Below, one piece after another: positions 1 to 64,000 of a DNA stretch of 64,000 bases (position 1 is its first letter; the number at the start of each line of letters is the position of its first letter). This DNA is from Verrucomicrobiia bacterium. GTDB lineage: Bacteria; Verrucomicrobiota; Verrucomicrobiia; Verrucomicrobiales; Akkermansiaceae. Location: NCBI GenBank assembly GCA_030430455.1, contig JAUIJB010000009.1, positions 1 to 64,000 on the forward strand, read 5' to 3'. The position numbers and the translations under genes are program-made. The notes below the pieces were generated by a model. That model searched no databases. It was not told the origin of the DNA and saw only the letters and a program-made list of their open reading frames with translations.

Positions 1-1550
1 ATCAGGCGGATCGTGGCGGAGTTGAGGATCTCGTAGCGCACCGGATTGCCCCAGGGGTCGGAACCGAGCTCGCCCACCTCGGTCGCGGCAGGCGGGGACG
101 ATCGGCCGCGGGCAAGCGCGACGATCCGGCCGGCCGACGCGCGGAGCGCATCCTCGCCCGGGATCTCGATGGCGAGCAACGCGCCGGAGGCCAGCCGGGC
201 GATGAAGTCGTCGCCGGTGCCGGTGACGCCATCGTGGCCGGCCAGGATGACGCTGCGCGGCGAGTCGCGCCAGTCGTCGTCGAGGGCGTCGATCGCCGCC
301 TCGAGCTGCTCGACGGCGGGCTGCGGCGTGAGGATGAAGTGGTTGATCCCGGCGACCAGCAGGTTGCCCATGGCCACCGCGCCGAGGTAGAAGCACATCA
401 CCAGCGACTTCATCGTCTTCGGCGCCTGGGTGTAGGCGAACTCGAGGGCGACGATGGACACCATGACCTCGGAGGCCGTGAGCAGGGCGTAGGCGAGGAC
501 CTGCCAGCCGATGTTGGGGCGGCCGCCGGCGTCGATCCACTGCTGGATCAGCGCGACCAGGGCGAAGGAGGTGGTCATCACGAAGAGCCCCAGCCCGATC
601 TTGCGCAGCGGGGTCAGCGGCCAGACGCGGTGGATCAGCGGGTAGAGGACGTAGGTGAAGAGGGGGATGAAGGTCAGGACGAAGACCGAGTTGATCGACT
701 GGACCTGCGAGGGCAGCCAGTCGTGGCCAAGGAAGTTCCGGTCCATGTCCTGGGCCTGGAAGATCCAGGTCGACCCGGTCTGGTCGAACAGCGCCCAGAA
801 CACCGCGACGAAGAGGTAGAGCGGCAGCACCTTGAGCAGGGTGAGGAAGGCACCCTCGCCCAGTTCCCGGAAGAAGCGTCCGCGGGCGGGCGGGACGTGG
901 ATGAAGCGGTGGCGGCCGAGCCAGAACACGAGGGTGGCGATCGCCATCAGGACCCCGGGCACCCCGAAGGCCCAGTGCGGCCCGTGCCACTCGAGCAGCC
1001 AGGGGGTGAGCATCATCGACACCGCCGCGCCGATGTTGATCGAGAAGTAGAACCAGTTGAAGATCCGCGGCAGGAGGTGGGCATTGCGCACGCCGAACTG
1101 GTCGCCGACGTGGGCCGAGACGCAGGGTTTGATCCCGCCGGAACCGAGCGAGATCATCAGCAGGCCGGCGAAGAGCCAGGCGGGCGAGTGGCCGGCGGTG
1201 CCCATCAGGGCGAGCGCGCCGTGCCCGGCGCAGTAGACCAGCGAGAGCAGGATGATGGTGCGGTACTTGCCGAGCAGGATGTCGCTGAGGAGGGCGCCGA
1301 GGAAGGGGGTCAGGTAGACCGCCGTGTTGAACAGGTGGACCCGCGCGACCGCCTCGGGCTCGGCCATCGGCGTGCCGGGTTGCCCGTCCATCAGGTGGAG
1401 GTAGTTCGCCATGAAGACGGCGAGCACCGCCTTCATGCCGTAGAAGGAGAAGCGCTCGGCGGCCTCGTTGCCGATGATGTGGGGCACGCCGGAGGGCATG
1501 CCCTCGAGCTCGGCGGGGGAGGTCCGGTAGGCTGGTCGGGCGGCGGTCAT
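1..1550 (-). CDS. POT/PTR-family proton-dependent oligopeptide transporter (3' end beyond window)
   Basis: Reading frame open from ATG at 1550 down to the left edge, about 516 residues seen and no stop, so the gene is cut by the window. The N-terminus has the family signature of proton-coupled di/tripeptide symporters: PHIIGNEAAERFSFYGMKA near residues 22-40, followed by about twelve hydrophobic segments in the inner membrane. Known family role: proton-driven uptake of small peptides. Odd features: after the last membrane segments the protein continues with a soluble tail (from about residue 425) ending in GSDPWGNPVRYEI, which resembles the C-terminal part of type II pseudopilins, not a transporter. 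The start codon is preceded after only two bases by two CGCTGAC heptamers and has no clear ribosome site. Confidence 0.9.
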   Translation of the reverse strand, partial: MTAARPAYRTSPAELEGMPSGVPHIIGNEAAERFSFYGMKAVLAVFMANYLHLMDGQPGTPMAEPEAVARVHLFNTAVYLTPFLGALLSDILLGKYRTIILLSLVYCAGHGALALMGTAGHSPAWLFAGLLMISLGSGGIKPCVSAHVGDQFGVRNAHLLPRIFNWFYFSINIGAAVSMMLTPWLLEWHGPHWAFGVPGVLMAIATLVFWLGRHRFIHVPPARGRFFRELGEGAFLTLLKVLPLYLFVAVFWALFDQTGSTWIFQAQDMDRNFLGHDWLPSQVQSINSVFVLTFIPLFTYVLYPLIHRVWPLTPLRKIGLGLFVMTTSFALVALIQQWIDAGGRPNIGWQVLAYALLTASEVMVSIVALEFAYTQAPKTMKSLVMCFYLGAVAMGNLLVAGINHFILTPQPAVEQLEAAIDALDDDWRDSPRSVILAGHDGVTGTGDDFIARLASGALLAIEIPGEDALRASAGRIVALARGRSSPPAATEVGELGSDPWGNPVRYEILNSATIRL

Positions 1551-1552
1551 TC

Positions 1553-1573
1553 GTCAGCGGTCAGCGGTTCGGG
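1553..1573. repeat. Heptamer array GTCAGCG (about 3 units)
   Basis: Two perfect GTCAGCG units (1553-1559, 1560-1566) and a degenerate third. On the minus strand they abut the start codon of the peptide transporter. Confidence 0.7.
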
Positions 1574-1618
1574 CCTCTGCAGGTGCTTCGGCTCTTGTTG
1601 GGATGGGCTTCGTGCTTG

Positions 1619-1657
1619 GTTGAGCTTGAGGAACGCCCGGCTCGGCTCAAGCTCAAC
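1619..1657. repeat. 12-bp perfect inverted repeat, possible terminator or attenuator
   Basis: GTTGAGCTTGAG at 1619-1630 pairs with its complement at 1646-1657 across a 15-base loop. It lies between fabH and the transporter gene, both on the minus strand. A second small hairpin with a GAAA loop sits at 1674-1689. No T-tract follows, so a terminator role is only inferred. Confidence 0.5.
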
Positions 1658-1702
1658 CCGGTTGCTTCTGAATCGCGGCGAAAGCCGCGGACGCTTCCAC
1701 AA

Positions 1703-1729
1703 AGCACGAAGCACGAAGCACGAAGCACA
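1703..1729. repeat. Heptamer array AGCACGA (nearly 4 units)
   Basis: Three perfect 7-base units and a partial fourth, beginning about 12 bases beyond the fabH stop codon. Confidence 0.85.
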
Positions 1730-1741
1730 CCGGGCAAGGCG

Positions 1742-2737
1742 CTACCAGCGGATGGCGCCGGCGGCCCAGGTGAGGCCGGCGCCGAAGACGACGAGGACGA
1801 CGTGCTCGCCCTTCTTGATGGCGCCGGAGCGGTTGGCTTCGTCGAGGGCGATCGCCACCGCCGCCGCGGAGGTGTTGCCGTACTTCTGCAGGTTGGTGAA
1901 GACGCGGTCGTAGGGGACGTCGAGCCGCTCGGCGATGGCGTCGATGATCCGCAGGTTGGCCTGGTGGGGGACGACGAGCGCGATGTCCTCCGCCTTGAGT
2001 CCGGCGCGCTCGATGACCTTCTCCGCCGACTGCTTCATCCGCGTCACGGCGTGCTTGAAGACCTCGCGGCCGAGCATGGCCAGGGTGGCGAGGCGCTGGT
2101 CGGCGTTGTTGATGGTGATCGGGCAGGCCGAGCCGCCGCCGGGAATGTTGAGCAGGCGCGTCTGGCGCCCGTCGGTGCCCATCTCGGTGGCCAGGATCTC
2201 GCCGTCGCCGGGCTTCTCCGCCTTGCGCAGCACGGCCGCACCGGCGCCGTCCCCGAACAGGACGCAGGTCGAGCGGTCCTCCCAGTTGATGAAGGCGGAG
2301 AGCTTCTCCGCACCGATGATCAGGGCGTTCTCGAAGGCGCCGTCGGAAATCAGCCGCTTGGCGATCTTCATGGCGTAGAGGAAACCGGAGCAGGCCGCCG
2401 AGATGTCGAAGGCGACCGCGCCCTGGGCGCCGAGGTGCTGTTGGACGTAGCAGGCGGTCGCCGGGGTGAGGGTGTCGGGGGTGATCGTGGCGACGATGAT
2501 CAGCTGGATGTCGGCGGCCTCGATGCCGGCCTGCTCGAGCGCCTTCGCGCCGGCCTTGGCCGCCATGTGGGAGGTGAACTCGTCCTCGGCGGCGATGCGC
2601 CGCTCGCGGATGCCGGTGCGGGTGACGATCCACTCTTCGGACGTGTCGACGATCTTCTCGAGGTCGGCATTGGTCATGACCTTTTCCGGCAGGTAGCTGC
2701 CGGTGCCGGCGATGCAGACGGGGATCCCCTCGCTCAT
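1742..2737 (-). CDS. fabH: 3-oxoacyl-[ACP] synthase III (KAS III)
   Basis: 331 residues, the normal length for FabH. It condenses acetyl-CoA with malonyl-ACP to start type II fatty acid synthesis in the cytoplasm. The catalytic triad is visible: Cys116 in DISAACSGFL, His258 in VPHQANLRII and Asn288 in KYGNTSAAA. The glycine-rich GDGAGAAVL loop is at about 162-170. The gene stands divergent to purD with a 119-bp gap and is not next to plsX or rpmF, its common partners. The 3' end is followed by an AGCACGA heptamer array and hairpins. Confidence 0.96.
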   Translation of the reverse strand: MSEGIPVCIAGTGSYLPEKVMTNADLEKIVDTSEEWIVTRTGIRERRIAAEDEFTSHMAAKAGAKALEQAGIEAADIQLIIVATITPDTLTPATACYVQQHLGAQGAVAFDISAACSGFLYAMKIAKRLISDGAFENALIIGAEKLSAFINWEDRSTCVLFGDGAGAAVLRKAEKPGDGEILATEMGTDGRQTRLLNIPGGGSACPITINNADQRLATLAMLGREVFKHAVTRMKQSAEKVIERAGLKAEDIALVVPHQANLRIIDAIAERLDVPYDRVFTNLQKYGNTSAAAVAIALDEANRSGAIKKGEHVVLVVFGAGLTWAAGAIRW

Positions 2738-2856
2738 GGGGGGCGAATCTGGAGGGTCGCGGACCTGCTGGCAAGGGGGAGTTTGGCCGGTGAAAGTCGC
2801 CCGCGCCCGGGGATTGGGATTGAGTCGATCGCCGGTATTTCGGAGAAGGCCCGCGC

Positions 2857-4140
<1,284 letters not shown>

Positions 4141-4162
4141 ACCGTCGACCACCGAGAAGCAC

Positions 4163-4693
4163 ATGACCGGCACCCTGGGACCCGACGACATCGCGGCAGG
4201 CATCGAAGCCCTCGCCAAGGTGATCCGCGAGCGCACCGACGGCAGGCCGATCGCCCTGGTGGGGATCCGCAGCCGCGGCGACGAGGTCGCCGAGCGCGTC
4301 TGCACGATCCTCGCCGAGGACGACCGCGAGCTGGACTTCGGCATCCTCGACATCTCGCTCTACCGCGACGACTTCGCCCACCTGCACGAGAACCCGAAAC
4401 TGCAGGGGAGCGAGATCGACTTCGACCTCAACGGCCGCCACCTGATCCTGGTCGATGACGTCCTGTTCACCGGCCGCACGATCCGGGCGGCGCTGGACGC
4501 GCTGTCCGACTACGGGCGTCCGGGGAGGGTCGAGCTGGCGGTCCTCATCGACCGCGGCCACCGCGAGTTGCCGATCCAGCCCGACTACGTCGGCATCCCG
4601 CTCGAGACGAGCCGCAACGACCACGTGCTGGTTTCCTTGCAGGGGACCGACGGCGAGGACAAGGTGGAGATCAAGGAGAAGACCGAGCCGTGA
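4163..4693 (+). CDS. pyrR: PyrR-type bifunctional uracil phosphoribosyltransferase / regulator
   Basis: 176 residues from ATG 4163. The frame is open further upstream inside purD, but that longer start would be a false extension. The phosphoribosyltransferase PRPP loop is clear at 97-108 (VDDVLFTGRTIR), and the tail ...PDYVGIPLETSRNDHVLV is typical of PyrR. In Gram-positive bacteria PyrR binds pyr mRNA and causes attenuation. Here I see no obvious anti-terminator in the 22-base purD-pyrR gap, so its role may be enzymatic or may act elsewhere. The stop codon overlaps the next gene's GTG. Confidence 0.9.
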   Translation: MTGTLGPDDIAAGIEALAKVIRERTDGRPIALVGIRSRGDEVAERVCTILAEDDRELDFGILDISLYRDDFAHLHENPKLQGSEIDFDLNGRHLILVDDVLFTGRTIRAALDALSDYGRPGRVELAVLIDRGHRELPIQPDYVGIPLETSRNDHVLVSLQGTDGEDKVEIKEKTEP

Positions 4694-5475
4694 GTCCGCT
4701 TCCAGAACGCCGCAAGACTGCCGAGGAGCTTGCCGAGCTGCGCAAGTCGCTGGGGATTCCCGGAGCGGCGGCGGACACCGGACCGGCCGGCGAAGCATCG
4801 GCTGAACCACCGGCTGGGTCGCCGGAGGAGCCGCCTCGCGAGGCCGGGGCGACCGAGGCGACGGCAGCGAAGGCGAAGGAGGCGAAGGAGAAAGAGCCAG
4901 CCCGGCCGGCCGCCGGTGCGGCCGGGGACTCCAACCAGGATTCCGCGGAGCCCGACGCCGAGGAAGCCGTGGTCCTGAAGCCGGTCCGTTCGTTGAAGCG
5001 GTCCGAACGGGCCGCCCCGATCCATCCGCCGAAACCCGTGGCGAGCGAGTCCGGCAAGCTCCCGGCCCATCGCCACAGCGAGCGTGAGCTGAGGGAGCTG
5101 CGCATGAGAGACCTGCCGAGTGACCTGCCGGCCGTGCACCTCGAACAGCTTCATGTCGGTCGCCTCAAGATCATCGCCATCTATCTCCTCAGCCTCGCCG
5201 GCTACGGGCTGGTGTTCCTCGCCGACTGGGCCTCGAACCAGCCGACCCCCGACCTCCCGGCGCGTTGGATCGCGGACTTCGTCCACCGCCCCGACCTCGG
5301 CCGGATCCTCTCGATCGCCCTCGGCGTGATCGGCGGATCGGTGCTGCTGCTCTGCGGGTGGATCTGGTGGAAGAAGCCGCGCTCGAGGCATCACGCCGCC
5401 TTCCTGACCATCATCGCCGTGCTTGTGCTGGTCTTCGGCATCCTCCATTTTCTTCCCGAACCCCATGGCGCGTAA
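4690..5475 (+). CDS. Membrane protein of unknown function lying between pyrR and pyrB
   Basis: 261 residues from GTG 4690, which overlaps the pyrR stop (GTGA). The first ~130 residues are low-complexity and rich in Ala, Glu, Pro and Lys (likely disordered, cytoplasmic). Three hydrophobic segments follow at about 157-177, 203-225 and 235-254, separated by short loops including a WIWWKKP stretch. It ends 11 bases inside pyrB. I do not recognise a family. The tight overlaps on both sides mean it is translated with pyrR and pyrB, but nothing in the sequence shows a link to pyrimidine metabolism. Confidence 0.75.
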   Translation: MSPLPERRKTAEELAELRKSLGIPGAAADTGPAGEASAEPPAGSPEEPPREAGATEATAAKAKEAKEKEPARPAAGAAGDSNQDSAEPDAEEAVVLKPVRSLKRSERAAPIHPPKPVASESGKLPAHRHSERELRELRMRDLPSDLPAVHLEQLHVGRLKIIAIYLLSLAGYGLVFLADWASNQPTPDLPARWIADFVHRPDLGRILSIALGVIGGSVLLLCGWIWWKKPRSRHHAAFLTIIAVLVLVFGILHFLPEPHGA

Positions 5476-6385
5476 GGACCTTCTCGACCTCGCCTCCCTC
5501 GACCGGTCGGAAATCGACCACCTCCTCGAGCAGGCCGTTCCCTTCAAGGAGGTCTTCACCCGCTCGGTGAAGAAGGTGCCGGCCCTGAAGGGCAAGTCGG
5601 TGCTGATGCTGTTCTACGAGCCCTCGACCCGGACCCACTCGTCCTTCGAGGTCGCCGCCAAGCGGCTGTCGGCCGACGTCACCAACTTCGACGTCGCCCA
5701 CTCCTCGGTGGTCAAGGGCGAGTCGGTGCGAGAGACGGTCGAGACCCTGCAGGCGATGCGCACCGACTACATCGTCGTGCGCCACGGCCGCAGCGGCCTG
5801 CCGGCGATGATCGCCAGCCAGACCAAGGCCAGCGTGGTCAATGCCGGCGACGGCGCCCACGCCCACCCGACCCAGGGCCTGCTCGACGCCTTCACCCTCA
5901 AGGAGGTCTTCCCGGAGCCCGAGGGCAGGCGCGTGCTGATCGTCGGCGACATCCTCCACAGCCGCGTCGCCCGTTCGACCAGCAAGGTGCTCAAGAAGCT
6001 CGGCGTCGAGGTCGCCTACCTCGGCCCCGGCTCGTTGTTGCCGCGGACCTGCCCGCTGGGCATCCCGCGCTTCACCGACTACGAGGAGGCGATGCGCTGG
6101 AAGCCCGACGTGGTCTACCTGCTGCGCGTCCAGATGGAGCGCCAGGAGGCGCAGTTCTTCCCGAGCCTGCGCGAGTACCACCGCGTCTACGGCATGACCC
6201 ACGAGCGCCTCAAGCGGATCGAGGACGCCGGCATCTGGCTGATGCACCCCGGGCCGGTGAACCGCGGGGTCGAGCTCTGCGACCAGGCGATGGACTACAG
6301 CCGCAGCCTGATCAACACCCAGGTCGAGAACGGCATCGCCGTGCGCATGGCCGTGCTCTACTGGCTCAAGCCCAGGGAGGGGTGA
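5465..6385 (+). CDS. pyrB: Aspartate carbamoyltransferase catalytic subunit
   Basis: 306 residues, usual catalytic-chain length. It makes carbamoyl-aspartate from carbamoyl phosphate and aspartate, the committed pyrimidine step. The carbamoyl-phosphate site FYEPSTRTHSSFE is at 50-62, NAGDGAHAHPTQ at 126-137 and HPGPVNRG at 261-268. ATG 5465 is preferred over an upstream in-frame start because it aligns with the family N-terminus. It overlaps the preceding membrane gene by 11 bases. No pyrI or pyrC follows. The stop codon is followed after one base by a heptamer array. Confidence 0.96.
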   Translation: MARKDLLDLASLDRSEIDHLLEQAVPFKEVFTRSVKKVPALKGKSVLMLFYEPSTRTHSSFEVAAKRLSADVTNFDVAHSSVVKGESVRETVETLQAMRTDYIVVRHGRSGLPAMIASQTKASVVNAGDGAHAHPTQGLLDAFTLKEVFPEPEGRRVLIVGDILHSRVARSTSKVLKKLGVEVAYLGPGSLLPRTCPLGIPRFTDYEEAMRWKPDVVYLLRVQMERQEAQFFPSLREYHRVYGMTHERLKRIEDAGIWLMHPGPVNRGVELCDQAMDYSRSLINTQVENGIAVRMAVLYWLKPREG

Positions 6386-6891
6386 GGATTGCCGATTTTC
6401 GATTGAAGATTGGCGATTGCTGACGATTGACCGCTGACCGCGGCGGTTCACCGCTGCTTGGCGAATGGAAGGGCTTCAGTCCGCGCGCAGGGCAAGGCGA
6501 ATGCGGCGCAATCAGCGTGCCGCCGCGTGCCAGCCGAAGTGAGCGGTGCATCGACGGCTGATACCGCGTCAGTGAAACAAGCTGACTTTCATGTTCGGGT
6601 GGGACGGCCGCAGATTCGCGCAGATGGATTCTGAAATCCGCATCAATCTGCGCAATCTGCGGCCTGCCTTCCGTGGAACCTCACAAGGTGGGATTGAATC
6701 TCAGAACTCGTATGACTGGGCCGTGAACCGCCCTCCCGGCTTCCCGGCCGGACCCGGCGCGGCCCGCCCGCCTGATGCCGGGCCGGAAAACCCCGACCGC
6801 CACGGCGGCTTTGTTCCAAGAAAGCCGAGTTTTTGGTGTCACAGAAGCAGGCGCCGGGATCAAGGTGTCATGGTTCAACGACGATTTTCCG
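6386..6891. other. Spacer between pyrB and the macroglobulin gene
   Basis: Non-coding. It holds the heptamer array at its left end and a long imperfect hairpin, GGCCGCAGATT... at 6606-6625 pairing with 6646-6664, one base unpaired. The remaining 230 bp before the next gene should contain its promoter; none is clear by eye. Confidence 0.6.
6387..6438. repeat. Heptamer array GATTGNN changing into CGCTGAC
   Basis: Five 7-base units starting GATTG (one GATTT) run from 6387 to 6421; after a 3-base slip come GATTGAC and CGCTGAC. The array begins one base past the pyrB stop. Confidence 0.8.
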
Positions 6892-9800
6892 ATGATGAAA
6901 CACAGCTTGATTGGAGCCCTGATTGCATTCGCCTCGCTGATGGCGTCCCATGCGATGGTGAGTGAGGAGCTTTGGACGCAGGTCCAGGAGGCGCGGGAGA
7001 AGGACCAGCCGAAGACCGAGATCGGGCTGCTCGAGCAGATCGAGCAGGCGGCCTTCGAGCAGGAGGCCTGGGCCGAGGGCGTGCGGGCGATGGCCCAGCG
7101 GATCGCCACCGAAAACCAGATCGAGGGCCGCGCCGTGGTGATCAAGCAGCTCGACGAGGCGATCGGGGAGGCCCCGCCGCAGGCCCGGCCGCTGCTGCGT
7201 GCCATGTCGGCCTCCTGGCTGCTCGGCTACTACCACCAGAACCGCTGGCGCTTCATGCAGCGCAGCTCGACCGGCAGTCCGGTGGGTGACGACTTCGAGA
7301 GCTGGGACCTCGCGCGGATCCTCGCCGAGATCGACCAGCGCTTCCAGGCGGCGCTCGAGGACGACGAGGCGCTGAAGGCCGCGCCGGTCGGCGACTTCGA
7401 CCTGCTGCTGGAGAAGGGGCAACTGCCCGACGAGCATCGCCCGACCCTGTTCGACTTCATCGCCAACGAGGCGCTCGGGTTTTACGCGATGGAGGAAGTC
7501 GCGGTGTCGCGTCCGGTCGATGCCTTCGACATCGCGGCGGACTCGCCGGTCTTCGCCGGCGTGGAGGATTTCCTCGCCTGGCAGCCGCAAACCGACGACG
7601 AGACCTCGCCGAAGTTCCGCGCCCTGCGGCTGCACCAACGCTTGCTCGAGTTCCACCGCGAGGACGACGACCGCCTCGCCTTCCTGACCGCCGACCTCCA
7701 GCGGCTGCGCTGGGCGATCCGGGCGGCCGGCGAGGAGGGCAAGGACGAGCGCGCCGAGAGGGTGCTCCGGACCTTCATCGAGCGCCATGCCGACAGCCCG
7801 CTGAGCGCCTGGGCCCGGGTCGACCTCGGCCAGCGCCTGCAGGGCGACGAGCGCGAGAAGGACGCCCACGGGGTGTGGCTCGCCGGCGCCGAGGCCTTCC
7901 CCGATCACCCCTTCGGCAAGCTTTGCCGCAACCGGGTGGATCGGCTCGAGATGCCCATGCTCAACCTCAGCGTCGAGAACCACTGGACGCCGGCGGGCGA
8001 GGACATTCGGGTCAGTCACCGCAACCTCGACCGCGTCTGGTTCCGGCTCTACTCGATGGCCTTCAAGCCGAGCCGGGAGACCATCAACCGGGACCCGCTG
8101 CCGGACCAGGAGGCGTGGCTGCCCGCGATGCTCGACGAGGATCCGGTCCGTGCCTGGAGCGAGGAGCTGGTCGACGAGAGGCTCTTCAAGATGCGCGACG
8201 CCACCCTGCCGGTCCCGGAGGACCTGCCGGATGGCTATCACGTCCTCGTCGCCAGCGCCGACGAGGAGTTTTCGCTGCAGGACAACGCGGTCGCGCTGTG
8301 CGGCGTCCACCTCACCCCGCTGGCGCTGAGCGTCGGTCAGAAGCCGGAGGGCGGGCTCGAGGGCTTCGTGGTCGATGCGGTCAGCGGGGCGCCGCTGGAT
8401 GGCGTCGAGGTGGCGGTCTGGACCTGGGTCAACAACGACGAGCAACTGGTCGAACGTTCGGTCCGGACCGACGTCGGCGGCCGCTTCGAGTTGGACGAGG
8501 GCCCGCAGGGGCGATGCCTGTTGGTCGCCCGGCGGGGCGTCCAGCGAGCCGTGGTGAGGACCTGGCTGGGGAACCGCTCCGGGCGCAGGAGCCAGGACCA
8601 CGAACAGGTGATCTTCTTCACCGATCGCTCGATCTACCGGCCCGGCCAGACGGTTCACTTCAAGGGGATCCGCTTCGTGACCAACCCGGCCGAGGGCAAG
8701 TACGAGGTGCTCCCCGGAAAGGACGGTGAGGTGGTCCTGCGCGACCCCAATGGCGAGGTGGTCGAGCGGCTCCAGGTGTCGACCAACGAGCGCGGATCCT
8801 TCGCGGGGAGCTTCACCGCCCCCGACGGCAGCGTGCTGGGAAGGTGCCAGATCATGATCGAGGGAACCCACCGCATCGGTGGGCAGGTCCAGGTCGAGGA
8901 ATACAAGCGACCGAAGTTCTTCACCGAGGTCGATGCGCCGGCGGAGGAGGTCTCGCTCGGCGAGGAAGTCGCGGTGAAGGTGCGCGCCGAGGCCTACACC
9001 GGGGCGGCGGTCGACGGCGCCAAGGTCGCCTGGCGGGTCACCCGCGGGGCCCAGCTGCCGCCGTGGACGCGCTGGTGCTGGTGGATCCCGCCATTCTCAT
9101 CCGACAGCGAGGAAATCGCCCACGGCGTGGCCGAGACCGCCGCCGACGGATCGGTCGAGCTCCGCTTCACCGCCGAGCCGGACACTGGGGTCGACCCCGA
9201 GCTCGAGCCGGTCTTCGTCTTCGAGATCACCGCGGACGTGACCGACGGAGCCGGCGAGACCCGCTCGAAGACCCGCACCATCCGGGTCGCCCGGACCAGC
9301 CTCGCCGCGCGGCTGGAATGCGACGACTGGCTGCCTTCCGGCGACAAGGTGGCGATCCGGGTCCACACCGAGTCGCACGACGGCGAGGGACGCGAGGCCG
9401 GGGGAACCCTGCGGATTCACCGCCTCAAGGAGCCGGAGGAATGCCCGCGGCCGGAGTCGAACCAGGGGAACTGGCGCTACCAACACAGCGAGGATCCCTC
9501 CGACCGCTGGGAACCCGGGGAGCAGGTCGAGGAGTTCGCGGTCACCACCGACGAGGAGGGCCTGGCGGAGGTCGAAGCCGAGCTCGATGCCGGTGCCTAC
9601 CGCCTGGTCTTCACCACCCGCGATGCCGGCGGCAACGAGGTCAAGGCGCTGCTCGGGATCCAGGTCGTCGACCCGGAGGCCAGGGACTTCCCGACCATGA
9701 AGCCCTTCCACGTCGTCCTGCCCGGCGACTCGATCGAGTCCGGCGGCACCGCCGTGCTGCTGTGGGGCAGCGGACACGAGGAGGCGCGGGCCCGGGTCGA

Positions 9801-12800
9801 GTGGTTCCGCGACGGCGAACTGCTGCGGCGTGAGTGGTCGGACCCGGACCGCACCCAGCAGCGCTTCGAGCTGGATGTCGACGACGCGAGCCGCGGCGGC
9901 ATCACCGCCTTGGTGCACCAGGTGACCCTCAACCGGGCGCAGCGCTTCCAGCAGCGCGTCGAGGTGCCGTGGACCGACAAGCAGCTCAAGCTGCGCTGGG
10001 AGCGGCTGGTCTCGAAGCTCCAGCCGGGCGCGAAGGAAACCTGGACGGCGGTGATCGAGGATGCCGACGGGGTCGGCGTGGCGGCCGAGATGGTGGCGAC
10101 GCTCTACGACGCCTCTCTCGATGCCTTCCTCGGCCATGGTTTCCGCGACCTGGCGGGGTTTCTCAGGCGTGAGTCGGGCTACTACCGCAACGACCAATTC
10201 AGCAGCTCGCCGACAAGTCTGTCCCAGCCCACGGGTTTCCAGAGCCCGGGGCACTTTGCGATTCCGCAGCCCTTCCGTCACTATCGTAGCGAGCTCGCGC
10301 TCGGCTTCGGCCGGAGGTTCCGGGGGGCTGACGCGGTCTATTTCGGGCGAAGGAATGCGAGGGACGCCACGGCCATGAATGACGGGATGATGGGCGGCGC
10401 GGTGGACGCCTTCGCCGGGACCCCGGCAACGATGGAGGCCGCTCCAGCCGCCCCGATGGCCGCGGCGGCCGGGGCACCGGCGCGGATGAAGGCCGACGCC
10501 GGGGCCGGCGCCACGCCGGAGCCCCAGCCCGACCTCGACCAGGTCAGCCTGCGCGAGAACCTCAACGAGACCGCCTTCTTCCATCCCGACCTGACCAGCG
10601 AGGCCGACGGCAAGGTGCGGATCAGCTTCACCATGCCCGAGGCGCTGACGAAGTGGCGCTTCCTCGGCATGGCCCACGACGCCGACTTCCGCTCGGGCCT
10701 GCTCGAGGGCGAAACGGTGACCGCCAAGGACCTGATGGTGCAGCCGAACCCGCCGCGCTTCCTGCGCGAGGGCGACGCGATCGAGTTCACCGTCAAGGTG
10801 ACCAACCAGGCCGACGAGTCGAAGAGCGGCGTCGCCCGCCTGACGCTCAACGACGCGGCCACCGCGGAGGATCGCACGGCGGCGCTCGGCATCGGGTCCC
10901 CCGAGCAGCCCTTCGAGGTGCCGGCCAAGGAAAGCCGGACCCTGAGCTGGCGGATCGAGGTGCCGGATGGCGCCGGCTTCCTGCAGTACAAGGCGGTCGC
11001 CTCGAGCGGCGACCTCAGCGACGGCGAAGTCGGCTGGCTGCCGGTGATCCCGCGGCGGATCCTCGTCACCGAGTCGATGTCGCTGCCGATCCGCGACGCC
11101 GGGAGCAGGGAGTTCGAGTTCACCAAACTGCTCGAGAGCGGCGGGTCGGAGACGCTGGAGAACCAGTTCGTCCACGTCCAGGTCGTCTCCCAGCCGGCCT
11201 GGTATGCGGTGATGGCGCTGCCCTACCTGATGGAGTTCCCGCACGAGTGCGCCGAGCAGACCTTCAACCGCTACTACGCCAATGCGCTGGCGCGCCACAT
11301 CGCGACCTCCGATCCCAAGATCCGGCGGATCTTCGAGCTGTGGCGCGAGGATGGTGAGGCGCTCGACAGCCCGCTGATGAAGAACCAGGACCTCAAGGGG
11401 ATCCTGCTCGAGGAGACCCCCTGGCTCGCCGAGGCGAAGAGCGAGGCCGCGTCGCGGCGCCGGGTCGGCCTGCTGTTCGACGACAACACGATGGAGCGGG
11501 AGCTGGAGAAGGCGCTCGCCAGGCTCGCCGAGATGCAGCACGGCAACGGCTTGTGGCCGTGGTTTCCGGGCGGCCGCGAGAGCGAGTACATCAGCCTCTA
11601 CATCACCACCGGCTTCGGTCGCCTGCGTGCCCTCGGGGTGGAGACCGACATCACCCCGGCACTGCGCGCACTGGGCCCGCTCGACGCCGAGCTCACCCGG
11701 CGCTACGAGCGGATCCGCGAGGATGGCGACCTCGATGAGGACCACCTGACCCCGTGGGTGGCGCACCACCTCTACACCCGCACCTTCTTCCTCAGGGACC
11801 GCAAGGTGAAGGCGGCCGACCAGGTCGCCTTCGACTACTTCGTCGGCCAGGCGAAGGAATACTGGACCTCGCTTGGCAGCCGGATGTCGCGCGCGCACGC
11901 CGCGCTGGCGCTGCATCGCCTCGGCGAGCGGGGGACCGCCGGCCTGATCACCCGCTCGCTCAAGGAGCACGCCAAGGTGACCGAGGAGCAGGGGATGTTC
12001 TGGAAGGACTCCGAGGGCGAGGGCTGGTGGTGGTGGCAGGCGCCGATCGAGACCCAGGCGATGATGATCGAGGCCTTCCGCGAGATCGATGGCGACGAGG
12101 CGGCGGTCGACGACTGCCAGGTGTGGATGATCAAGCAGAAGCAGGTCGGCGACTGGCGCACCACCAAGGCGACCGCCGACGCGGTCTATGCGCTGCTGAT
12201 GGGCGGGCGGAACCTGCTTTCCTCCGACGAGCTGCTCGAGGTCTCGCTGGGTGGCGTGGAGGTCGAGCCCGGCAAAATCGAGGCGGGGACCGGGATGTAC
12301 GAGGTGCGCTTCGCACGTGACGAAGTGAAGCCGGAACTCGGCGACATCGAGCTGCGCAAGAGCGACGAGGGCGTCGCCTGGGCCAGCATCCACTGGCAGT
12401 ACCTCGAGGACATGGCGAGGGTGACGTCGCACGAGGGTAGCCAGCTGCGGCTCGACAAGGAACTCTTTCTGCGCCGCAACACCGACGAGGGGCCGGTGCT
12501 GGTGCCGATCGACGAGCACGAGGTTGCGGTCGGCGACGAGCTGGTCACGCGGGTCGTCGTGCGCAACGACCGCGCGATGGAGTTCGTCCACCTGAAGGAC
12601 CTCCGCGGCAGCGGCACCGAGCCGGTGAACGTGCTGAGCGGCTATCGCTGGCAGGACGGGGTCGGCTACTACGAGGTGACGCGCGACACGGCGACCCACT
12701 TCTTCATCGATCGCCTGCCGCCGGGGACCCACGTGTTCGAGTCCAGCGTGCGGGTGCAGCATGCCGGCGAGTACCAGACCGGTATCGCCGAGGTCCGCTG

Positions 12801-12858
12801 CATGTATGCCCCCGAGTTCGCCGCCCACAGCGGGAGCGTCGGGATCGAGGTGGAGTAG
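6892..12858 (+). CDS. Secreted giant alpha-2-macroglobulin family protein (thioester type)
   Basis: 1988 residues from ATG 6892, where a signal peptide begins (MMKHSLIGALIAF...SHA); an in-frame upstream start lacks this. Family role: a periplasmic protease trap, in which a cut bait region activates a thioester that binds the protease. Visible parts: N-terminal helical/TPR-like region (about 25-370), macroglobulin beta domains with YRPGQTVHFKG near 585, a Gly/Ala/Met-rich low-complexity bait-like stretch (about 1160-1215), the alpha-2-macroglobulin domain near 1235-1290, and the thioester motif CAEQ with Cys1453 in PHECAEQTFNRYY, then the toroid domain. It has no lipobox cysteine, unlike many bacterial homologues, and no pbpC neighbour. 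The long architecture resembles the YfaS-like family. Confidence 0.92.
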   Translation: MMKHSLIGALIAFASLMASHAMVSEELWTQVQEAREKDQPKTEIGLLEQIEQAAFEQEAWAEGVRAMAQRIATENQIEGRAVVIKQLDEAIGEAPPQARPLLRAMSASWLLGYYHQNRWRFMQRSSTGSPVGDDFESWDLARILAEIDQRFQAALEDDEALKAAPVGDFDLLLEKGQLPDEHRPTLFDFIANEALGFYAMEEVAVSRPVDAFDIAADSPVFAGVEDFLAWQPQTDDETSPKFRALRLHQRLLEFHREDDDRLAFLTADLQRLRWAIRAAGEEGKDERAERVLRTFIERHADSPLSAWARVDLGQRLQGDEREKDAHGVWLAGAEAFPDHPFGKLCRNRVDRLEMPMLNLSVENHWTPAGEDIRVSHRNLDRVWFRLYSMAFKPSRETINRDPLPDQEAWLPAMLDEDPVRAWSEELVDERLFKMRDATLPVPEDLPDGYHVLVASADEEFSLQDNAVALCGVHLTPLALSVGQKPEGGLEGFVVDAVSGAPLDGVEVAVWTWVNNDEQLVERSVRTDVGGRFELDEGPQGRCLLVARRGVQRAVVRTWLGNRSGRRSQDHEQVIFFTDRSIYRPGQTVHFKGIRFVTNPAEGKYEVLPGKDGEVVLRDPNGEVVERLQVSTNERGSFAGSFTAPDGSVLGRCQIMIEGTHRIGGQVQVEEYKRPKFFTEVDAPAEEVSLGEEVAVKVRAEAYTGAAVDGAKVAWRVTRGAQLPPWTRWCWWIPPFSSDSEEIAHGVAETAADGSVELRFTAEPDTGVDPELEPVFVFEITADVTDGAGETRSKTRTIRVARTSLAARLECDDWLPSGDKVAIRVHTESHDGEGREAGGTLRIHRLKEPEECPRPESNQGNWRYQHSEDPSDRWEPGEQVEEFAVTTDEEGLAEVEAELDAGAYRLVFTTRDAGGNEVKALLGIQVVDPEARDFPTMKPFHVVLPGDSIESGGTAVLLWGSGHEEARARVEWFRDGELLRREWSDPDRTQQRFELDVDDASRGGITALVHQVTLNRAQRFQQRVEVPWTDKQLKLRWERLVSKLQPGAKETWTAVIEDADGVGVAAEMVATLYDASLDAFLGHGFRDLAGFLRRESGYYRNDQFSSSPTSLSQPTGFQSPGHFAIPQPFRHYRSELALGFGRRFRGADAVYFGRRNARDATAMNDGMMGGAVDAFAGTPATMEAAPAAPMAAAAGAPARMKADAGAGATPEPQPDLDQVSLRENLNETAFFHPDLTSEADGKVRISFTMPEALTKWRFLGMAHDADFRSGLLEGETVTAKDLMVQPNPPRFLREGDAIEFTVKVTNQADESKSGVARLTLNDAATAEDRTAALGIGSPEQPFEVPAKESRTLSWRIEVPDGAGFLQYKAVASSGDLSDGEVGWLPVIPRRILVTESMSLPIRDAGSREFEFTKLLESGGSETLENQFVHVQVVSQPAWYAVMALPYLMEFPHECAEQTFNRYYANALARHIATSDPKIRRIFELWREDGEALDSPLMKNQDLKGILLEETPWLAEAKSEAASRRRVGLLFDDNTMERELEKALARLAEMQHGNGLWPWFPGGRESEYISLYITTGFGRLRALGVETDITPALRALGPLDAELTRRYERIREDGDLDEDHLTPWVAHHLYTRTFFLRDRKVKAADQVAFDYFVGQAKEYWTSLGSRMSRAHAALALHRLGERGTAGLITRSLKEHAKVTEEQGMFWKDSEGEGWWWWQAPIETQAMMIEAFREIDGDEAAVDDCQVWMIKQKQVGDWRTTKATADAVYALLMGGRNLLSSDELLEVSLGGVEVEPGKIEAGTGMYEVRFARDEVKPELGDIELRKSDEGVAWASIHWQYLEDMARVTSHEGSQLRLDKELFLRRNTDEGPVLVPIDEHEVAVGDELVTRVVVRNDRAMEFVHLKDLRGSGTEPVNVLSGYRWQDGVGYYEVTRDTATHFFIDRLPPGTHVFESSVRVQHAGEYQTGIAEVRCMYAPEFAAHSGSVGIEVE

Positions 12859-13273
12859 CGGGACGAGCGGAGTGCCGTCCGGAGCATCGGTTGTCTCGTT
12901 GGGGGAGCTGGATGGATTGCCGGAGTCCTGGGCCGCTCACTCCGGCAGGCCTCCAGCCTGCGCGAAAAAGGGGTCAGGTGATAACTTTTGCAATCTGGTC
13001 TTAGGGAGAGTCGCGATTTGCTTGCCCGGCTTGGAATCTCCCGCGGCGGCGACCAACTGATTGCTCCAGCGAAGCGGTGCAGACCGCTCGGTTCGGCGGA
13101 GGGGGGGCGTCGACTAGTCGCCGCGGCCCACCGCGACAGATCGAGGTGCTGCTTCAAAGAACGCGCAGCGGGTCATGGGTGTGTCCTCGATCGTATCGAG
13201 GCGGGGGAGAAAACCAGAATCTGGATGGAAGGGTTTATAAGATTTATCACCTGACCCCGTTTTTGCGCGACCT
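12859..13273. other. Spacer with a MITE-like element
   Basis: No coding sequence I can support. Most of it is the inverted-repeat-bounded element at 12965-13265. Confidence 0.6.
12965..13265. mobile_element. Non-autonomous element with 15-bp terminal inverted repeats
   Basis: GGGGTCAGGTGATAA at 12970-12984 is repeated exactly inverted at 13244-13258; both copies are flanked outside by A/T runs (AAAAA at 12965, TTTTT at 13260). The 259 bp between carry no transposase. The end sequence GGGGTCAGGT resembles ends seen around IS200/RAYT-type transposase genes (from memory), so a decayed or MITE-like derivative is inferred. Confidence 0.55.
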
Positions 13274-13516
13274 CTACCAGAGTCGTTTCCTGGCAAATGC
13301 CCGACCGGAACCGGACTTCAGGTAGCGTTCGAAGTTGGCGGCCTGCTCGCGGCTGCTGAAAGCGAGGTAAGTGACCAGCTTCCAGGGTCGAAGTCCCTCC
13401 GTGTTGATCGAGCCACCGGCGTTGTGCCGGTTGAGGCGTTCCTTGAGGTCGCTTGTCGAACCGATGTAGGTCCGGTCTGGGTCGACCTCGCTGCGGAGAA
13501 GGTAGACGTAGTGCAT
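13274..13516 (-). CDS. GIY-YIG nuclease domain protein
   Basis: 80 residues from ATG 13516 (the longer in-frame reading upstream is not family-like). The GIY-YIG fold signature is visible as YVYLLRS near the start and TYIGSTSDLKERLNRHNAGG at about 18-37, with the Arg on the first helix and Glu in FSSREQAANFERYLKSG. Length and pattern match small single-domain GIY-YIG proteins of the UPF0213/YhbQ type, predicted nucleases of uncertain cellular role. It lies just outside the left end of the integrative element and may be an earlier insertion or a chromosomal gene. Confidence 0.88.
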   Translation of the reverse strand: MHYVYLLRSEVDPDRTYIGSTSDLKERLNRHNAGGSINTEGLRPWKLVTYLAFSSREQAANFERYLKSGSGRAFARKRLW

Positions 13517-13701
13517 CGCCCCAACCCTGAAGCTCTTGGTTCGGACCGTGAAGCCCTCCTTCGCCCGGCTGCCGTCGAGGCTACGGCGGGCAGCCTTCGC
13601 CAAGACTTCGGCTCCCCCCCGGAAAAGGCACAGCCCTCGTATGGACCTCATTCACCCGCGAAACCGGGGGAGGCTGGCTTGCCAGCCGAAGCCTTGGCGA
13701 A

Positions 13702-13751
13702 GGCTGGTAGACCCGACAGGAGTCGAACCTGTATCTACGGCTTCGGAGGCC
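13702..13751. other. attL: 50-bp copy of the tRNA-Arg 3' half
   Basis: Identical to 22582-22631, which contains the 3' half of the tRNA-Arg gene up to its anticodon loop. This copy has no 5' half, so it is the displaced att site marking the left edge of the integrative element. Confidence 0.9.
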
Positions 13752-13789
13752 TTGGCCAAATGCTTGTTTTCTAGGGGTTTCGTGGACCC

Positions 13790-13812
13790 TGTAACCACCT
13801 GTAACCACCTTT
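13790..13812. promoter_or_regulatory. Left 10-bp direct repeat pair, candidate integrase/excisionase arm sites
   Basis: GTAACCACCT twice in tandem (13791-13800, 13801-13810). A matching pair, GTAACCACTT twice, is at 22460-22479 next to the right end. Position and symmetry suggest arm-type binding sites; this is inference. Confidence 0.5.
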
Positions 13813-13851
13813 CCGCTTGCCGCACTACGTCGCAGGGAGTAGAACCGCGGC

Positions 13852-15159
13852 ATGAGGAAGACAATCACCGTCACCGAGGTTTCCCACCCTCGCTACACTC
13901 ACCGCTGCCGCTACCCCGGCCCCAACGGCAAGCTCCGTACTTCGTGGTTCAAGAACGAGACCGACGCCCTGGCCTTCGCGAAGAAGAAGGGCGAGGAACT
14001 CGGGCAGGAGGGCAAGGCCTTCGGCACCATCGACCGCGACGAGCGGGCCGTCCTCGAGTTCTGGCGCGCCTTCGTGGATCGCAACGAGGACACCCCGCCG
14101 CCGCCCCTGATGGACGTTCTCCGCGAGTATGCCGATCGCTGGGCGGCCACCCGGTCGAGCGTGACGGTCGAGAAGGCGGTCGAGACCTACATCGCGACGA
14201 AGGAGGCCGAAGGGCTGCGCGACCGCTCCCTGCAGACCATCGAGAGCCGATGCGGACGCTTCGCCAAGGACTTCGCCGGCCGGCCCCTCGCGTCGATCAC
14301 CCCGGTGGAAATTTCCGATTGGATCCTCCGGCTGCGCGCGTCCCGGATCCGGGGGAGGGGGAAGGTCACCAGGTCCGGCGAGATGCCGCCCCTCGGCCTT
14401 GAGGCGAAGCGCAACCACCGGATCGCGATCCATGGTCTCTACACTTTCGCCAAGGCTCGGGGATGGGTGAAGGAGAACCCGGTCGCGGATGCCGCCCGCC
14501 CTCGGCCGAAGCGGAAGCAGCCGGGAATCCTCCGGCCGGTCGATGTTGCGCGGTTCCTCGCCGCGGTCGATGCGGTCGATCCCGGTCTGGTCCCGTTCTG
14601 GGCGGTCCGGTTCTTCGCCGGCGTTCGCGAGCAAGAGGCGCTTCGGATGGACTGGTCAATGGTGGACCTCGAGGCCGGCGAGATCAACCTGCCGGGCACG
14701 ATCACGAAAACGAGCCAGCCGCGGACCCTGAAGGTCGAGGCCGCGCTCGAGGCCTTCCTCGAGCCCCACAGCAAGGCCTCCGGGGACCTCTGCCCGTTCA
14801 CACCGATGGAGCGCCGCTACCGGCTCCTCAAGGCGAGGAAGATGCTCAAGGAGGAGGACGCGAAGGCGAAGAAGGGGACCACCGCGTTCCCCTCTCCGAT
14901 GCCCGCCAACTGCGCGCGGCACTCGTTCGCCACCTACCATCTTCTCAAGTTCCGCCACGCTGGGGAGACTGCCCTTCAACTCGGGCACGGAGGATCGCCG
15001 GAAATGCTCCACCGCCACTACAAGGGGATTGCCCGTGACGCCGATGCGGAGGGCTTTTGGGAGATCCGGCCGGCCAAGAGACCCGACAACGTGGTCCGCA
15101 TCAAGCGTGGGAAGAAGGCCCCAGCGAAGAAGACCACGACCAGGAGGAAGGCACGATGA
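13852..15159 (+). CDS. int: Tyrosine recombinase / phage-type integrase
   Basis: 435 residues. An N-terminal arm-binding-like segment (1-60), a core-binding SAM-like domain (about 100-205) and a C-terminal catalytic domain are seen. Catalytic positions: Arg259 in GVREQEALR, Lys286, Arg356 in NCARHSFAT, His379 in LGHG and the nucleophile Tyr390 in HRHYKG. The first His of the usual H-x-x-R box is Asn353 here, a tolerated but uncommon change. A Lys/Arg-rich tail ends the protein. It sits beside attL and should catalyse integration into tRNA-Arg. Its stop overlaps the next start (ATGA). Confidence 0.94.
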   Translation: MRKTITVTEVSHPRYTHRCRYPGPNGKLRTSWFKNETDALAFAKKKGEELGQEGKAFGTIDRDERAVLEFWRAFVDRNEDTPPPPLMDVLREYADRWAATRSSVTVEKAVETYIATKEAEGLRDRSLQTIESRCGRFAKDFAGRPLASITPVEISDWILRLRASRIRGRGKVTRSGEMPPLGLEAKRNHRIAIHGLYTFAKARGWVKENPVADAARPRPKRKQPGILRPVDVARFLAAVDAVDPGLVPFWAVRFFAGVREQEALRMDWSMVDLEAGEINLPGTITKTSQPRTLKVEAALEAFLEPHSKASGDLCPFTPMERRYRLLKARKMLKEEDAKAKKGTTAFPSPMPANCARHSFATYHLLKFRHAGETALQLGHGGSPEMLHRHYKGIARDADAEGFWEIRPAKRPDNVVRIKRGKKAPAKKTTTRRKAR

Positions 15160-15689
15160 CCGAGGACGAGTGGAGGGAGATTTCAATCCGGATGCACTAC
15201 TCCAAGCGCATCACCGTGGCTATGGAGCTCTACGACGCACCTGGTGCGCGGGAAAAGCTCGAGAAGCCGGACCCCGACCTCTTCTTTGCCTTGCTCGCCC
15301 GTGTCGTCCCGGACACGGGATTCACCGCGAGGGTGGAGCAGGCGCTCGCAAGCGGTGACTTTGGTCTGTTCGACTCCATCAGCGAGGCGATCCGGCTTAG
15401 GCATGCCGTTGCCAAGCGCCGGCGCAGCGGAATCGCCAATGACGGAAGCCGGCCATCATTCCCGCTGCACGCAGCGGTAGGCTTCAGCGTCCTTGAAGAG
15501 TTGGTGGTGGCAGGCGAGCCGATTCCACGGAAGGGCGACCTCTCCGAGCTGATCCAACAGAAGCTGATCGAGCTCGGCGCGGCGCCGTACGAAGACGCCA
15601 GCGATTGGCGCAAGCTCTGGAAGGTGCTGGAGGTCGAAAAGGCCCCGCAGAAGCACGTCGGCCGGACCCCGAAGCCGCGGAAGCGCTGA
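15156..15689 (+). CDS. Hypothetical protein coupled to the integrase gene
   Basis: 177 residues from ATG 15156, overlapping the integrase stop by ATGA; a longer upstream in-frame reading lies inside the integrase gene and is rejected. The protein is mixed helical and soluble, with a basic RRRSG segment near 90 and a basic C-terminus (GRTPKPRKR). I do not recognise a family. Translational coupling to the integrase gene suggests it works with the element's integration or early functions. Confidence 0.7.
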   Translation: MTEDEWREISIRMHYSKRITVAMELYDAPGAREKLEKPDPDLFFALLARVVPDTGFTARVEQALASGDFGLFDSISEAIRLRHAVAKRRRSGIANDGSRPSFPLHAAVGFSVLEELVVAGEPIPRKGDLSELIQQKLIELGAAPYEDASDWRKLWKVLEVEKAPQKHVGRTPKPRKR

Positions 15690-15769
15690 TCCAGCAGGGT
15701 TTGGAGGTGGGGTGAAGTTTCGGCCGCACCGCGACGCAGCGAGCACGCACTTGGGGCAGACTCTGCCCC

Positions 15770-15964
15770 GTGATTGCAGACAAACCACTCCTGACGCGAA
15801 GCGAGGCCGCAAAAGCCCTCGCCGTTTCCGTGCGGAAGGTCGACTACCTGATCGCCGCCGGTGAGTTGCCGGTTGTGCGGATGGGCCGGACCATCCGGAT
15901 CCGCCCAAGCGCGATCGAGTACTTCGTCGAGGCCCGCGAGCAGTACGGAAAGGCAGCACGATGA
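15770..15964 (+). CDS. Excisionase-like helix-turn-helix protein
   Basis: 64 residues from GTG 15770. The pattern LLTRSEAAKALAVSVRKVDYL, then GELPVVRMGRTIRIRPSAIE, is the MerR/Xis-type winged helix domain found in excisionases and element regulators. It is small enough to be a recombination directionality factor. It overlaps the following gene by ATGA. Confidence 0.82.
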   Translation: MIADKPLLTRSEAAKALAVSVRKVDYLIAAGELPVVRMGRTIRIRPSAIEYFVEAREQYGKAAR

Positions 15965-16281
15965 AGATCGGGTACAGCGAAGACGAGGTAATCGTCATGG
16001 CAGCGCGGTCTCTCGTCGATCCCGACCCTCGCGGCCGAGTTTGGGCCTGCTGCGTCATGCTCTCCAGCTGCGGCGAGGTCGTCGATGGATTCGACCTTGT
16101 AGGCATGCAGAGGAGCGTCTGGGACTTTGAACCGGATGACATGCAAGCGCCGGCCCGCACGCTCGAGAATGCGGTGAGGCGATCCGGTTGTCTCAAGAAA
16201 CTTCACGACCGATTCCGGGACATCACAGGGCACGAGCTCGACGATTGTCTCGAAGAGGTGAGCTTCCCAAAGGAGTCATGA
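15961..16281 (+). CDS. Hypothetical protein of the coupled cluster
   Basis: 106 residues, no recognised family. Acidic overall, with several cysteines (WACCVML, SCGEVV, SGCLKK, LDDCLEE) and no signal or membrane segment. The start overlaps the preceding stop and its own stop overlaps the next start (both ATGA), so it belongs to one polycistronic, translationally coupled unit. Confidence 0.65.
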   Translation: MKIGYSEDEVIVMAARSLVDPDPRGRVWACCVMLSSCGEVVDGFDLVGMQRSVWDFEPDDMQAPARTLENAVRRSGCLKKLHDRFRDITGHELDDCLEEVSFPKES

Positions 16282-16481
16282 GTCGGAAGAGACCCCGCAC
16301 CCGGCCCGTGCCGACCCGCTCCGAGCGCGAGACGGCGCGCATCTTTTCGATCCTCGACGACCTCGAGGCCCATCGGCCCAAGCGCAGAATCACCGTCGCC
16401 GATCACGAGCGATTCCGCGCGACCGGAGAGCCGCCCCACCAGGGCGACGCAGACCTCGAGGAAGGGAGGGCAGCAAGATGA
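16278..16481 (+). CDS. Small basic hypothetical protein
   Basis: 67 residues from ATG 16278, with an AGGAG ribosome site five bases before it. Rich in Arg and Pro at the N-terminus (MSRKRPRTRPVPTRSE), then a helical region with ILDDLEAHRPKRRITVAD. No family recognised; the charge suggests nucleic-acid binding. ATGA overlaps on both sides. Confidence 0.55.
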   Translation: MSRKRPRTRPVPTRSERETARIFSILDDLEAHRPKRRITVADHERFRATGEPPHQGDADLEEGRAAR

Positions 16482-16753
16482 GCGAGTCAGCCACCAAACC
16501 AGCGCGCATCCAGCGGAAGCGGACCAAGGGGTGGAAGAAGCCAGCGAACACCGTTTGCGTCACCAGACCAGGCCGCTGGGGGAACCCCTACGACTGGAAA
16601 ACGCTGGGGAAGGCCGAGGCCGTTCGACTCTTCGAGAAGAACATCCTGCCGACCCTGCCGGTCCACGAGCTGCGCGGGAAGAACCTCGCGTGCTGGTGCA
16701 AGGCTGGCGAGCCGTGCCACGCGGAATCCCTGCTTCGAGCTGCGAACCGATGA
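16478..16753 (+). CDS. DUF4326-family protein
   Basis: 91 residues. CVTRPGRWGNPYDW near 27-40 and GKNLACWCKAGEPCHAESLL near 67-86 match the DUF4326 domain common in phages and mobile elements; the paired Cys and His residues suggest a metal site. Function unknown. A strong GGAAGGAGGG ribosome site precedes it; ATGA overlaps link it to both neighbours. Confidence 0.75.
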   Translation: MSESATKPARIQRKRTKGWKKPANTVCVTRPGRWGNPYDWKTLGKAEAVRLFEKNILPTLPVHELRGKNLACWCKAGEPCHAESLLRAANR

Positions 16754-16872
16754 ACGCACCACCCGAACACGCCGCCGCCCCGATGCGCGAACACCGAGGC
16801 GGAGCTGAAGGAACAATCGACGACCGAGAACCTACTGTGAATGGGGCAGGAACGCAAGGAGGTAGGCCATGA
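16750..16872 (+). CDS. Very small coupled ORF (40 residues)
   Basis: Starts in an ATGA overlap with the DUF4326 gene and ends in an ATGA overlap with the next gene. The peptide is Gly/Ala/Pro/Glu-rich (MNAPPEHAAAPMREHRGG...), with no fold I can name. The evidence for translation is the coupling on both sides only; it may serve mainly to carry ribosomes onward. Confidence 0.4.
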   Translation: MNAPPEHAAAPMREHRGGAEGTIDDREPTVNGAGTQGGRP

Positions 16873-17663
16873 TGAGGTTCATCGCGCTTCACGATTCCGA
16901 GCTCACCAACCAGCTGCAGGAACGCCACCCGAACGCGTTCCTGCTCCTGCTGCTGATCGCGCGCCGGGCACGCTGGAAGAAGGAGCCCTGCCCGATCCTG
17001 GGGCTGTCCTACGGGCAAGCTCTGATCGGCGACTGGAGGAAGGCCGGACTCCCTTCGGAGAAGGCATACAGATGCGCGAAAGATGCGCTTGTTAGGGGCG
17101 GACTGGCGACGTTCAGAGGGGCGAAGACAGGGGCGAACAGGGGAACAGTTGCAACCCTAGTATCTACCGAGGTTTGCTCCATCTCAGATCCGACAAGGGG
17201 CGATCAAAGGGGCGATCAAAGGGCGGACGAGGGGGCAGACGAAGGGCGGACGAAGGGCGGACGAAGGGCGACAAAGCACACAGAGCACACAGAGCACACG
17301 GATCACCAGCCACTGCTTACCCCCCCAATCCCCCCCAAGGGGGCTGACGCACCGCCGCCGGCGATGCCGCATGGCTGGCGAAACTGGTCAGCTAAGCGCC
17401 AGAAGGCCACCAGGGTGGGCCGCAACACTGAGCTGATGAAGCGCATGGGGAGATGGTTTGGAAGGAGGCCAGAAACCTTGTGGACCGTCCACGAGGCCGG
17501 GCTCCTCGAGAACCTGAATCCACCGGAGGACGAGCTCGACATGCTCGAGGCCCGTTACCTTGCCGTGGTCGACAAGGAGCACGACTACCGCCGACGAGAC
17601 CTTGCCACTCTCCTGGCCAACTGGACGCAGGAGATCGACCGAACATTGACCGAGACCCACTGA
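16869..17663 (+). CDS. Hypothetical protein, possibly a replication/primosome-type DNA-binding protein
   Basis: 264 residues from ATGATG at 16869. The N-terminal ~75 residues are helical (FLLLLLIARRARWKKEPC... IGDWRKAGLPSEKAYRCAKDALVRGGLATF), resembling the winged-helix part of phage replication-organiser proteins. A low-complexity middle (about 110-150) repeats GDQR, ADEG, GRTKG and TEHTEHTD. A helical C-terminal domain follows. The fold assignment is a guess from pattern and place. It ends one base into the next start. Confidence 0.5.
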   Translation: MMRFIALHDSELTNQLQERHPNAFLLLLLIARRARWKKEPCPILGLSYGQALIGDWRKAGLPSEKAYRCAKDALVRGGLATFRGAKTGANRGTVATLVSTEVCSISDPTRGDQRGDQRADEGADEGRTKGGRRATKHTEHTEHTDHQPLLTPPIPPKGADAPPPAMPHGWRNWSAKRQKATRVGRNTELMKRMGRWFGRRPETLWTVHEAGLLENLNPPEDELDMLEARYLAVVDKEHDYRRRDLATLLANWTQEIDRTLTETH

Positions 17664-17914
17664 TGAGAACCTACAAAGCAACCGCCCGAATCGAGAAGAC
17701 CTACAGCATCAGCGCCGAGAACGCCAAGGAGGCCGAGCGCAAGCTGGCCGAGATGACCAGGAGGGACGCGCAAGCCATCGGCGCCGAGTTCATCGACCAG
17801 GACGAGATCGTCGACCAGGCCGAAGACTGCGCGGCATGCCGTGGCACGGGGGCATCGCCCGACGACCCGGACACCGATTGCAGCCGATGCCATGGAAGCG
17901 GGGAAGAACCGTGA
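17663..17914 (+). CDS. Small protein with DnaJ-like CxxCxG zinc knuckle
   Basis: 83 residues from ATG 17663 (overlaps the previous stop by one base). The C-terminal half carries CAACRGTG and CSRCHGSG, two CxxCxG motifs as in the DnaJ zinc centre, likely binding one zinc ion. The N-terminal half (YKATARIEKTYSISAENAKEAERKLAEM) looks like a small alpha/beta domain. Role unknown; GTGA overlap with the next gene. Confidence 0.6.
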   Translation: MRTYKATARIEKTYSISAENAKEAERKLAEMTRRDAQAIGAEFIDQDEIVDQAEDCAACRGTGASPDDPDTDCSRCHGSGEEP

Positions 17915-18135
17915 GCCGTCCGCGCCACTCCGCCGGCGCGCGACGGACCGCCGGCGTCGACCGGGCAGCCTACGAGCGAGGACTGGCAAGGACCGTGGGC
18001 AGGGCATGCGACAAGTGGCTCAGGAAGCGCGAGGCCGCCGGCTTGCTGGTGGAACAGCCGGGCGACTTCCCGACGCGGCAGCGGGGCGCAGAGGGGCAGG
18101 GAGGGGGCGCCCACTCGCGGGGGGGCAAAGTCTGA
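17911..18135 (+). CDS. Small basic hypothetical protein, last of the coupled chain
   Basis: 74 residues from GTG 17911. Highly basic, helical middle (YERGLARTVGRACDKWLRKREAAGLLVE) and Gly-rich tail. No family recognised. The preceding overlap supports its start. About 75 bp of non-coding DNA with a T-run (18165-18174) follow. Confidence 0.5.
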   Translation: MSRPRHSAGARRTAGVDRAAYERGLARTVGRACDKWLRKREAAGLLVEQPGDFPTRQRGAEGQGGGAHSRGGKV

Positions 18136-18212
18136 GACCGAATTGCGCACCACCGACCGATGAGCCTTTTTTTTACGGGCGATGAAAAATCCTGAACCCC
18201 GACACCGGAAGC

Positions 18213-18467
18213 ATGAAACCTAGTGCGCCCAAATTCTTCACCCCGCAGGACCTGGCGGAGCAATGGGGCGTGCACCGCAAGACCGTGCTCCGCGCGATCC
18301 GGCGTGGCGACCTGCCGGCGGTGAGGATCGGGCCGCAGACGATTCGGGTGACTGAGGTGGATGCGGCGATCTTCTACGCCAAGCGAGCGAGCGGTGTCCC
18401 CGCCCGTTCCCGGTTGTCCTCGGTTGCCCCCGGTCGGCAGGTTGAGCACGACCCGCCCGCCGCGTAG
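18213..18467 (+). CDS. Helix-turn-helix DNA-binding protein (excisionase/MerR type)
   Basis: 84 residues. FFTPQDLAEQWGVHRKTVLRAI and GDLPAVRIGPQTIRVTEVDAAIF form the winged-helix DNA-binding pattern also seen at 15770-15964. It starts a new unit ahead of the structural-type genes, so it could regulate them or act as a second directionality factor. Confidence 0.78.
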   Translation: MKPSAPKFFTPQDLAEQWGVHRKTVLRAIRRGDLPAVRIGPQTIRVTEVDAAIFYAKRASGVPARSRLSSVAPGRQVEHDPPAA

Positions 18468-18477
18468 CATCGAGGCC

Positions 18478-19023
18478 ATGGAAACCCGCAAGATGCCTTT
18501 GTCCGAGCCCGCCGTCCGCGGTCGCAAAATCTACGGCTACGCGGCCAAGTTCGGGGTCCTCTCCAACAACCTGGGCGGCCGCGAGCCGTGGTTTGAGGAA
18601 ATCGCGCCGGGAGCGTTCCCGCCCCTCGAGGAGCAGGACGTGAGGGCGTTCTTCAATCACGACAAGAACCACGTCCTGGCCCGGTCGAAGCGCGGCAAGG
18701 GGTCGCTGAAGCTCAGCATCGACTCGACGGGGCTGCGCTACGAGTTTGAGCCGCCGGACACCACCGCGGGTCGCGATGTGTTGGCGCTGGTGAAGCGCGG
18801 CGACCTGGACGGCGCCTCTTTCGCCTTCACCGTCGAGAAGGACACGTGGACCAAGCGCGACGGCAAGCGGATCCGCCGGATCCTGAAGATTGCCAAGCTC
18901 CATGACATCTCCGTCGTGACCGAGGGCGCCTATTCCGACGCCACCGCAGCCGCCCGCAGCAAGCCGGCCGGAGGCATGGACCCGGAAGTTGCCGACTGGC
19001 GCGCCCGGCTCGGCATGAAGTGA
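18478..19023 (+). CDS. HK97-type phage prohead protease
   Basis: 181 residues from ATG 18478 (the frame is open upstream, but family proteins start here). Pattern of the U35 prohead protease: GYAAKFGVLSN near 20-30, EEIAPGAF near 41-47, the catalytic His in FFNHDKNHVLARS (His61), and Ser114 in LDGASFAFTV, with the third-residue region HDISVVTEGAY near the end. In phages it matures the capsid scaffold. Here no major capsid or portal gene is adjacent, which is unusual. Confidence 0.85.
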   Translation: METRKMPLSEPAVRGRKIYGYAAKFGVLSNNLGGREPWFEEIAPGAFPPLEEQDVRAFFNHDKNHVLARSKRGKGSLKLSIDSTGLRYEFEPPDTTAGRDVLALVKRGDLDGASFAFTVEKDTWTKRDGKRIRRILKIAKLHDISVVTEGAYSDATAAARSKPAGGMDPEVADWRARLGMK

Positions 19024-19042
19024 AACCTACGCACGAACTACT

Positions 19043-20041
19043 ATGAACATCCTGAAGAAAATGCGCGGCGAGAAGCCGCCCCAGATGGTCGAGGTCGAGA
19101 TCACCCGCGCCATCATGGTGAAGTTGCCGGACGGCACATTGACCTCCGCCGAGCCGGGCCAAGTCCTCACGCTTGAGAAACACGAGGCCGACTCCCTTGT
19201 CGGCTCCCGGGGCGCCGAGCGGATCCTGTCCGAAGCCGACAAGGCCGAGCTCGAGCGGATCGGGAAACTCATCCCGCCGCCGCATGACCCGCGCCCGGTT
19301 CCGGAAGCGTGGGGCGACCTGCCGGAGTGTTTCGGGAAGTGGTGGGGACTCGCCGAGCGACTGCGCGCGATGAAGGGCAGGTTGACCGAGATGGAGGTCG
19401 TCTTGCTGCGAGGCCATCGCCTCAGCGAGGAGGAACAACACTGGCTCCGCCATGACGCAGGCGTGGAACGCTCGACGTACCGGCAGCGTCAGGAGCTCAT
19501 TGACGGGTGGATGCAGAAGCATTCGGGCAGGATGCAGGTTCTGAGCGAGCAGAAGGCCGCCGACATGGGCCGAGTTCGCGATGCGGCACGCCGCCAAGGC
19601 GAGGCGATCCAGGAGTTTCTCGACGAGCACCTCGAGGCGATGCTGGCGCTGAAGTTCGAATGCTCCAAACACGTGCTCGCGGCGAACGCGCGGTTGCAGC
19701 GACTGAGCAGCGAGTTGGCCGACACCGGTTTCGAGGTCTTCAAGGCGCGGGTCGCGGCCCTCGGCGTCGGGGATGCCCTCATTCGGGAATGGTTTGGGAA
19801 GAGCGCCGACTTCCTCAAGTTCAACCAGCCAGTCGCGACCCCGGATGGCGTGAGGTACGGTTGGACCGAGGAGAGCGGCGAGCGCGTGAACTACGTCGAC
19901 CGCCCCGTCGAAGGCATGGCGGCGATCTTGCCGCGCTACCAGGCCGAGGAAGCGCGCCTTGGCAAGTTGCTGAAGCAGGCCAAGGCAGAGCTCAAGCAGG
20001 CCAAGGCCGCCGGCGGCGAAGAACTCCAACTCCCCTCCTGA
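19043..20041 (+). CDS. Hypothetical protein between prohead protease and tape-measure-like gene
   Basis: 332 residues. Mostly alpha-helical and charged; residues 95-215 are likely coiled coil, and the C-terminus is Lys/Ala-rich (LLKQAKAELKQAKAAGG). No family recognised. Position between two virion-type genes suggests a structural or scaffolding role, inferred only. One base separates it from the next start. Confidence 0.65.
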   Translation: MNILKKMRGEKPPQMVEVEITRAIMVKLPDGTLTSAEPGQVLTLEKHEADSLVGSRGAERILSEADKAELERIGKLIPPPHDPRPVPEAWGDLPECFGKWWGLAERLRAMKGRLTEMEVVLLRGHRLSEEEQHWLRHDAGVERSTYRQRQELIDGWMQKHSGRMQVLSEQKAADMGRVRDAARRQGEAIQEFLDEHLEAMLALKFECSKHVLAANARLQRLSSELADTGFEVFKARVAALGVGDALIREWFGKSADFLKFNQPVATPDGVRYGWTEESGERVNYVDRPVEGMAAILPRYQAEEARLGKLLKQAKAELKQAKAAGGEELQLPS

Positions 20042-20042
20042 C

Positions 20043-21407
20043 ATGGCGCGATCACGATCCATCGGAGGCATCTACGCCGAGCTGGCCCTGAAGGACGGCA
20101 AGTTCAAGAAGGGGCTGAAGTCTGCGGAGCGTTCGCTGAACAACTTCGCCAAGGCGATTCCCGGCATCGCCGCCCAGGCCGCGAAGGTGGCGGCTGTGAC
20201 GGGTGGCGCGTTCGCCACGGCGCTGGCGGCCGGCGCGAAGCATACCGCAGCGATGGGTGCGGAACTCGACCATCTGAGCGACCAGACCGGCGTTTCGGTG
20301 GCGTCGCTGATGAAGTTGCAGCAGGCGTACAAGGACGCCGGGAAGGGCGCGGAGACGGCCGGCAAGGACATCAACAAGATGCAGCAGGCGATCTACGACG
20401 CCGCCCAAAACCCGGGTGGCTCGGAGGATCCGTTCGCGCAGATGGGACTGAGTGCTGAGCGACTGATGGCGATGAGCCCGGAGCGCCAGTTCTACACGAT
20501 CGCCCAGGCCATCGACGGGATCGGGAACCGCACCAAGCAGACCGCGCTGGCCATGGACGTTTTCGGGCGCTCCGGTGGCGAGTTGCTCACCGTGTTCAAG
20601 GGTGCGGACCTTGAGGACGTGGAAGGGAGCCTGGGCCGCATGCCGGCGCTGATGGAGGACTTCAGCGGGGCACTCGAGCGCGTCGACACGCTCATGGGTC
20701 GCCTGCCGAACAAGACCGACCAGTTCTTCACCGGATTCACGACCGGGATCGTGGGAGAACTGCTGCCGGGACTGGAGACGGTCGACGACTTCGACTTCAC
20801 CCAGCTCGGCGAGAACCTCGGCGACAACCTCGCGCACGCGATTTCCATCGTCACCGATGGCACCGCCTGGGAGCTGTTCACGCTGCACGCCGAGAAGGCG
20901 ATCGCGCAACTTCAGACCGAGGGGCTGGGGCTGTTCAACGCATGGGCGGCCGGCATCAATGCGACCTGGGAGGGCATCACCGGACAGGGCGGGCCGGATT
21001 ACGACTGGGGTGCATCCTTCGACAAGTTCGCCGACGCCGGGAACATCGAGAACCGGAAGATCATCGAGGACCTCGAGGCGAGGATCGCCGACATCATGGC
21101 GAGGACCGAGGCCGCCGCCCTCGAGCGCAAGTCCGCGGCTGCGGCGATCGGGAAGGAGGACGCGGCGCCTGTGATCCAACTCGAGCCCAGCGCCATGCAG
21201 AAGGTCGTCGAGAAGCTCGAGGAGGCCGTCGCGCCGGAGCGATCCTGGGAGATGACCCGCTACGAAGTGAACGAGATGCAGCGCCGGGGGCTGGGCTTCG
21301 GGGCCTTCACTCGAAACGAGGAGGGCAAACAGGTGACGCTGCTTGAGCGCATCCACGACACGCTGAAGGAGGCCGCCGACAACGGAGGGAACCTGTCATG
21401 GGCATGA
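20043..21407 (+). CDS. Phage tail tape-measure-like protein (short)
   Basis: 454 residues. The N-terminus ELALKDGKFKKGLKSAERSLNNF, a hydrophobic AAKVAAVTGGAFATALAAG segment, then LDHLSDQTGVSVASLMKLQQAY and ALAMDVFGRSG match the start of phage tail tape-measure proteins. Full proteins are usually far longer, so this is a short form. Known role: sets tail length and helps DNA entry. No tail tube or baseplate genes are adjacent. Confidence 0.75.
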   Translation: MARSRSIGGIYAELALKDGKFKKGLKSAERSLNNFAKAIPGIAAQAAKVAAVTGGAFATALAAGAKHTAAMGAELDHLSDQTGVSVASLMKLQQAYKDAGKGAETAGKDINKMQQAIYDAAQNPGGSEDPFAQMGLSAERLMAMSPERQFYTIAQAIDGIGNRTKQTALAMDVFGRSGGELLTVFKGADLEDVEGSLGRMPALMEDFSGALERVDTLMGRLPNKTDQFFTGFTTGIVGELLPGLETVDDFDFTQLGENLGDNLAHAISIVTDGTAWELFTLHAEKAIAQLQTEGLGLFNAWAAGINATWEGITGQGGPDYDWGASFDKFADAGNIENRKIIEDLEARIADIMARTEAAALERKSAAAAIGKEDAAPVIQLEPSAMQKVVEKLEEAVAPERSWEMTRYEVNEMQRRGLGFGAFTRNEEGKQVTLLERIHDTLKEAADNGGNLSWA

Positions 21408-21754
21408 TGCTGACCCGCTCATGGAAGACGCTGCCGGAGCCCTTCCGCTTGTGGAAGCAGGCCCCGCGCGACGAGCGCCGGCAACACGCCATCGAGTGCG
21501 GCGTGCTCGCCTTCGAAGCCTACGCCAGATTCGACGCCGCAATGGTGGCCCTCGCCGCCGAGCTGCGGAAGCCGAGCGGGAAGCAGCCCAGGCGCGCCAA
21601 GGCGATCGACAGCGTGCGCGTGACGCTCGAGGGAGAGGGTGAGCCGGGCCGGCCCTACGTCGATGCTGCGGTGCCGCTCCTGGCGAAGCTGTGGCGGCAT
21701 TTCGACGAGTCCGCCAAGAGAGCGCGGGAGGCGCTCGAGAACGATCTTCAGTAG
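21398..21754 (+). CDS. Hypothetical protein downstream of the tape-measure-like gene
   Basis: 118 residues, starting ten bases before the previous stop. Soluble, helical and basic-rich; motifs include WKTLPEPFRLWKQAPRDERRQ and FDESAKRAREALEN. No recognised family. The overlap suggests joint translation with the tape-measure-like gene. Confidence 0.6.
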   Translation: MGMMLTRSWKTLPEPFRLWKQAPRDERRQHAIECGVLAFEAYARFDAAMVALAAELRKPSGKQPRRAKAIDSVRVTLEGEGEPGRPYVDAAVPLLAKLWRHFDESAKRAREALENDLQ

Positions 21755-21953
21755 CGGGTGTGCGCCCGGCTCCCCGGGTGGGGGGTCGGGCATCTCCGCT
21801 CGAGCCGGCGCCGATGGTCAAATTGCAGGCGACCGTCGGCGCCAGCCCTACAGCCACGGGCGATCGGGCGGCCCAGACCTACTGATTCAACTTTTGTCAT
21901 CGGGCCGGGAGCTGTTGCGCGCCGGCCGCGGGCGGGGGTATGAGATCCGATGC

Positions 21954-22142
21954 ATGAGCACGACAACCGAAGAACACGACCAGGGCGCGAAGGAAATCCG
22001 CATGACCGGCGACCGGATCACCGTCAGCGGCCGGATCCTGGAGAAGCTCGAGGAGGCAGCCGAGGCCGAGGGCAGGGAGCTCGACGACGCCTTCTTCTCC
22101 GAGGCGCTGAGCATCGGCTTGGACGGCCTGAGCGCGCGGTGA
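21954..22142 (+). CDS. Small acidic protein, possibly ribbon-helix-helix type
   Basis: 62 residues from ATG 21954. Sequence TGDRITVSGRILEKLEEAAEAEGRELDDAFFSEALSIGL has a strand-helix-helix order like small RHH regulators or antitoxins. It is acidic and not obviously DNA-binding. No partner toxin gene is seen next to it. Confidence 0.45.
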   Translation: MSTTTEEHDQGAKEIRMTGDRITVSGRILEKLEEAAEAEGRELDDAFFSEALSIGLDGLSAR

Positions 22143-22432
22143 GCCCGCGGCGATTGCGGCCTGACGCACGCTGGAGAACTCGCCGATGCGGGCAGCGATC
22201 TCGGGATGGTCATCCCTGATCTTTGCGAGAAGATAGGCGGCGTTCGTGCTCCCCCGCTGGCACTTCGTGTTATGAACACGAGGTTCCAGGTCGGTCCTTG
22301 CCCCTTGCCCGGGCAAGTCAGGAGCCTTGTCCATCCCCTCGATCATGAGCAGCGCATCGACGTTGAAGCCGTCTTTCTCGAGCTCGTCCTTGACCGCCTT
22401 TGCCTTGTCGCGGTCGAGGGCGAAGTGGCGGG
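22143..22432 (-). pseudogene. Truncated gene remnant at the right end of the element
   Basis: On the minus strand a frame without a start reads YARHFALDRDKAKAVKDELE, then GSTNAAYLLAKIRDDHPEIAARIGEF and SSVRQAAIAAG, the latter typical of plasmid/phage proteins with a repeated 'xxYLLARLxRDxP... SVRAAAxAAG' pattern. After about 22143 the frame runs into unrelated sequence. Both ends are missing, so it is a remnant, perhaps cut when the element's right end formed. Confidence 0.5.
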
Positions 22433-22458
22433 CGTAAACGCAACTTAGTTGCGATAAG

Positions 22459-22480
22459 TGTAACCACTTGTAACCACTTT
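22459..22480. promoter_or_regulatory. Right 10-bp direct repeat pair, candidate arm sites
   Basis: GTAACCACTT twice in tandem, matching the left pair at 13791-13810 with one base changed per unit. Confidence 0.5.
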
Positions 22481-22581
22481 CGGGTGCGAAAACGTGCCTT
22501 TTCGTGCTTTCCCGTGCAAGAAGGCCACCGGCCCCGAATCGGCTCTAAGTCCCGTAGAATCAGGGATTTGCCCTTGTTTTC

Positions 22582-22631
22582 GGCTGGTAGACCCGACAGG
22601 AGTCGAACCTGTATCTACGGCTTCGGAGGCC
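22582..22631. other. attR: 50-bp direct repeat overlapping tRNA-Arg
   Basis: Identical to 13702-13751. It restores the 3' half of the tRNA gene, so the tRNA stays functional after integration. Confidence 0.9.
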
Positions 22632-22659
22632 GCTATTCTATCCATTGAACTACGGGTCC
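22585..22659 (-). tRNA. tRNA-Arg (anticodon CCG)
   Basis: Complete cloverleaf on the minus strand: acceptor stem GGACCCG pairs with CGGGTCT (one G-U), anticodon loop CTCCGAA with CCG, T-arm loop GTTCGACTC, and encoded CCA at the 3' end. The 3' half is supplied by the element's att repeat. Confidence 0.95.
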
Positions 22660-22738
22660 AGCATCACCGGCGACCAAGGCCACCGGGCGGGCGGGAGTGT
22701 TACGGCGCGGCGGGGCGCTTGGCAAGGGAGAACCGGAC

Positions 22739-22806
22739 CGGACCGCGCGACCCCAGTCGCGCACGGAGCCGTGGGAGCCCGGGCGCGACTGGGGTCGCGC
22801 GGTCCG
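22739..22806. terminator. 24-bp perfect inverted repeat (hairpin), downstream of the lipoprotein gene
   Basis: Arms 22739-22762 and 22783-22806 are exact complements with a 20-base loop. It lies just past the 3' end of the DUF4136-type gene and may stop transcription, though no T-run follows. The arm sequence (…CGCGACTGGGGTCGCG…) recurs at 35175, 35273, 43542, 54290 and 61553, so it is also a dispersed repeat. Confidence 0.55.
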
Positions 22807-22821
22807 CTGCCACGGTCAGCC

Positions 22822-23382
22822 TCAGCGGAAGAAGGGTGCCAGGGCCTCTGCGATGGCTTGGTCGATCCGCTGGCGGCGGGCGCTGTCGGAGAGGCCCGGG
22901 GCGGTGTCGCGCACCGCCCAGTTGCGGTAGACCAGCTTGTTGGTCTTTGCGTCGAGGACGTCGATCACGATCGCGCCGCGCTCAAACTTGTCCGGCCGGT
23001 CGCTCTTCACCACGCCCTTCATGTGGGCCTCGTCGAGGATCTTCTCGGAGTCGCGGCCGTAGCCGAAGTAGTCGTCGATCGCCACCGTGGACGCGTTGTC
23101 CTGGATGACCAGCAGGTAGGCGACGACCAGCTCGGCGTTGTTCGGGTCGATGCTCAGGCCGTTGCTGCGGAACTGGCTGGCGAGCGACTGCTGGATCCAC
23201 CCGTTCACCTTGTCCGAGTCCTCGGCGAAGGGGGGCAGGCGGTTCTTGTCGACCTTCACCAGCCGCGCCGAGCTGTAGCCCTTGCTGTGGCCCTGCGGCT
23301 TGTCGATGCCGGCGCAGGAAACCACGCCGAGGGCGGCGATGGCGACGGCGGCGGAGAGGAAAAAACGGGAGGCGTGCTTCAT
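22822..23382 (-). CDS. DUF4136-type lipoprotein
   Basis: 186 residues with a signal peptide and lipobox LGVVSC (Cys23), so it is lipid-anchored. The body (PPFAEDSDKVNGWIQQSLASQF, then ELVVAYLLVIQD, GAIVIDVLDAKTNKLVYRNWA and a final RRQRIDQAIAEALAPF) has the order of DUF4136 proteins, often found in Gram-negative envelopes, function unknown. It is 21 bases downstream of pyrG on the same strand. Confidence 0.85.
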   Translation of the reverse strand: MKHASRFFLSAAVAIAALGVVSCAGIDKPQGHSKGYSSARLVKVDKNRLPPFAEDSDKVNGWIQQSLASQFRSNGLSIDPNNAELVVAYLLVIQDNASTVAIDDYFGYGRDSEKILDEAHMKGVVKSDRPDKFERGAIVIDVLDAKTNKLVYRNWAVRDTAPGLSDSARRQRIDQAIAEALAPFFR

Positions 23383-23403
23383 GGTGACGGCAGCTTGGCG
23401 GGC

Positions 23404-25035
<1,632 letters not shown>

Positions 25036-25066
25036 GGTCGAGTCAATGGTCGGTGGGCTGGGTGTT

Positions 25067-25126
25067 GGGAGGGGTCAGGCGGCTTGGTGGGAGGGGTCAG
25101 GCGGCTTGGTGGGAGGGGTCAGGCGG
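25067..25126. repeat. 22-bp tandem repeat (about 2.7 units)
   Basis: Unit GGGAGGGGTCAGGCGGCTTG plus GT, two perfect copies (25067-25088, 25089-25110) and a partial third, between kdsB and pyrG. Confidence 0.8.
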
Positions 25127-25140
25127 GAGCGGGCAGTGAA

Positions 25141-25902
25141 TCAAGACCTTTCGGCGGCGAGGAGGCGTTCGATCTCGCGGGCCTGCTCCGGGGTATCGAC
25201 CCCGGGCGAGGTGTCGTCGGTCAGCACCACCCGGATCGACGCACCATTCTCGAGCGCGCGCAACTGCTCGAGCGACTCGGCGCACTCGAGCGGTGCGGGC
25301 GGCCAGCTGACGAAGCGCTCGAGGAAGTCGCGGCGGTAGGCGTAGATCCCCTTGTGGCGCAGGACTGGCGTGGTGCCGGCATGCTGGCGGAAGTGGGGCA
25401 GGGGGGAGCGGGAAAAATACAGCGCACGGCCGTCGAGCGCCCGCACCACCTTGACCACGTTGGGGTCGTCGACGGCCGGGTCGCCGGCCGCCATCGGGTT
25501 GGCGGCGGTGGCCATCTCCAGCGCCGGGTCGGCGGCCATCAGGCCGGCGAGCTCGTCGACCAGGGCGGGCGAGATCAAGGGCTCGTCGCCCTGGATGTTG
25601 ACCACGTGGCTGGCCGCCGGAACCGCGCGGACGGCCTCGGCGAGGCGATCGGTGCCGGTCGGGTGGTCGCTGGCGGTCATGCAGGCGCGGGCGCCGAAGG
25701 CCTCGCAGGCCTCGAGAATCCGCGCATCGTCGGTGGCGACGAGCAGCTCGTCGAGCCGCTCGCAGCGCGAGCAGCGTTCCCAGACGTGCTGGATCAGCGG
25801 CTTGCCGGCGATCCGGTGCAGCGGCTTTCCGGGGAAGCGGGTCGACCCCCAGCGGGCTGGGAGAATGCCGACGATGTGGATGGCACTCGCTTTCAGGGTC
25901 AC
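25141..25902 (-). CDS. kdsB: 3-deoxy-manno-octulosonate cytidylyltransferase (CMP-KDO synthetase)
   Basis: 253 residues, normal length. It activates KDO with CTP for lipopolysaccharide inner core. The nucleotide-binding motif ARWGSTRFPGKPL is at about 16-28; ATDDARI near 57 and DHPTGTDRLAEAV near 80-92 are also family features. Neighbouring pyrG supplies its CTP substrate, a pairing seen in many Gram-negative genomes, and shows that this organism has an outer membrane with KDO-containing LPS. Confidence 0.95.
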   Translation of the reverse strand: MTLKASAIHIVGILPARWGSTRFPGKPLHRIAGKPLIQHVWERCSRCERLDELLVATDDARILEACEAFGARACMTASDHPTGTDRLAEAVRAVPAASHVVNIQGDEPLISPALVDELAGLMAADPALEMATAANPMAAGDPAVDDPNVVKVVRALDGRALYFSRSPLPHFRQHAGTTPVLRHKGIYAYRRDFLERFVSWPPAPLECAESLEQLRALENGASIRVVLTDDTSPGVDTPEQAREIERLLAAERS

Positions 25903-25970
25903 GGACAGCTGCGTTGGGCGACACTAGGAAAACGCCCGCCCGGGGAGCAAGAGCCGGATGCCGGTCGGGG

Positions 25971-26231
25971 TCATTTTCCGCCGCAGCGTGGCGCGTCCGG
26001 CCCCGGGCCCGACTCCAGGTAGGCCAGCGCCTTGGAAAACGAGGCCCCCGTGAGGAAGTGCGCGAGGCGCGAGTCGAGGCCCCGGCGATGCGCCCGGTAC
26101 CAGGCGTCGATCGACTCCGAGACCTCCTGCAGCGCCGCCAGCTGGCCCGCCGGGTCGCGCTCGCGCCAGGCGTGGTCGGCGATCACCCCGAGGCGGCGAC
26201 GCAGGAGCTTGGCGAGTTCGGGATGCTTCAT
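25971..26231 (-). CDS. Small conserved-looking hypothetical protein
   Basis: 86 residues from ATG 26231; a longer upstream in-frame reading crosses the divergent symporter promoter and is rejected. All-helical and soluble, with KHPELAKLLRRRLGVIADHAWRERDPAGQL and SIDAWYRAHRRGLDSRLAHFL. I do not know its function. It lies 88 bases from the divergent symporter gene and may share that control region. Confidence 0.65.
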   Translation of the reverse strand: MKHPELAKLLRRRLGVIADHAWRERDPAGQLAALQEVSESIDAWYRAHRRGLDSRLAHFLTGASFSKALAYLESGPGPDAPRCGGK

Positions 26232-26319
26232 GGCGCGACGATGGACCCCGATCCGCCGGCTGGCAATTCCCGGGAAATCCGGCGTGGACTCCGCCCCGGA
26301 GCGGCCCCTAGCGTGCGCC

Positions 26320-27951
26320 ATGCTGACGGGGGCGATCGAACTGCACTTCACCGTGATCGACTGGCTGGTGCTGATCGGCTACCTCGGCCTCTGCACCTGG
26401 GTCGGGCACCGGATGAGCGGGACGCAGGCGACGATCCGCGATTTCTTCCTCGGCGGCCGTTCGCTGCCGTGGCCGGCGGTCAGCGGCTCGATCATCGCGA
26501 CCGAGATCAGCGGCGTCACCTTCATCGGCGTCCCGGGCACCCTGTTCGCCCTGCAGGGCGACTTCACCTACCTGCAATGGGCGATCGGCTCGATCATCGC
26601 CCGGCTGTTCGTCGCCCGCTACATCGTGCCGCTCTACTACGAGCAGGAAATCTACAGCCCCTACGACTACATGGGCCGGCGCCTCGGGGTGGGTGCCAAG
26701 AAGCTCGCCACGGCCCTGTTCACGGTGGGCAGCATCCTCGGCCAGAGCGTGCGCGTCCTCGTGGCGGCCATTCCCCTCAAGGTGGTCACCGGGCTGCCGA
26801 TCGAGGCGAGCATCCTGGTGATCGGGATCTTCGCGATCGCCTGGACCCTGATGGGGGGCATGCGGACGGTCATCTGGACCGACGTGATGCAGTTCATCCT
26901 GTTCGCGGCGGGCGGGGTGCTCGCCCTGTTCTGGATCACCGGTCACCTCGACGGTGGTTGGGGTGAGTTCTGGGGCACGGCCGGCGACTTCGGTCGCACC
27001 CGCCTGTGGGACTTCGAGTTCGGCTTCACCGCCGACCTCGAGTTCACCTTCTGGGTCGCCCTGCTGGCGGTCCCGTTCCAGAACCTGACCGCCTTCGGGG
27101 TCGACCAGCTCAACGCCCAGCGGATGTTCTGCTGTCGCGACGCCCGGCAGGCGGGAAGGGCCCTCCAGTTCAGCTGCTTTGGCCAGCTCCTGACGCTGTT
27201 GATGCTGATGGTCGGGGCCGCCCTGTTCGTGCACTACCACGTCAATCCCTTCAGCCCGGCCGAGGCCGAGCTGGTCAAGGCCGGCGAGGAGATGGTGGCC
27301 GGGAGCCAGGTCGCCCTCCCGGAGGCGCGCGACTACGTCTTTCCCATGTGGATCACCACGGTGCTGCCCACGGGCCTCAGCGGCTTGCTGCTCGCCGGTG
27401 TGTTCGCCGCATCGATTTCCAGCCTCGACTCGATCCTCGCCGCGCTGAGCCAGACCACCCTCTCGCTGGTCTACCACCCCGAGGACCGCAGCGACGAGGA
27501 ACTGGAAGGGCTCAACCTGGTGAAGAAGTCGCGTGTCCTGGTCACCATCTGGGGACTCGCGCTCACCGGATTCACCTTGCTTTTGAATGTCGCCCGCGAC
27601 GGCATTCCGATCCTCCCGCTGGCCTTCGGCATGACCACCTACACGATGGGGCCCCTGCTGGGCTTGATGGCCTGCGCGGTCTTCAAGCGGGGGAGCATCC
27701 GCGGCCTGGCCGTCGGGGCGGTGCTGTCCTTCGCGATCGTCGCCCTGGTTCGCGCCGACTTCTGGGTTCTCCTCGCCAAGGCGGGCGTCTCGTTGGATTG
27801 GCTCGGCGCGCTGGGGACCTTCGACGCCGCGGAACTCGAGGAGGGCCGGGTTCAGGCGCTGTGGTGCTACGCCTGGGCCTGGCCGCTGACGACCCTTGTC
27901 ACGATCGCCTGCGGCCTGCTGATTCCGGCATCGAAAGGCAGGAAGTTCTGA
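26320..27951 (+). CDS. Sodium:solute symporter (SSS family)
   Basis: 543 residues from ATG 26320. About 13 hydrophobic segments. Family features: FFLGGRSLPWPAVSGSIIATEISGVTFIG near 42-70 (SSS signature region), GGMRTVIWTDVMQF near 188-201 and LAGVFAASISSLDSILAALS near 365-384, the sodium-binding helix. Substrate cannot be read from sequence; candidates are sugars, sialic acid-like or other organic solutes. A longer in-frame upstream reading is rejected because it overlaps the divergent gene. It precedes dnaA but is separated by 327 bp. Confidence 0.92.
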   Translation: MLTGAIELHFTVIDWLVLIGYLGLCTWVGHRMSGTQATIRDFFLGGRSLPWPAVSGSIIATEISGVTFIGVPGTLFALQGDFTYLQWAIGSIIARLFVARYIVPLYYEQEIYSPYDYMGRRLGVGAKKLATALFTVGSILGQSVRVLVAAIPLKVVTGLPIEASILVIGIFAIAWTLMGGMRTVIWTDVMQFILFAAGGVLALFWITGHLDGGWGEFWGTAGDFGRTRLWDFEFGFTADLEFTFWVALLAVPFQNLTAFGVDQLNAQRMFCCRDARQAGRALQFSCFGQLLTLLMLMVGAALFVHYHVNPFSPAEAELVKAGEEMVAGSQVALPEARDYVFPMWITTVLPTGLSGLLLAGVFAASISSLDSILAALSQTTLSLVYHPEDRSDEELEGLNLVKKSRVLVTIWGLALTGFTLLLNVARDGIPILPLAFGMTTYTMGPLLGLMACAVFKRGSIRGLAVGAVLSFAIVALVRADFWVLLAKAGVSLDWLGALGTFDAAELEEGRVQALWCYAWAWPLTTLVTIACGLLIPASKGRKF

Positions 27952-28278
27952 CCATTCCGGGATCGCGGAACTGGACGGGAAATTCTCGTGAATTCCTGCG
28001 GAACTCATTGAAAACGAGACGGGAAAAGCTCCGTATCCCAGGGGGGTGCGCCGATTTGTTTCGGGAGATCGAAGGAATTCGAGGGTCAAGTTTGAAAATT
28101 TCCCCTGCGTGGAACATCGGTGGAAAAAGGCTCTTCCGGCTTCGATTGTTAGATGCCCCGGCTTCGGTCTTTTTTGCTTCTGCGAGTGCTCCCTAACCTC
28201 CCTCCACGCCGCACGATCCGGGAGGGGAATCCGGAGTGGGCGAAGCAATAAATCTAATTGATAGACGGAGCGAGAGAG
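27952..28278. other. Spacer upstream of dnaA, possible origin region (weak)
   Basis: Locally AT-richer than its surroundings. Only loose DnaA-box-like words are seen (for example GGTGGAAAA near 28119); no cluster of TTATCCACA-type boxes and no clear AT-rich 13-mers. Being next to dnaA is the only reason to consider an origin here. Confidence 0.2.
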
Positions 28279-29781
28279 ATGGCAAAGGAGGAGCGAGAGG
28301 CAGGCAAACACAAGGCGAACGAGGCGAACGAGGCAGAGGCGCAATGGCAGACCGCCATGGAGAAGCTGGGAACCCGGGTCGGTGGCGATGCCTTCGACCG
28401 CTGGTTCCGACCGGCGAACTTCGCCGGGGTCGAGGACGACCGGGTGGTGTTGGAACTGCCGAACGAGATTCACCAGGTGTGGATCGAGACCAACTACCTC
28501 GATGAGTTGAACGCGGTGGTCCAGGAGGCCATTCCCGGCGTGCGCGAGGCCCGTCTGCGGGTCTGCGAGGGACTTCCGCCTGAGCACGGCCATGGCGCCA
28601 ACGGAGCCCACGCGGTGAATGGCACGAATGGATCCGGCAAGGCATCGGGGGGTGGCCAGGCGGTCAACGGCTCCGCGCCGAAGCCCTCAAGCAACGGCCA
28701 TGGGACTCACGGCGACGACGAGTCGTTGGAGACCTCCACCCTCAACCGCCGCCTCAAGGCCTCCGGCCTGAACGGCAAGTTCACCTTCGATTCCTTCGTC
28801 GTCGGTGCCAACAGCCAGTTCGCCCACGCCGCCAGCATGGCGGTCGCCGAGCGTCGCGGCGTCGGCTACAACCCGCTGTTCATCCACGGCGGGCCGGGGC
28901 TCGGCAAGACCCACCTGATGCAGGCGATCGGCCGCGAGCGCCTGCTCCACTCGACCAGCCCCAAGGTCGTCTACCTGACCTGCGAGCGCTTCACCAACGA
29001 GTTCATCGACGCCGTCAAGCGCGGCGACCTCGAGCGCTTTCGGCGCAAGTACCGCTCGGCGGAGGTCATGCTGATCGATGACGTCCAGTTCATCGCCGGC
29101 AAGGACCGCTCGCAGGAGGAGTTCTTCCACACCTTCAACACCCTGCTCGACGGTCACTGCCAGGTGGTGCTGACCAGCGACCGGCCGGCCTCCGAGATCA
29201 AGAACCTCGAGCCCCGACTGGTGTCGCGCTTCGAGTGCGGCCTCACCGTCGAGCTCCAGGCGCCCGCCTTCGAGACCCGCCTGGCGATCCTCCAGCGCAA
29301 GGTCGACGAGTGGAAGGTCAAGGTCGACCCCGGCGTCATCCGCTTCCTCGCCGAGCGCCTGCGCAGCAACGTCCGGCGCCTCGAGGGCGGCCTGATGCGC
29401 GTGGCCACCTACTGCTCGCTGGCCGCCGAGCCGGTCACGGCGGAGCGGATCGAGCACCTGTTGCGCGACCTCCTGCGCGAGGAGAACGGCCGCAAGGTCA
29501 GCATCGACTCGATCCAGCGCAAGGTCGCCGAGGCCTTCGACCTGCGCCTCGCCGACATGACCTCGCGGCGCCGGCCGGCCAGCATCGCCTTCCCGCGTCA
29601 GATCGCGATGTATCTCAGCCGCAGCCTCACCAACGCCTCGCTGGTCGAGATCGGCGAGGCCTTCGGCGGGCGTGACCACGGCACCGTCATCCACGCCGTG
29701 AAGCGGATCTCCGGCGTCCTTGAGACCGAACCGAACCTGCGCGACCGGGTCCAATTGATCGAGACCGAGCTGCGGCGCTAG
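28279..29781 (+). CDS. dnaA: Chromosomal replication initiator DnaA
   Basis: 500 residues from ATG 28279 (an in-frame TTG at 28258 is possible). Domain I at about 20-95, a long Gly/Asn-rich linker (domain II, about 100-160), AAA+ domain with Walker A GGPGLGKTH at 204-212 and Walker B LIDDVQF at 265-271, and domain IV with GGRDHGTVIHAV at 463-474, the DnaA-box-binding signature. It opens the origin and loads DnaB. dnaN follows 174 bases downstream, the common order. Confidence 0.97.
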   Translation: MAKEEREAGKHKANEANEAEAQWQTAMEKLGTRVGGDAFDRWFRPANFAGVEDDRVVLELPNEIHQVWIETNYLDELNAVVQEAIPGVREARLRVCEGLPPEHGHGANGAHAVNGTNGSGKASGGGQAVNGSAPKPSSNGHGTHGDDESLETSTLNRRLKASGLNGKFTFDSFVVGANSQFAHAASMAVAERRGVGYNPLFIHGGPGLGKTHLMQAIGRERLLHSTSPKVVYLTCERFTNEFIDAVKRGDLERFRRKYRSAEVMLIDDVQFIAGKDRSQEEFFHTFNTLLDGHCQVVLTSDRPASEIKNLEPRLVSRFECGLTVELQAPAFETRLAILQRKVDEWKVKVDPGVIRFLAERLRSNVRRLEGGLMRVATYCSLAAEPVTAERIEHLLRDLLREENGRKVSIDSIQRKVAEAFDLRLADMTSRRRPASIAFPRQIAMYLSRSLTNASLVEIGEAFGGRDHGTVIHAVKRISGVLETEPNLRDRVQLIETELRR

Positions 29782-29955
29782 GCCGGGACGCGGGCGCCAG
29801 CGGGGCGGGGCTGAGAAGACCGGAAACCCGAAGCAAAGTTTTTAAAATTCGGCGCCGGATCGGCGCCGGAATCTTCGTTTGACTTCCTTAAACGAAGGCT
29901 TGCCAAGGCTTCGGATCTGCGGAGAGCATGCGTCCAGTCAGAGCGCGTCTCCCTC

Positions 29956-31053
29956 ATGAAGTTCCGTATCTCGAAAGAAGCCCTGCTGGATGGCCTGCAG
30001 AAGGTCCAGCACGTCGTCAGCACCCGCACGACCCTGCCGATCCTATCGAACGTCCTGCTGGTTGCGCGCGACGGGCGCCTGAGCCTGACCACCACCGACC
30101 TCGACGTCGGAATCACCGGTTCGGTCGAGGCGGAGGTCTCGAAGGAGGGGGCGACGACCCTGCCTGCCAAGCGCCTGGTGAACATCATCCGCGAGCTCCC
30201 GGCCAGCGAGGTCGAGGTCTCGGTCGACGCCAAGAACGTGGCCTCGATCAAGTGCGGTCCCTCCTTCTTCAAGATCATCGGCCTCGGTGAGGGCGACTTC
30301 CCGCCGCTGCCGGACTTCGACGGCGCGCGCGAGTTCCGCATCGCCCAGGGCCTGCTCAAGCAGGGTCTCAAGCAGACCGCCTACGCGATCTCGACCGACG
30401 AGACCCGCTACGTGCTGAACGGCATCTACACCTCGTTCCGCGACGGCAAGATGACCCTGGTGGCAACCGACGGGCGGCGCTTGGCGATGGTCGACAACGA
30501 CCTCGACTTCCCGGCCAGCCACGAGACCGACGTGATCATCCCGACCAAGGCGGTGCAGGAACTCCAGCGTCTGCTCGGTGACTCCGGCGAGGTCCTCGTG
30601 CGCCTCAGCGACAGCCAGGTTTCCTTCTCGGTCGGCGACCATCTGCTGGTCAGCAAGCTGATCGAGGGCAACTATCCGAACTACCGCCAGGTGATTCCCT
30701 CGGACACCAGCGAGCGGGTCGAGCTGCCCCGCGAGGCCATGCTCGAGACCGTCCGCCGCGTCTCGCTGCTGTCCTCGGACAAGTCGAACTCGGTCAAGCT
30801 GGTGTTCGGCAGGAACACGGTCGAGGTCACCGCGAACTCGCCCGACGTCGGCGAGGCGCGCGAGACGATGGAGGTCGCCTACGAGGGCAAGGAGATGCAG
30901 ATCGCCTTCAATCCCGAGTTCCTCAAGGCGCCGCTGCAGAACCTCGAGGAGGACACCGTCTACCTCGACCTCATCGACGAGATGAGCCCGGGCGTGGTCC
31001 GCATCGACGGCAGCTTCCTCTACGTGATCATGCCGATGCGCGTGACCGGGTGA
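29956..31053 (+). CDS. dnaN: DNA polymerase III beta subunit (sliding clamp)
   Basis: 365 residues, three repeated clamp domains. MKFRISKEALLDGLQKVQHVVSTRTTLPILSNVLL opens domain 1; the C-terminus SFLYVIMPMRVTG forms the partner-binding end. It tethers the polymerase to DNA as a dimer ring. The 174-bp dnaA-dnaN spacer contains a repeated GGCGCCGGATC palindromic block near 29850-29872 and an A/T-rich AAAGTTTTTAAAATT at about 29837. Confidence 0.97.
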   Translation: MKFRISKEALLDGLQKVQHVVSTRTTLPILSNVLLVARDGRLSLTTTDLDVGITGSVEAEVSKEGATTLPAKRLVNIIRELPASEVEVSVDAKNVASIKCGPSFFKIIGLGEGDFPPLPDFDGAREFRIAQGLLKQGLKQTAYAISTDETRYVLNGIYTSFRDGKMTLVATDGRRLAMVDNDLDFPASHETDVIIPTKAVQELQRLLGDSGEVLVRLSDSQVSFSVGDHLLVSKLIEGNYPNYRQVIPSDTSERVELPREAMLETVRRVSLLSSDKSNSVKLVFGRNTVEVTANSPDVGEARETMEVAYEGKEMQIAFNPEFLKAPLQNLEEDTVYLDLIDEMSPGVVRIDGSFLYVIMPMRVTG

Positions 31054-31560
31054 GCGCCTGCGGCGCCTGAGTAGCGGGCTTTTTGTCTCCGCCGCGGCGG
31101 ATCCTTTGTCGAAGAGACGCTTGCTGTCGAGCGAGGCGCTTTTCAAGTGCTCCGTCCTCGTCGTCGTTCTCGTCCTTCGTCCTCGATTCTTCAGCTCTTG
31201 CGAGCGCGAAGGGCGAGGACGATTCTCCCCATTACTCGCTACCGTCAGATCGCGGAGCCCAAGGAGCGGGGATTTGCAATCCCCGGACGCCAATGAGGTG
31301 AGGCCGAAGCGAGTGTGAGCAGAGAGGGCGGTTCGCGATGGACTTCTGGTGTGGGATGACGCCCGATCGTAGGGGTGGTTCGCCGGGGATTGCAAATCCC
31401 CGCTCCTTGCGAAGTCCTTGGGCCGGACCGAGCTCTCCCCAAGCTCGCCGTCCTCGTCGTCGTTCTCGTCCTTCGTCCTCGCAGGAGCCGAAGAATCGAG
31501 GACGAGAACGACGACGAGGACGACGACGAGGACGACGACGAGGACGATTCTCTCCCCCCG
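31054..31560. other. Repeat-built spacer between dnaN and the ABC ATPase gene
   Basis: No gene. From left: a GTAGCGG word at 31071; a segment TTGTCGAAGAG... also found near 44550; a CTCGTCCTCGTCGTCG block at about 31156-31195 repeated at 31450 and, inverted, at 31497-31555 as GACGACGACGAG 12-mers; and a 148-bp inverted-repeat element at 31261-31408. Confidence 0.75.
31261..31408. repeat. Paired 26-bp inverted repeat element, copy A
   Basis: Ends 31261-31286 and 31383-31408 are exact 26-bp complements; each end is itself a hairpin, GGGGATT-TGC-AATCCCC. Related copies: 48306-48448, 58934-59075, 63400-63548 and a lone end at 54175-54200. Looks like a BIME/REP-type or MITE element without a transposase. 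Confidence 0.85.
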
Positions 31561-31588
31561 CTACCTGCTACCCGCTACCGGCTCCCCG
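31561..31588 (-). repeat. GTAGCNG heptamer array at gene 3' end
   Basis: Three units with TAG (coding strand) at 31575, 31568 and 31561, one in each reading frame, and a degenerate fourth. The last TAG is the stop of the ABC ATPase gene. Confidence 0.85.
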
Positions 31589-32565
31589 AGCGTCGCGAGA
31601 CACCCCGGGCAGTTCTGCACCAGGTGCCCCGGGGCGACCTCGACGAGCTCGGGCGGGTGGTCGGTCACGCAGCGGCTGGGGTCGCCGATCCGGTTGCGCG
31701 GCTGGAAGGCGCAGCCGGCCGGCGGGTGGCTCAGGTCGGGTGGCAGGCCGGGAATCGTGTAGAGCGGCTCGTCGCGACGATGGTTCGCCGGGATGCTCTG
31801 CAGCAGTGAGCGCGTGTAGGCGTGGCGCGGGTGCTGGAACAACTCGTCGCGCGGGGCGCTCTCGACCACGCGGCCGGCATACATGACGTTGATGTGGTCG
31901 CAGACCTGCGAGACGACGGCGAGGTCGTGGGTCACGAAGATCACCGCGGTGCCGAGCGAGCGCTGGCGCTCCTCGATGAGCTCGAGGACCTGCTTCTGCA
32001 CGGTGACGTCGAGCGCCGTGGTCGGCTCGTCGCAGATCAACAGCTCGGGCCGGGTGATCAGTGCCATGGCGATCATCACCCGCTGGCGCATGCCGCCGGA
32101 GAACTCGTGCGGATAGGACTGGATGCGCTCCTCGGGGTCCGGAATGCCGACCTCGTCCAGCGACTCGATGGCCCGCTCGATCGCCCGGCGTCCCTTGAGC
32201 CCCTCATGCAGGGCCAGCGGCTCGAGCAGCTGCTGGCGCACCGTCAGGTACGGGTTCAGCGAGGTCATCGGATCCTGGAAAATCATCGAGATCCGCTTGC
32301 CGCGGATCTGGCGCAGCCGGCGCTCAGGGACCTGCAGCAGGTCCTCGCCGTCGAAGCGCGCCGAGCCCGCGTGGATGCGGCCCGGGGGCGTCGGGATCAG
32401 GCCGAGCAGCGAGTAGCAGGTGACCGACTTGCCGGAGCCCGACTCGCCGACGATGCCGAGCGTGCGGCCCGCCTCGACCGAGAAGCTGACGTCCTCGACC
32501 GCGTGGACCACGCCGTTGCGGGTGTGGAAGCGGGTGGTCAGTCCCTGGACGTCGAGGATGGGCAT
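31561..32565 (-). CDS. Oligo/dipeptide-type ABC transporter ATP-binding protein
   Basis: 334 residues, OppD/DppD size. Walker A GESGSGKS at 40-47, signature SGGMRQR at 156-162, Walker B LLICDEP at 175-181, and the oligopeptide-type C-terminal region (HPRHAYTRSLLQSIP, then GCAFQPR...CVTDHPP) with spaced cysteines. It would power peptide or nickel uptake, but no permease or binding-protein gene is adjacent. The last codons (EPVAGSR, stop TAG) are encoded by a GTAGCNG heptamer array, so the 3' end has been formed by the repeat. Confidence 0.92.
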   Translation of the reverse strand: MPILDVQGLTTRFHTRNGVVHAVEDVSFSVEAGRTLGIVGESGSGKSVTCYSLLGLIPTPPGRIHAGSARFDGEDLLQVPERRLRQIRGKRISMIFQDPMTSLNPYLTVRQQLLEPLALHEGLKGRRAIERAIESLDEVGIPDPEERIQSYPHEFSGGMRQRVMIAMALITRPELLICDEPTTALDVTVQKQVLELIEERQRSLGTAVIFVTHDLAVVSQVCDHINVMYAGRVVESAPRDELFQHPRHAYTRSLLQSIPANHRRDEPLYTIPGLPPDLSHPPAGCAFQPRNRIGDPSRCVTDHPPELVEVAPGHLVQNCPGCLATLGEPVAGSR

Positions 32566-32672
32566 CGTGGCGGAATCCTCTCACATGCCCCCCGCTCGGC
32601 AATGCCGAAAAGTCGCGGAGCTCACCGGGGAAGCGGGGTCCGCGATGCGGGGACGGAGTTCTTTTTGGTTTT

Positions 32673-32804
32673 GGACCAGGATGGATGGGATGATTATGGA
32701 GAGTGGGAGGGTTTTTTGGGGAAGCCCAAGCTGGTTTGCGGTGGATGGGACTCAGAAAGGAGTTTTCCAGGGGGCCATCTGACCCATCCGATCCATCCTG
32801 GTCC
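32673..32804. repeat. 14-bp inverted repeat in the spacer after der
   Basis: GGACCAGGATGGAT at 32673-32686 and its complement at 32791-32804 enclose 104 bp of T/G-rich DNA downstream of der. No gene is seen between. Confidence 0.6.
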
Positions 32805-32834
32805 CATCTTCACGAGCGCTCCCCGCGGGTTTGC

Positions 32835-34220
32835 CTAGCGCCTCCGCGAGTCGCCGGCCGGCGGGTTGCGCCGACGTGAGCGCACCGAGAAGACCACCGG
32901 CACCGCCGGCACCGGGCGGAGCTCGCGGATCCGATTGGCGAGGTACTGCTCGTAGCTGCGGGTCATCATCGACTTGTCGTTCACGAACAACACGTAGGTC
33001 GGCACCGGGATCGTCCGGTAGCGCTCGTTCACCGCCGTGGTGGCGTAGTAGAGCTTGAGGCGGCGCCGGCCGACCAGCGGCGGCGGGCTGGTGTCGAAGG
33101 CCTGCTGGAACATCCGGTTGAGGGTGCCGGTCGAGGGCAGCTCGCTGGCCGCCTCGCGCACCGCGAGCACCTTGCGCAGGACCTGGTGGACCGCCTTGCC
33201 GCTCGCGGCCGAGGTGCACACGAAGGGGGCGTAGTGGAGGAAGAATAGCTCGCGGCGGACCTGCTCCTCGGCCTCGGCGCGGCGCGCCTTGTCCGGGGCC
33301 CCGGGGTGGAACAGGTCGAACTTGTTGAGGACGATGATGCAGGGCTTGGACTCGTCGAGGATCAGGCGGGCGATCTTGCGGTCCTGGGCGCTGACGCCCG
33401 AGGCCAGGTCGATCACCAGCAGGCACAGGTCCGAGCGGCGGATCGCCTTCTCGGTCCGCATCGCCGAGAACACCTCGACCGACTCGTCGCGGCGCGAGCG
33501 CGGCCGCAGGCCGGCGGTGTCGACCAGGGTGAAGCGCTCGCCCTCGAACTCATAGGGCAGGTCGACGGCGTCGCGGGTGGTCCCGGCGACCTCGGAGACG
33601 ATGGTCCGGTTGTCGCGCAGGATGGCGTTGACCAGCGAGGACTTGCCGGCGTTGGGCTTGCCGACGATGGCCAGCCGGATGCCGCGCTGCTCGGCCTCCT
33701 CGACCGCCTCTTCGACCTCGCCCGCCAGCGGCGCGATGTGCCGGTCGATGGCGTCGGCCAGCTCGCGGAAGCCGCGGCCGTGCTCGGCCGACACCGCGAT
33801 GCCCGCACCGAGGCCGAGCCGGCTGAGGTCGGCGAAGGCGTTGGACTGCTTGTCGCTGTCGACCTTGTTGATCACCAGCATCACCGGCGACTTCGCCTTG
33901 CGCAGGCGACCGGCAAGGTCCTGGTCGATCGGCGTGAGGCCCTCATGGGCGTCGACGATGAAGAGGATCAGGTCGGCGGTCGCCAGGGCGATGTCGGCCT
34001 CGATCGCGACCTGCTCGCCGAAGCCGTCGTCCAGCGTGGCGCCGATGCCGCCGGTGTCGACCAGCTGGCAGCGGTGCTGGGTGAGCTGGCAGGGCGCGTT
34101 GATCCGGTCCCGGGTGACCCCGGGCTGGTCGTGGACGATCGCGATCCGCCGCTTGGCGAGGCGGTTGAAGATCGCGGACTTGCCGACGTTCGGGCGTCCG
34201 ACGATGGCGACGGTTGGCAT
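32835..34220 (-). CDS. der: Ribosome-assembly GTPase Der (EngA)
   Basis: 461 residues with two tandem GTPase domains, the hallmark of Der: first G1 GRPNVGKS at 8-15 with DTGGIG, second G1 GKPNAGKSS near 184-192 with DTAGLRPRSR, each with NKxD (INKVDSD; LNKFD). A KH-like C-terminal domain follows (KLYYATT... PTYVLFVND). It helps mature the 50S subunit. pgsA lies upstream on the same strand with 160 bp of heptamer-rich DNA between. Confidence 0.97.
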   Translation of the reverse strand: MPTVAIVGRPNVGKSAIFNRLAKRRIAIVHDQPGVTRDRINAPCQLTQHRCQLVDTGGIGATLDDGFGEQVAIEADIALATADLILFIVDAHEGLTPIDQDLAGRLRKAKSPVMLVINKVDSDKQSNAFADLSRLGLGAGIAVSAEHGRGFRELADAIDRHIAPLAGEVEEAVEEAEQRGIRLAIVGKPNAGKSSLVNAILRDNRTIVSEVAGTTRDAVDLPYEFEGERFTLVDTAGLRPRSRRDESVEVFSAMRTEKAIRRSDLCLLVIDLASGVSAQDRKIARLILDESKPCIIVLNKFDLFHPGAPDKARRAEAEEQVRRELFFLHYAPFVCTSAASGKAVHQVLRKVLAVREAASELPSTGTLNRMFQQAFDTSPPPLVGRRRLKLYYATTAVNERYRTIPVPTYVLFVNDKSMMTRSYEQYLANRIRELRPVPAVPVVFSVRSRRRNPPAGDSRRR

Positions 34221-34282
34221 GGGGAAATCTAGTGGGGCGGGGGAGACTTGGGGAAGTGCCGAGTGGGGGGAGTGCCGGGTAA

Positions 34283-34370
34283 AAAGTGGAAAGTGAAAAG
34301 TGGGCGCTCGGGGAGTGCTCCGCGCCGTTCAAGCTCATTCGCCATCTGCCATCTGCCATCTGCCATCCGC
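34283..34370. repeat. Two heptamer arrays: AAAGTGG and CATCTGC
   Basis: AAAGTGG-type units at 34283-34303 (three) and CATTCGC/CATCTGC/CATCCGC units at 34336-34370 (five), both in the short gap between pgsA's 3' end and der's start. Confidence 0.85.
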
Positions 34371-34380
34371 CGGCCCCCGG

Positions 34381-34980
34381 CTACGGATGCGAGCCGGGCT
34401 GGGCGTGGGGCGAGGCGTGGAGCTGGGCGATGCCGTCGCGGAAGTAGGCGATTCCCGACCAGACGGTGAACACCGCCGCCACGGCGCAGGGGTAGATGGG
34501 CGAGAAGGGGACCCATTTCAGCATCACCCAGCCGAGCGCGATCATCTGGGTGACCGTGCACACCTTGCCGCTCCACTGCGGGCGGACGCGGACCTCGTCG
34601 ATGACGAAGTGCAGCAGGGCGGTGCCGCCGATGATCACGCCGTCGCGCGCGACCACCAGGGCGGTGAACCAGAGCGGGATCTTCCAGCCGTCGGGGCCCC
34701 AGTCGACGATGCTCAGCGTGATGATGCCGGTGAGCAGGAGGAGCTTGTCGGCGATCGGGTCGATGATCGCGCCGAAGCGCGAGCGCTGGTTGAAGCGGCG
34801 CGCGATCCAGCCGTCGAGCCCGTCGCTGGCGGAGGCGGCGATGAAGACCCCGAGTGCGGACCAGCGCAGCCATTCCTCGGGGTGATTCTCCTCGACGCTG
34901 ATGCCGTAGTAGCTCGCCAGCACCGCAAACACCGGAACCAGAAGGATCCGGACCAGGGTGATCTTGCTGGCGAGTGTCAT
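34381..34980 (-). CDS. pgsA: CDP-diacylglycerol-glycerol-3-phosphate 3-phosphatidyltransferase
   Basis: 199 residues, inner-membrane enzyme for phosphatidylglycerol synthesis. The CDP-alcohol phosphatidyltransferase motif is complete: D53G..D56G..A60R61, Gly70, D74 and D78 (SDGLDGWIAR... FGAIIDPIAD). Four to six membrane segments. The N-terminus TLASKITLVRILLVPVF is typical of PgsA. A CATCTGC heptamer array starts about 11 bases after the stop. Confidence 0.94.
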   Translation of the reverse strand: MTLASKITLVRILLVPVFAVLASYYGISVEENHPEEWLRWSALGVFIAASASDGLDGWIARRFNQRSRFGAIIDPIADKLLLLTGIITLSIVDWGPDGWKIPLWFTALVVARDGVIIGGTALLHFVIDEVRVRPQWSGKVCTVTQMIALGWVMLKWVPFSPIYPCAVAAVFTVWSGIAYFRDGIAQLHASPHAQPGSHP

Positions 34981-35079
34981 GGCGGCGCGGCGGCCGGGGT
35001 GGGGCCGACGGGCCAGTCTAGGGCGGAGCGGGCCCGGGGAGAATGCAATTCTGGCCGGGCGGGTGCGCCCGTTGCAGAC

Positions 35080-35115
35080 GGAAGACTGGAAGACGGAAGA
35101 CGGAAGACGGAAGGC
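35080..35115. repeat. Heptamer array GGAAGAC (5 units)
   Basis: GGAAGAC at 35080, 35088, 35095 and 35102 with one inserted T, and GGAAGGC at 35109. Confidence 0.85.
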
Positions 35116-35340
35116 GTGGAGCGGTGAATCGGAGCGCCGATCGCTGTGGTTGAGGCGGGGTGAAACGGCGATTCGGGCGCGATTGGGGTCGCGCGGTCCG
35201 GTGGGGGGCGGAGCGCCGTCCGCTGTGGCGGATTAGTCGGTTGGGAGGTGTGGAGGAGCGCAAGGGTGACTCGGGCGCGACTGGGGTCGCGCGGTCCGTG
35301 GCGCTTGTGGCGAGCATTGCTCGACTTCAAGCACTTCTTC

Positions 35341-35368
35341 GACAACGGACAACGGACAACGGACAAAC
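35341..35368. repeat. Heptamer array GACAACG (4 units)
   Basis: Three perfect units and GACAAAC. The same unit type occurs at 44705-44732. Confidence 0.85.
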
Positions 35369-35420
35369 GCCAAAGCCCGGCCCATGCGCAGCGCATGGAA
35401 CGCCCAAGCGACAACAAAGC

Positions 35421-36572
35421 CTACTTCGGAATCGAGTGGCAGATCTGGCCGAGGGCGAGGACGCTGTAGGAGGTCACCAGGATCGGGTCGGACTCCATCC
35501 AGCGGCCGTTGCTGTTGACCCACGAGCCGTCCTCGCGCTGACGCGTGAGCAGGGCGTTGGCGAGGTCCCGGCGCCAGTCGGCCGGCTTGCCGTCATCGCG
35601 CTTGAGTTCGTCGATCCCGGCCACCGACAGGGCCTTGGCCATGGTCTGGTAGTAGTAGTAGAGCCCCTGCAAGCCCATGCCTGGGTTCTCCTCGAGGGTG
35701 TAGTTGCGGCCGAGCCAGTCCTTGACCGCCTCGACGCGGATGTCGCCCGGCTCGAGCTCGGCGTAGATCATCGACAGCAGGCCGGCGTAGGACATCGACC
35801 CGTACGAGCGCAGCGCCGTCCGACCGTTCTCGAGCTCCTGCTCGCCGGCCTTCGAACTCTGCGAGTTGTAGATGAAGCCGCCGCGATTGTCGGGGTCGTC
35901 CGAGGCCCACTCCTGGTCGTTGGTTTCCTCGAGGTTCTGGCAGCGCGACAGGAAGGTGACCGCGGCGTCCCAGTTGAGCCGTGGCTGGTCGCCATGGCGG
36001 CCGTCGGCGACGACCTTCTCCGACAGCGCGAGCGCCTCGATCGCGAGGTAGGTGTTCGACAGGTCGGTGCGGTCGTCGTGGGAGCCGTAGCCGATGCCGC
36101 CGTCGTTCGGGTTGTCGGTCTCCTTCGGCTTGCCGATGTCCCACTGTTCACCGATGAGGTACTTCCGCGCCTTCACGATGGCGGGCTCAAAGGCCTGGTC
36201 GCCGGCCAGGCTCATGGCGGTGACGGCGGCGGCGGTGTTGTAGACCGCCAGCCCCTTGTTGTAGATGCCGCCGTTGTCCTCCTGTTGCTCGAGCAGCCAG
36301 TCGAAGCCCTTGCGCAGGTGGTCGGGCATCGGCTTCGACGGGTCGTAGTCCGGGGCGCGCACCGCGGCGGTGAGGGCGAGCGCGGTGATCGCCGGCAGGT
36401 CGGCGTCGCCCCAGTGGCCGTCGTCGTGCTGCTGCGCGGCGAGCCAGTCGTTGCCGCGGGAAATGGCGAGGCGGGCCTCGTTCCGGACCGAGAGGTAGTC
36501 GTTGCGCGTCTCCTGGGCCTGGGCGGCGAGCGGGAGGGTCGTGAGGATGGCCAGGGTTGCGAGTGTCTTCAT
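35421..36572 (-). CDS. Secreted prenyltransferase/squalene-oxidase-repeat (alpha-toroid) protein
   Basis: 383 residues from ATG 36572, where a signal peptide starts (MKTLATLAILTTLPLAAQAQ). The mature part is made of repeated helical units with QQHDDGHWGDADLP..TALAL, EQQEDNGGIYNKGLAVYNTA and REDGSWVNSNGRW, the QxxDGxW-type repeats of terpene cyclase/prenyltransferase folds. No catalytic DXDD or zinc site is obvious, so it may be a binding or scaffold protein. It overlaps the upstream YdjY-type gene by ATGA, so the two are co-translated and probably act together in the periplasm. Confidence 0.82.
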   Translation of the reverse strand: MKTLATLAILTTLPLAAQAQETRNDYLSVRNEARLAISRGNDWLAAQQHDDGHWGDADLPAITALALTAAVRAPDYDPSKPMPDHLRKGFDWLLEQQEDNGGIYNKGLAVYNTAAAVTAMSLAGDQAFEPAIVKARKYLIGEQWDIGKPKETDNPNDGGIGYGSHDDRTDLSNTYLAIEALALSEKVVADGRHGDQPRLNWDAAVTFLSRCQNLEETNDQEWASDDPDNRGGFIYNSQSSKAGEQELENGRTALRSYGSMSYAGLLSMIYAELEPGDIRVEAVKDWLGRNYTLEENPGMGLQGLYYYYQTMAKALSVAGIDELKRDDGKPADWRRDLANALLTRQREDGSWVNSNGRWMESDPILVTSYSVLALGQICHSIPK

Positions 36573-37351
36573 GATGGATTCGACTGGGGTGAGATGATGA
36601 CGGTGACCGGGGTGCCGACCGGCGGCACGCGCTTGGCGAAGGGGAACCAGACCTCGTCGTTGAAGTTGTCCTTGCCGGAGAAGTTGATCATCGCCGAGCG
36701 GCTCAGGAAGATGGCGGCGATGTCGCCGCTTCCCTCCGCGTCGTAGCGCCCGTCGCGGACCCGGGAGCCACCGTAGATCCATGCATCGGCGGGCATCGCC
36801 TTCTCGGTCACGGCGTGGGCGACCCACTCGTTGATCGGATTGCGGCGGGTGCGCTCGCCGTCCTTCCACTCGACCTCGATCTTTACGCGCGAGCCCTTCC
36901 TCTGCTCCTCGGTGGCCTTCTCGAACTCGTTGCTGAACGAGCCGTCCTCCTCGAGCGCGTAGTAGAGCTCCGGCGATGCGGTGTAGTCGAGCAGCTTGAA
37001 GCCGACATTGAGCTTGGTGGGGGAGATCGTGGTGTGGAGCAGCGACTCGTGGATCTTGCCGTCCTGGTGGACGATGATGAACTCGAGCAGCCCCTCGGTC
37101 ATGTTGACCTCGGCCGGAAAGCGCAGCTCGCGGGTCCTGGGATCGAGCAGGATCTCGCCGAGCGCCAGCCGACCGTCGTCGAGTCGGCGGATGGCGGGTT
37201 CGGCCTGGGCGACGGCCTGGTCCGGGGCGGGAAGGGTCTTCGGCTCAACCGGCGAGCGCCCGGCGTCGGATTCGGCGCCGAGCGCCGGATCCGCCAGGAT
37301 TGCCGTCACGGCCGCGGTGGTCGCCACGAAGATGCCCAGCCAATGCTTCAC
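36569..37351 (-). CDS. Exported YdjY-domain protein
   Basis: 260 residues from GTG 37351; upstream in-frame codons extend into a repeat and are rejected. Signal peptide VKHWLGIFVATTAAVTAILADPALGA. The core (LDPRTRELRFPAEVNMTEGLLEFIIVHQDGKIHESLLHTT) has the YdjY domain pattern, followed by WxxDGER..NEW and a C-terminal beta-rich part. YdjY domains are of unknown function. It shares an ATGA overlap with the toroid protein gene. Confidence 0.8.
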   Translation of the reverse strand: MKHWLGIFVATTAAVTAILADPALGAESDAGRSPVEPKTLPAPDQAVAQAEPAIRRLDDGRLALGEILLDPRTRELRFPAEVNMTEGLLEFIIVHQDGKIHESLLHTTISPTKLNVGFKLLDYTASPELYYALEEDGSFSNEFEKATEEQRKGSRVKIEVEWKDGERTRRNPINEWVAHAVTEKAMPADAWIYGGSRVRDGRYDAEGSGDIAAIFLSRSAMINFSGKDNFNDEVWFPFAKRVPPVGTPVTVIISPQSNPS

Positions 37352-37469
37352 GCCCCAAGCCTTCCATGGATCGCCGCTCCGTCCAGCCCAGTTTGAGGGG
37401 GGTGCGGAAACGATCACTCGCTGGCCAGCAGATGACCAGAGGGTGACCAGAGGGCGTGCGGGTGGACCC

Positions 37470-37510
37470 GGCGATGAATCGCCTCGCCCAAAGCGGTGGT
37501 GAACCACCGC
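37470..37510. repeat. Double TTCA-hairpin element, inverted copy
   Basis: GGCGATGAATCGCC (37470-37483) and GCGGTGGTGAACCACCGC (37493-37510), the reverse of elements at 39673, 57568 and 61410. It lies about 20 bases beyond the 3' end of the next gene. Confidence 0.8.
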
Positions 37511-37531
37511 AGTCGGACTCCTTGCTACCGG

Positions 37532-38470
37532 CTACTCGCGATCGGCCTCGTCGGGCGGTGGCTGGAGCGATTCGCCGAGCTGCCGCCACGACAGGCGGGT
37601 GACCCGGTTGGCCAGCGCCAGCGCGGGCTCTTCTCCCTCATCGGCTTGGCTCGGCGGGGTCAGCTCGGTGGCCGCGGCGATGCGGGCGGCGGCCAGCTTG
37701 TGCAGCGCCCGAAGGATCGCCTTGCGGATCTCATCGCTGTCGGCCGGTGCCGGCACCTCGCGCTGGCCGCTCTCGGGAAGGTCGCGCTGCGGGCCGCGCA
37801 GGCGCACCACCAGGGTCGGGGTCGAACGCGGCGGATCGAGGGCGGCGACCGAGGAGTCGACGGCCAGGATCCCGCCGGCGGCGGCGGTCAGGTCGGCCGC
37901 AGCCTCGCGGGCGGCCCGGCGGGTGAGTTCGATCCGGTCCGCCGGGGCGAAGACCGAGATCACCACCGGCAGGGAGCTCTCGTCGGGCGCGCGGGGGTCG
38001 AGCGATGCCTGCAGGCGCTTGATCGCCCGCACCGCGGCGCCGCGTTGCTCGTCATCGGGCTGTGCCGTGTCCAACACCCGTTCCCAGGCGAGCAGGGCGG
38101 AGGACAGCCGGGTCATCGACTCGAGGCGCGAGGCCAGTTCGATGAAGCGCGCGGCATCCGGCGGTCGGGCGTCGGCGAAAGCATCGAGTTGCAGCGGCCT
38201 GCCCGCCTCGGGCAGCGGCAGGGGGTCGATGTCCGTGCCATTTTCCAAGGGCTCGGGGGGCTCGACCTCAACGATGGGTGCGGGTTCGTCCTCGACCGCG
38301 AACAAGGGGGCCGGGCGTTGCAGGTGACCCGAGGCATAGGTCCGCGCGAGCTCGATCTGCAGCGCGTTCGGCGGCTCGAGGAAGTCCATCTCGCGGGTGT
38401 GGAGCCACCAGCTGACCCCGATCACCCCCAGCGAAAGGAGGATCACCAGCGGAATCGGGACGCGCGGCAT
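37532..38470 (-). CDS. Hypothetical protein with an N-terminal membrane anchor
   Basis: 312 residues. One hydrophobic segment at about 6-23 (IPLVILLSLGVIGVSWW), then an acidic/proline-rich linker (60-105) and a helical soluble domain with a DAARFIELASRLESMTRLSSALLAWERVL helix, resembling a TPR-like start, and a beta/alpha part (VISVFAPADRIEL... LVVRLRGPQ). No family recognised. The stop TAG is part of a GTAGCNG heptamer array (units visible 37522-37542). Confidence 0.65.
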   Translation of the reverse strand: MPRVPIPLVILLSLGVIGVSWWLHTREMDFLEPPNALQIELARTYASGHLQRPAPLFAVEDEPAPIVEVEPPEPLENGTDIDPLPLPEAGRPLQLDAFADARPPDAARFIELASRLESMTRLSSALLAWERVLDTAQPDDEQRGAAVRAIKRLQASLDPRAPDESSLPVVISVFAPADRIELTRRAAREAAADLTAAAGGILAVDSSVAALDPPRSTPTLVVRLRGPQRDLPESGQREVPAPADSDEIRKAILRALHKLAAARIAAATELTPPSQADEGEEPALALANRVTRLSWRQLGESLQPPPDEADRE

Positions 38471-39156
38471 CGGTCTGGATCCTGCCGCGAAGCCCGCCCC
38501 GCGCCAAGGGGGAAACCGGGGTCGGACCCGGCTTCGCCTGGAGAGGAACCGCGGATGAACGCGGATGGACGCAGATGGGGTTGAATGGTGGTGGATGGTG
38601 TCGGTCGGGTTTTTGGTCCGGCCGGAATCCCGGGTGCTCTGCAGAGGCAGGGTGTCGGGTCCCGCACAATGTGGACTCTGGGCGCCGGTGCCGGGGGCGT
38701 CCGGGGAGGGCGGCGCGGCTGCGAACCCTGCCGGGGTCGGGATGGGAGTGACACGGAGTCCGGGGTGTCGTCGCGTGGTTCCTCATCCCCCGGCTAATGG
38801 CTGGCATCCCGCCGGGATGCGGAGTCGCTCGTCGCCGTGGAGCTTGCTGACATCCCCCCGGGATGACCGACCACGCCTCCCCGCCTCGATTCGATCTCCC
38901 CGCGCGGCGACATCGGATCCTGCGCTGCGAGATCGGGCCCCGGACCGTCCGGATCCCGGCAGGGATCGCAGCCGGTCGCGAGTCGCCCGCCGGCGTGGAA
39001 GCATGCGGACATCGCGTCGGGGTGATCGACCGCGCCTTCATGCATCCGCCCCGCCACTCTTTCGGGACGTTCCGGATTGCCCAACGCAAAACGCGCCCGG
39101 AGCCGGAGCTCGCGGACGCGTCGTGGAAAAGTTTGAGCAAGCTCGCTGCCCGAGCC
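38471..39156. other. Spacer before rplS with palindromic words
   Basis: 686 bp without a gene I can support, although frames stay open because of high GC. It holds a 10-base repeat GCGGATG(A/G)AC at about 38551-38575, and palindromes GGCATCCCGCCGGGATGC (38803-38820) and CATCCCCCCGGGATG (38851-38865). Confidence 0.6.
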
Positions 39157-39504
39157 TCAGCTCTCGCGGCTCTTGACCGAGGTCGCCTTCTTGCCGACGC
39201 GGTCGCGGAGGTAGTGGAGCTTGGCCCGGCGGACCTTGCCGCGGTTGGTCACCTCGATCTTGGCGATGCGCGGGGTGTGCACCGGGAAGACCCGCTCGAC
39301 GCCCTCGCCGTAGGAGATCTTGCGGACGGTGAAGGCCTCGTTGACGCCGGAGCCGCGCTTGGCGATGACGATGCCGGCGAAGATCTGGATGCGCTCCTTG
39401 CCGCCCTCGACGACGCGGGTGTGGACCTTGACGGTGTCCCCGACGTTGAAGTCGGCGACCTCATCCTTCATTTGCTCCTTCTCGATCTTGTTGATGATGT
39501 CCAT
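39157..39504 (-). CDS. rplS: Ribosomal protein L19
   Basis: 115 residues from ATG 39504, preceded by a GGGAGG ribosome site. L19 features: [29 protein letters not shown] at about 20-48, [13 protein letters not shown] and [18 protein letters not shown] at the end. It sits at the 30S-50S interface. It is alone here, not with rpsP-rimM-trmD as in many bacteria. Long in-frame upstream codons include a repeat and are rejected. Confidence 0.97.
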
Positions 39505-39871
39505 GGCGGTCCTCCCTTTGCGTTGAAATCCTGGCCCCGGCACGCCGGGGGGCGGGAGAACTAGGGGATCGAATCCTGCTTTGCAATCGCGAAATTCAAG
39601 GAAAATGGGGCACCTGAGGCGGGGAAGTGAAGCTGGAGCCGACAGGCAGGGCAGCCGGCCCGGAATCCGACTGCGGTGATTCATCACCGCTTGGGGCCAG
39701 GCGATTCATCGCCGGGTTCTCGGGGCTTGGCCGGGGATCGCCAGCACCCCGCCGCCTCGGGCTCGAAGCCCATCGGCAGAGCGGCGCTCAAGCGCCGCAG
39801 TCTGCTACCTCCGACCCGCGACCCGCGACTCGCTACTGGCCCACGGGGCCCCGGCCCGCCACCATTCCGCC
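39505..39871. other. Repeat-built spacer between rplS and trmO
   Basis: Contains rplS's leader, a double TTCA-hairpin element (39673-39713) and a six-unit heptamer array CTGCTAC/CTCCGAC/CCGCGAC (39802-39840). No gene. Confidence 0.7.
39673..39713. repeat. Double TTCA-hairpin element, copy 1
   Basis: GCGGTGATTCATCACCGC at 39673-39690 and GGCGATTCATCGCC at 39700-39713, two hairpins with the same TTCA loop. Confidence 0.85.
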
Positions 39872-40558
39872 ATGCAATTGACGCCGATTGGCCGGGTGCG
39901 GACCTGTTTCGGGGAAAAATTCGCCGTCCCACGCCAGCCGGGGCTGTGCCCGTCGGCCTGGGGCGAACTGCGCTTCGAGCCCGAGTTCCGCCGCATCGAG
40001 GCGGTCCGGGGGCTCGAGAGCTTCTCCCACCTGTGGCTGGTCTTCGGCTTCCACCTCACCGCGGGTGCGGGCTGGAAGCCGACCGTCCGCCCGCCACGGC
40101 TCGGCGGCAACGAGCGGATCGGCGTCTTTGCCAGCCGCTCGACCTTCCGACCGAACGGCCTCGGCTTGTCATTGGTCGCTCTCGAGGAAGTCGACACCGG
40201 CGCCCCCGACGGCCCGCTGCTCCGGCTCGGCGGGGTCGACCTCGTCGATGGCACCCCGGTCTACGACATCAAGCCCTACCTGCCCTACGCCGAGGCCCGG
40301 CCGGAGGCCCGCGGGGGCTATGCCGACGAGCCCCCGCCGCGCTTCGAGGTCGTCGATGACGGCCTGCTCGACACCTGCGACGAGCGCAGCGCCCGGTTGA
40401 TCCGCGAGGTGCTCTCGCTCGACCCCCGCCCGGCGGCCGGCCGGAACGAGCCGGGCCGGGTCCACGGGGCCCTGCTGGCCGGCCAGCAGGTGCGCTTCGT
40501 GGTCGAGGCCGGCCGCTGCCGCATCGTCGATCTGGCCCCGGCGGCCCTTGGGGATTGA
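39872..40558 (+). CDS. trmO: tRNA (N6-threonylcarbamoyl-A37) methyltransferase TrmO (TsaA/YaeB)
   Basis: 228 residues. TrmO adds a methyl group from SAM to t6A37 in threonine tRNAs. The N-terminal SAM-binding barrel shows PIGRVRTCFGEKFAVPRQPG, then GLESFSHLWLVFGFH and RPPRLGGNERIGVFASRSTFRPNGLGLS, all family hallmarks; a C-terminal domain includes LVDGTPVYDIKPYLPY. It stands alone between rplS and a lipoprotein gene. Confidence 0.93.
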   Translation: MQLTPIGRVRTCFGEKFAVPRQPGLCPSAWGELRFEPEFRRIEAVRGLESFSHLWLVFGFHLTAGAGWKPTVRPPRLGGNERIGVFASRSTFRPNGLGLSLVALEEVDTGAPDGPLLRLGGVDLVDGTPVYDIKPYLPYAEARPEARGGYADEPPPRFEVVDDGLLDTCDERSARLIREVLSLDPRPAAGRNEPGRVHGALLAGQQVRFVVEAGRCRIVDLAPAALGD

Positions 40559-40592
40559 ATTATTAAGAATTCCAAACTAGTTTCGCGACGTG

Positions 40593-42290
40593 ATGGCTGT
40601 GCGAGTTCAGGCGGGATGGGTGGCTCTTGGGGCTGCGGTGGTGCTGGTGGCCGGGGGATGCCGGGAGCGCCCGGCTCCGGAGATCGAGGAACTCGCCGAG
40701 GCGGGATACGAGATGACCCAGGACGCCTGGTTCCGGGCTGCCGAGAGCGATGACCTCGACGCGATGAACTCCATGCTCAAGGGTGGCCTGTCGCTGGACA
40801 CCCGCGACGCCGCCGGGCGCAGCGCCCTGCACGCCGCGGCCGGGGTCGGGGCCCTCAAGGCCACCGACTTCCTGCTCGAGCGGGGGATCGCGGTCGATGC
40901 CGTCGACGCCGAAGGCCGGACCCCGCTGATGGCGGCGGTGCTGCGGTCGACGCCGGAGACGGTGCGCCATTTCCTCCGCCAGGGAGCCGACCCGCGCGCC
41001 AAGGACCACGATCACTTCAAGCCGCTGATGCTGGCGGTGAAGGAGGGGCGGCGCGAGATGGTGCCGGAGCTGGCGCCCTACGTGCGGCAGGACCTCGACG
41101 ACGCCCTGCTCGCCGCCGCCATCCTCGGGCAGGCCGGCGTGATCGACGAATTGACCAACTACGGAGCTAGTATTTATGCCCGGGTTCCCGACGGCCGGAC
41201 CGCGCTGATGCTGGCGGCCCAGAAGGGACACGCCGACGTGGTCGAGCTGCTGCTCGAGATCGGCGCCAACCGCTTCGCGCGCGACTCCGACGGGCGCCTC
41301 GCCGCCGACCTCGCCGACGCCGCGGGATACGGCGAGATCGCCGCCCGCCTCGATGCCGCCCCGCAGGAGGACGACTTCGAGCTGGTTCCCACCGCCGAAC
41401 TCGGCGGCGAGATGGTCGAGCGGGTGATGGCGTCGGCGGAGGGTGGAGCAGTCGCCGCCGGGATCGCGGCGCTCGACGGCGAACCCGCTCCGCAGGCGGA
41501 GGGGGAAATTTCCGCAGGTGACCTGACCGAAGGCGCCTTGGCCGGATCCGGCGAGGACGGCGAGCCAGGCGAAGGCGACGAAAGTCCGGCAGTCGAGGGG
41601 GTGGACGACGCGAGCCCGGCCGTCGCGGCGGCGGATGCCGGGGTGGCTCCCACGGCGGACACGGAGGACACGACGGCCGAACCGGCGAGCCCGGGCACGC
41701 GGTCGACCCGGCCTGACCGTTCACGCCAGCCCGAGCCACTCGAGGGTGCGATCCTCGGCAGCGGGACGCCGCCCGCGCCTGGCGAGGGGGCGGGGGGCAT
41801 CGGCACCTCCGGTCCCGCAGCGCCGGTGGTGATGCGTTCCTTCATCCAGCGCGAATTGCCGCTGAGCGTGGTGGCGGTCGGTGAAGCCGATGCCGACCTG
41901 CGCATCGCCGGCCGGGACGAGACGGTCAAGGTCGCCGAGGGCGACTCGATCCCGGGGTCTTCGCTCAAGGTCGTGCGGGTCCAGCATCGGGTCCGCACCG
42001 GCAAGGAAGGCGCGGGGGCGACGGACGTCTCGGTGGTCGAGGTCGAGGACGTCGCGAACGGGGTGGCCCGGGAGCTCGTCATCGGCCTGCCGGCGCTCGC
42101 GCATGACCCGATCGCCCTGGTCGAGGACGTCGGCACCGGGAGGTACTACCTGGCCCGGACCGGCCAGCGCTTCCGGGCGGCCGACGGGACGGAATTTCTG
42201 GTGGCGGACGTGAGGCCGAATCAGTTAGTGATCGAGGAGGTCGACGGCGGCATGACCCGCACGGTCCCGCTCAGCGGTCCGCGCGGCTAG
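40593..42290 (+). CDS. Ankyrin-repeat lipoprotein
   Basis: 565 residues from ATG 40593 (GTG 40590 also possible). Signal peptide with lipobox LVAGGC (Cys23). Five to six ankyrin repeats from about 45 to 255 (AAGRSALHAAAGVGALKATDFLLERG, GRTPLMAAVLRSTPETVRHFL, GRTALMLAAQKGHADVVELLLEIG). A long acidic, Ala/Gly/Pro-rich linker (about 280-410) follows and then a C-terminal beta domain (ELPLSVVAVGEADADLRI to the end). Protein-protein binding at the envelope is likely; partner unknown. Confidence 0.88.
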   Translation: MAVRVQAGWVALGAAVVLVAGGCRERPAPEIEELAEAGYEMTQDAWFRAAESDDLDAMNSMLKGGLSLDTRDAAGRSALHAAAGVGALKATDFLLERGIAVDAVDAEGRTPLMAAVLRSTPETVRHFLRQGADPRAKDHDHFKPLMLAVKEGRREMVPELAPYVRQDLDDALLAAAILGQAGVIDELTNYGASIYARVPDGRTALMLAAQKGHADVVELLLEIGANRFARDSDGRLAADLADAAGYGEIAARLDAAPQEDDFELVPTAELGGEMVERVMASAEGGAVAAGIAALDGEPAPQAEGEISAGDLTEGALAGSGEDGEPGEGDESPAVEGVDDASPAVAAADAGVAPTADTEDTTAEPASPGTRSTRPDRSRQPEPLEGAILGSGTPPAPGEGAGGIGTSGPAAPVVMRSFIQRELPLSVVAVGEADADLRIAGRDETVKVAEGDSIPGSSLKVVRVQHRVRTGKEGAGATDVSVVEVEDVANGVARELVIGLPALAHDPIALVEDVGTGRYYLARTGQRFRAADGTEFLVADVRPNQLVIEEVDGGMTRTVPLSGPRG

Positions 42291-42351
42291 TCCGCGGCAA
42301 CAGCCACTCCCCCGGGGCAATTCGGCCGACGCCGAGCAAGCGCAACGAGTC

Positions 42352-42807
42352 ATGGACCCAGACACGATCGACGGTGCCGAGCCCGTCACCCAGTTTTCCA
42401 TCCTGCTGCAGAACCGTGCCGGAGCCCTCGCCGCGCTGGTCAAGCTGCTCCGCGGCGCCGCGATCGAGGTGGTCGGCATCAGCGTCCAGGACTCGCGCGA
42501 TGCCACCGTGGCCCGCCTGGTCGTGACGGACCCCGATGCCGCCGGGCAGATCTTCATGGAGAAGGGGATCGGCCACACGACCTGCGAACTGGTGGTGATC
42601 GCCATGACCGAGTCGGGTCCCGGCCTGCTCCAGGTGCTCGACTCGCTGATGGTGGCGGAGACCAACATCGACTTCGCCTTCGCCCTGCTGCCCTCGGTGC
42701 GCGGCGAGTCGATGCTGGCGATGCACGTCGAGGACTACGAGTTCGCCGTGTCCGTGCTGAACCAGGCCGGCTTCAAGCTGATCTACCAGACGGACTTGAG
42801 TCGCTGA
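42352..42807 (+). CDS. Tandem ACT-domain protein
   Basis: 151 residues with two ACT-like halves: FSILLQNRAGALAALVKLLRGAAIEVVGISV (about 14-44) and GPGLLQVLDSLMVAETNIDFAFAL (about 88-111). ACT domains bind amino acids and regulate metabolism. Such stand-alone ACT proteins occur widely in Planctomycetes/Verrucomicrobia; ligand unknown. It follows the ankyrin gene by 61 bases, possibly co-transcribed. Confidence 0.88.
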   Translation: MDPDTIDGAEPVTQFSILLQNRAGALAALVKLLRGAAIEVVGISVQDSRDATVARLVVTDPDAAGQIFMEKGIGHTTCELVVIAMTESGPGLLQVLDSLMVAETNIDFAFALLPSVRGESMLAMHVEDYEFAVSVLNQAGFKLIYQTDLSR

Positions 42808-43219
42808 GTGTTGTGACGCCTGCGGCGTGTGCTTGGTGCGTTGTTTGACGTTGCGGCTTGGGTGAGCAGGCAGGGTGGGGGTTGGTGACTTTTGAAGGCT
42901 GGCAAGCCTTCGGGAGTGTAGCCCGGGGTATCACCCCGGGTTGCGGGAACTGGGAATGAACTGCGCTTGGGATGAGCGAAGCGCTTCCCAAGCGCCGGTT
43001 CTCTTTCGCCCCAGAACCCCGGGGGATCCTCCCCGGGCTAAACTCCGCGAGGCCTCTGGCCTTCGATCTTCAGGCGCGTCTCAAAAACGGGACCGCCGCG
43101 ATGGGCAGGCACTCCGCCCTCGCTTGCTACCCGCTAGTCGGCCTTACGGCTCCGGGAGGCAGGAAGTTTCCGACGCAACTCATTAACAACCAATACCCCA
43201 GAATTAAAAATCAAGATTC

Positions 43220-43376
43220 TTTGAACATCTCATGAGGTCGACGGTCTATTACTACGAACGCCGCCGTTGGCGGTGTGTGTAAGGGTAACAGCACAAGTCG
43301 ATCTTTCCCATGGGTGTGGGAATTCTCGACAACTTCGGGCCGCCGGGTTTGGGACCCCGGCGGCCCACCTTTTTTT
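43220..43376 (+). ncRNA. Candidate stand-alone structured RNA ending in a strong terminator
   Basis: A 157-bp stretch unlike the repeats around it. Three hairpins in a row: GCCGCC-GTT-GGCGGT (43260-43274); a two-part stem GTCGA/TCGAC (43297-43301 with 43326-43330) enclosing TTCCCA/TGGGAA (43305-43310 with 43317-43322); and a terminator stem of 11 bp at 43337-43366 followed by seven Ts. AT-rich DNA upstream (43180-43250) could hold a promoter. No gene follows on this strand, so it is not a leader. It lacks the SRP RNA signature; a 6S-like RNA cannot be excluded. Exact 5' end unknown. Confidence 0.5.
43337..43376 (+). terminator. Rho-independent terminator of the candidate RNA
   Basis: GGGCCGCCGGG (43337-43347) pairs perfectly with 43356-43366 and is followed, after ACC, by a run of seven Ts (43370-43376). 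Confidence 0.85.
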
Positions 43377-43645
43377 GGTGGGGGGTGATCGGGAGCCCCG
43401 CAAGGGCCTGGGGAGGAGCGAGGACGAAGGACCAGGGCGATGGGAGGGCGGATCGGAGCGCCGACTTCCTCGGGCGCCGTAGCCTTTGGCGAAGGAGGCA
43501 ATCGGCTGGGAGGTGTGAGAGAGGAGCGAAAGGGCGACTCGTGCGCGACTCGGGTCGCGCGGTCCGTCGGTGTGAGGTGAGTCGCGGCTCGTCCGTCTCG
43601 TCCTCAAATCCGACGAAGCATCGAGGACGACTCTTCCCAGGCCCC

Positions 43646-43680
43646 TCGCTACTAGCTACTTGCCACTGATTACCGGCCCC
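43646..43680 (-). repeat. GTAGCNG-type heptamer array at the TauE gene 3' end
   Basis: Plus-strand units TCGCTAC, TAGCTAC, TTGCCAC, TGATTAC. The stop TAA of the permease gene lies in the last unit. Confidence 0.75.
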
Positions 43681-44389
43681 CCGCTTGCTCCCAGAACAAC
43701 TTCCCCGCGATCCCGAGTCCGATCAGCACCACCGCCGTGCGCACGGCGATCGGCGGGATCCGCTGGGCGAAGTGGGAGCCGAAGAAGTAGCCGGGGACCG
43801 ATCCGGCGACGAGGAAGCCGGCAAGGCGCCAGTCGACCTCGCCGCGGGCGATGAAGTAAACGAAGGCCGCGGTGTTGCAGAGCAGGCCGAGCAGCGACTT
43901 GAGGGCGTTCATCCGGTGGATCTCCTGCAGCCCGAGCACGCCCAGGCCAGCCATCATCATGATCCCGATCCCGGCCCCGAAGTAGCCGCCGTAGAGCCCG
44001 ACGAAGCCCTGGAACACCACGCCCCAGGGCTTGGGCTTGGCGGGCTCCGCGCTCTCGTGCTGGCGCAGGAAGCGCCGGATCGGGCCGTTGAGCACGAACA
44101 GCAGGGTGGCGAAGAGCAGCAACCACGGGACCACCGCATTGAAGACCGACTCGGGCAGCGCCAGCAGCAGCCAGGCGCCGGCCAGGCCACCGAGCAGCGA
44201 GGCGAGGCCGAGCGGGACGATCCACGCGGCGACTTCACGCAGGCGTCGCCGGAAGGCCCACACCGAGCCCGGCATGCCGACGTAGAGCGCGACGGTCGAG
44301 GTCGTGTTGGCCAGCACCGGCGGCAGCCCCGCACCGAGCAGGGCGGGGAAGGTCAGCATGGTCCCGCCGCCGGCCACCGAGTTCATCAC
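43670..44389 (-). CDS. Sulfite exporter TauE/SafE-family permease
   Basis: 239 residues from GTG 44389, with about seven membrane segments and the family pattern NSVAGGGTMLTFPALLGAGLPPVLANTTSTVAL near the start and a second half-repeat around YGGYFGAGIGIMMMAGLGVLG. Family members export sulfite or organosulfonates or have unknown substrates. Odd: the frame continues upstream with a hydrophobic stretch expected for the first helix (ETTDLLVLLAGFLAAV), but no ATG/GTG/TTG exists there; only an ATC at 44437-44435. The upstream DNA is GTCCGTT heptamer repeat, which may have replaced the original start. Confidence 0.85.
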   Translation of the reverse strand: MMNSVAGGGTMLTFPALLGAGLPPVLANTTSTVALYVGMPGSVWAFRRRLREVAAWIVPLGLASLLGGLAGAWLLLALPESVFNAVVPWLLLFATLLFVLNGPIRRFLRQHESAEPAKPKPWGVVFQGFVGLYGGYFGAGIGIMMMAGLGVLGLQEIHRMNALKSLLGLLCNTAAFVYFIARGEVDWRLAGFLVAGSVPGYFFGSHFAQRIPPIAVRTAVVLIGLGIAGKLFWEQAGGR

Positions 44390-44834
44390 CGCGGCGAGGA
44401 ACCCGGCGAGGAGGACGAGGAGGTCGGTGGTTTCGATGCCGTCCGTTGTCCGTGGTCGCCCGACCTTTGTCGAGCTTGGGCAGCGGATGCCGGGAGGCGG
44501 GTTCGGGCTGCCGGGATGCTTCGGTCGTTTCTGTCCCTTGTCCTTGGTCCGTTGTCGAAGAGGCGCTTGATGTCGAGCGATGCACCTCCCAAGCGCGGAT
44601 CATTTGCGCCCCCGAAACCCGGGGTGTGGCCCCGGGCTACGGTGGGGAACCCCGTTGGGGTTGAGGGAAAGCTCATGGGGGGAGCGTGAGCACCCGCCAT
44701 GATCGACAACGGACAACGGACAAGGGACAAAAAGCCCGCCCGTTCATAGGGTGCCGAACCCACCCCCAAAGCTCCGCGGCCCCAACCAAGACAACCAAGC
44801 ACCAAGCACAATCAAACACCGGCCGCAGGCCGCG
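44390..44834. other. Repeat-built spacer between the permease and BY-kinase genes
   Basis: Holds GTCCGTT heptamers (44439-44458), a TTGTCGAAGAGGCGCTTG block also present at 31104, a CCCCGGGCTAC hairpin block (44610-44660) and a GACAACG array (44705-44732). No gene. Confidence 0.7.
44705..44732. repeat. Heptamer array GACAACG (4 units)
   Basis: GACAACG, GACAACG, GACAAGG, GACAAAA in tandem. Confidence 0.85.
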
Positions 44835-47036
44835 TCAGCGCCCGATCTTGCGGCGGCGCTTGTTGCGGCGGCGCTTGCGCTTGCCGGAATCGTCGTCGTC
44901 ATCGGCGCCGTAGGCACCATAAGCGCCGTAGCCGCCGTAGCCGTAGCCGTAGGAACGGCCGTAGCGGGAAGTCCGGTAGTAGCCGTAGGAGTAGTTCTGG
45001 CCGACCAGCGTCTTCTTCTCGCGGAAGCCGTTGAAGATGACCCCGCTCAGTGGCGTGCGGTCCTCCTCGACGACCTCCATCACCCGGCCGATCGCGCCCT
45101 TCGGGGCGTAGTGGGCGCGGACGACGAGGCAGACGTTGTCGGCCAGCGGGGCAATGATGCGGGTGTCGGGCACCGCCAGCAGCGGGGCGGTGTCGAGAAC
45201 CACCACGTCGTAGTGGTGGCAGGCCCAGTGCAGCACCTGGCGCAGCCGGCCGGTGTCGAGCAGCTCGCCCGGGTTCGGCGCCTTGGGGCCCGAGACGATC
45301 ATGTGCAGGTTCGGGCAGTGCGGGGCCTGGCGCACGACCTCGTCGATCGAGTTGATCCCGGCCAGGCACTGGGTGATCCCGCCGCCCTCGGGATCGCGCT
45401 CCATGTTGAACATCTTGTGGACCGACGGGCGCCGCAGGTCGAGGTCGATCAGCAGCGTGCGACGCTTCTGGCCCGCCGCCGCCATGGCGTAGTTGGTCGA
45501 GGTCGAGGTCTTGCCCTCACCCGGCAGCGCGCTGGTGAAGAGGGTGACCTTGCGCTTGGTCTCGTCGCCCAGCAGCGAGATCGACGCCCGCAGCACGCGG
45601 TACATCTCGGCGTAGCTGGTCGTCGAGCAGCCGGGACGGAACACCAGGTGGGTGTCCCAGTCGGCGTAGGGCTCGGGCGACTCGTCGGGGTGCTTCTTGT
45701 AGTAGCGCCGCTCGGCCTGGGCGAGGTGGTGCGGCTTGATGTCGGCGACCGCGGCGAGAACGGTGGTGTCGGTGTCGCCCTCGAGCTGGGCGACGGTGTG
45801 ATACTTGTTGTCGAGCTTGGTCAGCAGGAAGGCGACGGCGAGGCCGAGGGCGAAGCCGGCGCCGCCTCCGGTCATGTAGATCTTGTTGGCCACCGGGGCC
45901 GAGGGCCAGCCGGGGACCCGGGCGAGGCTGCTGACCTCCGCGCTGCTCTCCTCGGATTCCTGGTTGACGCTGGACTCCTCGATGCGGGTGAGCATCGCGT
46001 TGAAGACGTTCGTCTGGCTCTCGATCTCGCTTTCGAGCACGCCGATCCGCGCCAGCAGTTGCTGGCGGGCGCCCCGGACGAAGGCCTCGTTGTCGTTCGT
46101 GGAGTCGGGCAGGATCGCGGTCTTGTTCTCCCAGTAGTCGCTGTCGGATGGCGAGGTGCGGGCGAGCTCGAACTCGCGGATGAAGCGCTCGCGGAGGTGC
46201 GCGAGTTCGAGGTTCGCCGCCTCCATCTTGGGGTGGGCCGGCAGGTAGCGGCGCTCGAGCTGGGCGACCACGACCTCCTGCTGGTCGAGCGCCTGGTGGA
46301 CCTCGAGGGCCCGGGCATAGGACGACAAGGCCGTGCGCGCGGTCTGCAGCTGGCCACGGGTTTCCTCCGACTCCTCCATCAGGACCTCGATCGCCCCCGA
46401 TCTTCCCTCGGTCGCCTCGCTCTGGACCTCGGCGAGGTACTCCCGCGCGATCGCATCGGCCAGCGCCTTGGAGACCTCGGGGACCTGGTGGGTGATCGAG
46501 ATGTCGACGAGCCGGGTGTAGCGTCGTACCGAGACGTCGAGCCATCCGGCGATCCGCCCGGCGAGCGCCGGTGGCGGAGGAACCTGGGTCGGGGCCTGGT
46601 CGATGGCGGGACCGTCGCCCTGGGCCCATTCGGGCAGCCAGTTGACCGAAGGGGGAATCAGGCCGGGGAGGTCGCGCACGTCCTGGCGCGAGGCGACCCG
46701 CTCGAGCAGGTCCATGCGGGTGATCCGCGCGACCGCCGTGTTCATCGCCTCGACCGAGCGCAGGTCGATGTCCGCGACCTGGTCCTGCGACATGACCGAG
46801 GCGGTCTGGGTCTTGAGCAGCAGGGTCGAGCTGGCGGTGTAGACCTTGGGGGCCTTGGAGAGGTAGTAGGCGGCGCCGAGAACGCCGAGGATCAGGGCGA
46901 GGATGATCCAGTACCAGCGCCCCAGCAGCTCGAGCATCAGCCGGCGGGTCTTCTCCTTCGTCTTCTGACCATCCCGCGGCGAATCCTCGTATTCGTCATC
47001 AAGAAATTCGTCTTCGAACTGGGCTCGGGCCGGCAT
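44835..47036 (-). CDS. Polysaccharide co-polymerase with BY-type tyrosine autokinase (Wzc-like)
   Basis: 733 residues. N-terminal Wzz-type chain-length domain between two membrane segments (about 42-60 and 410-428) with a large periplasmic coiled-coil region. The cytoplasmic kinase domain has Walker A PGEGKTSTS near 500-508, Walker A' LLIDLDLRRPS near 527-537 and Walker B VVVLDTAP near 612. The C-terminal tail holds a tyrosine cluster in Gly-Tyr repeats (YGYGYGGYGAYGAYG) and then a very basic end (KRKRRRNKRRRK). Cycles of autophosphorylation control polymer length and export. Upstream neighbour: Wza-type exporter. Confidence 0.93.
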   Translation of the reverse strand: MPARAQFEDEFLDDEYEDSPRDGQKTKEKTRRLMLELLGRWYWIILALILGVLGAAYYLSKAPKVYTASSTLLLKTQTASVMSQDQVADIDLRSVEAMNTAVARITRMDLLERVASRQDVRDLPGLIPPSVNWLPEWAQGDGPAIDQAPTQVPPPPALAGRIAGWLDVSVRRYTRLVDISITHQVPEVSKALADAIAREYLAEVQSEATEGRSGAIEVLMEESEETRGQLQTARTALSSYARALEVHQALDQQEVVVAQLERRYLPAHPKMEAANLELAHLRERFIREFELARTSPSDSDYWENKTAILPDSTNDNEAFVRGARQQLLARIGVLESEIESQTNVFNAMLTRIEESSVNQESEESSAEVSSLARVPGWPSAPVANKIYMTGGGAGFALGLAVAFLLTKLDNKYHTVAQLEGDTDTTVLAAVADIKPHHLAQAERRYYKKHPDESPEPYADWDTHLVFRPGCSTTSYAEMYRVLRASISLLGDETKRKVTLFTSALPGEGKTSTSTNYAMAAAGQKRRTLLIDLDLRRPSVHKMFNMERDPEGGGITQCLAGINSIDEVVRQAPHCPNLHMIVSGPKAPNPGELLDTGRLRQVLHWACHHYDVVVLDTAPLLAVPDTRIIAPLADNVCLVVRAHYAPKGAIGRVMEVVEEDRTPLSGVIFNGFREKKTLVGQNYSYGYYRTSRYGRSYGYGYGGYGAYGAYGADDDDDSGKRKRRRNKRRRKIGR

Positions 47037-47382
47037 GGGGAGAAGGGATGTGGAAAAGATAGCTCGTCGGCCGCCAAAGCATGATTCAAGGGCGCGGAAT
47101 CAATGCCCCGGCGTGGAGCGCGGGACGGCGCCGAGGATTCAGCAGATTCGGGGCCGGAATGGCAAGAGGCAAGACCCATCAGTGGGATTTCTGGTCCGGC
47201 GGTGCCGATCCGGCTCGATCCGGCCGGGAAACCGCGTGTTTTCCGTGACTTGGACGCGCCAATCGGGCGCGATGAGGGGAGCCCGGGAAAGCGAGGGGAG
47301 CGTCCGATCTCCAGCGCTTGAGTGCCCGTCGCCTCGGAAGTTCCGGTGAGGGCGGCCGGGGCTCAGAGGAGTTCAGAGGGGC
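47037..47382. other. Spacer between BY-kinase and exporter genes
   Basis: 346 bp. I see no gene, strong hairpin or tandem repeat; promoter of the kinase gene is expected here. Confidence 0.5.
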
Positions 47383-48213
47383 TCAGAAGAAGCGCTCCGC
47401 GACCGTGATGATGTCGTTCGGCTGGAGGTAGTAGGGCGTGTCTCCGGATTCGGTCATTTCCTTGACGTTGAGCATGGTGACCCGGCCGCCGCGGTTGATG
47501 CTGACCTTCTTCGGGTTCGCCAGCTCGGTGAAGCCGCCGGCGCTGGCGATCGCGCTGACGATGTCGAGCCGGCCATCGACCGGCATCGGCAGCGGGCCCG
47601 GCTTGCGAACCTGGCCGAGGAGGGTGATCGTCTTGCCGACGAAGCGGCTCTGCTGGACCACGATCCGGTCGCCCGGGCGCACCGGGATCTTGGCGCCGCC
47701 CTCGGCCTGGGCGGCCGAGTAGGTCGAATCGTTGCCGTCGGCCCGCGACAGCACGATCCGCGAGCGGTCGGCGAGTTCGTTCAACCCGCCCGCGGTGGCG
47801 AGCGCGGCCGAAAGGTCGATCTGGCCCGCCGGCGGGATCGGGAACTGGCCCGGGTTGTTGACCGAGCCGATCACCGAGAAGAACTGCTGGCCGCGGTTGT
47901 CAATGGTCAGGCGGACCTTCGGGTCGACAAGGTACTTGTCGGCGTAGAGGAAGCGGACCGCCTCGATCGCCTCGGAAACCGTGAGTCCGGAGATCCTGAC
48001 CGCGCCGATCAGCGGGAAAACCGCCTCCCCCGACTTCATGATCCGGGTCTGGGTGGTCAGGTCGTCCTCGCCGAAGACCTCGAGGCGGACCACGTCGTCC
48101 TCGCGCAGCTTGGTCCCCTCCTCGACCGGCACCGCGCGCGGGGCGTCCTGGGCCTGGGCAAGGCACAGCCAGGACAGGGCGATCACGAGACAGGCGGTCA
48201 GGAGGCGGGCCAT
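47383..48213 (-). CDS. Polysaccharide export protein (Wza-like, SLBB domains)
   Basis: 276 residues from ATG 48213, with signal peptide MARLLTACLVIALSWLCLAQA. Poly_export domain (GTKLREDDVVRLEVFGEDDLTTQTRIMKSGEAVFPLIGAVRI, about 32-75) followed by two SLBB-type repeats (FSVIGSVNNPGQFPIP and ITLLGQVRKPGPLPMP). No lipobox cysteine, unlike classical Wza. It would form or line the outer export channel with the BY-kinase as inner partner. The upstream in-frame sequence is a dispersed repeat and not coding. Confidence 0.93.
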   Translation of the reverse strand: MARLLTACLVIALSWLCLAQAQDAPRAVPVEEGTKLREDDVVRLEVFGEDDLTTQTRIMKSGEAVFPLIGAVRISGLTVSEAIEAVRFLYADKYLVDPKVRLTIDNRGQQFFSVIGSVNNPGQFPIPPAGQIDLSAALATAGGLNELADRSRIVLSRADGNDSTYSAAQAEGGAKIPVRPGDRIVVQQSRFVGKTITLLGQVRKPGPLPMPVDGRLDIVSAIASAGGFTELANPKKVSINRGGRVTMLNVKEMTESGDTPYYLQPNDIITVAERFF

Positions 48214-48305
48214 GGGCGGATGCTCGGCACGGGGTTCAAGCGAGGCAATCGAAAAGTCGCGGGGTGTTGGGGTGTCGGTGGCCAGGCGTTTCCTCGGAGC
48301 CTTGC

Positions 48306-48448
48306 AAGGAGCGGGGATTTGCAATCCCCGGGCGAATGAGGGGCATCTCAATCCGCCAAGCCATTGGGAACCCACCTCGGTTGCATTCGCGCGCTCTCAC
48401 TCCCGTCTCGCCTCACCGGCCTTCGGGGATTGCAAATCCCCGCTCCTT
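48306..48448. repeat. Paired 26-bp inverted repeat element, copy B
   Basis: Ends 48306-48331 and 48424-48448 (25 of 26 bases kept). Confidence 0.85.
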
Positions 48449-48580
48449 GGGCGGTACCCACCAGGCATCGACGAAGCCGCCCTTTGCTTCCCTCACGTCC
48501 TTCCGTGAACAACCGCTACAGAGGAGGAGGTTCAGATCGGAGCGCCGATGGCAGCCGCCGGGCCGTGGATGAGTCCCCCC

Positions 48581-48613
48581 TGGCTACCTGCTACCCGCTA
48601 CTGGCATCCGCGA
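48581..48613 (-). repeat. GTAGCNG heptamer array at the beta-barrel gene 3' end
   Basis: Units TGGCTAC, CTGCTAC, CCGCTAC, TGGCATC (plus strand); TAG on the coding strand at three successive frames, directly after the gene's TGA. Confidence 0.85.
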
Positions 48614-49822
48614 TCAGAACGCGCTGTTGAGCGAGACGCCGACGCGGTAACCATCCCAGTCGCGGTTGCCGCCACTCTGTTGCTGCCATTGGTAGAACAG
48701 GGAGGTCTGGACCCGGTTGCGGATCGTCAGCAAGCCGAGCGAGGCGTCGAGGTTCAGGTAATCACCCGGTCCACCGGCGACCGCCAGGTTGCTGCTGTAG
48801 TCGTTGGTCTCGTAGGAGACCCCGAGCGCCAGGTTCACGCGGCGGATCTTGCGGTAGTAGCCGAGACGGACCGAGCTGGTCTCGCGGAACTGGCCGGCGC
48901 GGCCGACGTCGGCCTGGGTGCCCTGGTAGAGCGACAGGTTCATGCCCCACATCGCCGAGGCCCGGTAGTTCGCGCCGAGGCGCATCGAGAAGGCGGTGTC
49001 CGAGCCGCCCGGGCCGTCGACGAAGTCGAGGCCGAAGGTGCCGTCGACCGCGATCTTGTCCGACAGCTGGTAGTTGGCCCGCACAACCGGGCCGATGGTG
49101 TCGCGGTCGCCCTGGCGGTCGCCGGTCTGGCGGCTCCATGAAATCCCGGGGCCGACCCGGAACAGCGGGGTCGCCCGCCACATCGCGGTGAGGTCGAAGT
49201 TGGCGTTCTGGTTGCCGCCGAAGGCATTGCCGTCGGGCTCCGAGCTGCTGAAGCCGAGGCGGGCGTCGAAGTCGGTCTTGGCGCTCCAGCGGTAGCTGGC
49301 CGCCAGCGAGGCATTGAAGTTCAGGGTGTCGACCGCCTGGCTGTTGTAGTAGCGGTTGACCCCGGTGCGGTAGCTCGAGCCGAGCTGACCGGTGACCGTG
49401 AGCGGATTGCCCTCGTAGCCGAACTGGACGCCCAGGGTGTAGCCGAGGCCGCCGAGGTCGGAGTCGTCGAGGTAGCTGGTGTAGTCGAGCGAGGCATTGC
49501 CGCCGATGAACCAGTCGGTGCCCACGCTGCGGTAGCGCAGGCTGGGCGAGATGGTGAAAAAGATATCATCCTCGATCGGCGCGACCGGCAGGCCGGGGCT
49601 CTGGCGGACGTTCGAATCGTAGCCGAAGGAGGCGGAAATGCCGATGTCGAGACCGTCGAAGACATCCCCGCCCGTCGCGAGGAAGGCGCTCGGGGTCGAG
49701 GTGTAGCCGCTCGGCGCGGTGACCTCGGGAGCCTCCAGCAGGCCTTGGGCGAGGACGCCGGGCGACAACAGCAGCAGGGCGAGCAGGCTCGTGGGGAAGC
49801 CCTTGGAGAGAGCGGATCGCAT
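48614..49822 (-). CDS. Outer-membrane beta-barrel protein of the polysaccharide locus
   Basis: 402 residues from ATG 49822, with signal peptide MRSALSKGFPTSLLALLLLSPGVLAQ. The mature protein is made of alternating strands with aromatic girdle residues and ends in a typical barrel terminus with phenylalanine (VGVSLNSAF). Similar barrels sit in EPS loci (BcsC/EpsL-like, 'outer membrane beta-barrel'). Its likely role is glycan exit or surface retention. The next gene (WecA-like fusion) is divergent. Confidence 0.85.
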   Translation of the reverse strand: MRSALSKGFPTSLLALLLLSPGVLAQGLLEAPEVTAPSGYTSTPSAFLATGGDVFDGLDIGISASFGYDSNVRQSPGLPVAPIEDDIFFTISPSLRYRSVGTDWFIGGNASLDYTSYLDDSDLGGLGYTLGVQFGYEGNPLTVTGQLGSSYRTGVNRYYNSQAVDTLNFNASLAASYRWSAKTDFDARLGFSSSEPDGNAFGGNQNANFDLTAMWRATPLFRVGPGISWSRQTGDRQGDRDTIGPVVRANYQLSDKIAVDGTFGLDFVDGPGGSDTAFSMRLGANYRASAMWGMNLSLYQGTQADVGRAGQFRETSSVRLGYYRKIRRVNLALGVSYETNDYSSNLAVAGGPGDYLNLDASLGLLTIRNRVQTSLFYQWQQQSGGNRDWDGYRVGVSLNSAF

Positions 49823-50245
49823 CAGGGGGGAAGAGGCGGATGAACGGAGGGAAAATGCGGGAAAATCCGTGGGTTTGAAAGAAAAATACCCTTTATTTTT
49901 AGGTTTTCTGACTTCCAAAGGGTTTGTAAGGGCGGAAAGCACGTGAAATCGGAGATTTGTTAAAATCAACAGAGTCTGACTGAGAGACCGCCAAGCCCCG
50001 GAGAATGTTCAATGATTGCCGGCGAAATCGCCCCGGCAGCGGACTGCCCGGGCCGGGGAACCTTCCCGTGCAGGCGAGTGGCGGGGCCGAGGGCGCGCCG
50101 GGGAAAGGGGAAATCCCACCGAGCAGTCGGCCCTTTGGCTCCCTTCGTGCTTGCTGACGGCACGGTTATGATTTGTCCTGCCGAGCGAGCCGCAAGGTGC
50201 TTGCGGTTGGCCGCTTCGGGTCGGCCCTGACCTGCTCCTCCCTCG
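49823..50245. other. Divergent promoter region of the polysaccharide locus
   Basis: 423 bp, AT-rich around 49870-49975 (words TTTATTTTTAGG and TTGTTAAAATCA), so both promoters are probably there. GC-rich right half has no gene. I see no known riboswitch. Confidence 0.5.
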
Positions 50246-52216
50246 ATGATTCCCTGGCAATACGGATTCCTGCTTGTCGCCCTGTTGGTGCCGGTTTCCC
50301 TGCTCCTGACGCGGGCGATGATCGCCCTCGGCCCGCGGCTCGGTCTGATGGACCAGCCGGGTGAGCGGCGGATCCACCAGGACGCGATCCCGCGCTGTGG
50401 CGGGGTTGCGGTTTATCTGACGGCGCTGCTGGGCCTTGGTCTTCTCCACATCGGCCAGACTTATCTCGGAAGCCCCTTTACCGGGGTCCTCGGCGGGCGT
50501 TGGCTGCTGCACTTCGCCGGCGCCTCGTTCCTGCTCTTCGTGATCGGGCTGATCGATGACCGGCGCGGGATGTCGGCCTGGGTCAAGCTGGGCGGCCAGG
50601 TCGTCGCGGCGGTCATCATGTTCTGCCACGATCCGGGCGGAATGGGCAACCTGATCGGCTTCGACGTCCCCTGGTGGGTCGACCTCGCGGTGCACGTCGC
50701 CTGGATGGTGGCCCTGATCAATGCCTTCAACCTGATCGACGGGATGGACGGCCTCTGTGCCGGCCTCGGTTTGCTGTCGACCCTGATGCTGACCGGGCTC
50801 GCCTTCGGCAGTTCCAACCCGGCCGGCGCCCTCGTCCCCGCGGTGATGGCGGCGGCCCTGCTCGGTTTCCTGCGCTACAATTTCCACCCGGCGCGGATCT
50901 TCCTCGGTGACACGGGGTCGATGCAGATCGGCTTCTTCATCGCCACCGTTGGCGCGGCCACGGTCGGCCGACAGGCCACCGTCTCGGCCCTGCTGTTGCC
51001 CCTGCTCGTCGCCGGCGTGCCGCTGCTCGATGTCACCCTCGCCGTGTGGCGCCGCGCCGCGCGCCGGGTCGCGGTTTCCAAGCCCGGCCAGGCCGGCATC
51101 AAGATCTTCGGGGCCGACCGCGACCACCTCCACCACCGGGTCCTCGGCCTCGGCCTGAGCCAGCGCCAGGCGGCGGGCACGATCTACGCCCTCGCCGGCC
51201 TGCTTGCGGTGATCGGGCTGATTCCCTTCCTCGGCGGGGCGCGGATGATGAGCCTGTCGATCGTCGGCCTGACCGTGGTCGGCCTGGTCGGCCTGCGCTA
51301 CCTCGCCCCGGCGGAGTTCCTCGCCAGCGGCAACGGCCTGCGCACCATCGTCCGCCGGCCGCGCTCGAGCCGCCAGGTGGTGCTGGCCTACTTCCTCTAC
51401 GACACGGCCGCCCTCACCGTGGCCGCGGGCTTGGCCTACTGGCTCGTCACCAAGAGCCTGCGCGCCGAGCTATCCTTCAACGACGGGGCGATGGCGGTGC
51501 TGCCCTTCGTCGCGGCCTGCATCCTGTGCCTGCGCTTCGCCCGCGCCCACTCGCGGCGCTGGACCCGCGCCTCGGTTCACGACTTCGCCGAGTCGCAGCT
51601 GTGGTTCGGCTGCGGGGTCGGCCTGAGCTTCGCCTTCTCGGCGATGTTCCACGCCGACTTCAGTTTCCGCGAGGCGGTGTTCCACCTTTCGGCCGGCCTG
51701 CTCGGCCTGATCCTGGTCTTCCTGCCGCGCTCGATCGGCTTTTTCCTGCAGGAGGGGGTCATCGACACGATGCACCGCAAGCGCCGGCTCACCAGCAAGC
51801 GGGCCCGGCGGACCACCTTGCTCTACGGCGCCGGCGACCTCGGTGAGTTGTTCATCTGCCACGTCCGTCTGTCCCAGGCCGAGACCTGGGGCAGCGACCA
51901 CTTCATCGGCTTCCTCGACGATTGTCCCGAGTTGACCGGCCGGCGCCTGCGCGGCTTCCGCATCCTCGGCGGCCTGTCCGACCTCCCCAAGCTGGTCGAG
52001 AGCGAGGGCGTCAACAGCGTGCTGGTCACCTCCAGCATGCTGGGCCCGGAGCGCGAGGAGGAACTGATGCGGGTCGCCGCCGAGTTTAGGATCGAGGTGC
52101 GCCACTGGCGGCCGGACCTCAGCCCGGAGCTGCTCCGAGCCGGCGGCGGCGGCGGGGCGAGTTCTGCCAAGCCATCATCCAAGCCCGTCGGGGTCGGCGA
52201 TGTGGTGAAGGGGTAG
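50246..52216 (+). CDS. WecA/MraY-type sugar-1-phosphate transferase fused to a membrane-Rossmann domain
   Basis: 656 residues. Residues 1-330 are a GT4/WecA-like undecaprenyl-phosphate N-acetylhexosamine-1-phosphate transferase: LIDDRRG (102-108), INAFNLIDGMDGL (158-170), FLGDTGSMQ (219-227) and DRDHLHHR near 290 are its motifs. Residues ~375-510 add four more membrane segments and ~520-620 a Rossmann-like domain (TTLLYGAGDLGELF, FIGFLDDCPELTGRRLRGFRILGG) as in the N-terminal part of CapD/WbaP-type enzymes, without the catalytic epimerase/dehydratase domain. It starts lipid-linked glycan synthesis; the extra domain may sense or tether nucleotide sugar. The Gly-rich tail ends in a heptamer array. 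Confidence 0.88.
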   Translation: MIPWQYGFLLVALLVPVSLLLTRAMIALGPRLGLMDQPGERRIHQDAIPRCGGVAVYLTALLGLGLLHIGQTYLGSPFTGVLGGRWLLHFAGASFLLFVIGLIDDRRGMSAWVKLGGQVVAAVIMFCHDPGGMGNLIGFDVPWWVDLAVHVAWMVALINAFNLIDGMDGLCAGLGLLSTLMLTGLAFGSSNPAGALVPAVMAAALLGFLRYNFHPARIFLGDTGSMQIGFFIATVGAATVGRQATVSALLLPLLVAGVPLLDVTLAVWRRAARRVAVSKPGQAGIKIFGADRDHLHHRVLGLGLSQRQAAGTIYALAGLLAVIGLIPFLGGARMMSLSIVGLTVVGLVGLRYLAPAEFLASGNGLRTIVRRPRSSRQVVLAYFLYDTAALTVAAGLAYWLVTKSLRAELSFNDGAMAVLPFVAACILCLRFARAHSRRWTRASVHDFAESQLWFGCGVGLSFAFSAMFHADFSFREAVFHLSAGLLGLILVFLPRSIGFFLQEGVIDTMHRKRRLTSKRARRTTLLYGAGDLGELFICHVRLSQAETWGSDHFIGFLDDCPELTGRRLRGFRILGGLSDLPKLVESEGVNSVLVTSSMLGPEREEELMRVAAEFRIEVRHWRPDLSPELLRAGGGGGASSAKPSSKPVGVGDVVKG

Positions 52217-52240
52217 AGGCAAGTAGCCGGTAGCAAGGGG
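52211..52240 (+). repeat. GTAGCNG heptamer array at the WecA-fusion gene 3' end
   Basis: Stop TAG 52214-52216, then AAGTAGC and CGGTAGC units. An inverted copy follows at 52348-52368. Confidence 0.8.
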
Positions 52241-52347
52241 GGATTCGGAGTGCCGATTTCAGTCGGCTGAGAGGTGGGGGAGAGGAGTGAAAGGGCGACT
52301 CGGGGCGGACTGAAGTCCGCGGTCCGATGAGGGGCGGGACTTCTCCC

Positions 52348-52368
52348 TGGCTACCTGCTACCCGCTAC
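52348..52368 (-). repeat. GTAGCNG heptamer array, inverted copy
   Basis: Plus-strand units TGGCTAC, CTGCTAC, CCGCTAC; pairs in inverted orientation with 52221-52234 around a composite repeat. Confidence 0.8.
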
Positions 52369-52433
52369 TCGAGCGCAGCGAAACCCAGGATCGCACCTGA
52401 CAAAGCGACCGGCCGGTGCAAGGCTCCGCGGCG

Positions 52434-53312
52434 ATGGCTCCGTGGCGGATGGGTTGGCTGGTGCTGGTGGCGGCGCTGTGGACGCAGCTCTTCGCCGCCT
52501 GCGTCTACGGCTGGCGCTACGGCGAGTACTACGCCTATGGCTGGTACGTCCCGCCACTGGTCGCCTTGTTCGCCTGGCGGATCCGCGGGCACTTCACCAT
52601 CCGCGAACCCGATCCGCTCCCCCCGTGGCTGCTCGTGCTCGGTGGGGTGACCCTCGCCGCGGCGCTCTTCGGGCTGCGGGTGATCGAGCGGGTCGATCCG
52701 CGCTGGACCCTGCCGATCTGGATCCAAGCCGGCTGGGTCGTCGCCATCACGCTCTGCGCCGTCCACCGGCTCGGTGGAAGCCGCGCCGTGCTGCGCTGCG
52801 TCCCGATCCTGGTCTTCGCCTGCAGTGCCATCCCGCTGCCCTCGGTGGTCGAGTCGAAGCTCGTCCATGGCTTGACGCAATCCGTGGTCGCCTCGAGCAC
52901 CGTGGTGCTCGGCTGGCTCGGCCATGCGGCGCAGTCGGTCGGCGACCAGATCGCCTCGCAGGGCGAGGTCGTCCGCGTCACCGAGGGCTGCAGCGGGATC
53001 CGCTCGGCGCAGAGCTTTCTCATGGCCTCGCTTTTCTTCGGTGAGTGGATGCAGCTGCGGACCGCCCGCCGCGTCTGGCTCCTGCTGGCCGGCTTCGCCA
53101 CCGCCTGGCTGCTCAATGTCGCCCGGGCCACGACGCTGGCCATGGTCCACTTCGACCGCGGCAGCGAGGCGATGGATGCGGTCCACGACACCGCCGGCCT
53201 GCTGGCCTTCCTCGTCGGCTCCGCCATCCTGTATTTCCTGGCGGGACGGCTCGACAGCGCGGGTGGACGCCAGCGCATCCGCCGCACCCGGGTGGAAAGG
53301 GGGGCGGCATGA
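52434..53312 (+). CDS. Exosortase (PEP-CTERM protein-sorting transpeptidase)
   Basis: 292 residues from ATG 52434 (GTG 52416 possible). About eight membrane segments. The exosortase/archaeosortase catalytic set is complete: Cys186 in TEGCSGIRSAQSF, Arg231 in LLNVARATTLA and His251 in AVHDTAGL. It cleaves C-terminal PEP-type signals and is thought to attach the proteins to a surface glycan. Three candidate substrates are at 56874, 57838 and 59278. It overlaps the EpsI-like gene by ATGA. Confidence 0.94.
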   Translation: MAPWRMGWLVLVAALWTQLFAACVYGWRYGEYYAYGWYVPPLVALFAWRIRGHFTIREPDPLPPWLLVLGGVTLAAALFGLRVIERVDPRWTLPIWIQAGWVVAITLCAVHRLGGSRAVLRCVPILVFACSAIPLPSVVESKLVHGLTQSVVASSTVVLGWLGHAAQSVGDQIASQGEVVRVTEGCSGIRSAQSFLMASLFFGEWMQLRTARRVWLLLAGFATAWLLNVARATTLAMVHFDRGSEAMDAVHDTAGLLAFLVGSAILYFLAGRLDSAGGRQRIRRTRVERGAA

Positions 53313-54004
53313 AGGGATGGCAATGGATCGCCGTGGCGCTCGCTCCGGTGCTTGTCGCCGAGCTGGCGGCCGGCTGGTGGATGTCGAGCGGCGCCGAGGC
53401 TGCGGGTCCGGTCCTCGAGCTCAAGCCGCCGGCCGCGGGCTGGGAGCGCCAGCGCGAGGACTACGACGAGGTGGTTCCCTCGCTGCGCTGCAGCAGTGGC
53501 TGGATCGCCGACCTTGACGATGACGACGACCCGCCGGGGCCGGCGACCCGGGTGTCTTTCTTCCGCTGGGACGCCACCGACACGGTCAACACGCTCGAGG
53601 CCTTCAAGCATCTCCCCGAGCAGTGCATGGGGGCGATCGGGATGCATCTCGAGGAGGTCCACCCGCGGCGCGTCCTCGCGACCCCGCAGGGCGAACTCCA
53701 TTTCGACTCGACCCGCTTCCGCAGCGGCGAGGGCGGCCAGGCGGTCCACATCTTCAAGTGTGTCTGGGTCCACGGCTACGACGGCGCCGACCTGCGCGGC
53801 GGCGTGCTCGGCGGCAAGACCGGCCACCAGCTGCGCGGCCTGCGGCTCGCCGCGGCGCGCGAGCGCTTCCGCCCGCGCCACACCCGGGTGATCATGGGCG
53901 CGGTCAGCGGCATGCCCACCGAGGCGCTGGCCTGGCGCAGCTTCCGCGCTGCCATCGAGGGCCAGTTGGAGTGGGTGGGGGCTGGAGTAGCGGGTAGCCG
54001 GTAG
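53309..54004 (+). CDS. EpsI-like exosortase-associated protein
   Basis: 231 residues from ATG 53309, overlapping the exosortase stop. N-terminal anchor segment (4-23), then a soluble extracytoplasmic domain with LPEQCMGAIGMHLEEVHPRRVL near 100-122 and HIFKCVWVHGYDG near 148-160. The length and place after an exosortase fit EpsI-type partners, though I cannot confirm the family by eye. The last residues (GVAGSR, stop TAG) are encoded by a GTAGCNG heptamer array. Confidence 0.65.
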   Translation: MKGWQWIAVALAPVLVAELAAGWWMSSGAEAAGPVLELKPPAAGWERQREDYDEVVPSLRCSSGWIADLDDDDDPPGPATRVSFFRWDATDTVNTLEAFKHLPEQCMGAIGMHLEEVHPRRVLATPQGELHFDSTRFRSGEGGQAVHIFKCVWVHGYDGADLRGGVLGGKTGHQLRGLRLAAARERFRPRHTRVIMGAVSGMPTEALAWRSFRAAIEGQLEWVGAGVAGSR

Positions 54005-54018
54005 CAAGTCGCAAGGGG
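53984..54018 (+). repeat. GTAGCNG heptamer array at the EpsI-like gene 3' end
   Basis: Units GGAGTAG, CGGGTAG, CCGGTAG with TAG at 53988, 53995 and 54002 (all three frames); the third is the gene's stop. CAAGTCG and CAAGGGG follow. Confidence 0.85.
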
Positions 54019-54099
54019 AGACTCGTCCTCGTTCTCGTCCCTCGTCCTCGATGCCTGATCCAAAGCGGAGACGGCGCGGGGTGAAACAGTGCTGAGTAA

Positions 54100-54120
54100 A
54101 AAGTAGAAAGTAGAAAGTGG
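54100..54120. repeat. Heptamer array AAAGTAG (3 units)
   Basis: AAAGTAG, AAAGTAG, AAAGTGG; same class as 34283-34303. Confidence 0.8.
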
Positions 54121-54174
54121 TCTGGGGCGGAGCGCGAGAAGTGGCGGGTCGTTGGTAAGAAGATGCGTCCTCGC

Positions 54175-54200
54175 AAGGAGCGGGGATTTGCAATCCCCGG
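54175..54200. repeat. Single 26-bp repeat end (copy C)
   Basis: Complete 26-bp end of the paired element, with no inverted partner nearby. Confidence 0.8.
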
Positions 54201-54588
54201 CGGTGCCCCCGAGTCGCGTTTCCTTCGCGGTCATCGTTGGGAGACAAGTTAACCGGCAGCCGACAGTCGGTAGCGGGGGAAGGCCGCGGCGGACCGCGCG
54301 ACCCCCATGGGCGCCGTAGCCTTGGCGAAGGCGGCAGTCGCGCCCGGCCCTTGCGGCCGGGTGGGATGGTTGATGGTGGATGGAGGATGAGCTTGGGAAG
54401 CGCTCCGTTTGTCTCAAGCGCGGGTCATTGGCGGGTCCCCACAACCCGGGGTGCGACCCCGGGCGAATGGCTGGAACCCCACCGGGATTCAGGGCGCCCA
54501 GCTTCGCTTCCTTTGCGGCCTTCTGTGAGAACCAGCGGCGGGACGGGGATCCGGCCCGGCTTCCGCCACCTGTCGATGAGCAGTTGCA

Positions 54589-56331
54589 ATGACCGGCCGC
54601 CTCGCGCTGAATTCCGCCGTGTTCGAGCGCCTCCATGACTTCTGGGTCGACCGCCACCCGCTGGTCCGCTTCGGGATCATCCTGCTGGTGATCGGCGGGC
54701 TCGCCGCGGGCCTGGCCAAGCCCGCGCTCGGCTTCTATCGCTCCTGGCAAAGCGATCGCAAGACCGACGCCGCCGCGCAGGCCCTGGCCGCCTCGCGCCA
54801 CGCCGAGGCCCGCGACCTGGCACTGCGCGCCCTGCGCGCCGGCGGCGACGAGCAGCGCCTGATCCCGATCCTCCTGCGTGCCTCGTCGGCCCTCAACGAC
54901 ACCCGCCAGGTCGACATGGCGCTGGCCCTGATCCTCGCCGACGACATCGCCGCGGACGACCGCCTGCTCGCCTGGGACGTCCTCTGCGACCACGCCCCGG
55001 GCTGGCCGCTGATGATGATCTGGGGGGAGTTGTCCCGGCAGGGGGTGGGCACCGAAGCGATGGCCCTCGAGCTGGTCGACCGATTGCTCCGCGACGAGCT
55101 GCTCGTCGAGGCCGCCCAGGTGCTCGCGCCCTTGCCGCCCAGCGACGACGACGAGCGCGAGGCCCGCCTGCTCGAGCTGCTGCTCGCCAAGGACACGCCC
55201 GAGGCCCATCGCGAGTTCATGAGCAAGCTGCTCGGCCTGCTCCTCGACCGTCCGGAGTCCCGCGAACGCTGGCTGGATGCCTTCGACCGCCTGCCCTTCG
55301 GCGCGATGAACGAGCGCGAGGCCGAGTCGATGATCTACACCCTGCGTGCCGGCGGGCCGCTGGCGGGCGTGGACCACCTGCGCGACGGCCGCTGCCGGAT
55401 GCGCTTCGAACCGGACAAGGCGGACGAGCACTTCGCCACGGCACTGAGGATGGCGGCCGGGGTCGATCCCGCCGCGCGGGCCGCCTGGTGCCTGCGGGTC
55501 GGTCGCCCGCAGGCGGCGGCCGAACAACTCCCCGTGGACCCGCCGCTGGCCGGCCAGCTCGAGCTGCAGTGGCGCATCCTCGAGGCGCTCGGTGATCGCG
55601 AGGCGCAGCTGAAGTTTCTCGCGCAAGCGCCCGAGCACGCCGCCTACGACTGGCAGGGCGCGCTTTGCCGGGTCCAGGCGGCGCGCCTCGAGGGTGACGA
55701 CAAGGAGCTGCGCAATGCCCGCCAGGACGTCCTGCGCCAGGCCCTCGAAAGCGCCGCCCACGAGGCGCCGGTCGACTTGGCCCGCCGGGCCGAGGAGCTC
55801 GGCCTGCGGGCCACCGCGGCCGAGGCCTGGCTGCAGGCGGTTGGGCATCGCCGCGGCCCCGTCCCGCTGTCGCGGCGCCTCAAGTGGGTGATCGAGTTCT
55901 TCGCCGCCGAGAAGCGCGAGGACGAGTTGCTGGCGACGCTTGCCGCCTACCGTGCGATCGAGGCCGGCAACCCGGTGATCACCGCCCAGCACGACTACCT
56001 CGCCTGCCTGCAGGGGCGGCTGGAGCCGACCGAGCTGATTGCCAATGTCGAGCCGATCCTCGCGCAGCGCCCCGACGAACTCCCGCTGCAGGCCATTGTC
56101 GCCCTCGGCCACCTGCTCCTCGAGCAGCCGGACAAGGCCGTCGCCGTCACCGACGAGCCGACCAAGGACTGGTTTGCGGTCATCCCGCTCTACCGCGCCA
56201 TCCGCGCCCTCGCGCTCGAGCAATCCGGCCACCCCGACGAGGCCGCGGTGCTGTTCGAGGACCTGCCGTGGAGCGAGCTGATGCCCTCCGAGCGGCGGGT
56301 GCTGGAAGCGCTGCGCTCGAGTAGCCAGTAG
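54589..56331 (+). CDS. TPR-like membrane-anchored protein of the exosortase locus
   Basis: 580 residues. One membrane segment at about 25-45 (LVRFGIILLVIGGLAAGLA), the rest a long alpha-solenoid of TPR-like helix pairs rich in Ala and Leu (AAAQALAASRHAEARDLALRALRAGGDE...). Such proteins accompany exosortases in several phyla and may be docking factors. The stop TAG is in a GTAGCNG array. Confidence 0.8.
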   Translation: MTGRLALNSAVFERLHDFWVDRHPLVRFGIILLVIGGLAAGLAKPALGFYRSWQSDRKTDAAAQALAASRHAEARDLALRALRAGGDEQRLIPILLRASSALNDTRQVDMALALILADDIAADDRLLAWDVLCDHAPGWPLMMIWGELSRQGVGTEAMALELVDRLLRDELLVEAAQVLAPLPPSDDDEREARLLELLLAKDTPEAHREFMSKLLGLLLDRPESRERWLDAFDRLPFGAMNEREAESMIYTLRAGGPLAGVDHLRDGRCRMRFEPDKADEHFATALRMAAGVDPAARAAWCLRVGRPQAAAEQLPVDPPLAGQLELQWRILEALGDREAQLKFLAQAPEHAAYDWQGALCRVQAARLEGDDKELRNARQDVLRQALESAAHEAPVDLARRAEELGLRATAAEAWLQAVGHRRGPVPLSRRLKWVIEFFAAEKREDELLATLAAYRAIEAGNPVITAQHDYLACLQGRLEPTELIANVEPILAQRPDELPLQAIVALGHLLLEQPDKAVAVTDEPTKDWFAVIPLYRAIRALALEQSGHPDEAAVLFEDLPWSELMPSERRVLEALRSSSQ

Positions 56332-56352
56332 CGGGGGGCGATTAGCGGGGGG
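56318..56352 (+). repeat. GTAGCNG heptamer array at the TPR gene 3' end
   Basis: Units CGAGTAG, CCAGTAG, CGGGGGG, CGATTAG; the second TAG (56329-56331) is the gene's stop. Confidence 0.8.
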
Positions 56353-56873
56353 GGCTCGTCCTCGTCGTCGTTCTCGTCCTCGATGCTTCAGCCAAAGCGG
56401 AGACGGCGCGGGGTGCGAAAGTGCCGAGTAAAAGTAAAAAGTGGTCAGGGGCGCGGCCGGAAATCATGAGGAGAAGTCGCGGAGTGAGGCGGGGCGGATC
56501 GGAGCGCCGACTTCCTTGGCCGCCGAAGCCGTGGCGAAGGAGGCAGTCGGCTGAGAGGTGTGGAGGCGGAGCGCAAGGGCGATTCGGGGCAGGCTGAAGC
56601 CTGCGGTCCAATGGGGGAAGAGCTCCGTGGGCGGGCGCTGAATCTGCCCGGGTTACCTGCGGCTCGACCGCCGGATCCGGTGGGAGACACCCGAGGGGGG
56701 CAGGAAGGGGGCTTGGGACCCTCTCGGGGCCTAAATCAGCAAGGGATCCGGGAGGACGGGAGGGCCACCTCAGGGAAATATTTAGGCTTGTCTGATTTTG
56801 GGGGGAGCGCTAAATCAATCGCGTCGGGTGTTTGATTTCGCGACGTTTTCGAAGCCCCACCACCCCCTTGCTC
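56332..56873. other. Spacer before the short PEP-CTERM gene
   Basis: Left two-thirds are repeats: CTCGTCCTCGTCGTCG block (56359-56385), a loose AAAGT heptamer run, and a composite element (about 56489-56615). The right third (56700-56873) is not repetitive and should hold the promoter. Confidence 0.65.
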
Positions 56874-57413
56874 GTGAAAAGCCTTTCCCTGTATCGGCAT
56901 TCTATCCCTCTGTGCCTCATTGCGTTTCTCATCGTTCCCAGCGCACAGGCTGCTGTTGAAGACGACGAGGCGGCGCAGGTAGCGACGGTAAGTAGCAATT
57001 ACACGACGCCAAGCCCTTTCGAGTGGAATTTGGACGAGGACTCAACCGCAACGAGCGATTTCGACCGCGTCGTTTCAAATAAGAGCAACAATAAGCTGAC
57101 GGTGGCTGGGACGCTCAATGTCATTCTCGGAAGCAACGTCGATCTTTCAGATGGCTTCTGGGACGATGATCGGCAATGGACCGTCTTCAGTGGCTTCAAC
57201 GGAGGGGAAGGGAACAACGGAAGCAATTTCACTGCAATCACCCAGCCTGCCGGACTTTCGACGGTTCGTCCGGGAGCTTCCTTCTCGGGCAGCCCAAGCT
57301 CCAACGGCAGTTGGACCCTTACCTACAATAGCGCAAGCTTTGTCCCCGAACCCAGCTCCGCCATCGTCGGTGGCCTGATCGGCCTCGGCTTCCTGCGCCG
57401 CCGTCGCGGATAA
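56874..57413 (+). CDS. Short PEP-CTERM surface protein
   Basis: 179 residues from GTG 56874, where a signal peptide begins (VKSLSLYRHSIPLCLIAFLIVPSAQA). The body is Asn/Ser/Gly/Asp-rich, and the C-terminus has the full sorting signal: VPEPSSA, a hydrophobic stretch and RRRR. The body (PFEWNLDEDSTATSDFDRVV... GSNVDLSDGFWDDDRQWTVF) matches in layout only the C-terminal module of the large beta-strand-repeat protein at 59278. Codons are noticeably less GC-rich than in neighbours, suggesting a different history. Confidence 0.8.
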   Translation: MKSLSLYRHSIPLCLIAFLIVPSAQAAVEDDEAAQVATVSSNYTTPSPFEWNLDEDSTATSDFDRVVSNKSNNKLTVAGTLNVILGSNVDLSDGFWDDDRQWTVFSGFNGGEGNNGSNFTAITQPAGLSTVRPGASFSGSPSSNGSWTLTYNSASFVPEPSSAIVGGLIGLGFLRRRRG

Positions 57414-57567
57414 GGAGATCCACCGATCTTGCGGCGATCTCTGGAGTGGCGTTCTTCGAGCGCCATGACCATGGGCAGGCGCCTTCCAGGCGCGTTGATT
57501 TTTTTCGCAGCTGGGCTGGGTCGGCTCTCCTGCTGGTGAGAAGATCCGCCCGATAGCCGGGAGGACT

Positions 57568-57608
57568 GCGGTGATTCATCACCGCTTGGGGCGAGGCGAT
57601 TCATCGCC
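57568..57608. repeat. Double TTCA-hairpin element, copy 2
   Basis: GCGGTGATTCATCACCGC at 57568-57585 and GGCGATTCATCGCC at 57595-57608. Confidence 0.85.
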
Positions 57609-57715
57609 GGGTTTTCGTGGTTGGGCCGGGAATCGCCAGCACGCCTCCGCCTCGGGCTGCCCCTTCGCCCCGCGCCTGCGGGGCTTCCTCCTTCGCCCCG
57701 CGCCTGCGGGGCTAC

Positions 57716-57757
57716 GGCGGACAAGTCGGCGGACAAGTCGGCGGACAAGACGGCGGG
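57716..57757. repeat. 12-mer array GGCGGACAAGTC (3 units)
   Basis: Units at 57716, 57728 and 57740; same class as 61754-61801. Confidence 0.85.
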
Positions 57758-57837
57758 CCAGGGAAGCCCATCGGCAAAGCGGCGCTGAAACGCCGCAGTC
57801 TGGGGCAGGGGAGCTCCGGCTCGCCGGCCCAAGAACC

Positions 57838-58662
57838 TTACCTCCGCCTGCGCCGGACGAAGGCCGCACCGAGCAGCAGTCCCGTCGGGATCACGGTCGA
57901 CGGCTCGGGCACGCCCGAACCCAGTCCTTCTCCCGGCTCGCCGATCGCGCCGCCGCCACCGACGTTGACGCTGTCGGTCTCGTCGGCGGCGAGGTCGAAG
58001 TCCCACTGCATTGCGCCGGTGAAGTCGGCCGGACCGAAGGGGGAGCCGGTGCCGGAGAGCGACTGGCCGGAAGCGATCCGAGACTGCAGGCCGGCATAGG
58101 GGGCAATCTCCCAGCTGTCGAAGAAGACGCCCTGGCGGATCACGTCGGGGCCCGGGTTGTTGTCGCCATCCGAGATGGTCATCCGGCCCGTCGCGGCGTC
58201 GAAGACCGCGCTGTCGTTCCAGTAGTTCCCCAGGTCGTAGTCGAAGTAGTTGACCAAACTGAAGCTCGCCCCGGACGAGCCGGCGGCGACGTCGAGCGAG
58301 GCATTGAGGATGCCCGAGCTTCCGGTGTCGGTGAGCGTGTAGTTCACCGCCACGCTCGCGACGGCGGCAAAGGCGCCGCTGAACGAGGTGTAGGTGATCG
58401 TCACCGAGTTGGCAGTCTGGTTCGACAGCGATCCGCCGGTCAGCCGGGTCGCCTGGCCGCCGAGGCTGAGATACCAGGCTTCCTGGTAGAGCGTGTCGCC
58501 CGAGTCGTCGTAGCGGAAGGTGTCGCCGGCGAGGCTGGTGTCGTTGTACTGGAAGTAGGCCAGCCCGTCCGTGAGGGTCAGGGTCGTGGCGCCTGCGCCG
58601 CCTCCCATGGCCAGGAAGAGCAGGAAGGCAAGGCCTCGATTGAGTTGAAATGGGGTCGTCAT
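57838..58662 (-). CDS. PEP-CTERM surface protein
   Basis: 274 residues from ATG 58662 (an ATG five codons earlier is possible). Signal peptide MTTPFQLNRGLAFLLFLAMGGGAGA. The body is beta-rich, with LTLTDGLAYFQYNDTSLAGDTFRYD and repeated Gly/Ser/Asp turns. C-terminal sorting signal: GVPEPST, a hydrophobic stretch and RRRRR. Likely exported, processed by the exosortase and displayed on the surface. No enzymatic motif seen. Confidence 0.88.
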   Translation of the reverse strand: MTTPFQLNRGLAFLLFLAMGGGAGATTLTLTDGLAYFQYNDTSLAGDTFRYDDSGDTLYQEAWYLSLGGQATRLTGGSLSNQTANSVTITYTSFSGAFAAVASVAVNYTLTDTGSSGILNASLDVAAGSSGASFSLVNYFDYDLGNYWNDSAVFDAATGRMTISDGDNNPGPDVIRQGVFFDSWEIAPYAGLQSRIASGQSLSGTGSPFGPADFTGAMQWDFDLAADETDSVNVGGGGAIGEPGEGLGSGVPEPSTVIPTGLLLGAAFVRRRRR

Positions 58663-59277
58663 GACCGATGGAATCAATGGAGCGAGGAACGCAGGATTTG
58701 CGGACTCGTAAAGGCAGCGGAACTATTAATTGTAAAGAAATATTAATCAATACCGAATACGCGTAGGTTCGTCGTCGTCCGGTTCGCCGCGGTGGATCCG
58801 TTCATTGGAGGTCTGAAGGCGGGGAATTTGGCCCGGGGCAGCACCCCCGGGGCCCGGATTCCGCCAAGGATCGGCGCTCGGGGCGAGCGGGACGCCATTG
58901 GCCTCGTCCTCCGCCTCATCCTCGATGCCTCGCAAGGAGCGGGGATTTGCAATCCCCGGCGGTGCCCCGGCTTCTCACTCCAGCCGCGCTTCGCGGCCGG
59001 CCATCCCAGCTCCTTGCTCCCCCTCGCGACGACTTCACCTCATCGTGGTTCGGGGATTGCAAATCCCCGCTCCTTGAACCCCGCCGCCAGCTTGCGCTTC
59101 GTTCGCGGCTTGCGGTGAGAAGCCCGTTTTTCACGGCCCCGCCAAGGGCGTCGGCGAGCTTGGCCTGGCCGTGTCGGCGTTCGTCCGGGCAACCACCATC
59201 CGGCGTCCCGGGCCCGGGGAACGCTTGAGAAGCCAGGGACCTCTCCGTGTTCGTGCGGACGGGATCGTCCGCCGTCC
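58663..59277. other. Repeat-built spacer upstream of the short PEP-CTERM cluster
   Basis: Left part (58663-58790) is AT-rich and non-repetitive, the probable promoter of the gene at 57838-58662. Then a CCCGGGGCAGCACCCCCGGGG hairpin (58833-58853), a CTCGTCCTCCGCCTC block, and the 26-bp inverted-repeat pair 58934-59075. No gene. Confidence 0.65.
58934..59075. repeat. Paired 26-bp inverted repeat element, copy D
   Basis: Ends 58934-58959 and 59051-59075 (25 of 26 bases kept). Confidence 0.85.
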
Positions 59278-61089
59278 TTACCGGCGCTTGCGGCGCAGCA
59301 GGGCGCTGCCGAGGAGGAGGCCGGCCAGTGCCGAGCTCGGCTCGGGGATGGCGGTCCAGGTGAGCGTGTTGCCGGACAGGCTGAACGCCCCCTGTGACGG
59401 GGAAGGCGCGGCGATGCCCGTCTTGCTGCCGCCATCGAGATTGAAGTAGGCCAAGCTGGTGAAGATCCCGGCCCAATCCGAGATGGGGGTGTTGCCGTCG
59501 CTGGTGAAGATGTCGGTCCACGCCAGGGTGCTGTTCCAGAACGCGTCGCTGAAGTCGCTGCTGCCCGGCAGGACGATCTCGAAGACCGCATCGTTGCCGC
59601 CGAGCGAGCCGCCAACGTCGACGCCATCATAGTTGACCTCGCGGGCGCCCTCGTCGGAGGCCAGGTAGTTGAGTTCCCACTCAAAGGCCGAGCTGGCGTT
59701 GTAGGTGGCGTCGCCCGTGATCGTCTGCTTGCCCACGCTGGCCCCGGCCGCGTGGGTGCCGCTGATCGAGGCATCGCCGCCGATCGTGCCGGTTCCGGAA
59801 AGGGTGGCGCCGGATTGGATCGTCACATCGGTCGTGCCGCCGGAAGCGGTGTTGAATGCCAGGTTTCCGCTGGCTTGGCTGAGCGTGCCGCCCGTGATCG
59901 ACGCCGTGCTGCCGATGGAGCTGTCGCCCCCCAGGGTGATGGTCTTGCCGGAACCCAGGGTGACCGAGCCCCCGGTCGCCTCCATCGAGCCGACCGTGTC
60001 GCTTCCCTGAAGATCGAGAGTCCCCGCCGAGACGGAAAGCGTTGCGGAATCCGACAGGACGTCGTCGGCAGTCGCTTCGAACTCGCCACCACTCACCACC
60101 ACGGCCGAAGTCCCCATCGATACGCCGGTCGAGATCTTGGCGCCGGACACCGTCGTGGTTCCGGTGTAGCTCTGGCTTCCATACAGGGACAGGCTGGTGC
60201 TGCCGGAGCCGGCCATGGTGATGCCGCCGCTGCCGCTGATCGAGTTCTGGAAGAGGGTGCCGCTGTCGGCCCCGGTGAGGGTCAAGGTACCGGTGCCGAG
60301 GTCGACCGTGCCTCCATTGGAACTGCCGGTTTCGCGAACCGAGGGCACCGACAGGTCGACGTCGTTGAGGTCCAGGCTGGCGCCGCTGCTGATCGTGACC
60401 CCGGAGGTGTTGCCGAGGTCGCCGCTTCCGGAGAGCTGAAGAGTTCCGGCGGTGATGCTCGTGGCACCCGTGAAACTGTTGGAGCCGGAAAGGTTGAGTG
60501 TGGAATTCTGAAAAATGGTGATGCCCCCGCCTTCAGAGATGGATCCCGAGATGTTCAGCGTGTTCCCGTTGTTGCCGTAAATCTTGATGGAATGGCCGTT
60601 GGTGTCGATGCTTCCTGAGAGCGTGAGATCGCCATTGACCGGGTTGATTTCGAGCCCATCAGCGGTGCCGATCGAGATGTCGAAGGCAATCGAATGGGTC
60701 CCGGACGAAAAGTTCTCAAGCTTGGGGCCACCACTGTTGGATTGGAAAGTGACCGAGTTTCCGGTGATCGTACGGTTCGACGTTGCCGAGGAGCCGAATT
60801 GAAGTTCGTGGATGACATAGCCGGCATCCACGTTGTTCACCATCGTGGTCTCGTGGTTGTTGTTGATCCGGAGGATCGAGTTGGTGTCAGGTTCGTCGAA
60901 ATAGGTGTCGGTGGTGGAGTTGTTGAACCAGCGACCTCCCGACGCTCCCTGCTTCCAGTTGCCATCGGGTGCGGTGTTCACCCAGTCGAACAGGACTTGA
61001 GAGCTGGCAAGCTGGGGCAGGACGGTCAGCGAGAGAAGGAGTGCGGCGGTCGGGGAGACTCGAAATCGATGCACTGAATTGGCCTTCAT
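59278..61089 (-). CDS. Autotransporter-associated beta-strand-repeat PEP-CTERM protein
   Basis: 603 residues from ATG 61089; the in-frame upstream codons are repeat DNA. Signal peptide MKANSVHRFRVSPTAALLLSLTVLPQLASS. Many repeats of the autotransporter-associated strand type (LNLSGSNSFTGATSITAGTLQLSGSGDLG, SLYGSQSYTGTTTVSGA) between about 150 and 440, predicted to form a right-handed beta helix. A C-terminal module from about 495 (FEWELNYLASDEGAREVNYDGVDVGGSLGG) precedes IPEPSSA, a hydrophobic stretch and RRKRR, a PEP-CTERM sorting signal. No beta-barrel translocator: export would use Sec and the exosortase instead. Confidence 0.92.
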   Translation of the reverse strand: MKANSVHRFRVSPTAALLLSLTVLPQLASSQVLFDWVNTAPDGNWKQGASGGRWFNNSTTDTYFDEPDTNSILRINNNHETTMVNNVDAGYVIHELQFGSSATSNRTITGNSVTFQSNSGGPKLENFSSGTHSIAFDISIGTADGLEINPVNGDLTLSGSIDTNGHSIKIYGNNGNTLNISGSISEGGGITIFQNSTLNLSGSNSFTGATSITAGTLQLSGSGDLGNTSGVTISSGASLDLNDVDLSVPSVRETGSSNGGTVDLGTGTLTLTGADSGTLFQNSISGSGGITMAGSGSTSLSLYGSQSYTGTTTVSGAKISTGVSMGTSAVVVSGGEFEATADDVLSDSATLSVSAGTLDLQGSDTVGSMEATGGSVTLGSGKTITLGGDSSIGSTASITGGTLSQASGNLAFNTASGGTTDVTIQSGATLSGTGTIGGDASISGTHAAGASVGKQTITGDATYNASSAFEWELNYLASDEGAREVNYDGVDVGGSLGGNDAVFEIVLPGSSDFSDAFWNSTLAWTDIFTSDGNTPISDWAGIFTSLAYFNLDGGSKTGIAAPSPSQGAFSLSGNTLTWTAIPEPSSALAGLLLGSALLRRKRR

Positions 61090-61409
61090 GGGTTTGGAGG
61101 GGGGCGGGGCTTGTCCTCGATTGCGGATGGCGGAGAGGACACTGAGGTTTACTAAAACTCCACCGCAGACGTCCAGCCTGTTTGGGTGAGAATGCGGAGG
61201 AGCCCCGAGATGGCTCGCATCCTCCAAAGCCCCAAACCGGGCGATGGCCCTCAAAGTCCGCGGGCGTGAACTCCGCAACCTCGAGCCCGTGGCGGTCGGA
61301 GTGGCGCTTTTCGAGCGCCATGGCGATGGACAGGCGCCTTTCAGGCGCGTCGGAACTCGCCATCCTTCCCGTGCGCGATTCTCTCCCTGGTATCGCGGGC
61401 GGGGCCGAC

Positions 61410-61450
61410 TGCGGTGATTCATCACCGCTTCAGGCGAGGCGATTCAGCGC
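61410..61450. repeat. Double TTCA-hairpin element, copy 3
   Basis: GCGGTGATTCATCACCGC at 61410-61427; the second hairpin is GGCGATTCAGCGCC (61437-61450). Confidence 0.8.
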
Positions 61451-61753
61451 CGGGTTCTCGGGGTTCGGCCGGGGATCGCCTGGATGAGCCCACAAGGGAT
61501 TCAAGCGCCGGCTTTTGTCGGCTGGGGGGACGAGAAGGGATCGGTTGATCCGGGCGCGACTGCCGCCTTCGCCAGAGGCTATGGCGCCCACGGGGGTCGC
61601 GCGGTCCGGTGAGGGGAAATCGCCTGCACGGCGGCGCCTCGGGCTGCCTCCTTCGCCCGACTCCGGCCGACAAGACGGCGGACTGGCGGCGCACCAAGCA
61701 CAGCGGCGCACCCAGCCTTCGCCGCCTCCTTCGCCCCGCGGCTGCGGGGCTTC

Positions 61754-61801
61754 GGAGGACAAGTCGGAGGACAAGTCGGCGGACAAGTCGGCGGACAAGA
61801 C
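61754..61801. repeat. 12-mer array GG(A/C)GGACAAGTC (4 units)
   Basis: Units start at 61754, 61766, 61778 and 61790. Confidence 0.85.
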
Positions 61802-61978
61802 GGCGGGCATGGCCGCATCCAACCTTCGTTTTCTTTGCGGCCTTCTGTGAAAAAACAGCGACTGGGGCGATTCGGGGAGGAGCTTGAGGAGCGCTCCGCA
61901 CGGCCCAAGCGCGGATCAATTTCGTTCCAAAAACCCGGGGTTGTCACCCCGGGCTACGATGCGGCACCCCGTTGGGCT

Positions 61979-63298
61979 TCAAAGACCAAGGCCGCGCTTC
62001 GCCAAGAGCTCGGCGACGGCTTGCGCGTTGCGGCCGGGGTCGAAATGCTCGCGGGCGAAGGCAGCCGCGGCCTCGCCTCGCCGGTCCCGCTCGGCCGGGT
62101 CGGAGGCCTCCGCGATCGCCGCCTGCAGCGCGTTGAGGTCGTTCGGTGCCACCACCCAGCCGCCGCCGCTCTCCCGGATCCACCGGCCGATCGACGACTC
62201 GCCGCTGCCGACGAAGATCACCGGGCGCCCGGCGGCGAAGATCCCCTGCAGCTTGCTCGGCACCATGCAGCCGTCCCAGCTCGGCTCGAGCGAGGCCAGG
62301 TGGACATCGGCGCTGCGCAGGTGGGCCGACAGTTGCCCGCGCGCAACGTAGTCGTGCAACTCCACCGGGGCCTCCGGGTGATCGGCCATGAAGCGTTCGA
62401 TCTCACCCCGCCGCTTGCCGCCGCCGAAAAACACCATCCGGCCCTTCAGCATCTCAGCGTTTCCGCTTTTCAGCATTTCAGAAAAGCGGTGACCCAGGCC
62501 CATGTTGCCCGAGTACATCAGCACGAGTTCGTCATCGGCCCAGCCGCGGTCGCGACGCAGGGACTCCGCCTGTTCGTCCATTTGCTCGAAGACCGGAGCA
62601 AGATGCTCCGGACACGGCCTGGAGCGGGACGCTCCAGCCACCTGCGATCCACCATCTTCCATCGGCCATCCACCATCGGCCATCGCCCCGGTCGCCCACA
62701 GTGGCACGGCGTGGACGCGGGCGCGGTCCTCGAGGTAACGCGCGACCCGCTCCTCCATGTCCGGCCCGAGCGTCACCACCGCGCTGCAGCGGTCGCCGCC
62801 GAAGCCGAGGCGGGTCAGTCCGGCGAGCAGTCGATGCGGCAGGCTGGCATCGCGCATCATTCCATGGGCGACCATGACGTCCGGGTAGAGGTCCATGACC
62901 CAGTGGGCGTGGTCGGCGCCGCGCAGTCTGCTGGCGAGCCGGGCGAGGACCGACAGGTAGGGCGGGGTGGTCAGGGCGACGATCCGCTCCGGCCGCGGGC
63001 TGAGGGTGAGCAGGCGCCAGGTCACCCCGAGGTAGAAGGAGGCGTAGTCGACCAGCTTGGCGACGACGCTGCCACGGCCGAACTTGGTCGCGCCGATCCG
63101 CAGGACACGAAGGCCCGCCGGCGCTGCGGTCGATCCGCCGATCTCGGCGGGCGCGCCACCACCGGCGTAACCGCCTTCGGATGCCAGCACGGTGACCTCG
63201 TGCCCCTGGGCTGCCAATTGCCGGGCCACGGCCTCCAGCATCAGCCCGGTCGGGGCCTCGTCGGGTGGGTAGTACTGGTTGAGCAGGACCAGGTGCAC
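61979..63298 (-). CDS. GT4-family glycosyltransferase (WbuB-like) with in-frame repeat insertions
   Basis: 439 residues from GTG 63298; the long open frame upstream is repeat DNA. N-terminal GT-B domain opens with HLVLLNQYYPPDEAPTG, typical of WbuB-like enzymes; the C-terminal domain has LMYSGNMGLGH, FFGGGKRR and the donor-site VPSKLQGIFAAGRPVIFVG. It would add a sugar to the lipid-linked glycan. Two stretches look non-native: MADGGWPMEDGGSQVAG (about 205-221), encoded by six heptamers, in the domain linker, and FSEMLKSGNAEMLKGRM (about 272-288), encoded by octamers, in the first helix of domain 2. Both keep the frame. Confidence 0.88.
   Translation of the reverse strand: MHLVLLNQYYPPDEAPTGLMLEAVARQLAAQGHEVTVLASEGGYAGGGAPAEIGGSTAAPAGLRVLRIGATKFGRGSVVAKLVDYASFYLGVTWRLLTLSPRPERIVALTTPPYLSVLARLASRLRGADHAHWVMDLYPDVMVAHGMMRDASLPHRLLAGLTRLGFGGDRCSAVVTLGPDMEERVARYLEDRARVHAVPLWATGAMADGGWPMEDGGSQVAGASRSRPCPEHLAPVFEQMDEQAESLRRDRGWADDELVLMYSGNMGLGHRFSEMLKSGNAEMLKGRMVFFGGGKRRGEIERFMADHPEAPVELHDYVARGQLSAHLRSADVHLASLEPSWDGCMVPSKLQGIFAAGRPVIFVGSGESSIGRWIRESGGGWVVAPNDLNALQAAIAEASDPAERDRRGEAAAAFAREHFDPGRNAQAVAELLAKRGLGL
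62445..62484. repeat. Octamer array TTCAGCAT inside the glycosyltransferase gene
   Basis: Units TTCAGCAT, CTCAGCGT, TTCCGCTT, TTCAGCAT, TTCAGAAA in the coding region, reading frame kept. Confidence 0.75.
62642..62683. repeat. Heptamer array CGGCCAT/CCACCAT inside the glycosyltransferase gene
   Basis: Six units (CTGCGAT, CCACCAT, CTTCCAT, CGGCCAT, CCACCAT, CGGCCAT), 42 bases, a multiple of three, inside the coding region. Confidence 0.8.
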
Positions 63299-63399
63299 GG
63301 GGGAGTCGAGATGGACGATCGACGCTTGTCGATGGCGGATTTGTTGGGGGGGCGGGGAGCCACCGCGGAGTTCGCCCCACATGATCGAGGGCGAAGGCC

Positions 63400-63548
63400 A
63401 AGGAGCGGGGATTTGCAATCCCCGATCGCCGATGAGGTGAAATCGAAGTGAGAGGGTGTGGAAGCGAAGAGCGGGTCCCGAGGGCTCTGGAGTGCGATGC
63501 CATCGATGCGCAGGAGGCTCCGCCGGGGATTGCAAATCCCCGCTCCTT
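63400..63548. repeat. Paired 26-bp inverted repeat element, copy E
   Basis: Ends 63400-63424 (25 bases) and 63523-63548 (26 bases). Confidence 0.85.
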
Positions 63549-63554
63549 GCGGGG

Positions 63555-63832
63555 CCCCGCGGAGACTCCTCGCTGCCCATAGGGTTGCGCCGAAGAACCG
63601 AGCACGGCGACGAGGGACGAAGGAGGGGAAGCAACTGCGAGGTTCCCATCGGACCGCGCGAGCCCGGTTGCGCCCGAGCCACCCTTCCACTCCGCCTCCA
63701 CACCTCATAGCCGACTGCCTCCTTCGCCACGGCTTCGGCGGCCAAGGAAGTCGGCGCTCCGATCCGCCCCGCGGAGACTCCTCGCTGCCCATAGGGTTGC
63801 GCCGAAGAACCGAGCACGGCGACGAGGGACGA
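63555..63832. repeat. 66-bp direct repeat pair
   Basis: 63555-63620 and 63767-63832 are identical over 66 bases, 146 bp apart. Confidence 0.9.
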
Positions 63833-64000
63833 GTTACGAGGGGCCAGGGGCGTCACGAGCAGAATACGCGAAGCGCTCTCAGCGACCGCCCAGCTCTCTA
63901 ACGGTTCGACCAATTCCGCCTGCTCGCTTGATTTGCCGGGATGACTTCCCTATAAGACGCGCGTCCCGGTTGGCTCATCTTCACCGCTGAGTCTATTGAC

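Follow-up and report, generated by a model that had tools for sequence, protein, structure and literature searches.

An 8.9-kb element at tRNA-Arg of an Akkermansiaceae genome as a probable helper-dependent phage satellite carrying a prohead protease and a tape measure

The 8.9-kb element found at a tRNA-Arg gene within the analysed 64-kb stretch of DNA (the window) is, judging from its sequence, very probably an integrated helper-dependent phage satellite. The decisive support for this reading comes from a sister element, located in a different genus of the family, which shares its reduced layout. As far as can be read from the letters, the element has definite boundaries, intact genes, a layout conserved in the sister, and a cos-like site in common with other elements.

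The unit is bounded by a perfect 50-bp repeat (13702-13751 and 22582-22631, identical at 50/50 positions), is 8,880 bp in size, and would be expected to excise as a circle. The right copy overlaps the intact host tRNA-Arg(CCG) gene, the target of integration, called by ARAGORN at 22585-22659 on the minus strand and matched by Rfam at 22588-22659 with 68.8 bits. ARAGORN also calls a tRNA at the left copy, where Rfam gives no match; a whole tRNA gene is present at the right copy only. On the left, the 5' half beyond the repeat is unrelated sequence, not tRNA-like, and only the 3' part matches the tRNA, so that the left copy is taken as a displaced 3' fragment of tRNA-Arg. An earlier note on this DNA had described an 8.9-kb unit in tRNA-Arg, delimited by att repeats and an integrase, and both the limits and the integration site were borne out.

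All the genes of the element described here lie on the plus strand. The first encodes a tyrosine integrase of 435 aa (13852-15159; phrog_1, 1e-27), whose relatives, 57-60% identical, are located in other Akkermansiaceae elements; these are small, of the type integrase, HTH gene and replication gene, without recognisable capsid genes, and several sit at tRNA-Arg. The integrase stop codon is overlapped, by ATGA, by a gene without a family match (15156-15689), and eight related loci show the same overlap. An HTH_17/AlpA-like excisionase-regulator follows, with a GTG start (15770-15964; PF12728, 2.7e-10; phrog_66, 3e-7), and a homologue is present downstream of the integrase in the related elements too. 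A 106-aa protein (15961-16281), with an open frame of coding composition, overlaps its upstream neighbour; the next gene, for 67 aa (16278-16481), is coupled by ATGA, the overlaps being read directly from the sequence, and weakly matches (E 3e-4) gene g68 of the sister, which occupies the same place there. A DUF4326 protein (16478-16753; PF14216, 3.6e-17) comes next.

The 264-aa protein encoded at 16869-17663 has no family match; by its position it is probably the replication initiator, since a RepO-like gene (phrog_678, 9e-7) is found in the corresponding part of the sister. Replication genes are recognised by homology only in the sister, and the window copy has no recognisable primase. An 83-aa protein with a CxxCxGxG zinc motif (17663-17914; DnaJ_CXXCXGXG, 8e-5, below the cut-off) closes this part of the element. 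No defence genes were recognised among the small proteins. Integration at a tRNA and a module of integrase, excisionase and replication genes are also found in mobilizable or conjugative integrative elements, in which the phage genes would be cargo. This explanation is extremely improbable here, because no relaxase or conjugation gene was matched in any protein of the element, and because the cos-like site and the terminase-linked relatives point to phage packaging.

The late genes begin with a second HTH_17 protein (18213-18467; PF12728, 1.1e-8), at the position of a small terminase; its homologue in a related element of another genome (G325; E 2e-14) lies between the small terminase and the homologue of the 332-aa protein described below. 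The next gene encodes an intact S78 prohead (head maturation) protease of 181 aa (18478-19023; PF04586, 6e-39), as the earlier note had supposed. It retains the two residues, H61 and S114, which are invariant across 11 proteases, and is 51% identical to the protease of the sister; in the protease tree the two satellite enzymes cluster together (support 90/87).

The following gene (19043-20041) encodes a mostly helical protein of 332 aa, which appears to be specific to elements of this kind. Including the sister (G405) and elements of two further genomes (G325 and G084), the family is found in four genomes, each time near a tRNA, and the window protein is 30% identical to the sister's. No homologue was found in 50,697 phage records, nor in plasmid records. 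The AF2 model (pLDDT 77) contains a 72-residue helix; Foldseek gave no significant structural relative for it, only weak matches of the N-terminus to small phage structural proteins. Two possible origins, from a capsid homologue (Ccm-like) and from the small protein whose gene follows that of the capsid, were unsupported by profile comparison. Gene position and the predicted model, which has no significant structural match, are the basis for the roles given to the protease and to the 332-aa protein, the latter being a candidate assembly or scaffold factor.

The next late protein, a tail tape measure of 454 aa (20043-21407), matches PHROG tape-measure families (best phrog_9483, 3e-23), and aligns end to end, with 43% identity, with its closest relative, the 477-aa tape measure of a complete siphoprophage in another genome (G072). 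Its length is therefore normal for the family: the earlier identification as a tape measure stands, while its description as short does not, and the proposal that a shortened tape measure alters tail size loses its support. A 118-aa protein of coding composition and without a family match (21398-21754) overlaps the tape-measure gene by 10 bp. Further downstream there is a weak ribbon-helix-helix-like candidate (21954-22142; PF07878, E 0.05, below the cut-off). The right end, about 800 bp at 21755-22581, is poorly coding in appearance. In Pfam and PHROGs searches none of the element's proteins was recognisable as a capsid, portal or terminase, as had been claimed, so that, with only the protease, the 332-aa protein and the tape measure kept, the rest of the particle would have to be borrowed.

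The earlier note had suggested a search for related elements with the same gene order, and one was found. The sister, on contig G405:C63, is flanked at tRNA-Arg(TCT) by 49-bp repeats that enclose 9,001 bp, and carries, in order, the integrase, the ATGA-overlapping gene, HTH_17, replication genes (the RepO-like one and a DnaC-like one), a small terminase (PF05119), the S78 protease, the 332-aa homologue, a tail gene and the tRNA. All its frames are open, and no major capsid, portal or large terminase was recognised in it. The two complete elements carry different tail genes, the tape measure in the window and the gene after it in the sister. The 332-aa homologues of the other two genomes are also close to a tRNA, that of G325 being located downstream of a PF05119 small terminase and an HTH gene.

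The siphoprophage mentioned above (G072:C11, 710068-746168, 36.1 kb, at tRNA-Ser) is of the type presumed for the helper. It carries terminase, portal, capsid and tail genes, its integrase differs from that of the element, and the gene after its tape measure is a homologue of the sister's tail gene, for which the structure model reached a pLDDT of 38. The two complete satellites have about a quarter of its 36,100 bp. In the source genome, which is 91% complete, no second S78 protease was found, which indicates that a resident helper of that type is absent.

A putative cos-like packaging site (18108-18186, plus strand) is common to the window, the G325 satellite and the G072 prophage. Within the 64-kb window no other sequence matches the G325 site as well, the score being 26 against 16 for the next one. 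When each of the three sites was left out of the profile in turn, E values of 0.016, 2.6e-5 and 3.5e-6 in 890 kb were obtained, the window's site being the weakest (0.016). In G072 and G325 the site immediately precedes the small-terminase gene, which the window copy lacks and the G405 and G325 elements have. The site of the sister was the best match outside the training sites, at an E value, 0.38, that is not significant. That the sequence is an RNA hairpin or a terminator was unsupported.

The other option of the earlier note was a decayed prophage, that is, a siphophage which through deletion lost terminase, portal, capsid, most tail and lysis genes, the integrase, protease and tape measure being left by chance. 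The tape measure and the sister's tail gene both match the complete 36.1-kb prophage, the late genes that survive are still ordered as in phages (cos-like site, protease, tape measure), and the poorly coding right end and the missing small terminase also fit decay. Against this, the reduced layout is repeated with open frames in a sister so diverged that the proteases share 51% and the 332-aa proteins 30% identity, which argues against its being a random fossil. The core genes are intact, the protease has its invariant H and S, tight coupling (a 1-bp gap and a 10-bp overlap) links the late genes, the phages searched yielded no 332-aa gene, and the integrase relatives belong to small elements without recognisable capsid genes. 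Decay is therefore quite unlikely, and the argument from intact, coupled genes that had been raised against it holds. Relatives that are full prophages, together with several disabled genes in this copy, would have spoken for decay; the core frames of this copy are open, and the closest whole relative is instead the 9.0-kb sister, without recognisable capsid genes. The satellite option is thus preferred, on the gene order of the sister, the restriction of the 332-aa gene to such elements among the records searched and the cos-like site that it has in common with a full prophage.

The satellite would be excised by its integrase with the AlpA-like HTH protein, and replicated by its middle genes. 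A siphophage of HK97 type, resembling the G072 prophage, may supply the terminase that packages it through the cos-like site, and the late operon (HTH protein, protease, 332-aa protein, tape measure and 118-aa protein) would act on the helper's assembly line. We infer packaging by the helper, redirection of its capsid and use of the tape measure: the protease would enter the helper procapsid together with the 332-aa protein, a possible substitute scaffold or capsid-size factor, and the tape measure would set a near-normal-length tail on borrowed tail subunits.

An interference variant of the satellite explanation, differing in the last step, sees the protease and tape measure as dominant-negative poisons of helper or competitor virions, the element travelling in full-size particles by means of the cos-like site only. 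PICMIs spread with a DNA motif alone, without capsid remodelling (PMC10803314, PMC11389934), and inhibition of tail assembly is a known satellite-borne defence (PMC11364771). A tape measure of normal length does not suggest remodelling, and several copies of an element of about a quarter of the presumed helper genome could fill a normal head. Yet the pairing of the protease with the 332-aa gene persists in two diverged elements, which, with the retained H and S, suggests an active enzyme rather than a poison, and the matching sizes of the two elements hint at a size limit. On balance this variant is rather unlikely.

Slightly more probable than this variant, though still less likely than not, is a new Akkermansiaceae satellite lineage that would seize helper head assembly by a maturation protease and a dedicated helical protein of about 330 aa, neither a capsid homologue nor a classical size factor, and replace a tail component (here the tape measure, in the sister the gene next to it); both head and tail of the borrowed particle would then be partly satellite-made. 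Such elements offer a defined test of the minimum virion genes of a parasite, and of whether capture can be achieved by controlling procapsid maturation. The common cos-like site names the helper type to look for, and the 332-aa gene provides a convenient marker by which further elements can be sought. When IMG/VR was scanned by pattern, neither the tape measure, nor the 332-aa protein (single sequence and alignments), nor the integrase gave relatives; the protease gave one match, in a 3-kb phage contig.

No paper on satellites in this group was found in the literature search. The element shows the general features of phage satellites, with att repeats, integrase and HTH_17 and without a complete virion gene set, but none of the families compared was seen, by their descriptions, to combine a protease lacking its capsid with a tape measure lacking its tail. 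PICIs, especially those of cos type (PMC6092414; SaPIbov5, PMC5052747), share with it the integrase, AlpA-like regulator and presumed replication module; they are packaged through a helper cos sequence, with the small terminase either their own or absent, and have an assembly factor of their own, for which the cos-like site and the 332-aa protein of the window element would be the putative counterparts. They differ in that the window element has the prohead protease and tape measure, with no Ccm, CpmAB or Rcm homologue recognised and no Stl-type repressor identified. Named PICI genes (e.g. ppi, cpmAB, rpp, PICI-type pri-rep) were not found among Pfam, PHROGs and PADLOC matches, whose profiles are not PICI-specific. 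Capsid-forming PICIs (PMC10690885) are likewise satellites with an HK97-type head maturation protease, but these also carry genes for major capsid, portal, connectors and the two subunits of the terminase, and no such gene was recognised here. Capsid-size factors of satellites, such as SaPIpT1028 Rcm, are mostly helical proteins encoded near packaging and assembly genes, which redirect capsid size (PMC12409344); the 332-aa protein resembles them in general helical character and position only, no sequence match having been made. PICMIs of Vibrionaceae (PMC10803314) are similarly small and without capsid genes, with the order integrase, overlapping gene, alpA and prim, of which the first three are present in the window, and no recognisable primase; the commonest overlap between their integrase and the next gene is ATGA (PMC10803314). 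They lack capsid-remodelling genes, are packaged as concatemers (PMC10803314), and sit next to fis, whereas the window element, from another phylum, lies in tRNA-Arg and carries the protease, the 332-aa protein, the tape measure and a cos-like site in common with a siphoprophage.

A 50-bp repeat of perfect identity (13702-13751 and 22582-22631) delimits a unit of 8,880 bp, in agreement with the earlier note, which had defined an element of about 8.9 kb by its att repeats and integrase. The integration target is an intact tRNA-Arg(CCG) gene on the minus strand (22585-22659; Rfam, 68.8 bits); the left repeat copy corresponds to the 3' part of the tRNA alone, its 5' half being without match, and Rfam calls no tRNA there. 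Neither an additional copy of the left-end DNA nor a second S78 protease was found elsewhere in the same genome. Outside the unit, a GIY-YIG endonuclease gene (13274-13651, minus strand; PF01541, 9e-15) directly adjoins the left repeat, a 28-bp near-perfect inverted repeat (22739-22806) lies beside the tRNA-Arg gene, and a neighbouring gene (6775-12858) encodes a 2027-aa bacterial alpha-2-macroglobulin-like protein with A2M, MG2 and bMG10 domains.

The integrase (13852-15159; phrog_1, 1e-27) is followed by a gene starting at 15156, within the integrase stop (ATGA), then by an HTH_17 protein (PF12728, 2.7e-10), three coupled small genes, one of them DUF4326 (3.6e-17), a 264-aa protein with no convincing family match, a small CxxC protein and an intergenic stretch. 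Beyond it lie a second HTH_17 protein (18213-18467, plus strand), an S78 prohead protease (6e-39), a 332-aa protein with no family match (19043-20041, plus strand), a tape measure (best PHROG, 3e-23) and a 118-aa protein, whose gene overlaps the tape-measure gene by 10 bp. The main genes show the codon-position composition of coding DNA. The 0.8 kb at the right end hold little coding sequence, though a small ribbon-helix-helix protein may be encoded there. On the minus strand at 22150-22440, protein-like fragments (GSTNAAYLLAKIRDDHPEIAAR...), seen by eye and without Pfam or PHROGs match, resemble a gene remnant. Family and profile searches of the element's proteins recognised no capsid, portal, terminase or lysis genes, as already noticed for the first three.

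Among 260 genomes of the family, a profile search identified the 332-aa gene in four; it was found in no genome outside the family, in a sample of 387 from the order, nor in 50,697 phage records, 72,556 plasmids or, by pattern scans, IMG/VR. The known members of the lineage are two complete elements and about three partial ones; most of the genomes are draft assemblies. The second complete element, a sister in another genus (G405, contig C63), is bounded by two 49-bp repeats at tRNA-Arg(TCT) that stand 9,001 bp apart, and lies with host flanks inside a 42-kb contig of an 84% complete assembly. The earlier note had suggested a search for relatives with the same gene order, and this element has it: the integrase, ATGA gene and HTH_17 come first, then a small gene like that at 16278-16481 (E 3e-4), a RepO-like protein (phrog_678, 9e-7) and a DnaC-like loader (2.6e-12). 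Next are a small terminase (PF05119, 4.8e-14) and an S78 protease (2.9e-40), and the series ends with the 332-aa homologue and a 268-aa protein. G325 has, in this order, a small terminase (PF05119, 5e-22), an HTH protein homologous to the second HTH of our element (2e-14), the 332-aa homologue and tRNA-Arg(TCT); another G325 contig (L098, G325:C112:1-6000; 1-146 and 561-635) starts with the end of a further copy, near tRNA-Asn, and in G084 the homologue adjoins tRNA-Ser. Judging by the tRNA-Asn copy, the lineage apparently makes use of several distinct tRNA genes.

The proteases of the window and G405 match each other best, with 51% identity and 159 bits (133 for the next match), and cluster in a small tree (support 90/87). 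S78 proteases work with a histidine and a serine; since H61 and S114 are invariant in 11/11 aligned proteases, the enzyme is probably active. Open frames and residues kept at such divergence point to selection for function; of the two origins formerly considered, decay of a prophage is disfavoured by them, as the intact coupled genes had already suggested, and a satellite is favoured by the same-order sister and a shared cos-like site.

This site emerged when the DNA of the elements was compared with that of a prophage of G072: the G325 satellite and the prophage match over 65 bp (77%, E 2e-5), in both directly upstream of the gene for the small terminase. A scan of the 64-kb window with the G325 site gave a single standout match at 18101 (score 26; next, 16), in the same position in the gene order (site at 18108-18186, plus strand). 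In leave-one-out searches of 890 kb, every one of the three sites ranked first when it was left out of the profile (E 2.6e-5 for the prophage, 3.5e-6 for G325, 0.016 for the window); the next match to the three-site profile lies upstream of the G405 small terminase (E 0.38). The folding of the site is no stronger than that of shuffled sequence, nor is a terminator predicted in it. In the G072 prophage the site has an HNH-like gene on one side and the small terminase on the other, the position of cos sites in HK97-type phages, and it may be termed cos-like.

The G072 prophage (contig C11) also holds the closest tape-measure relative. This siphoprophage is complete, measures 36,100 bp and has 30-bp flanking repeats at tRNA-Ser; in it, small and large terminase, portal, protease, capsid, connector, tail-tube and tail genes were assigned by eye from gene order and protein sequence. 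The two tape measures (454 and 477 aa) align end to end with 43% identity, and the phage P8625 protein has 521 aa; the length is therefore normal, and the former description of a short, size-reducing tape measure is not supported. The G405 268-aa protein is 44% identical (E 3e-61) to the product of the gene directly downstream of the G072 tape measure, so that the two satellites each carry one of two adjacent tail genes of a G072-type prophage.

Related integrases, about 40-60% identical, are encoded at some fifteen loci of genomes and MAGs that bear the labels Akkermansiaceae, Verrucomicrobiaceae, Luteolibacter or Akkermansia. Integrase, next gene, HTH_17 and replication/primase genes are the layout of most; a direct check confirmed the ATGA overlap at seven of these loci as well as in the window and in G405, and tRNA-Arg stands at the far end in several (L053, L055, L061, L062, L069). 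No homologue of the terminase, portal and capsid proteins in a limited query set was found among them. L055 (G072:C4:834800-854700) holds, at about 3.6-18.5 kb, a 15-kb element at tRNA-Arg(CCT) whose integrase is of the same type. Besides a Nu1-like small terminase (phrog_57, 4e-16) and an AAA protein, this element encodes a DNA methyltransferase, a TIR-domain protein (phrog_13899, 9e-77) and unknown proteins, and is probably a further satellite that carries defence cargo. The 3.4-kb element of L053 (G008:C1:373500-393400, about 15.1-18.6 kb), also at tRNA-Arg(CCT), contains integrase, HTH_17, two small genes and nothing more, and is a remnant or, alternatively, a member reduced to the extreme.

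The element has mobile-element boundaries, a conserved late cassette and a shared packaging-type site, with no recognisable capsid or packaging motor; against all other readings, it is very probably a phage satellite. It would be excised by integrase and HTH protein, as in PICMI (PMC10803314), replicated by its middle genes and packaged by a G072-type helper through the cos-like site, as are cos-type PICIs (PMC6092414, PMC5052747). The helper's procapsid would be where protease and 332-aa protein act, and the tape measure would be used in tail building or interfere with it. AlphaFold2, run with four sequences, models the 332-aa protein (pLDDT 77) with a small beta domain at the N-terminus and long helices, of which one spans 72 residues; Foldseek against viral models and the PDB returned nothing significant. 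Profile comparison revealed no relation to the capsid protein or to the small protein after the capsid gene. The predicted helical build and the place right after the protease would suit a scaffold or size factor, by analogy with Rcm and CpmB of SaPIs (PMC12409344). A specific role in capsid assembly is proposed tentatively, as less likely than not. The main alternative, that the phage-like genes serve interference and not assembly (cf. PMC11364771), is rather unlikely and, being a sub-reading of the satellite explanation, shares in the probability of the latter.

In the open-access literature searched, we found no description of satellites that carry a prohead protease or a tape measure, nor of any in Verrucomicrobia. 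As a satellite, the element would work like a PICI or a PICMI. However, PICMI sit at fis, whereas this element is in tRNA-Arg; cf-PICIs have a capsid and terminase set, none of which was recognised here, nor were PICI-specific genes. Its best place is among the phage satellites, as a new variant outside the named families.
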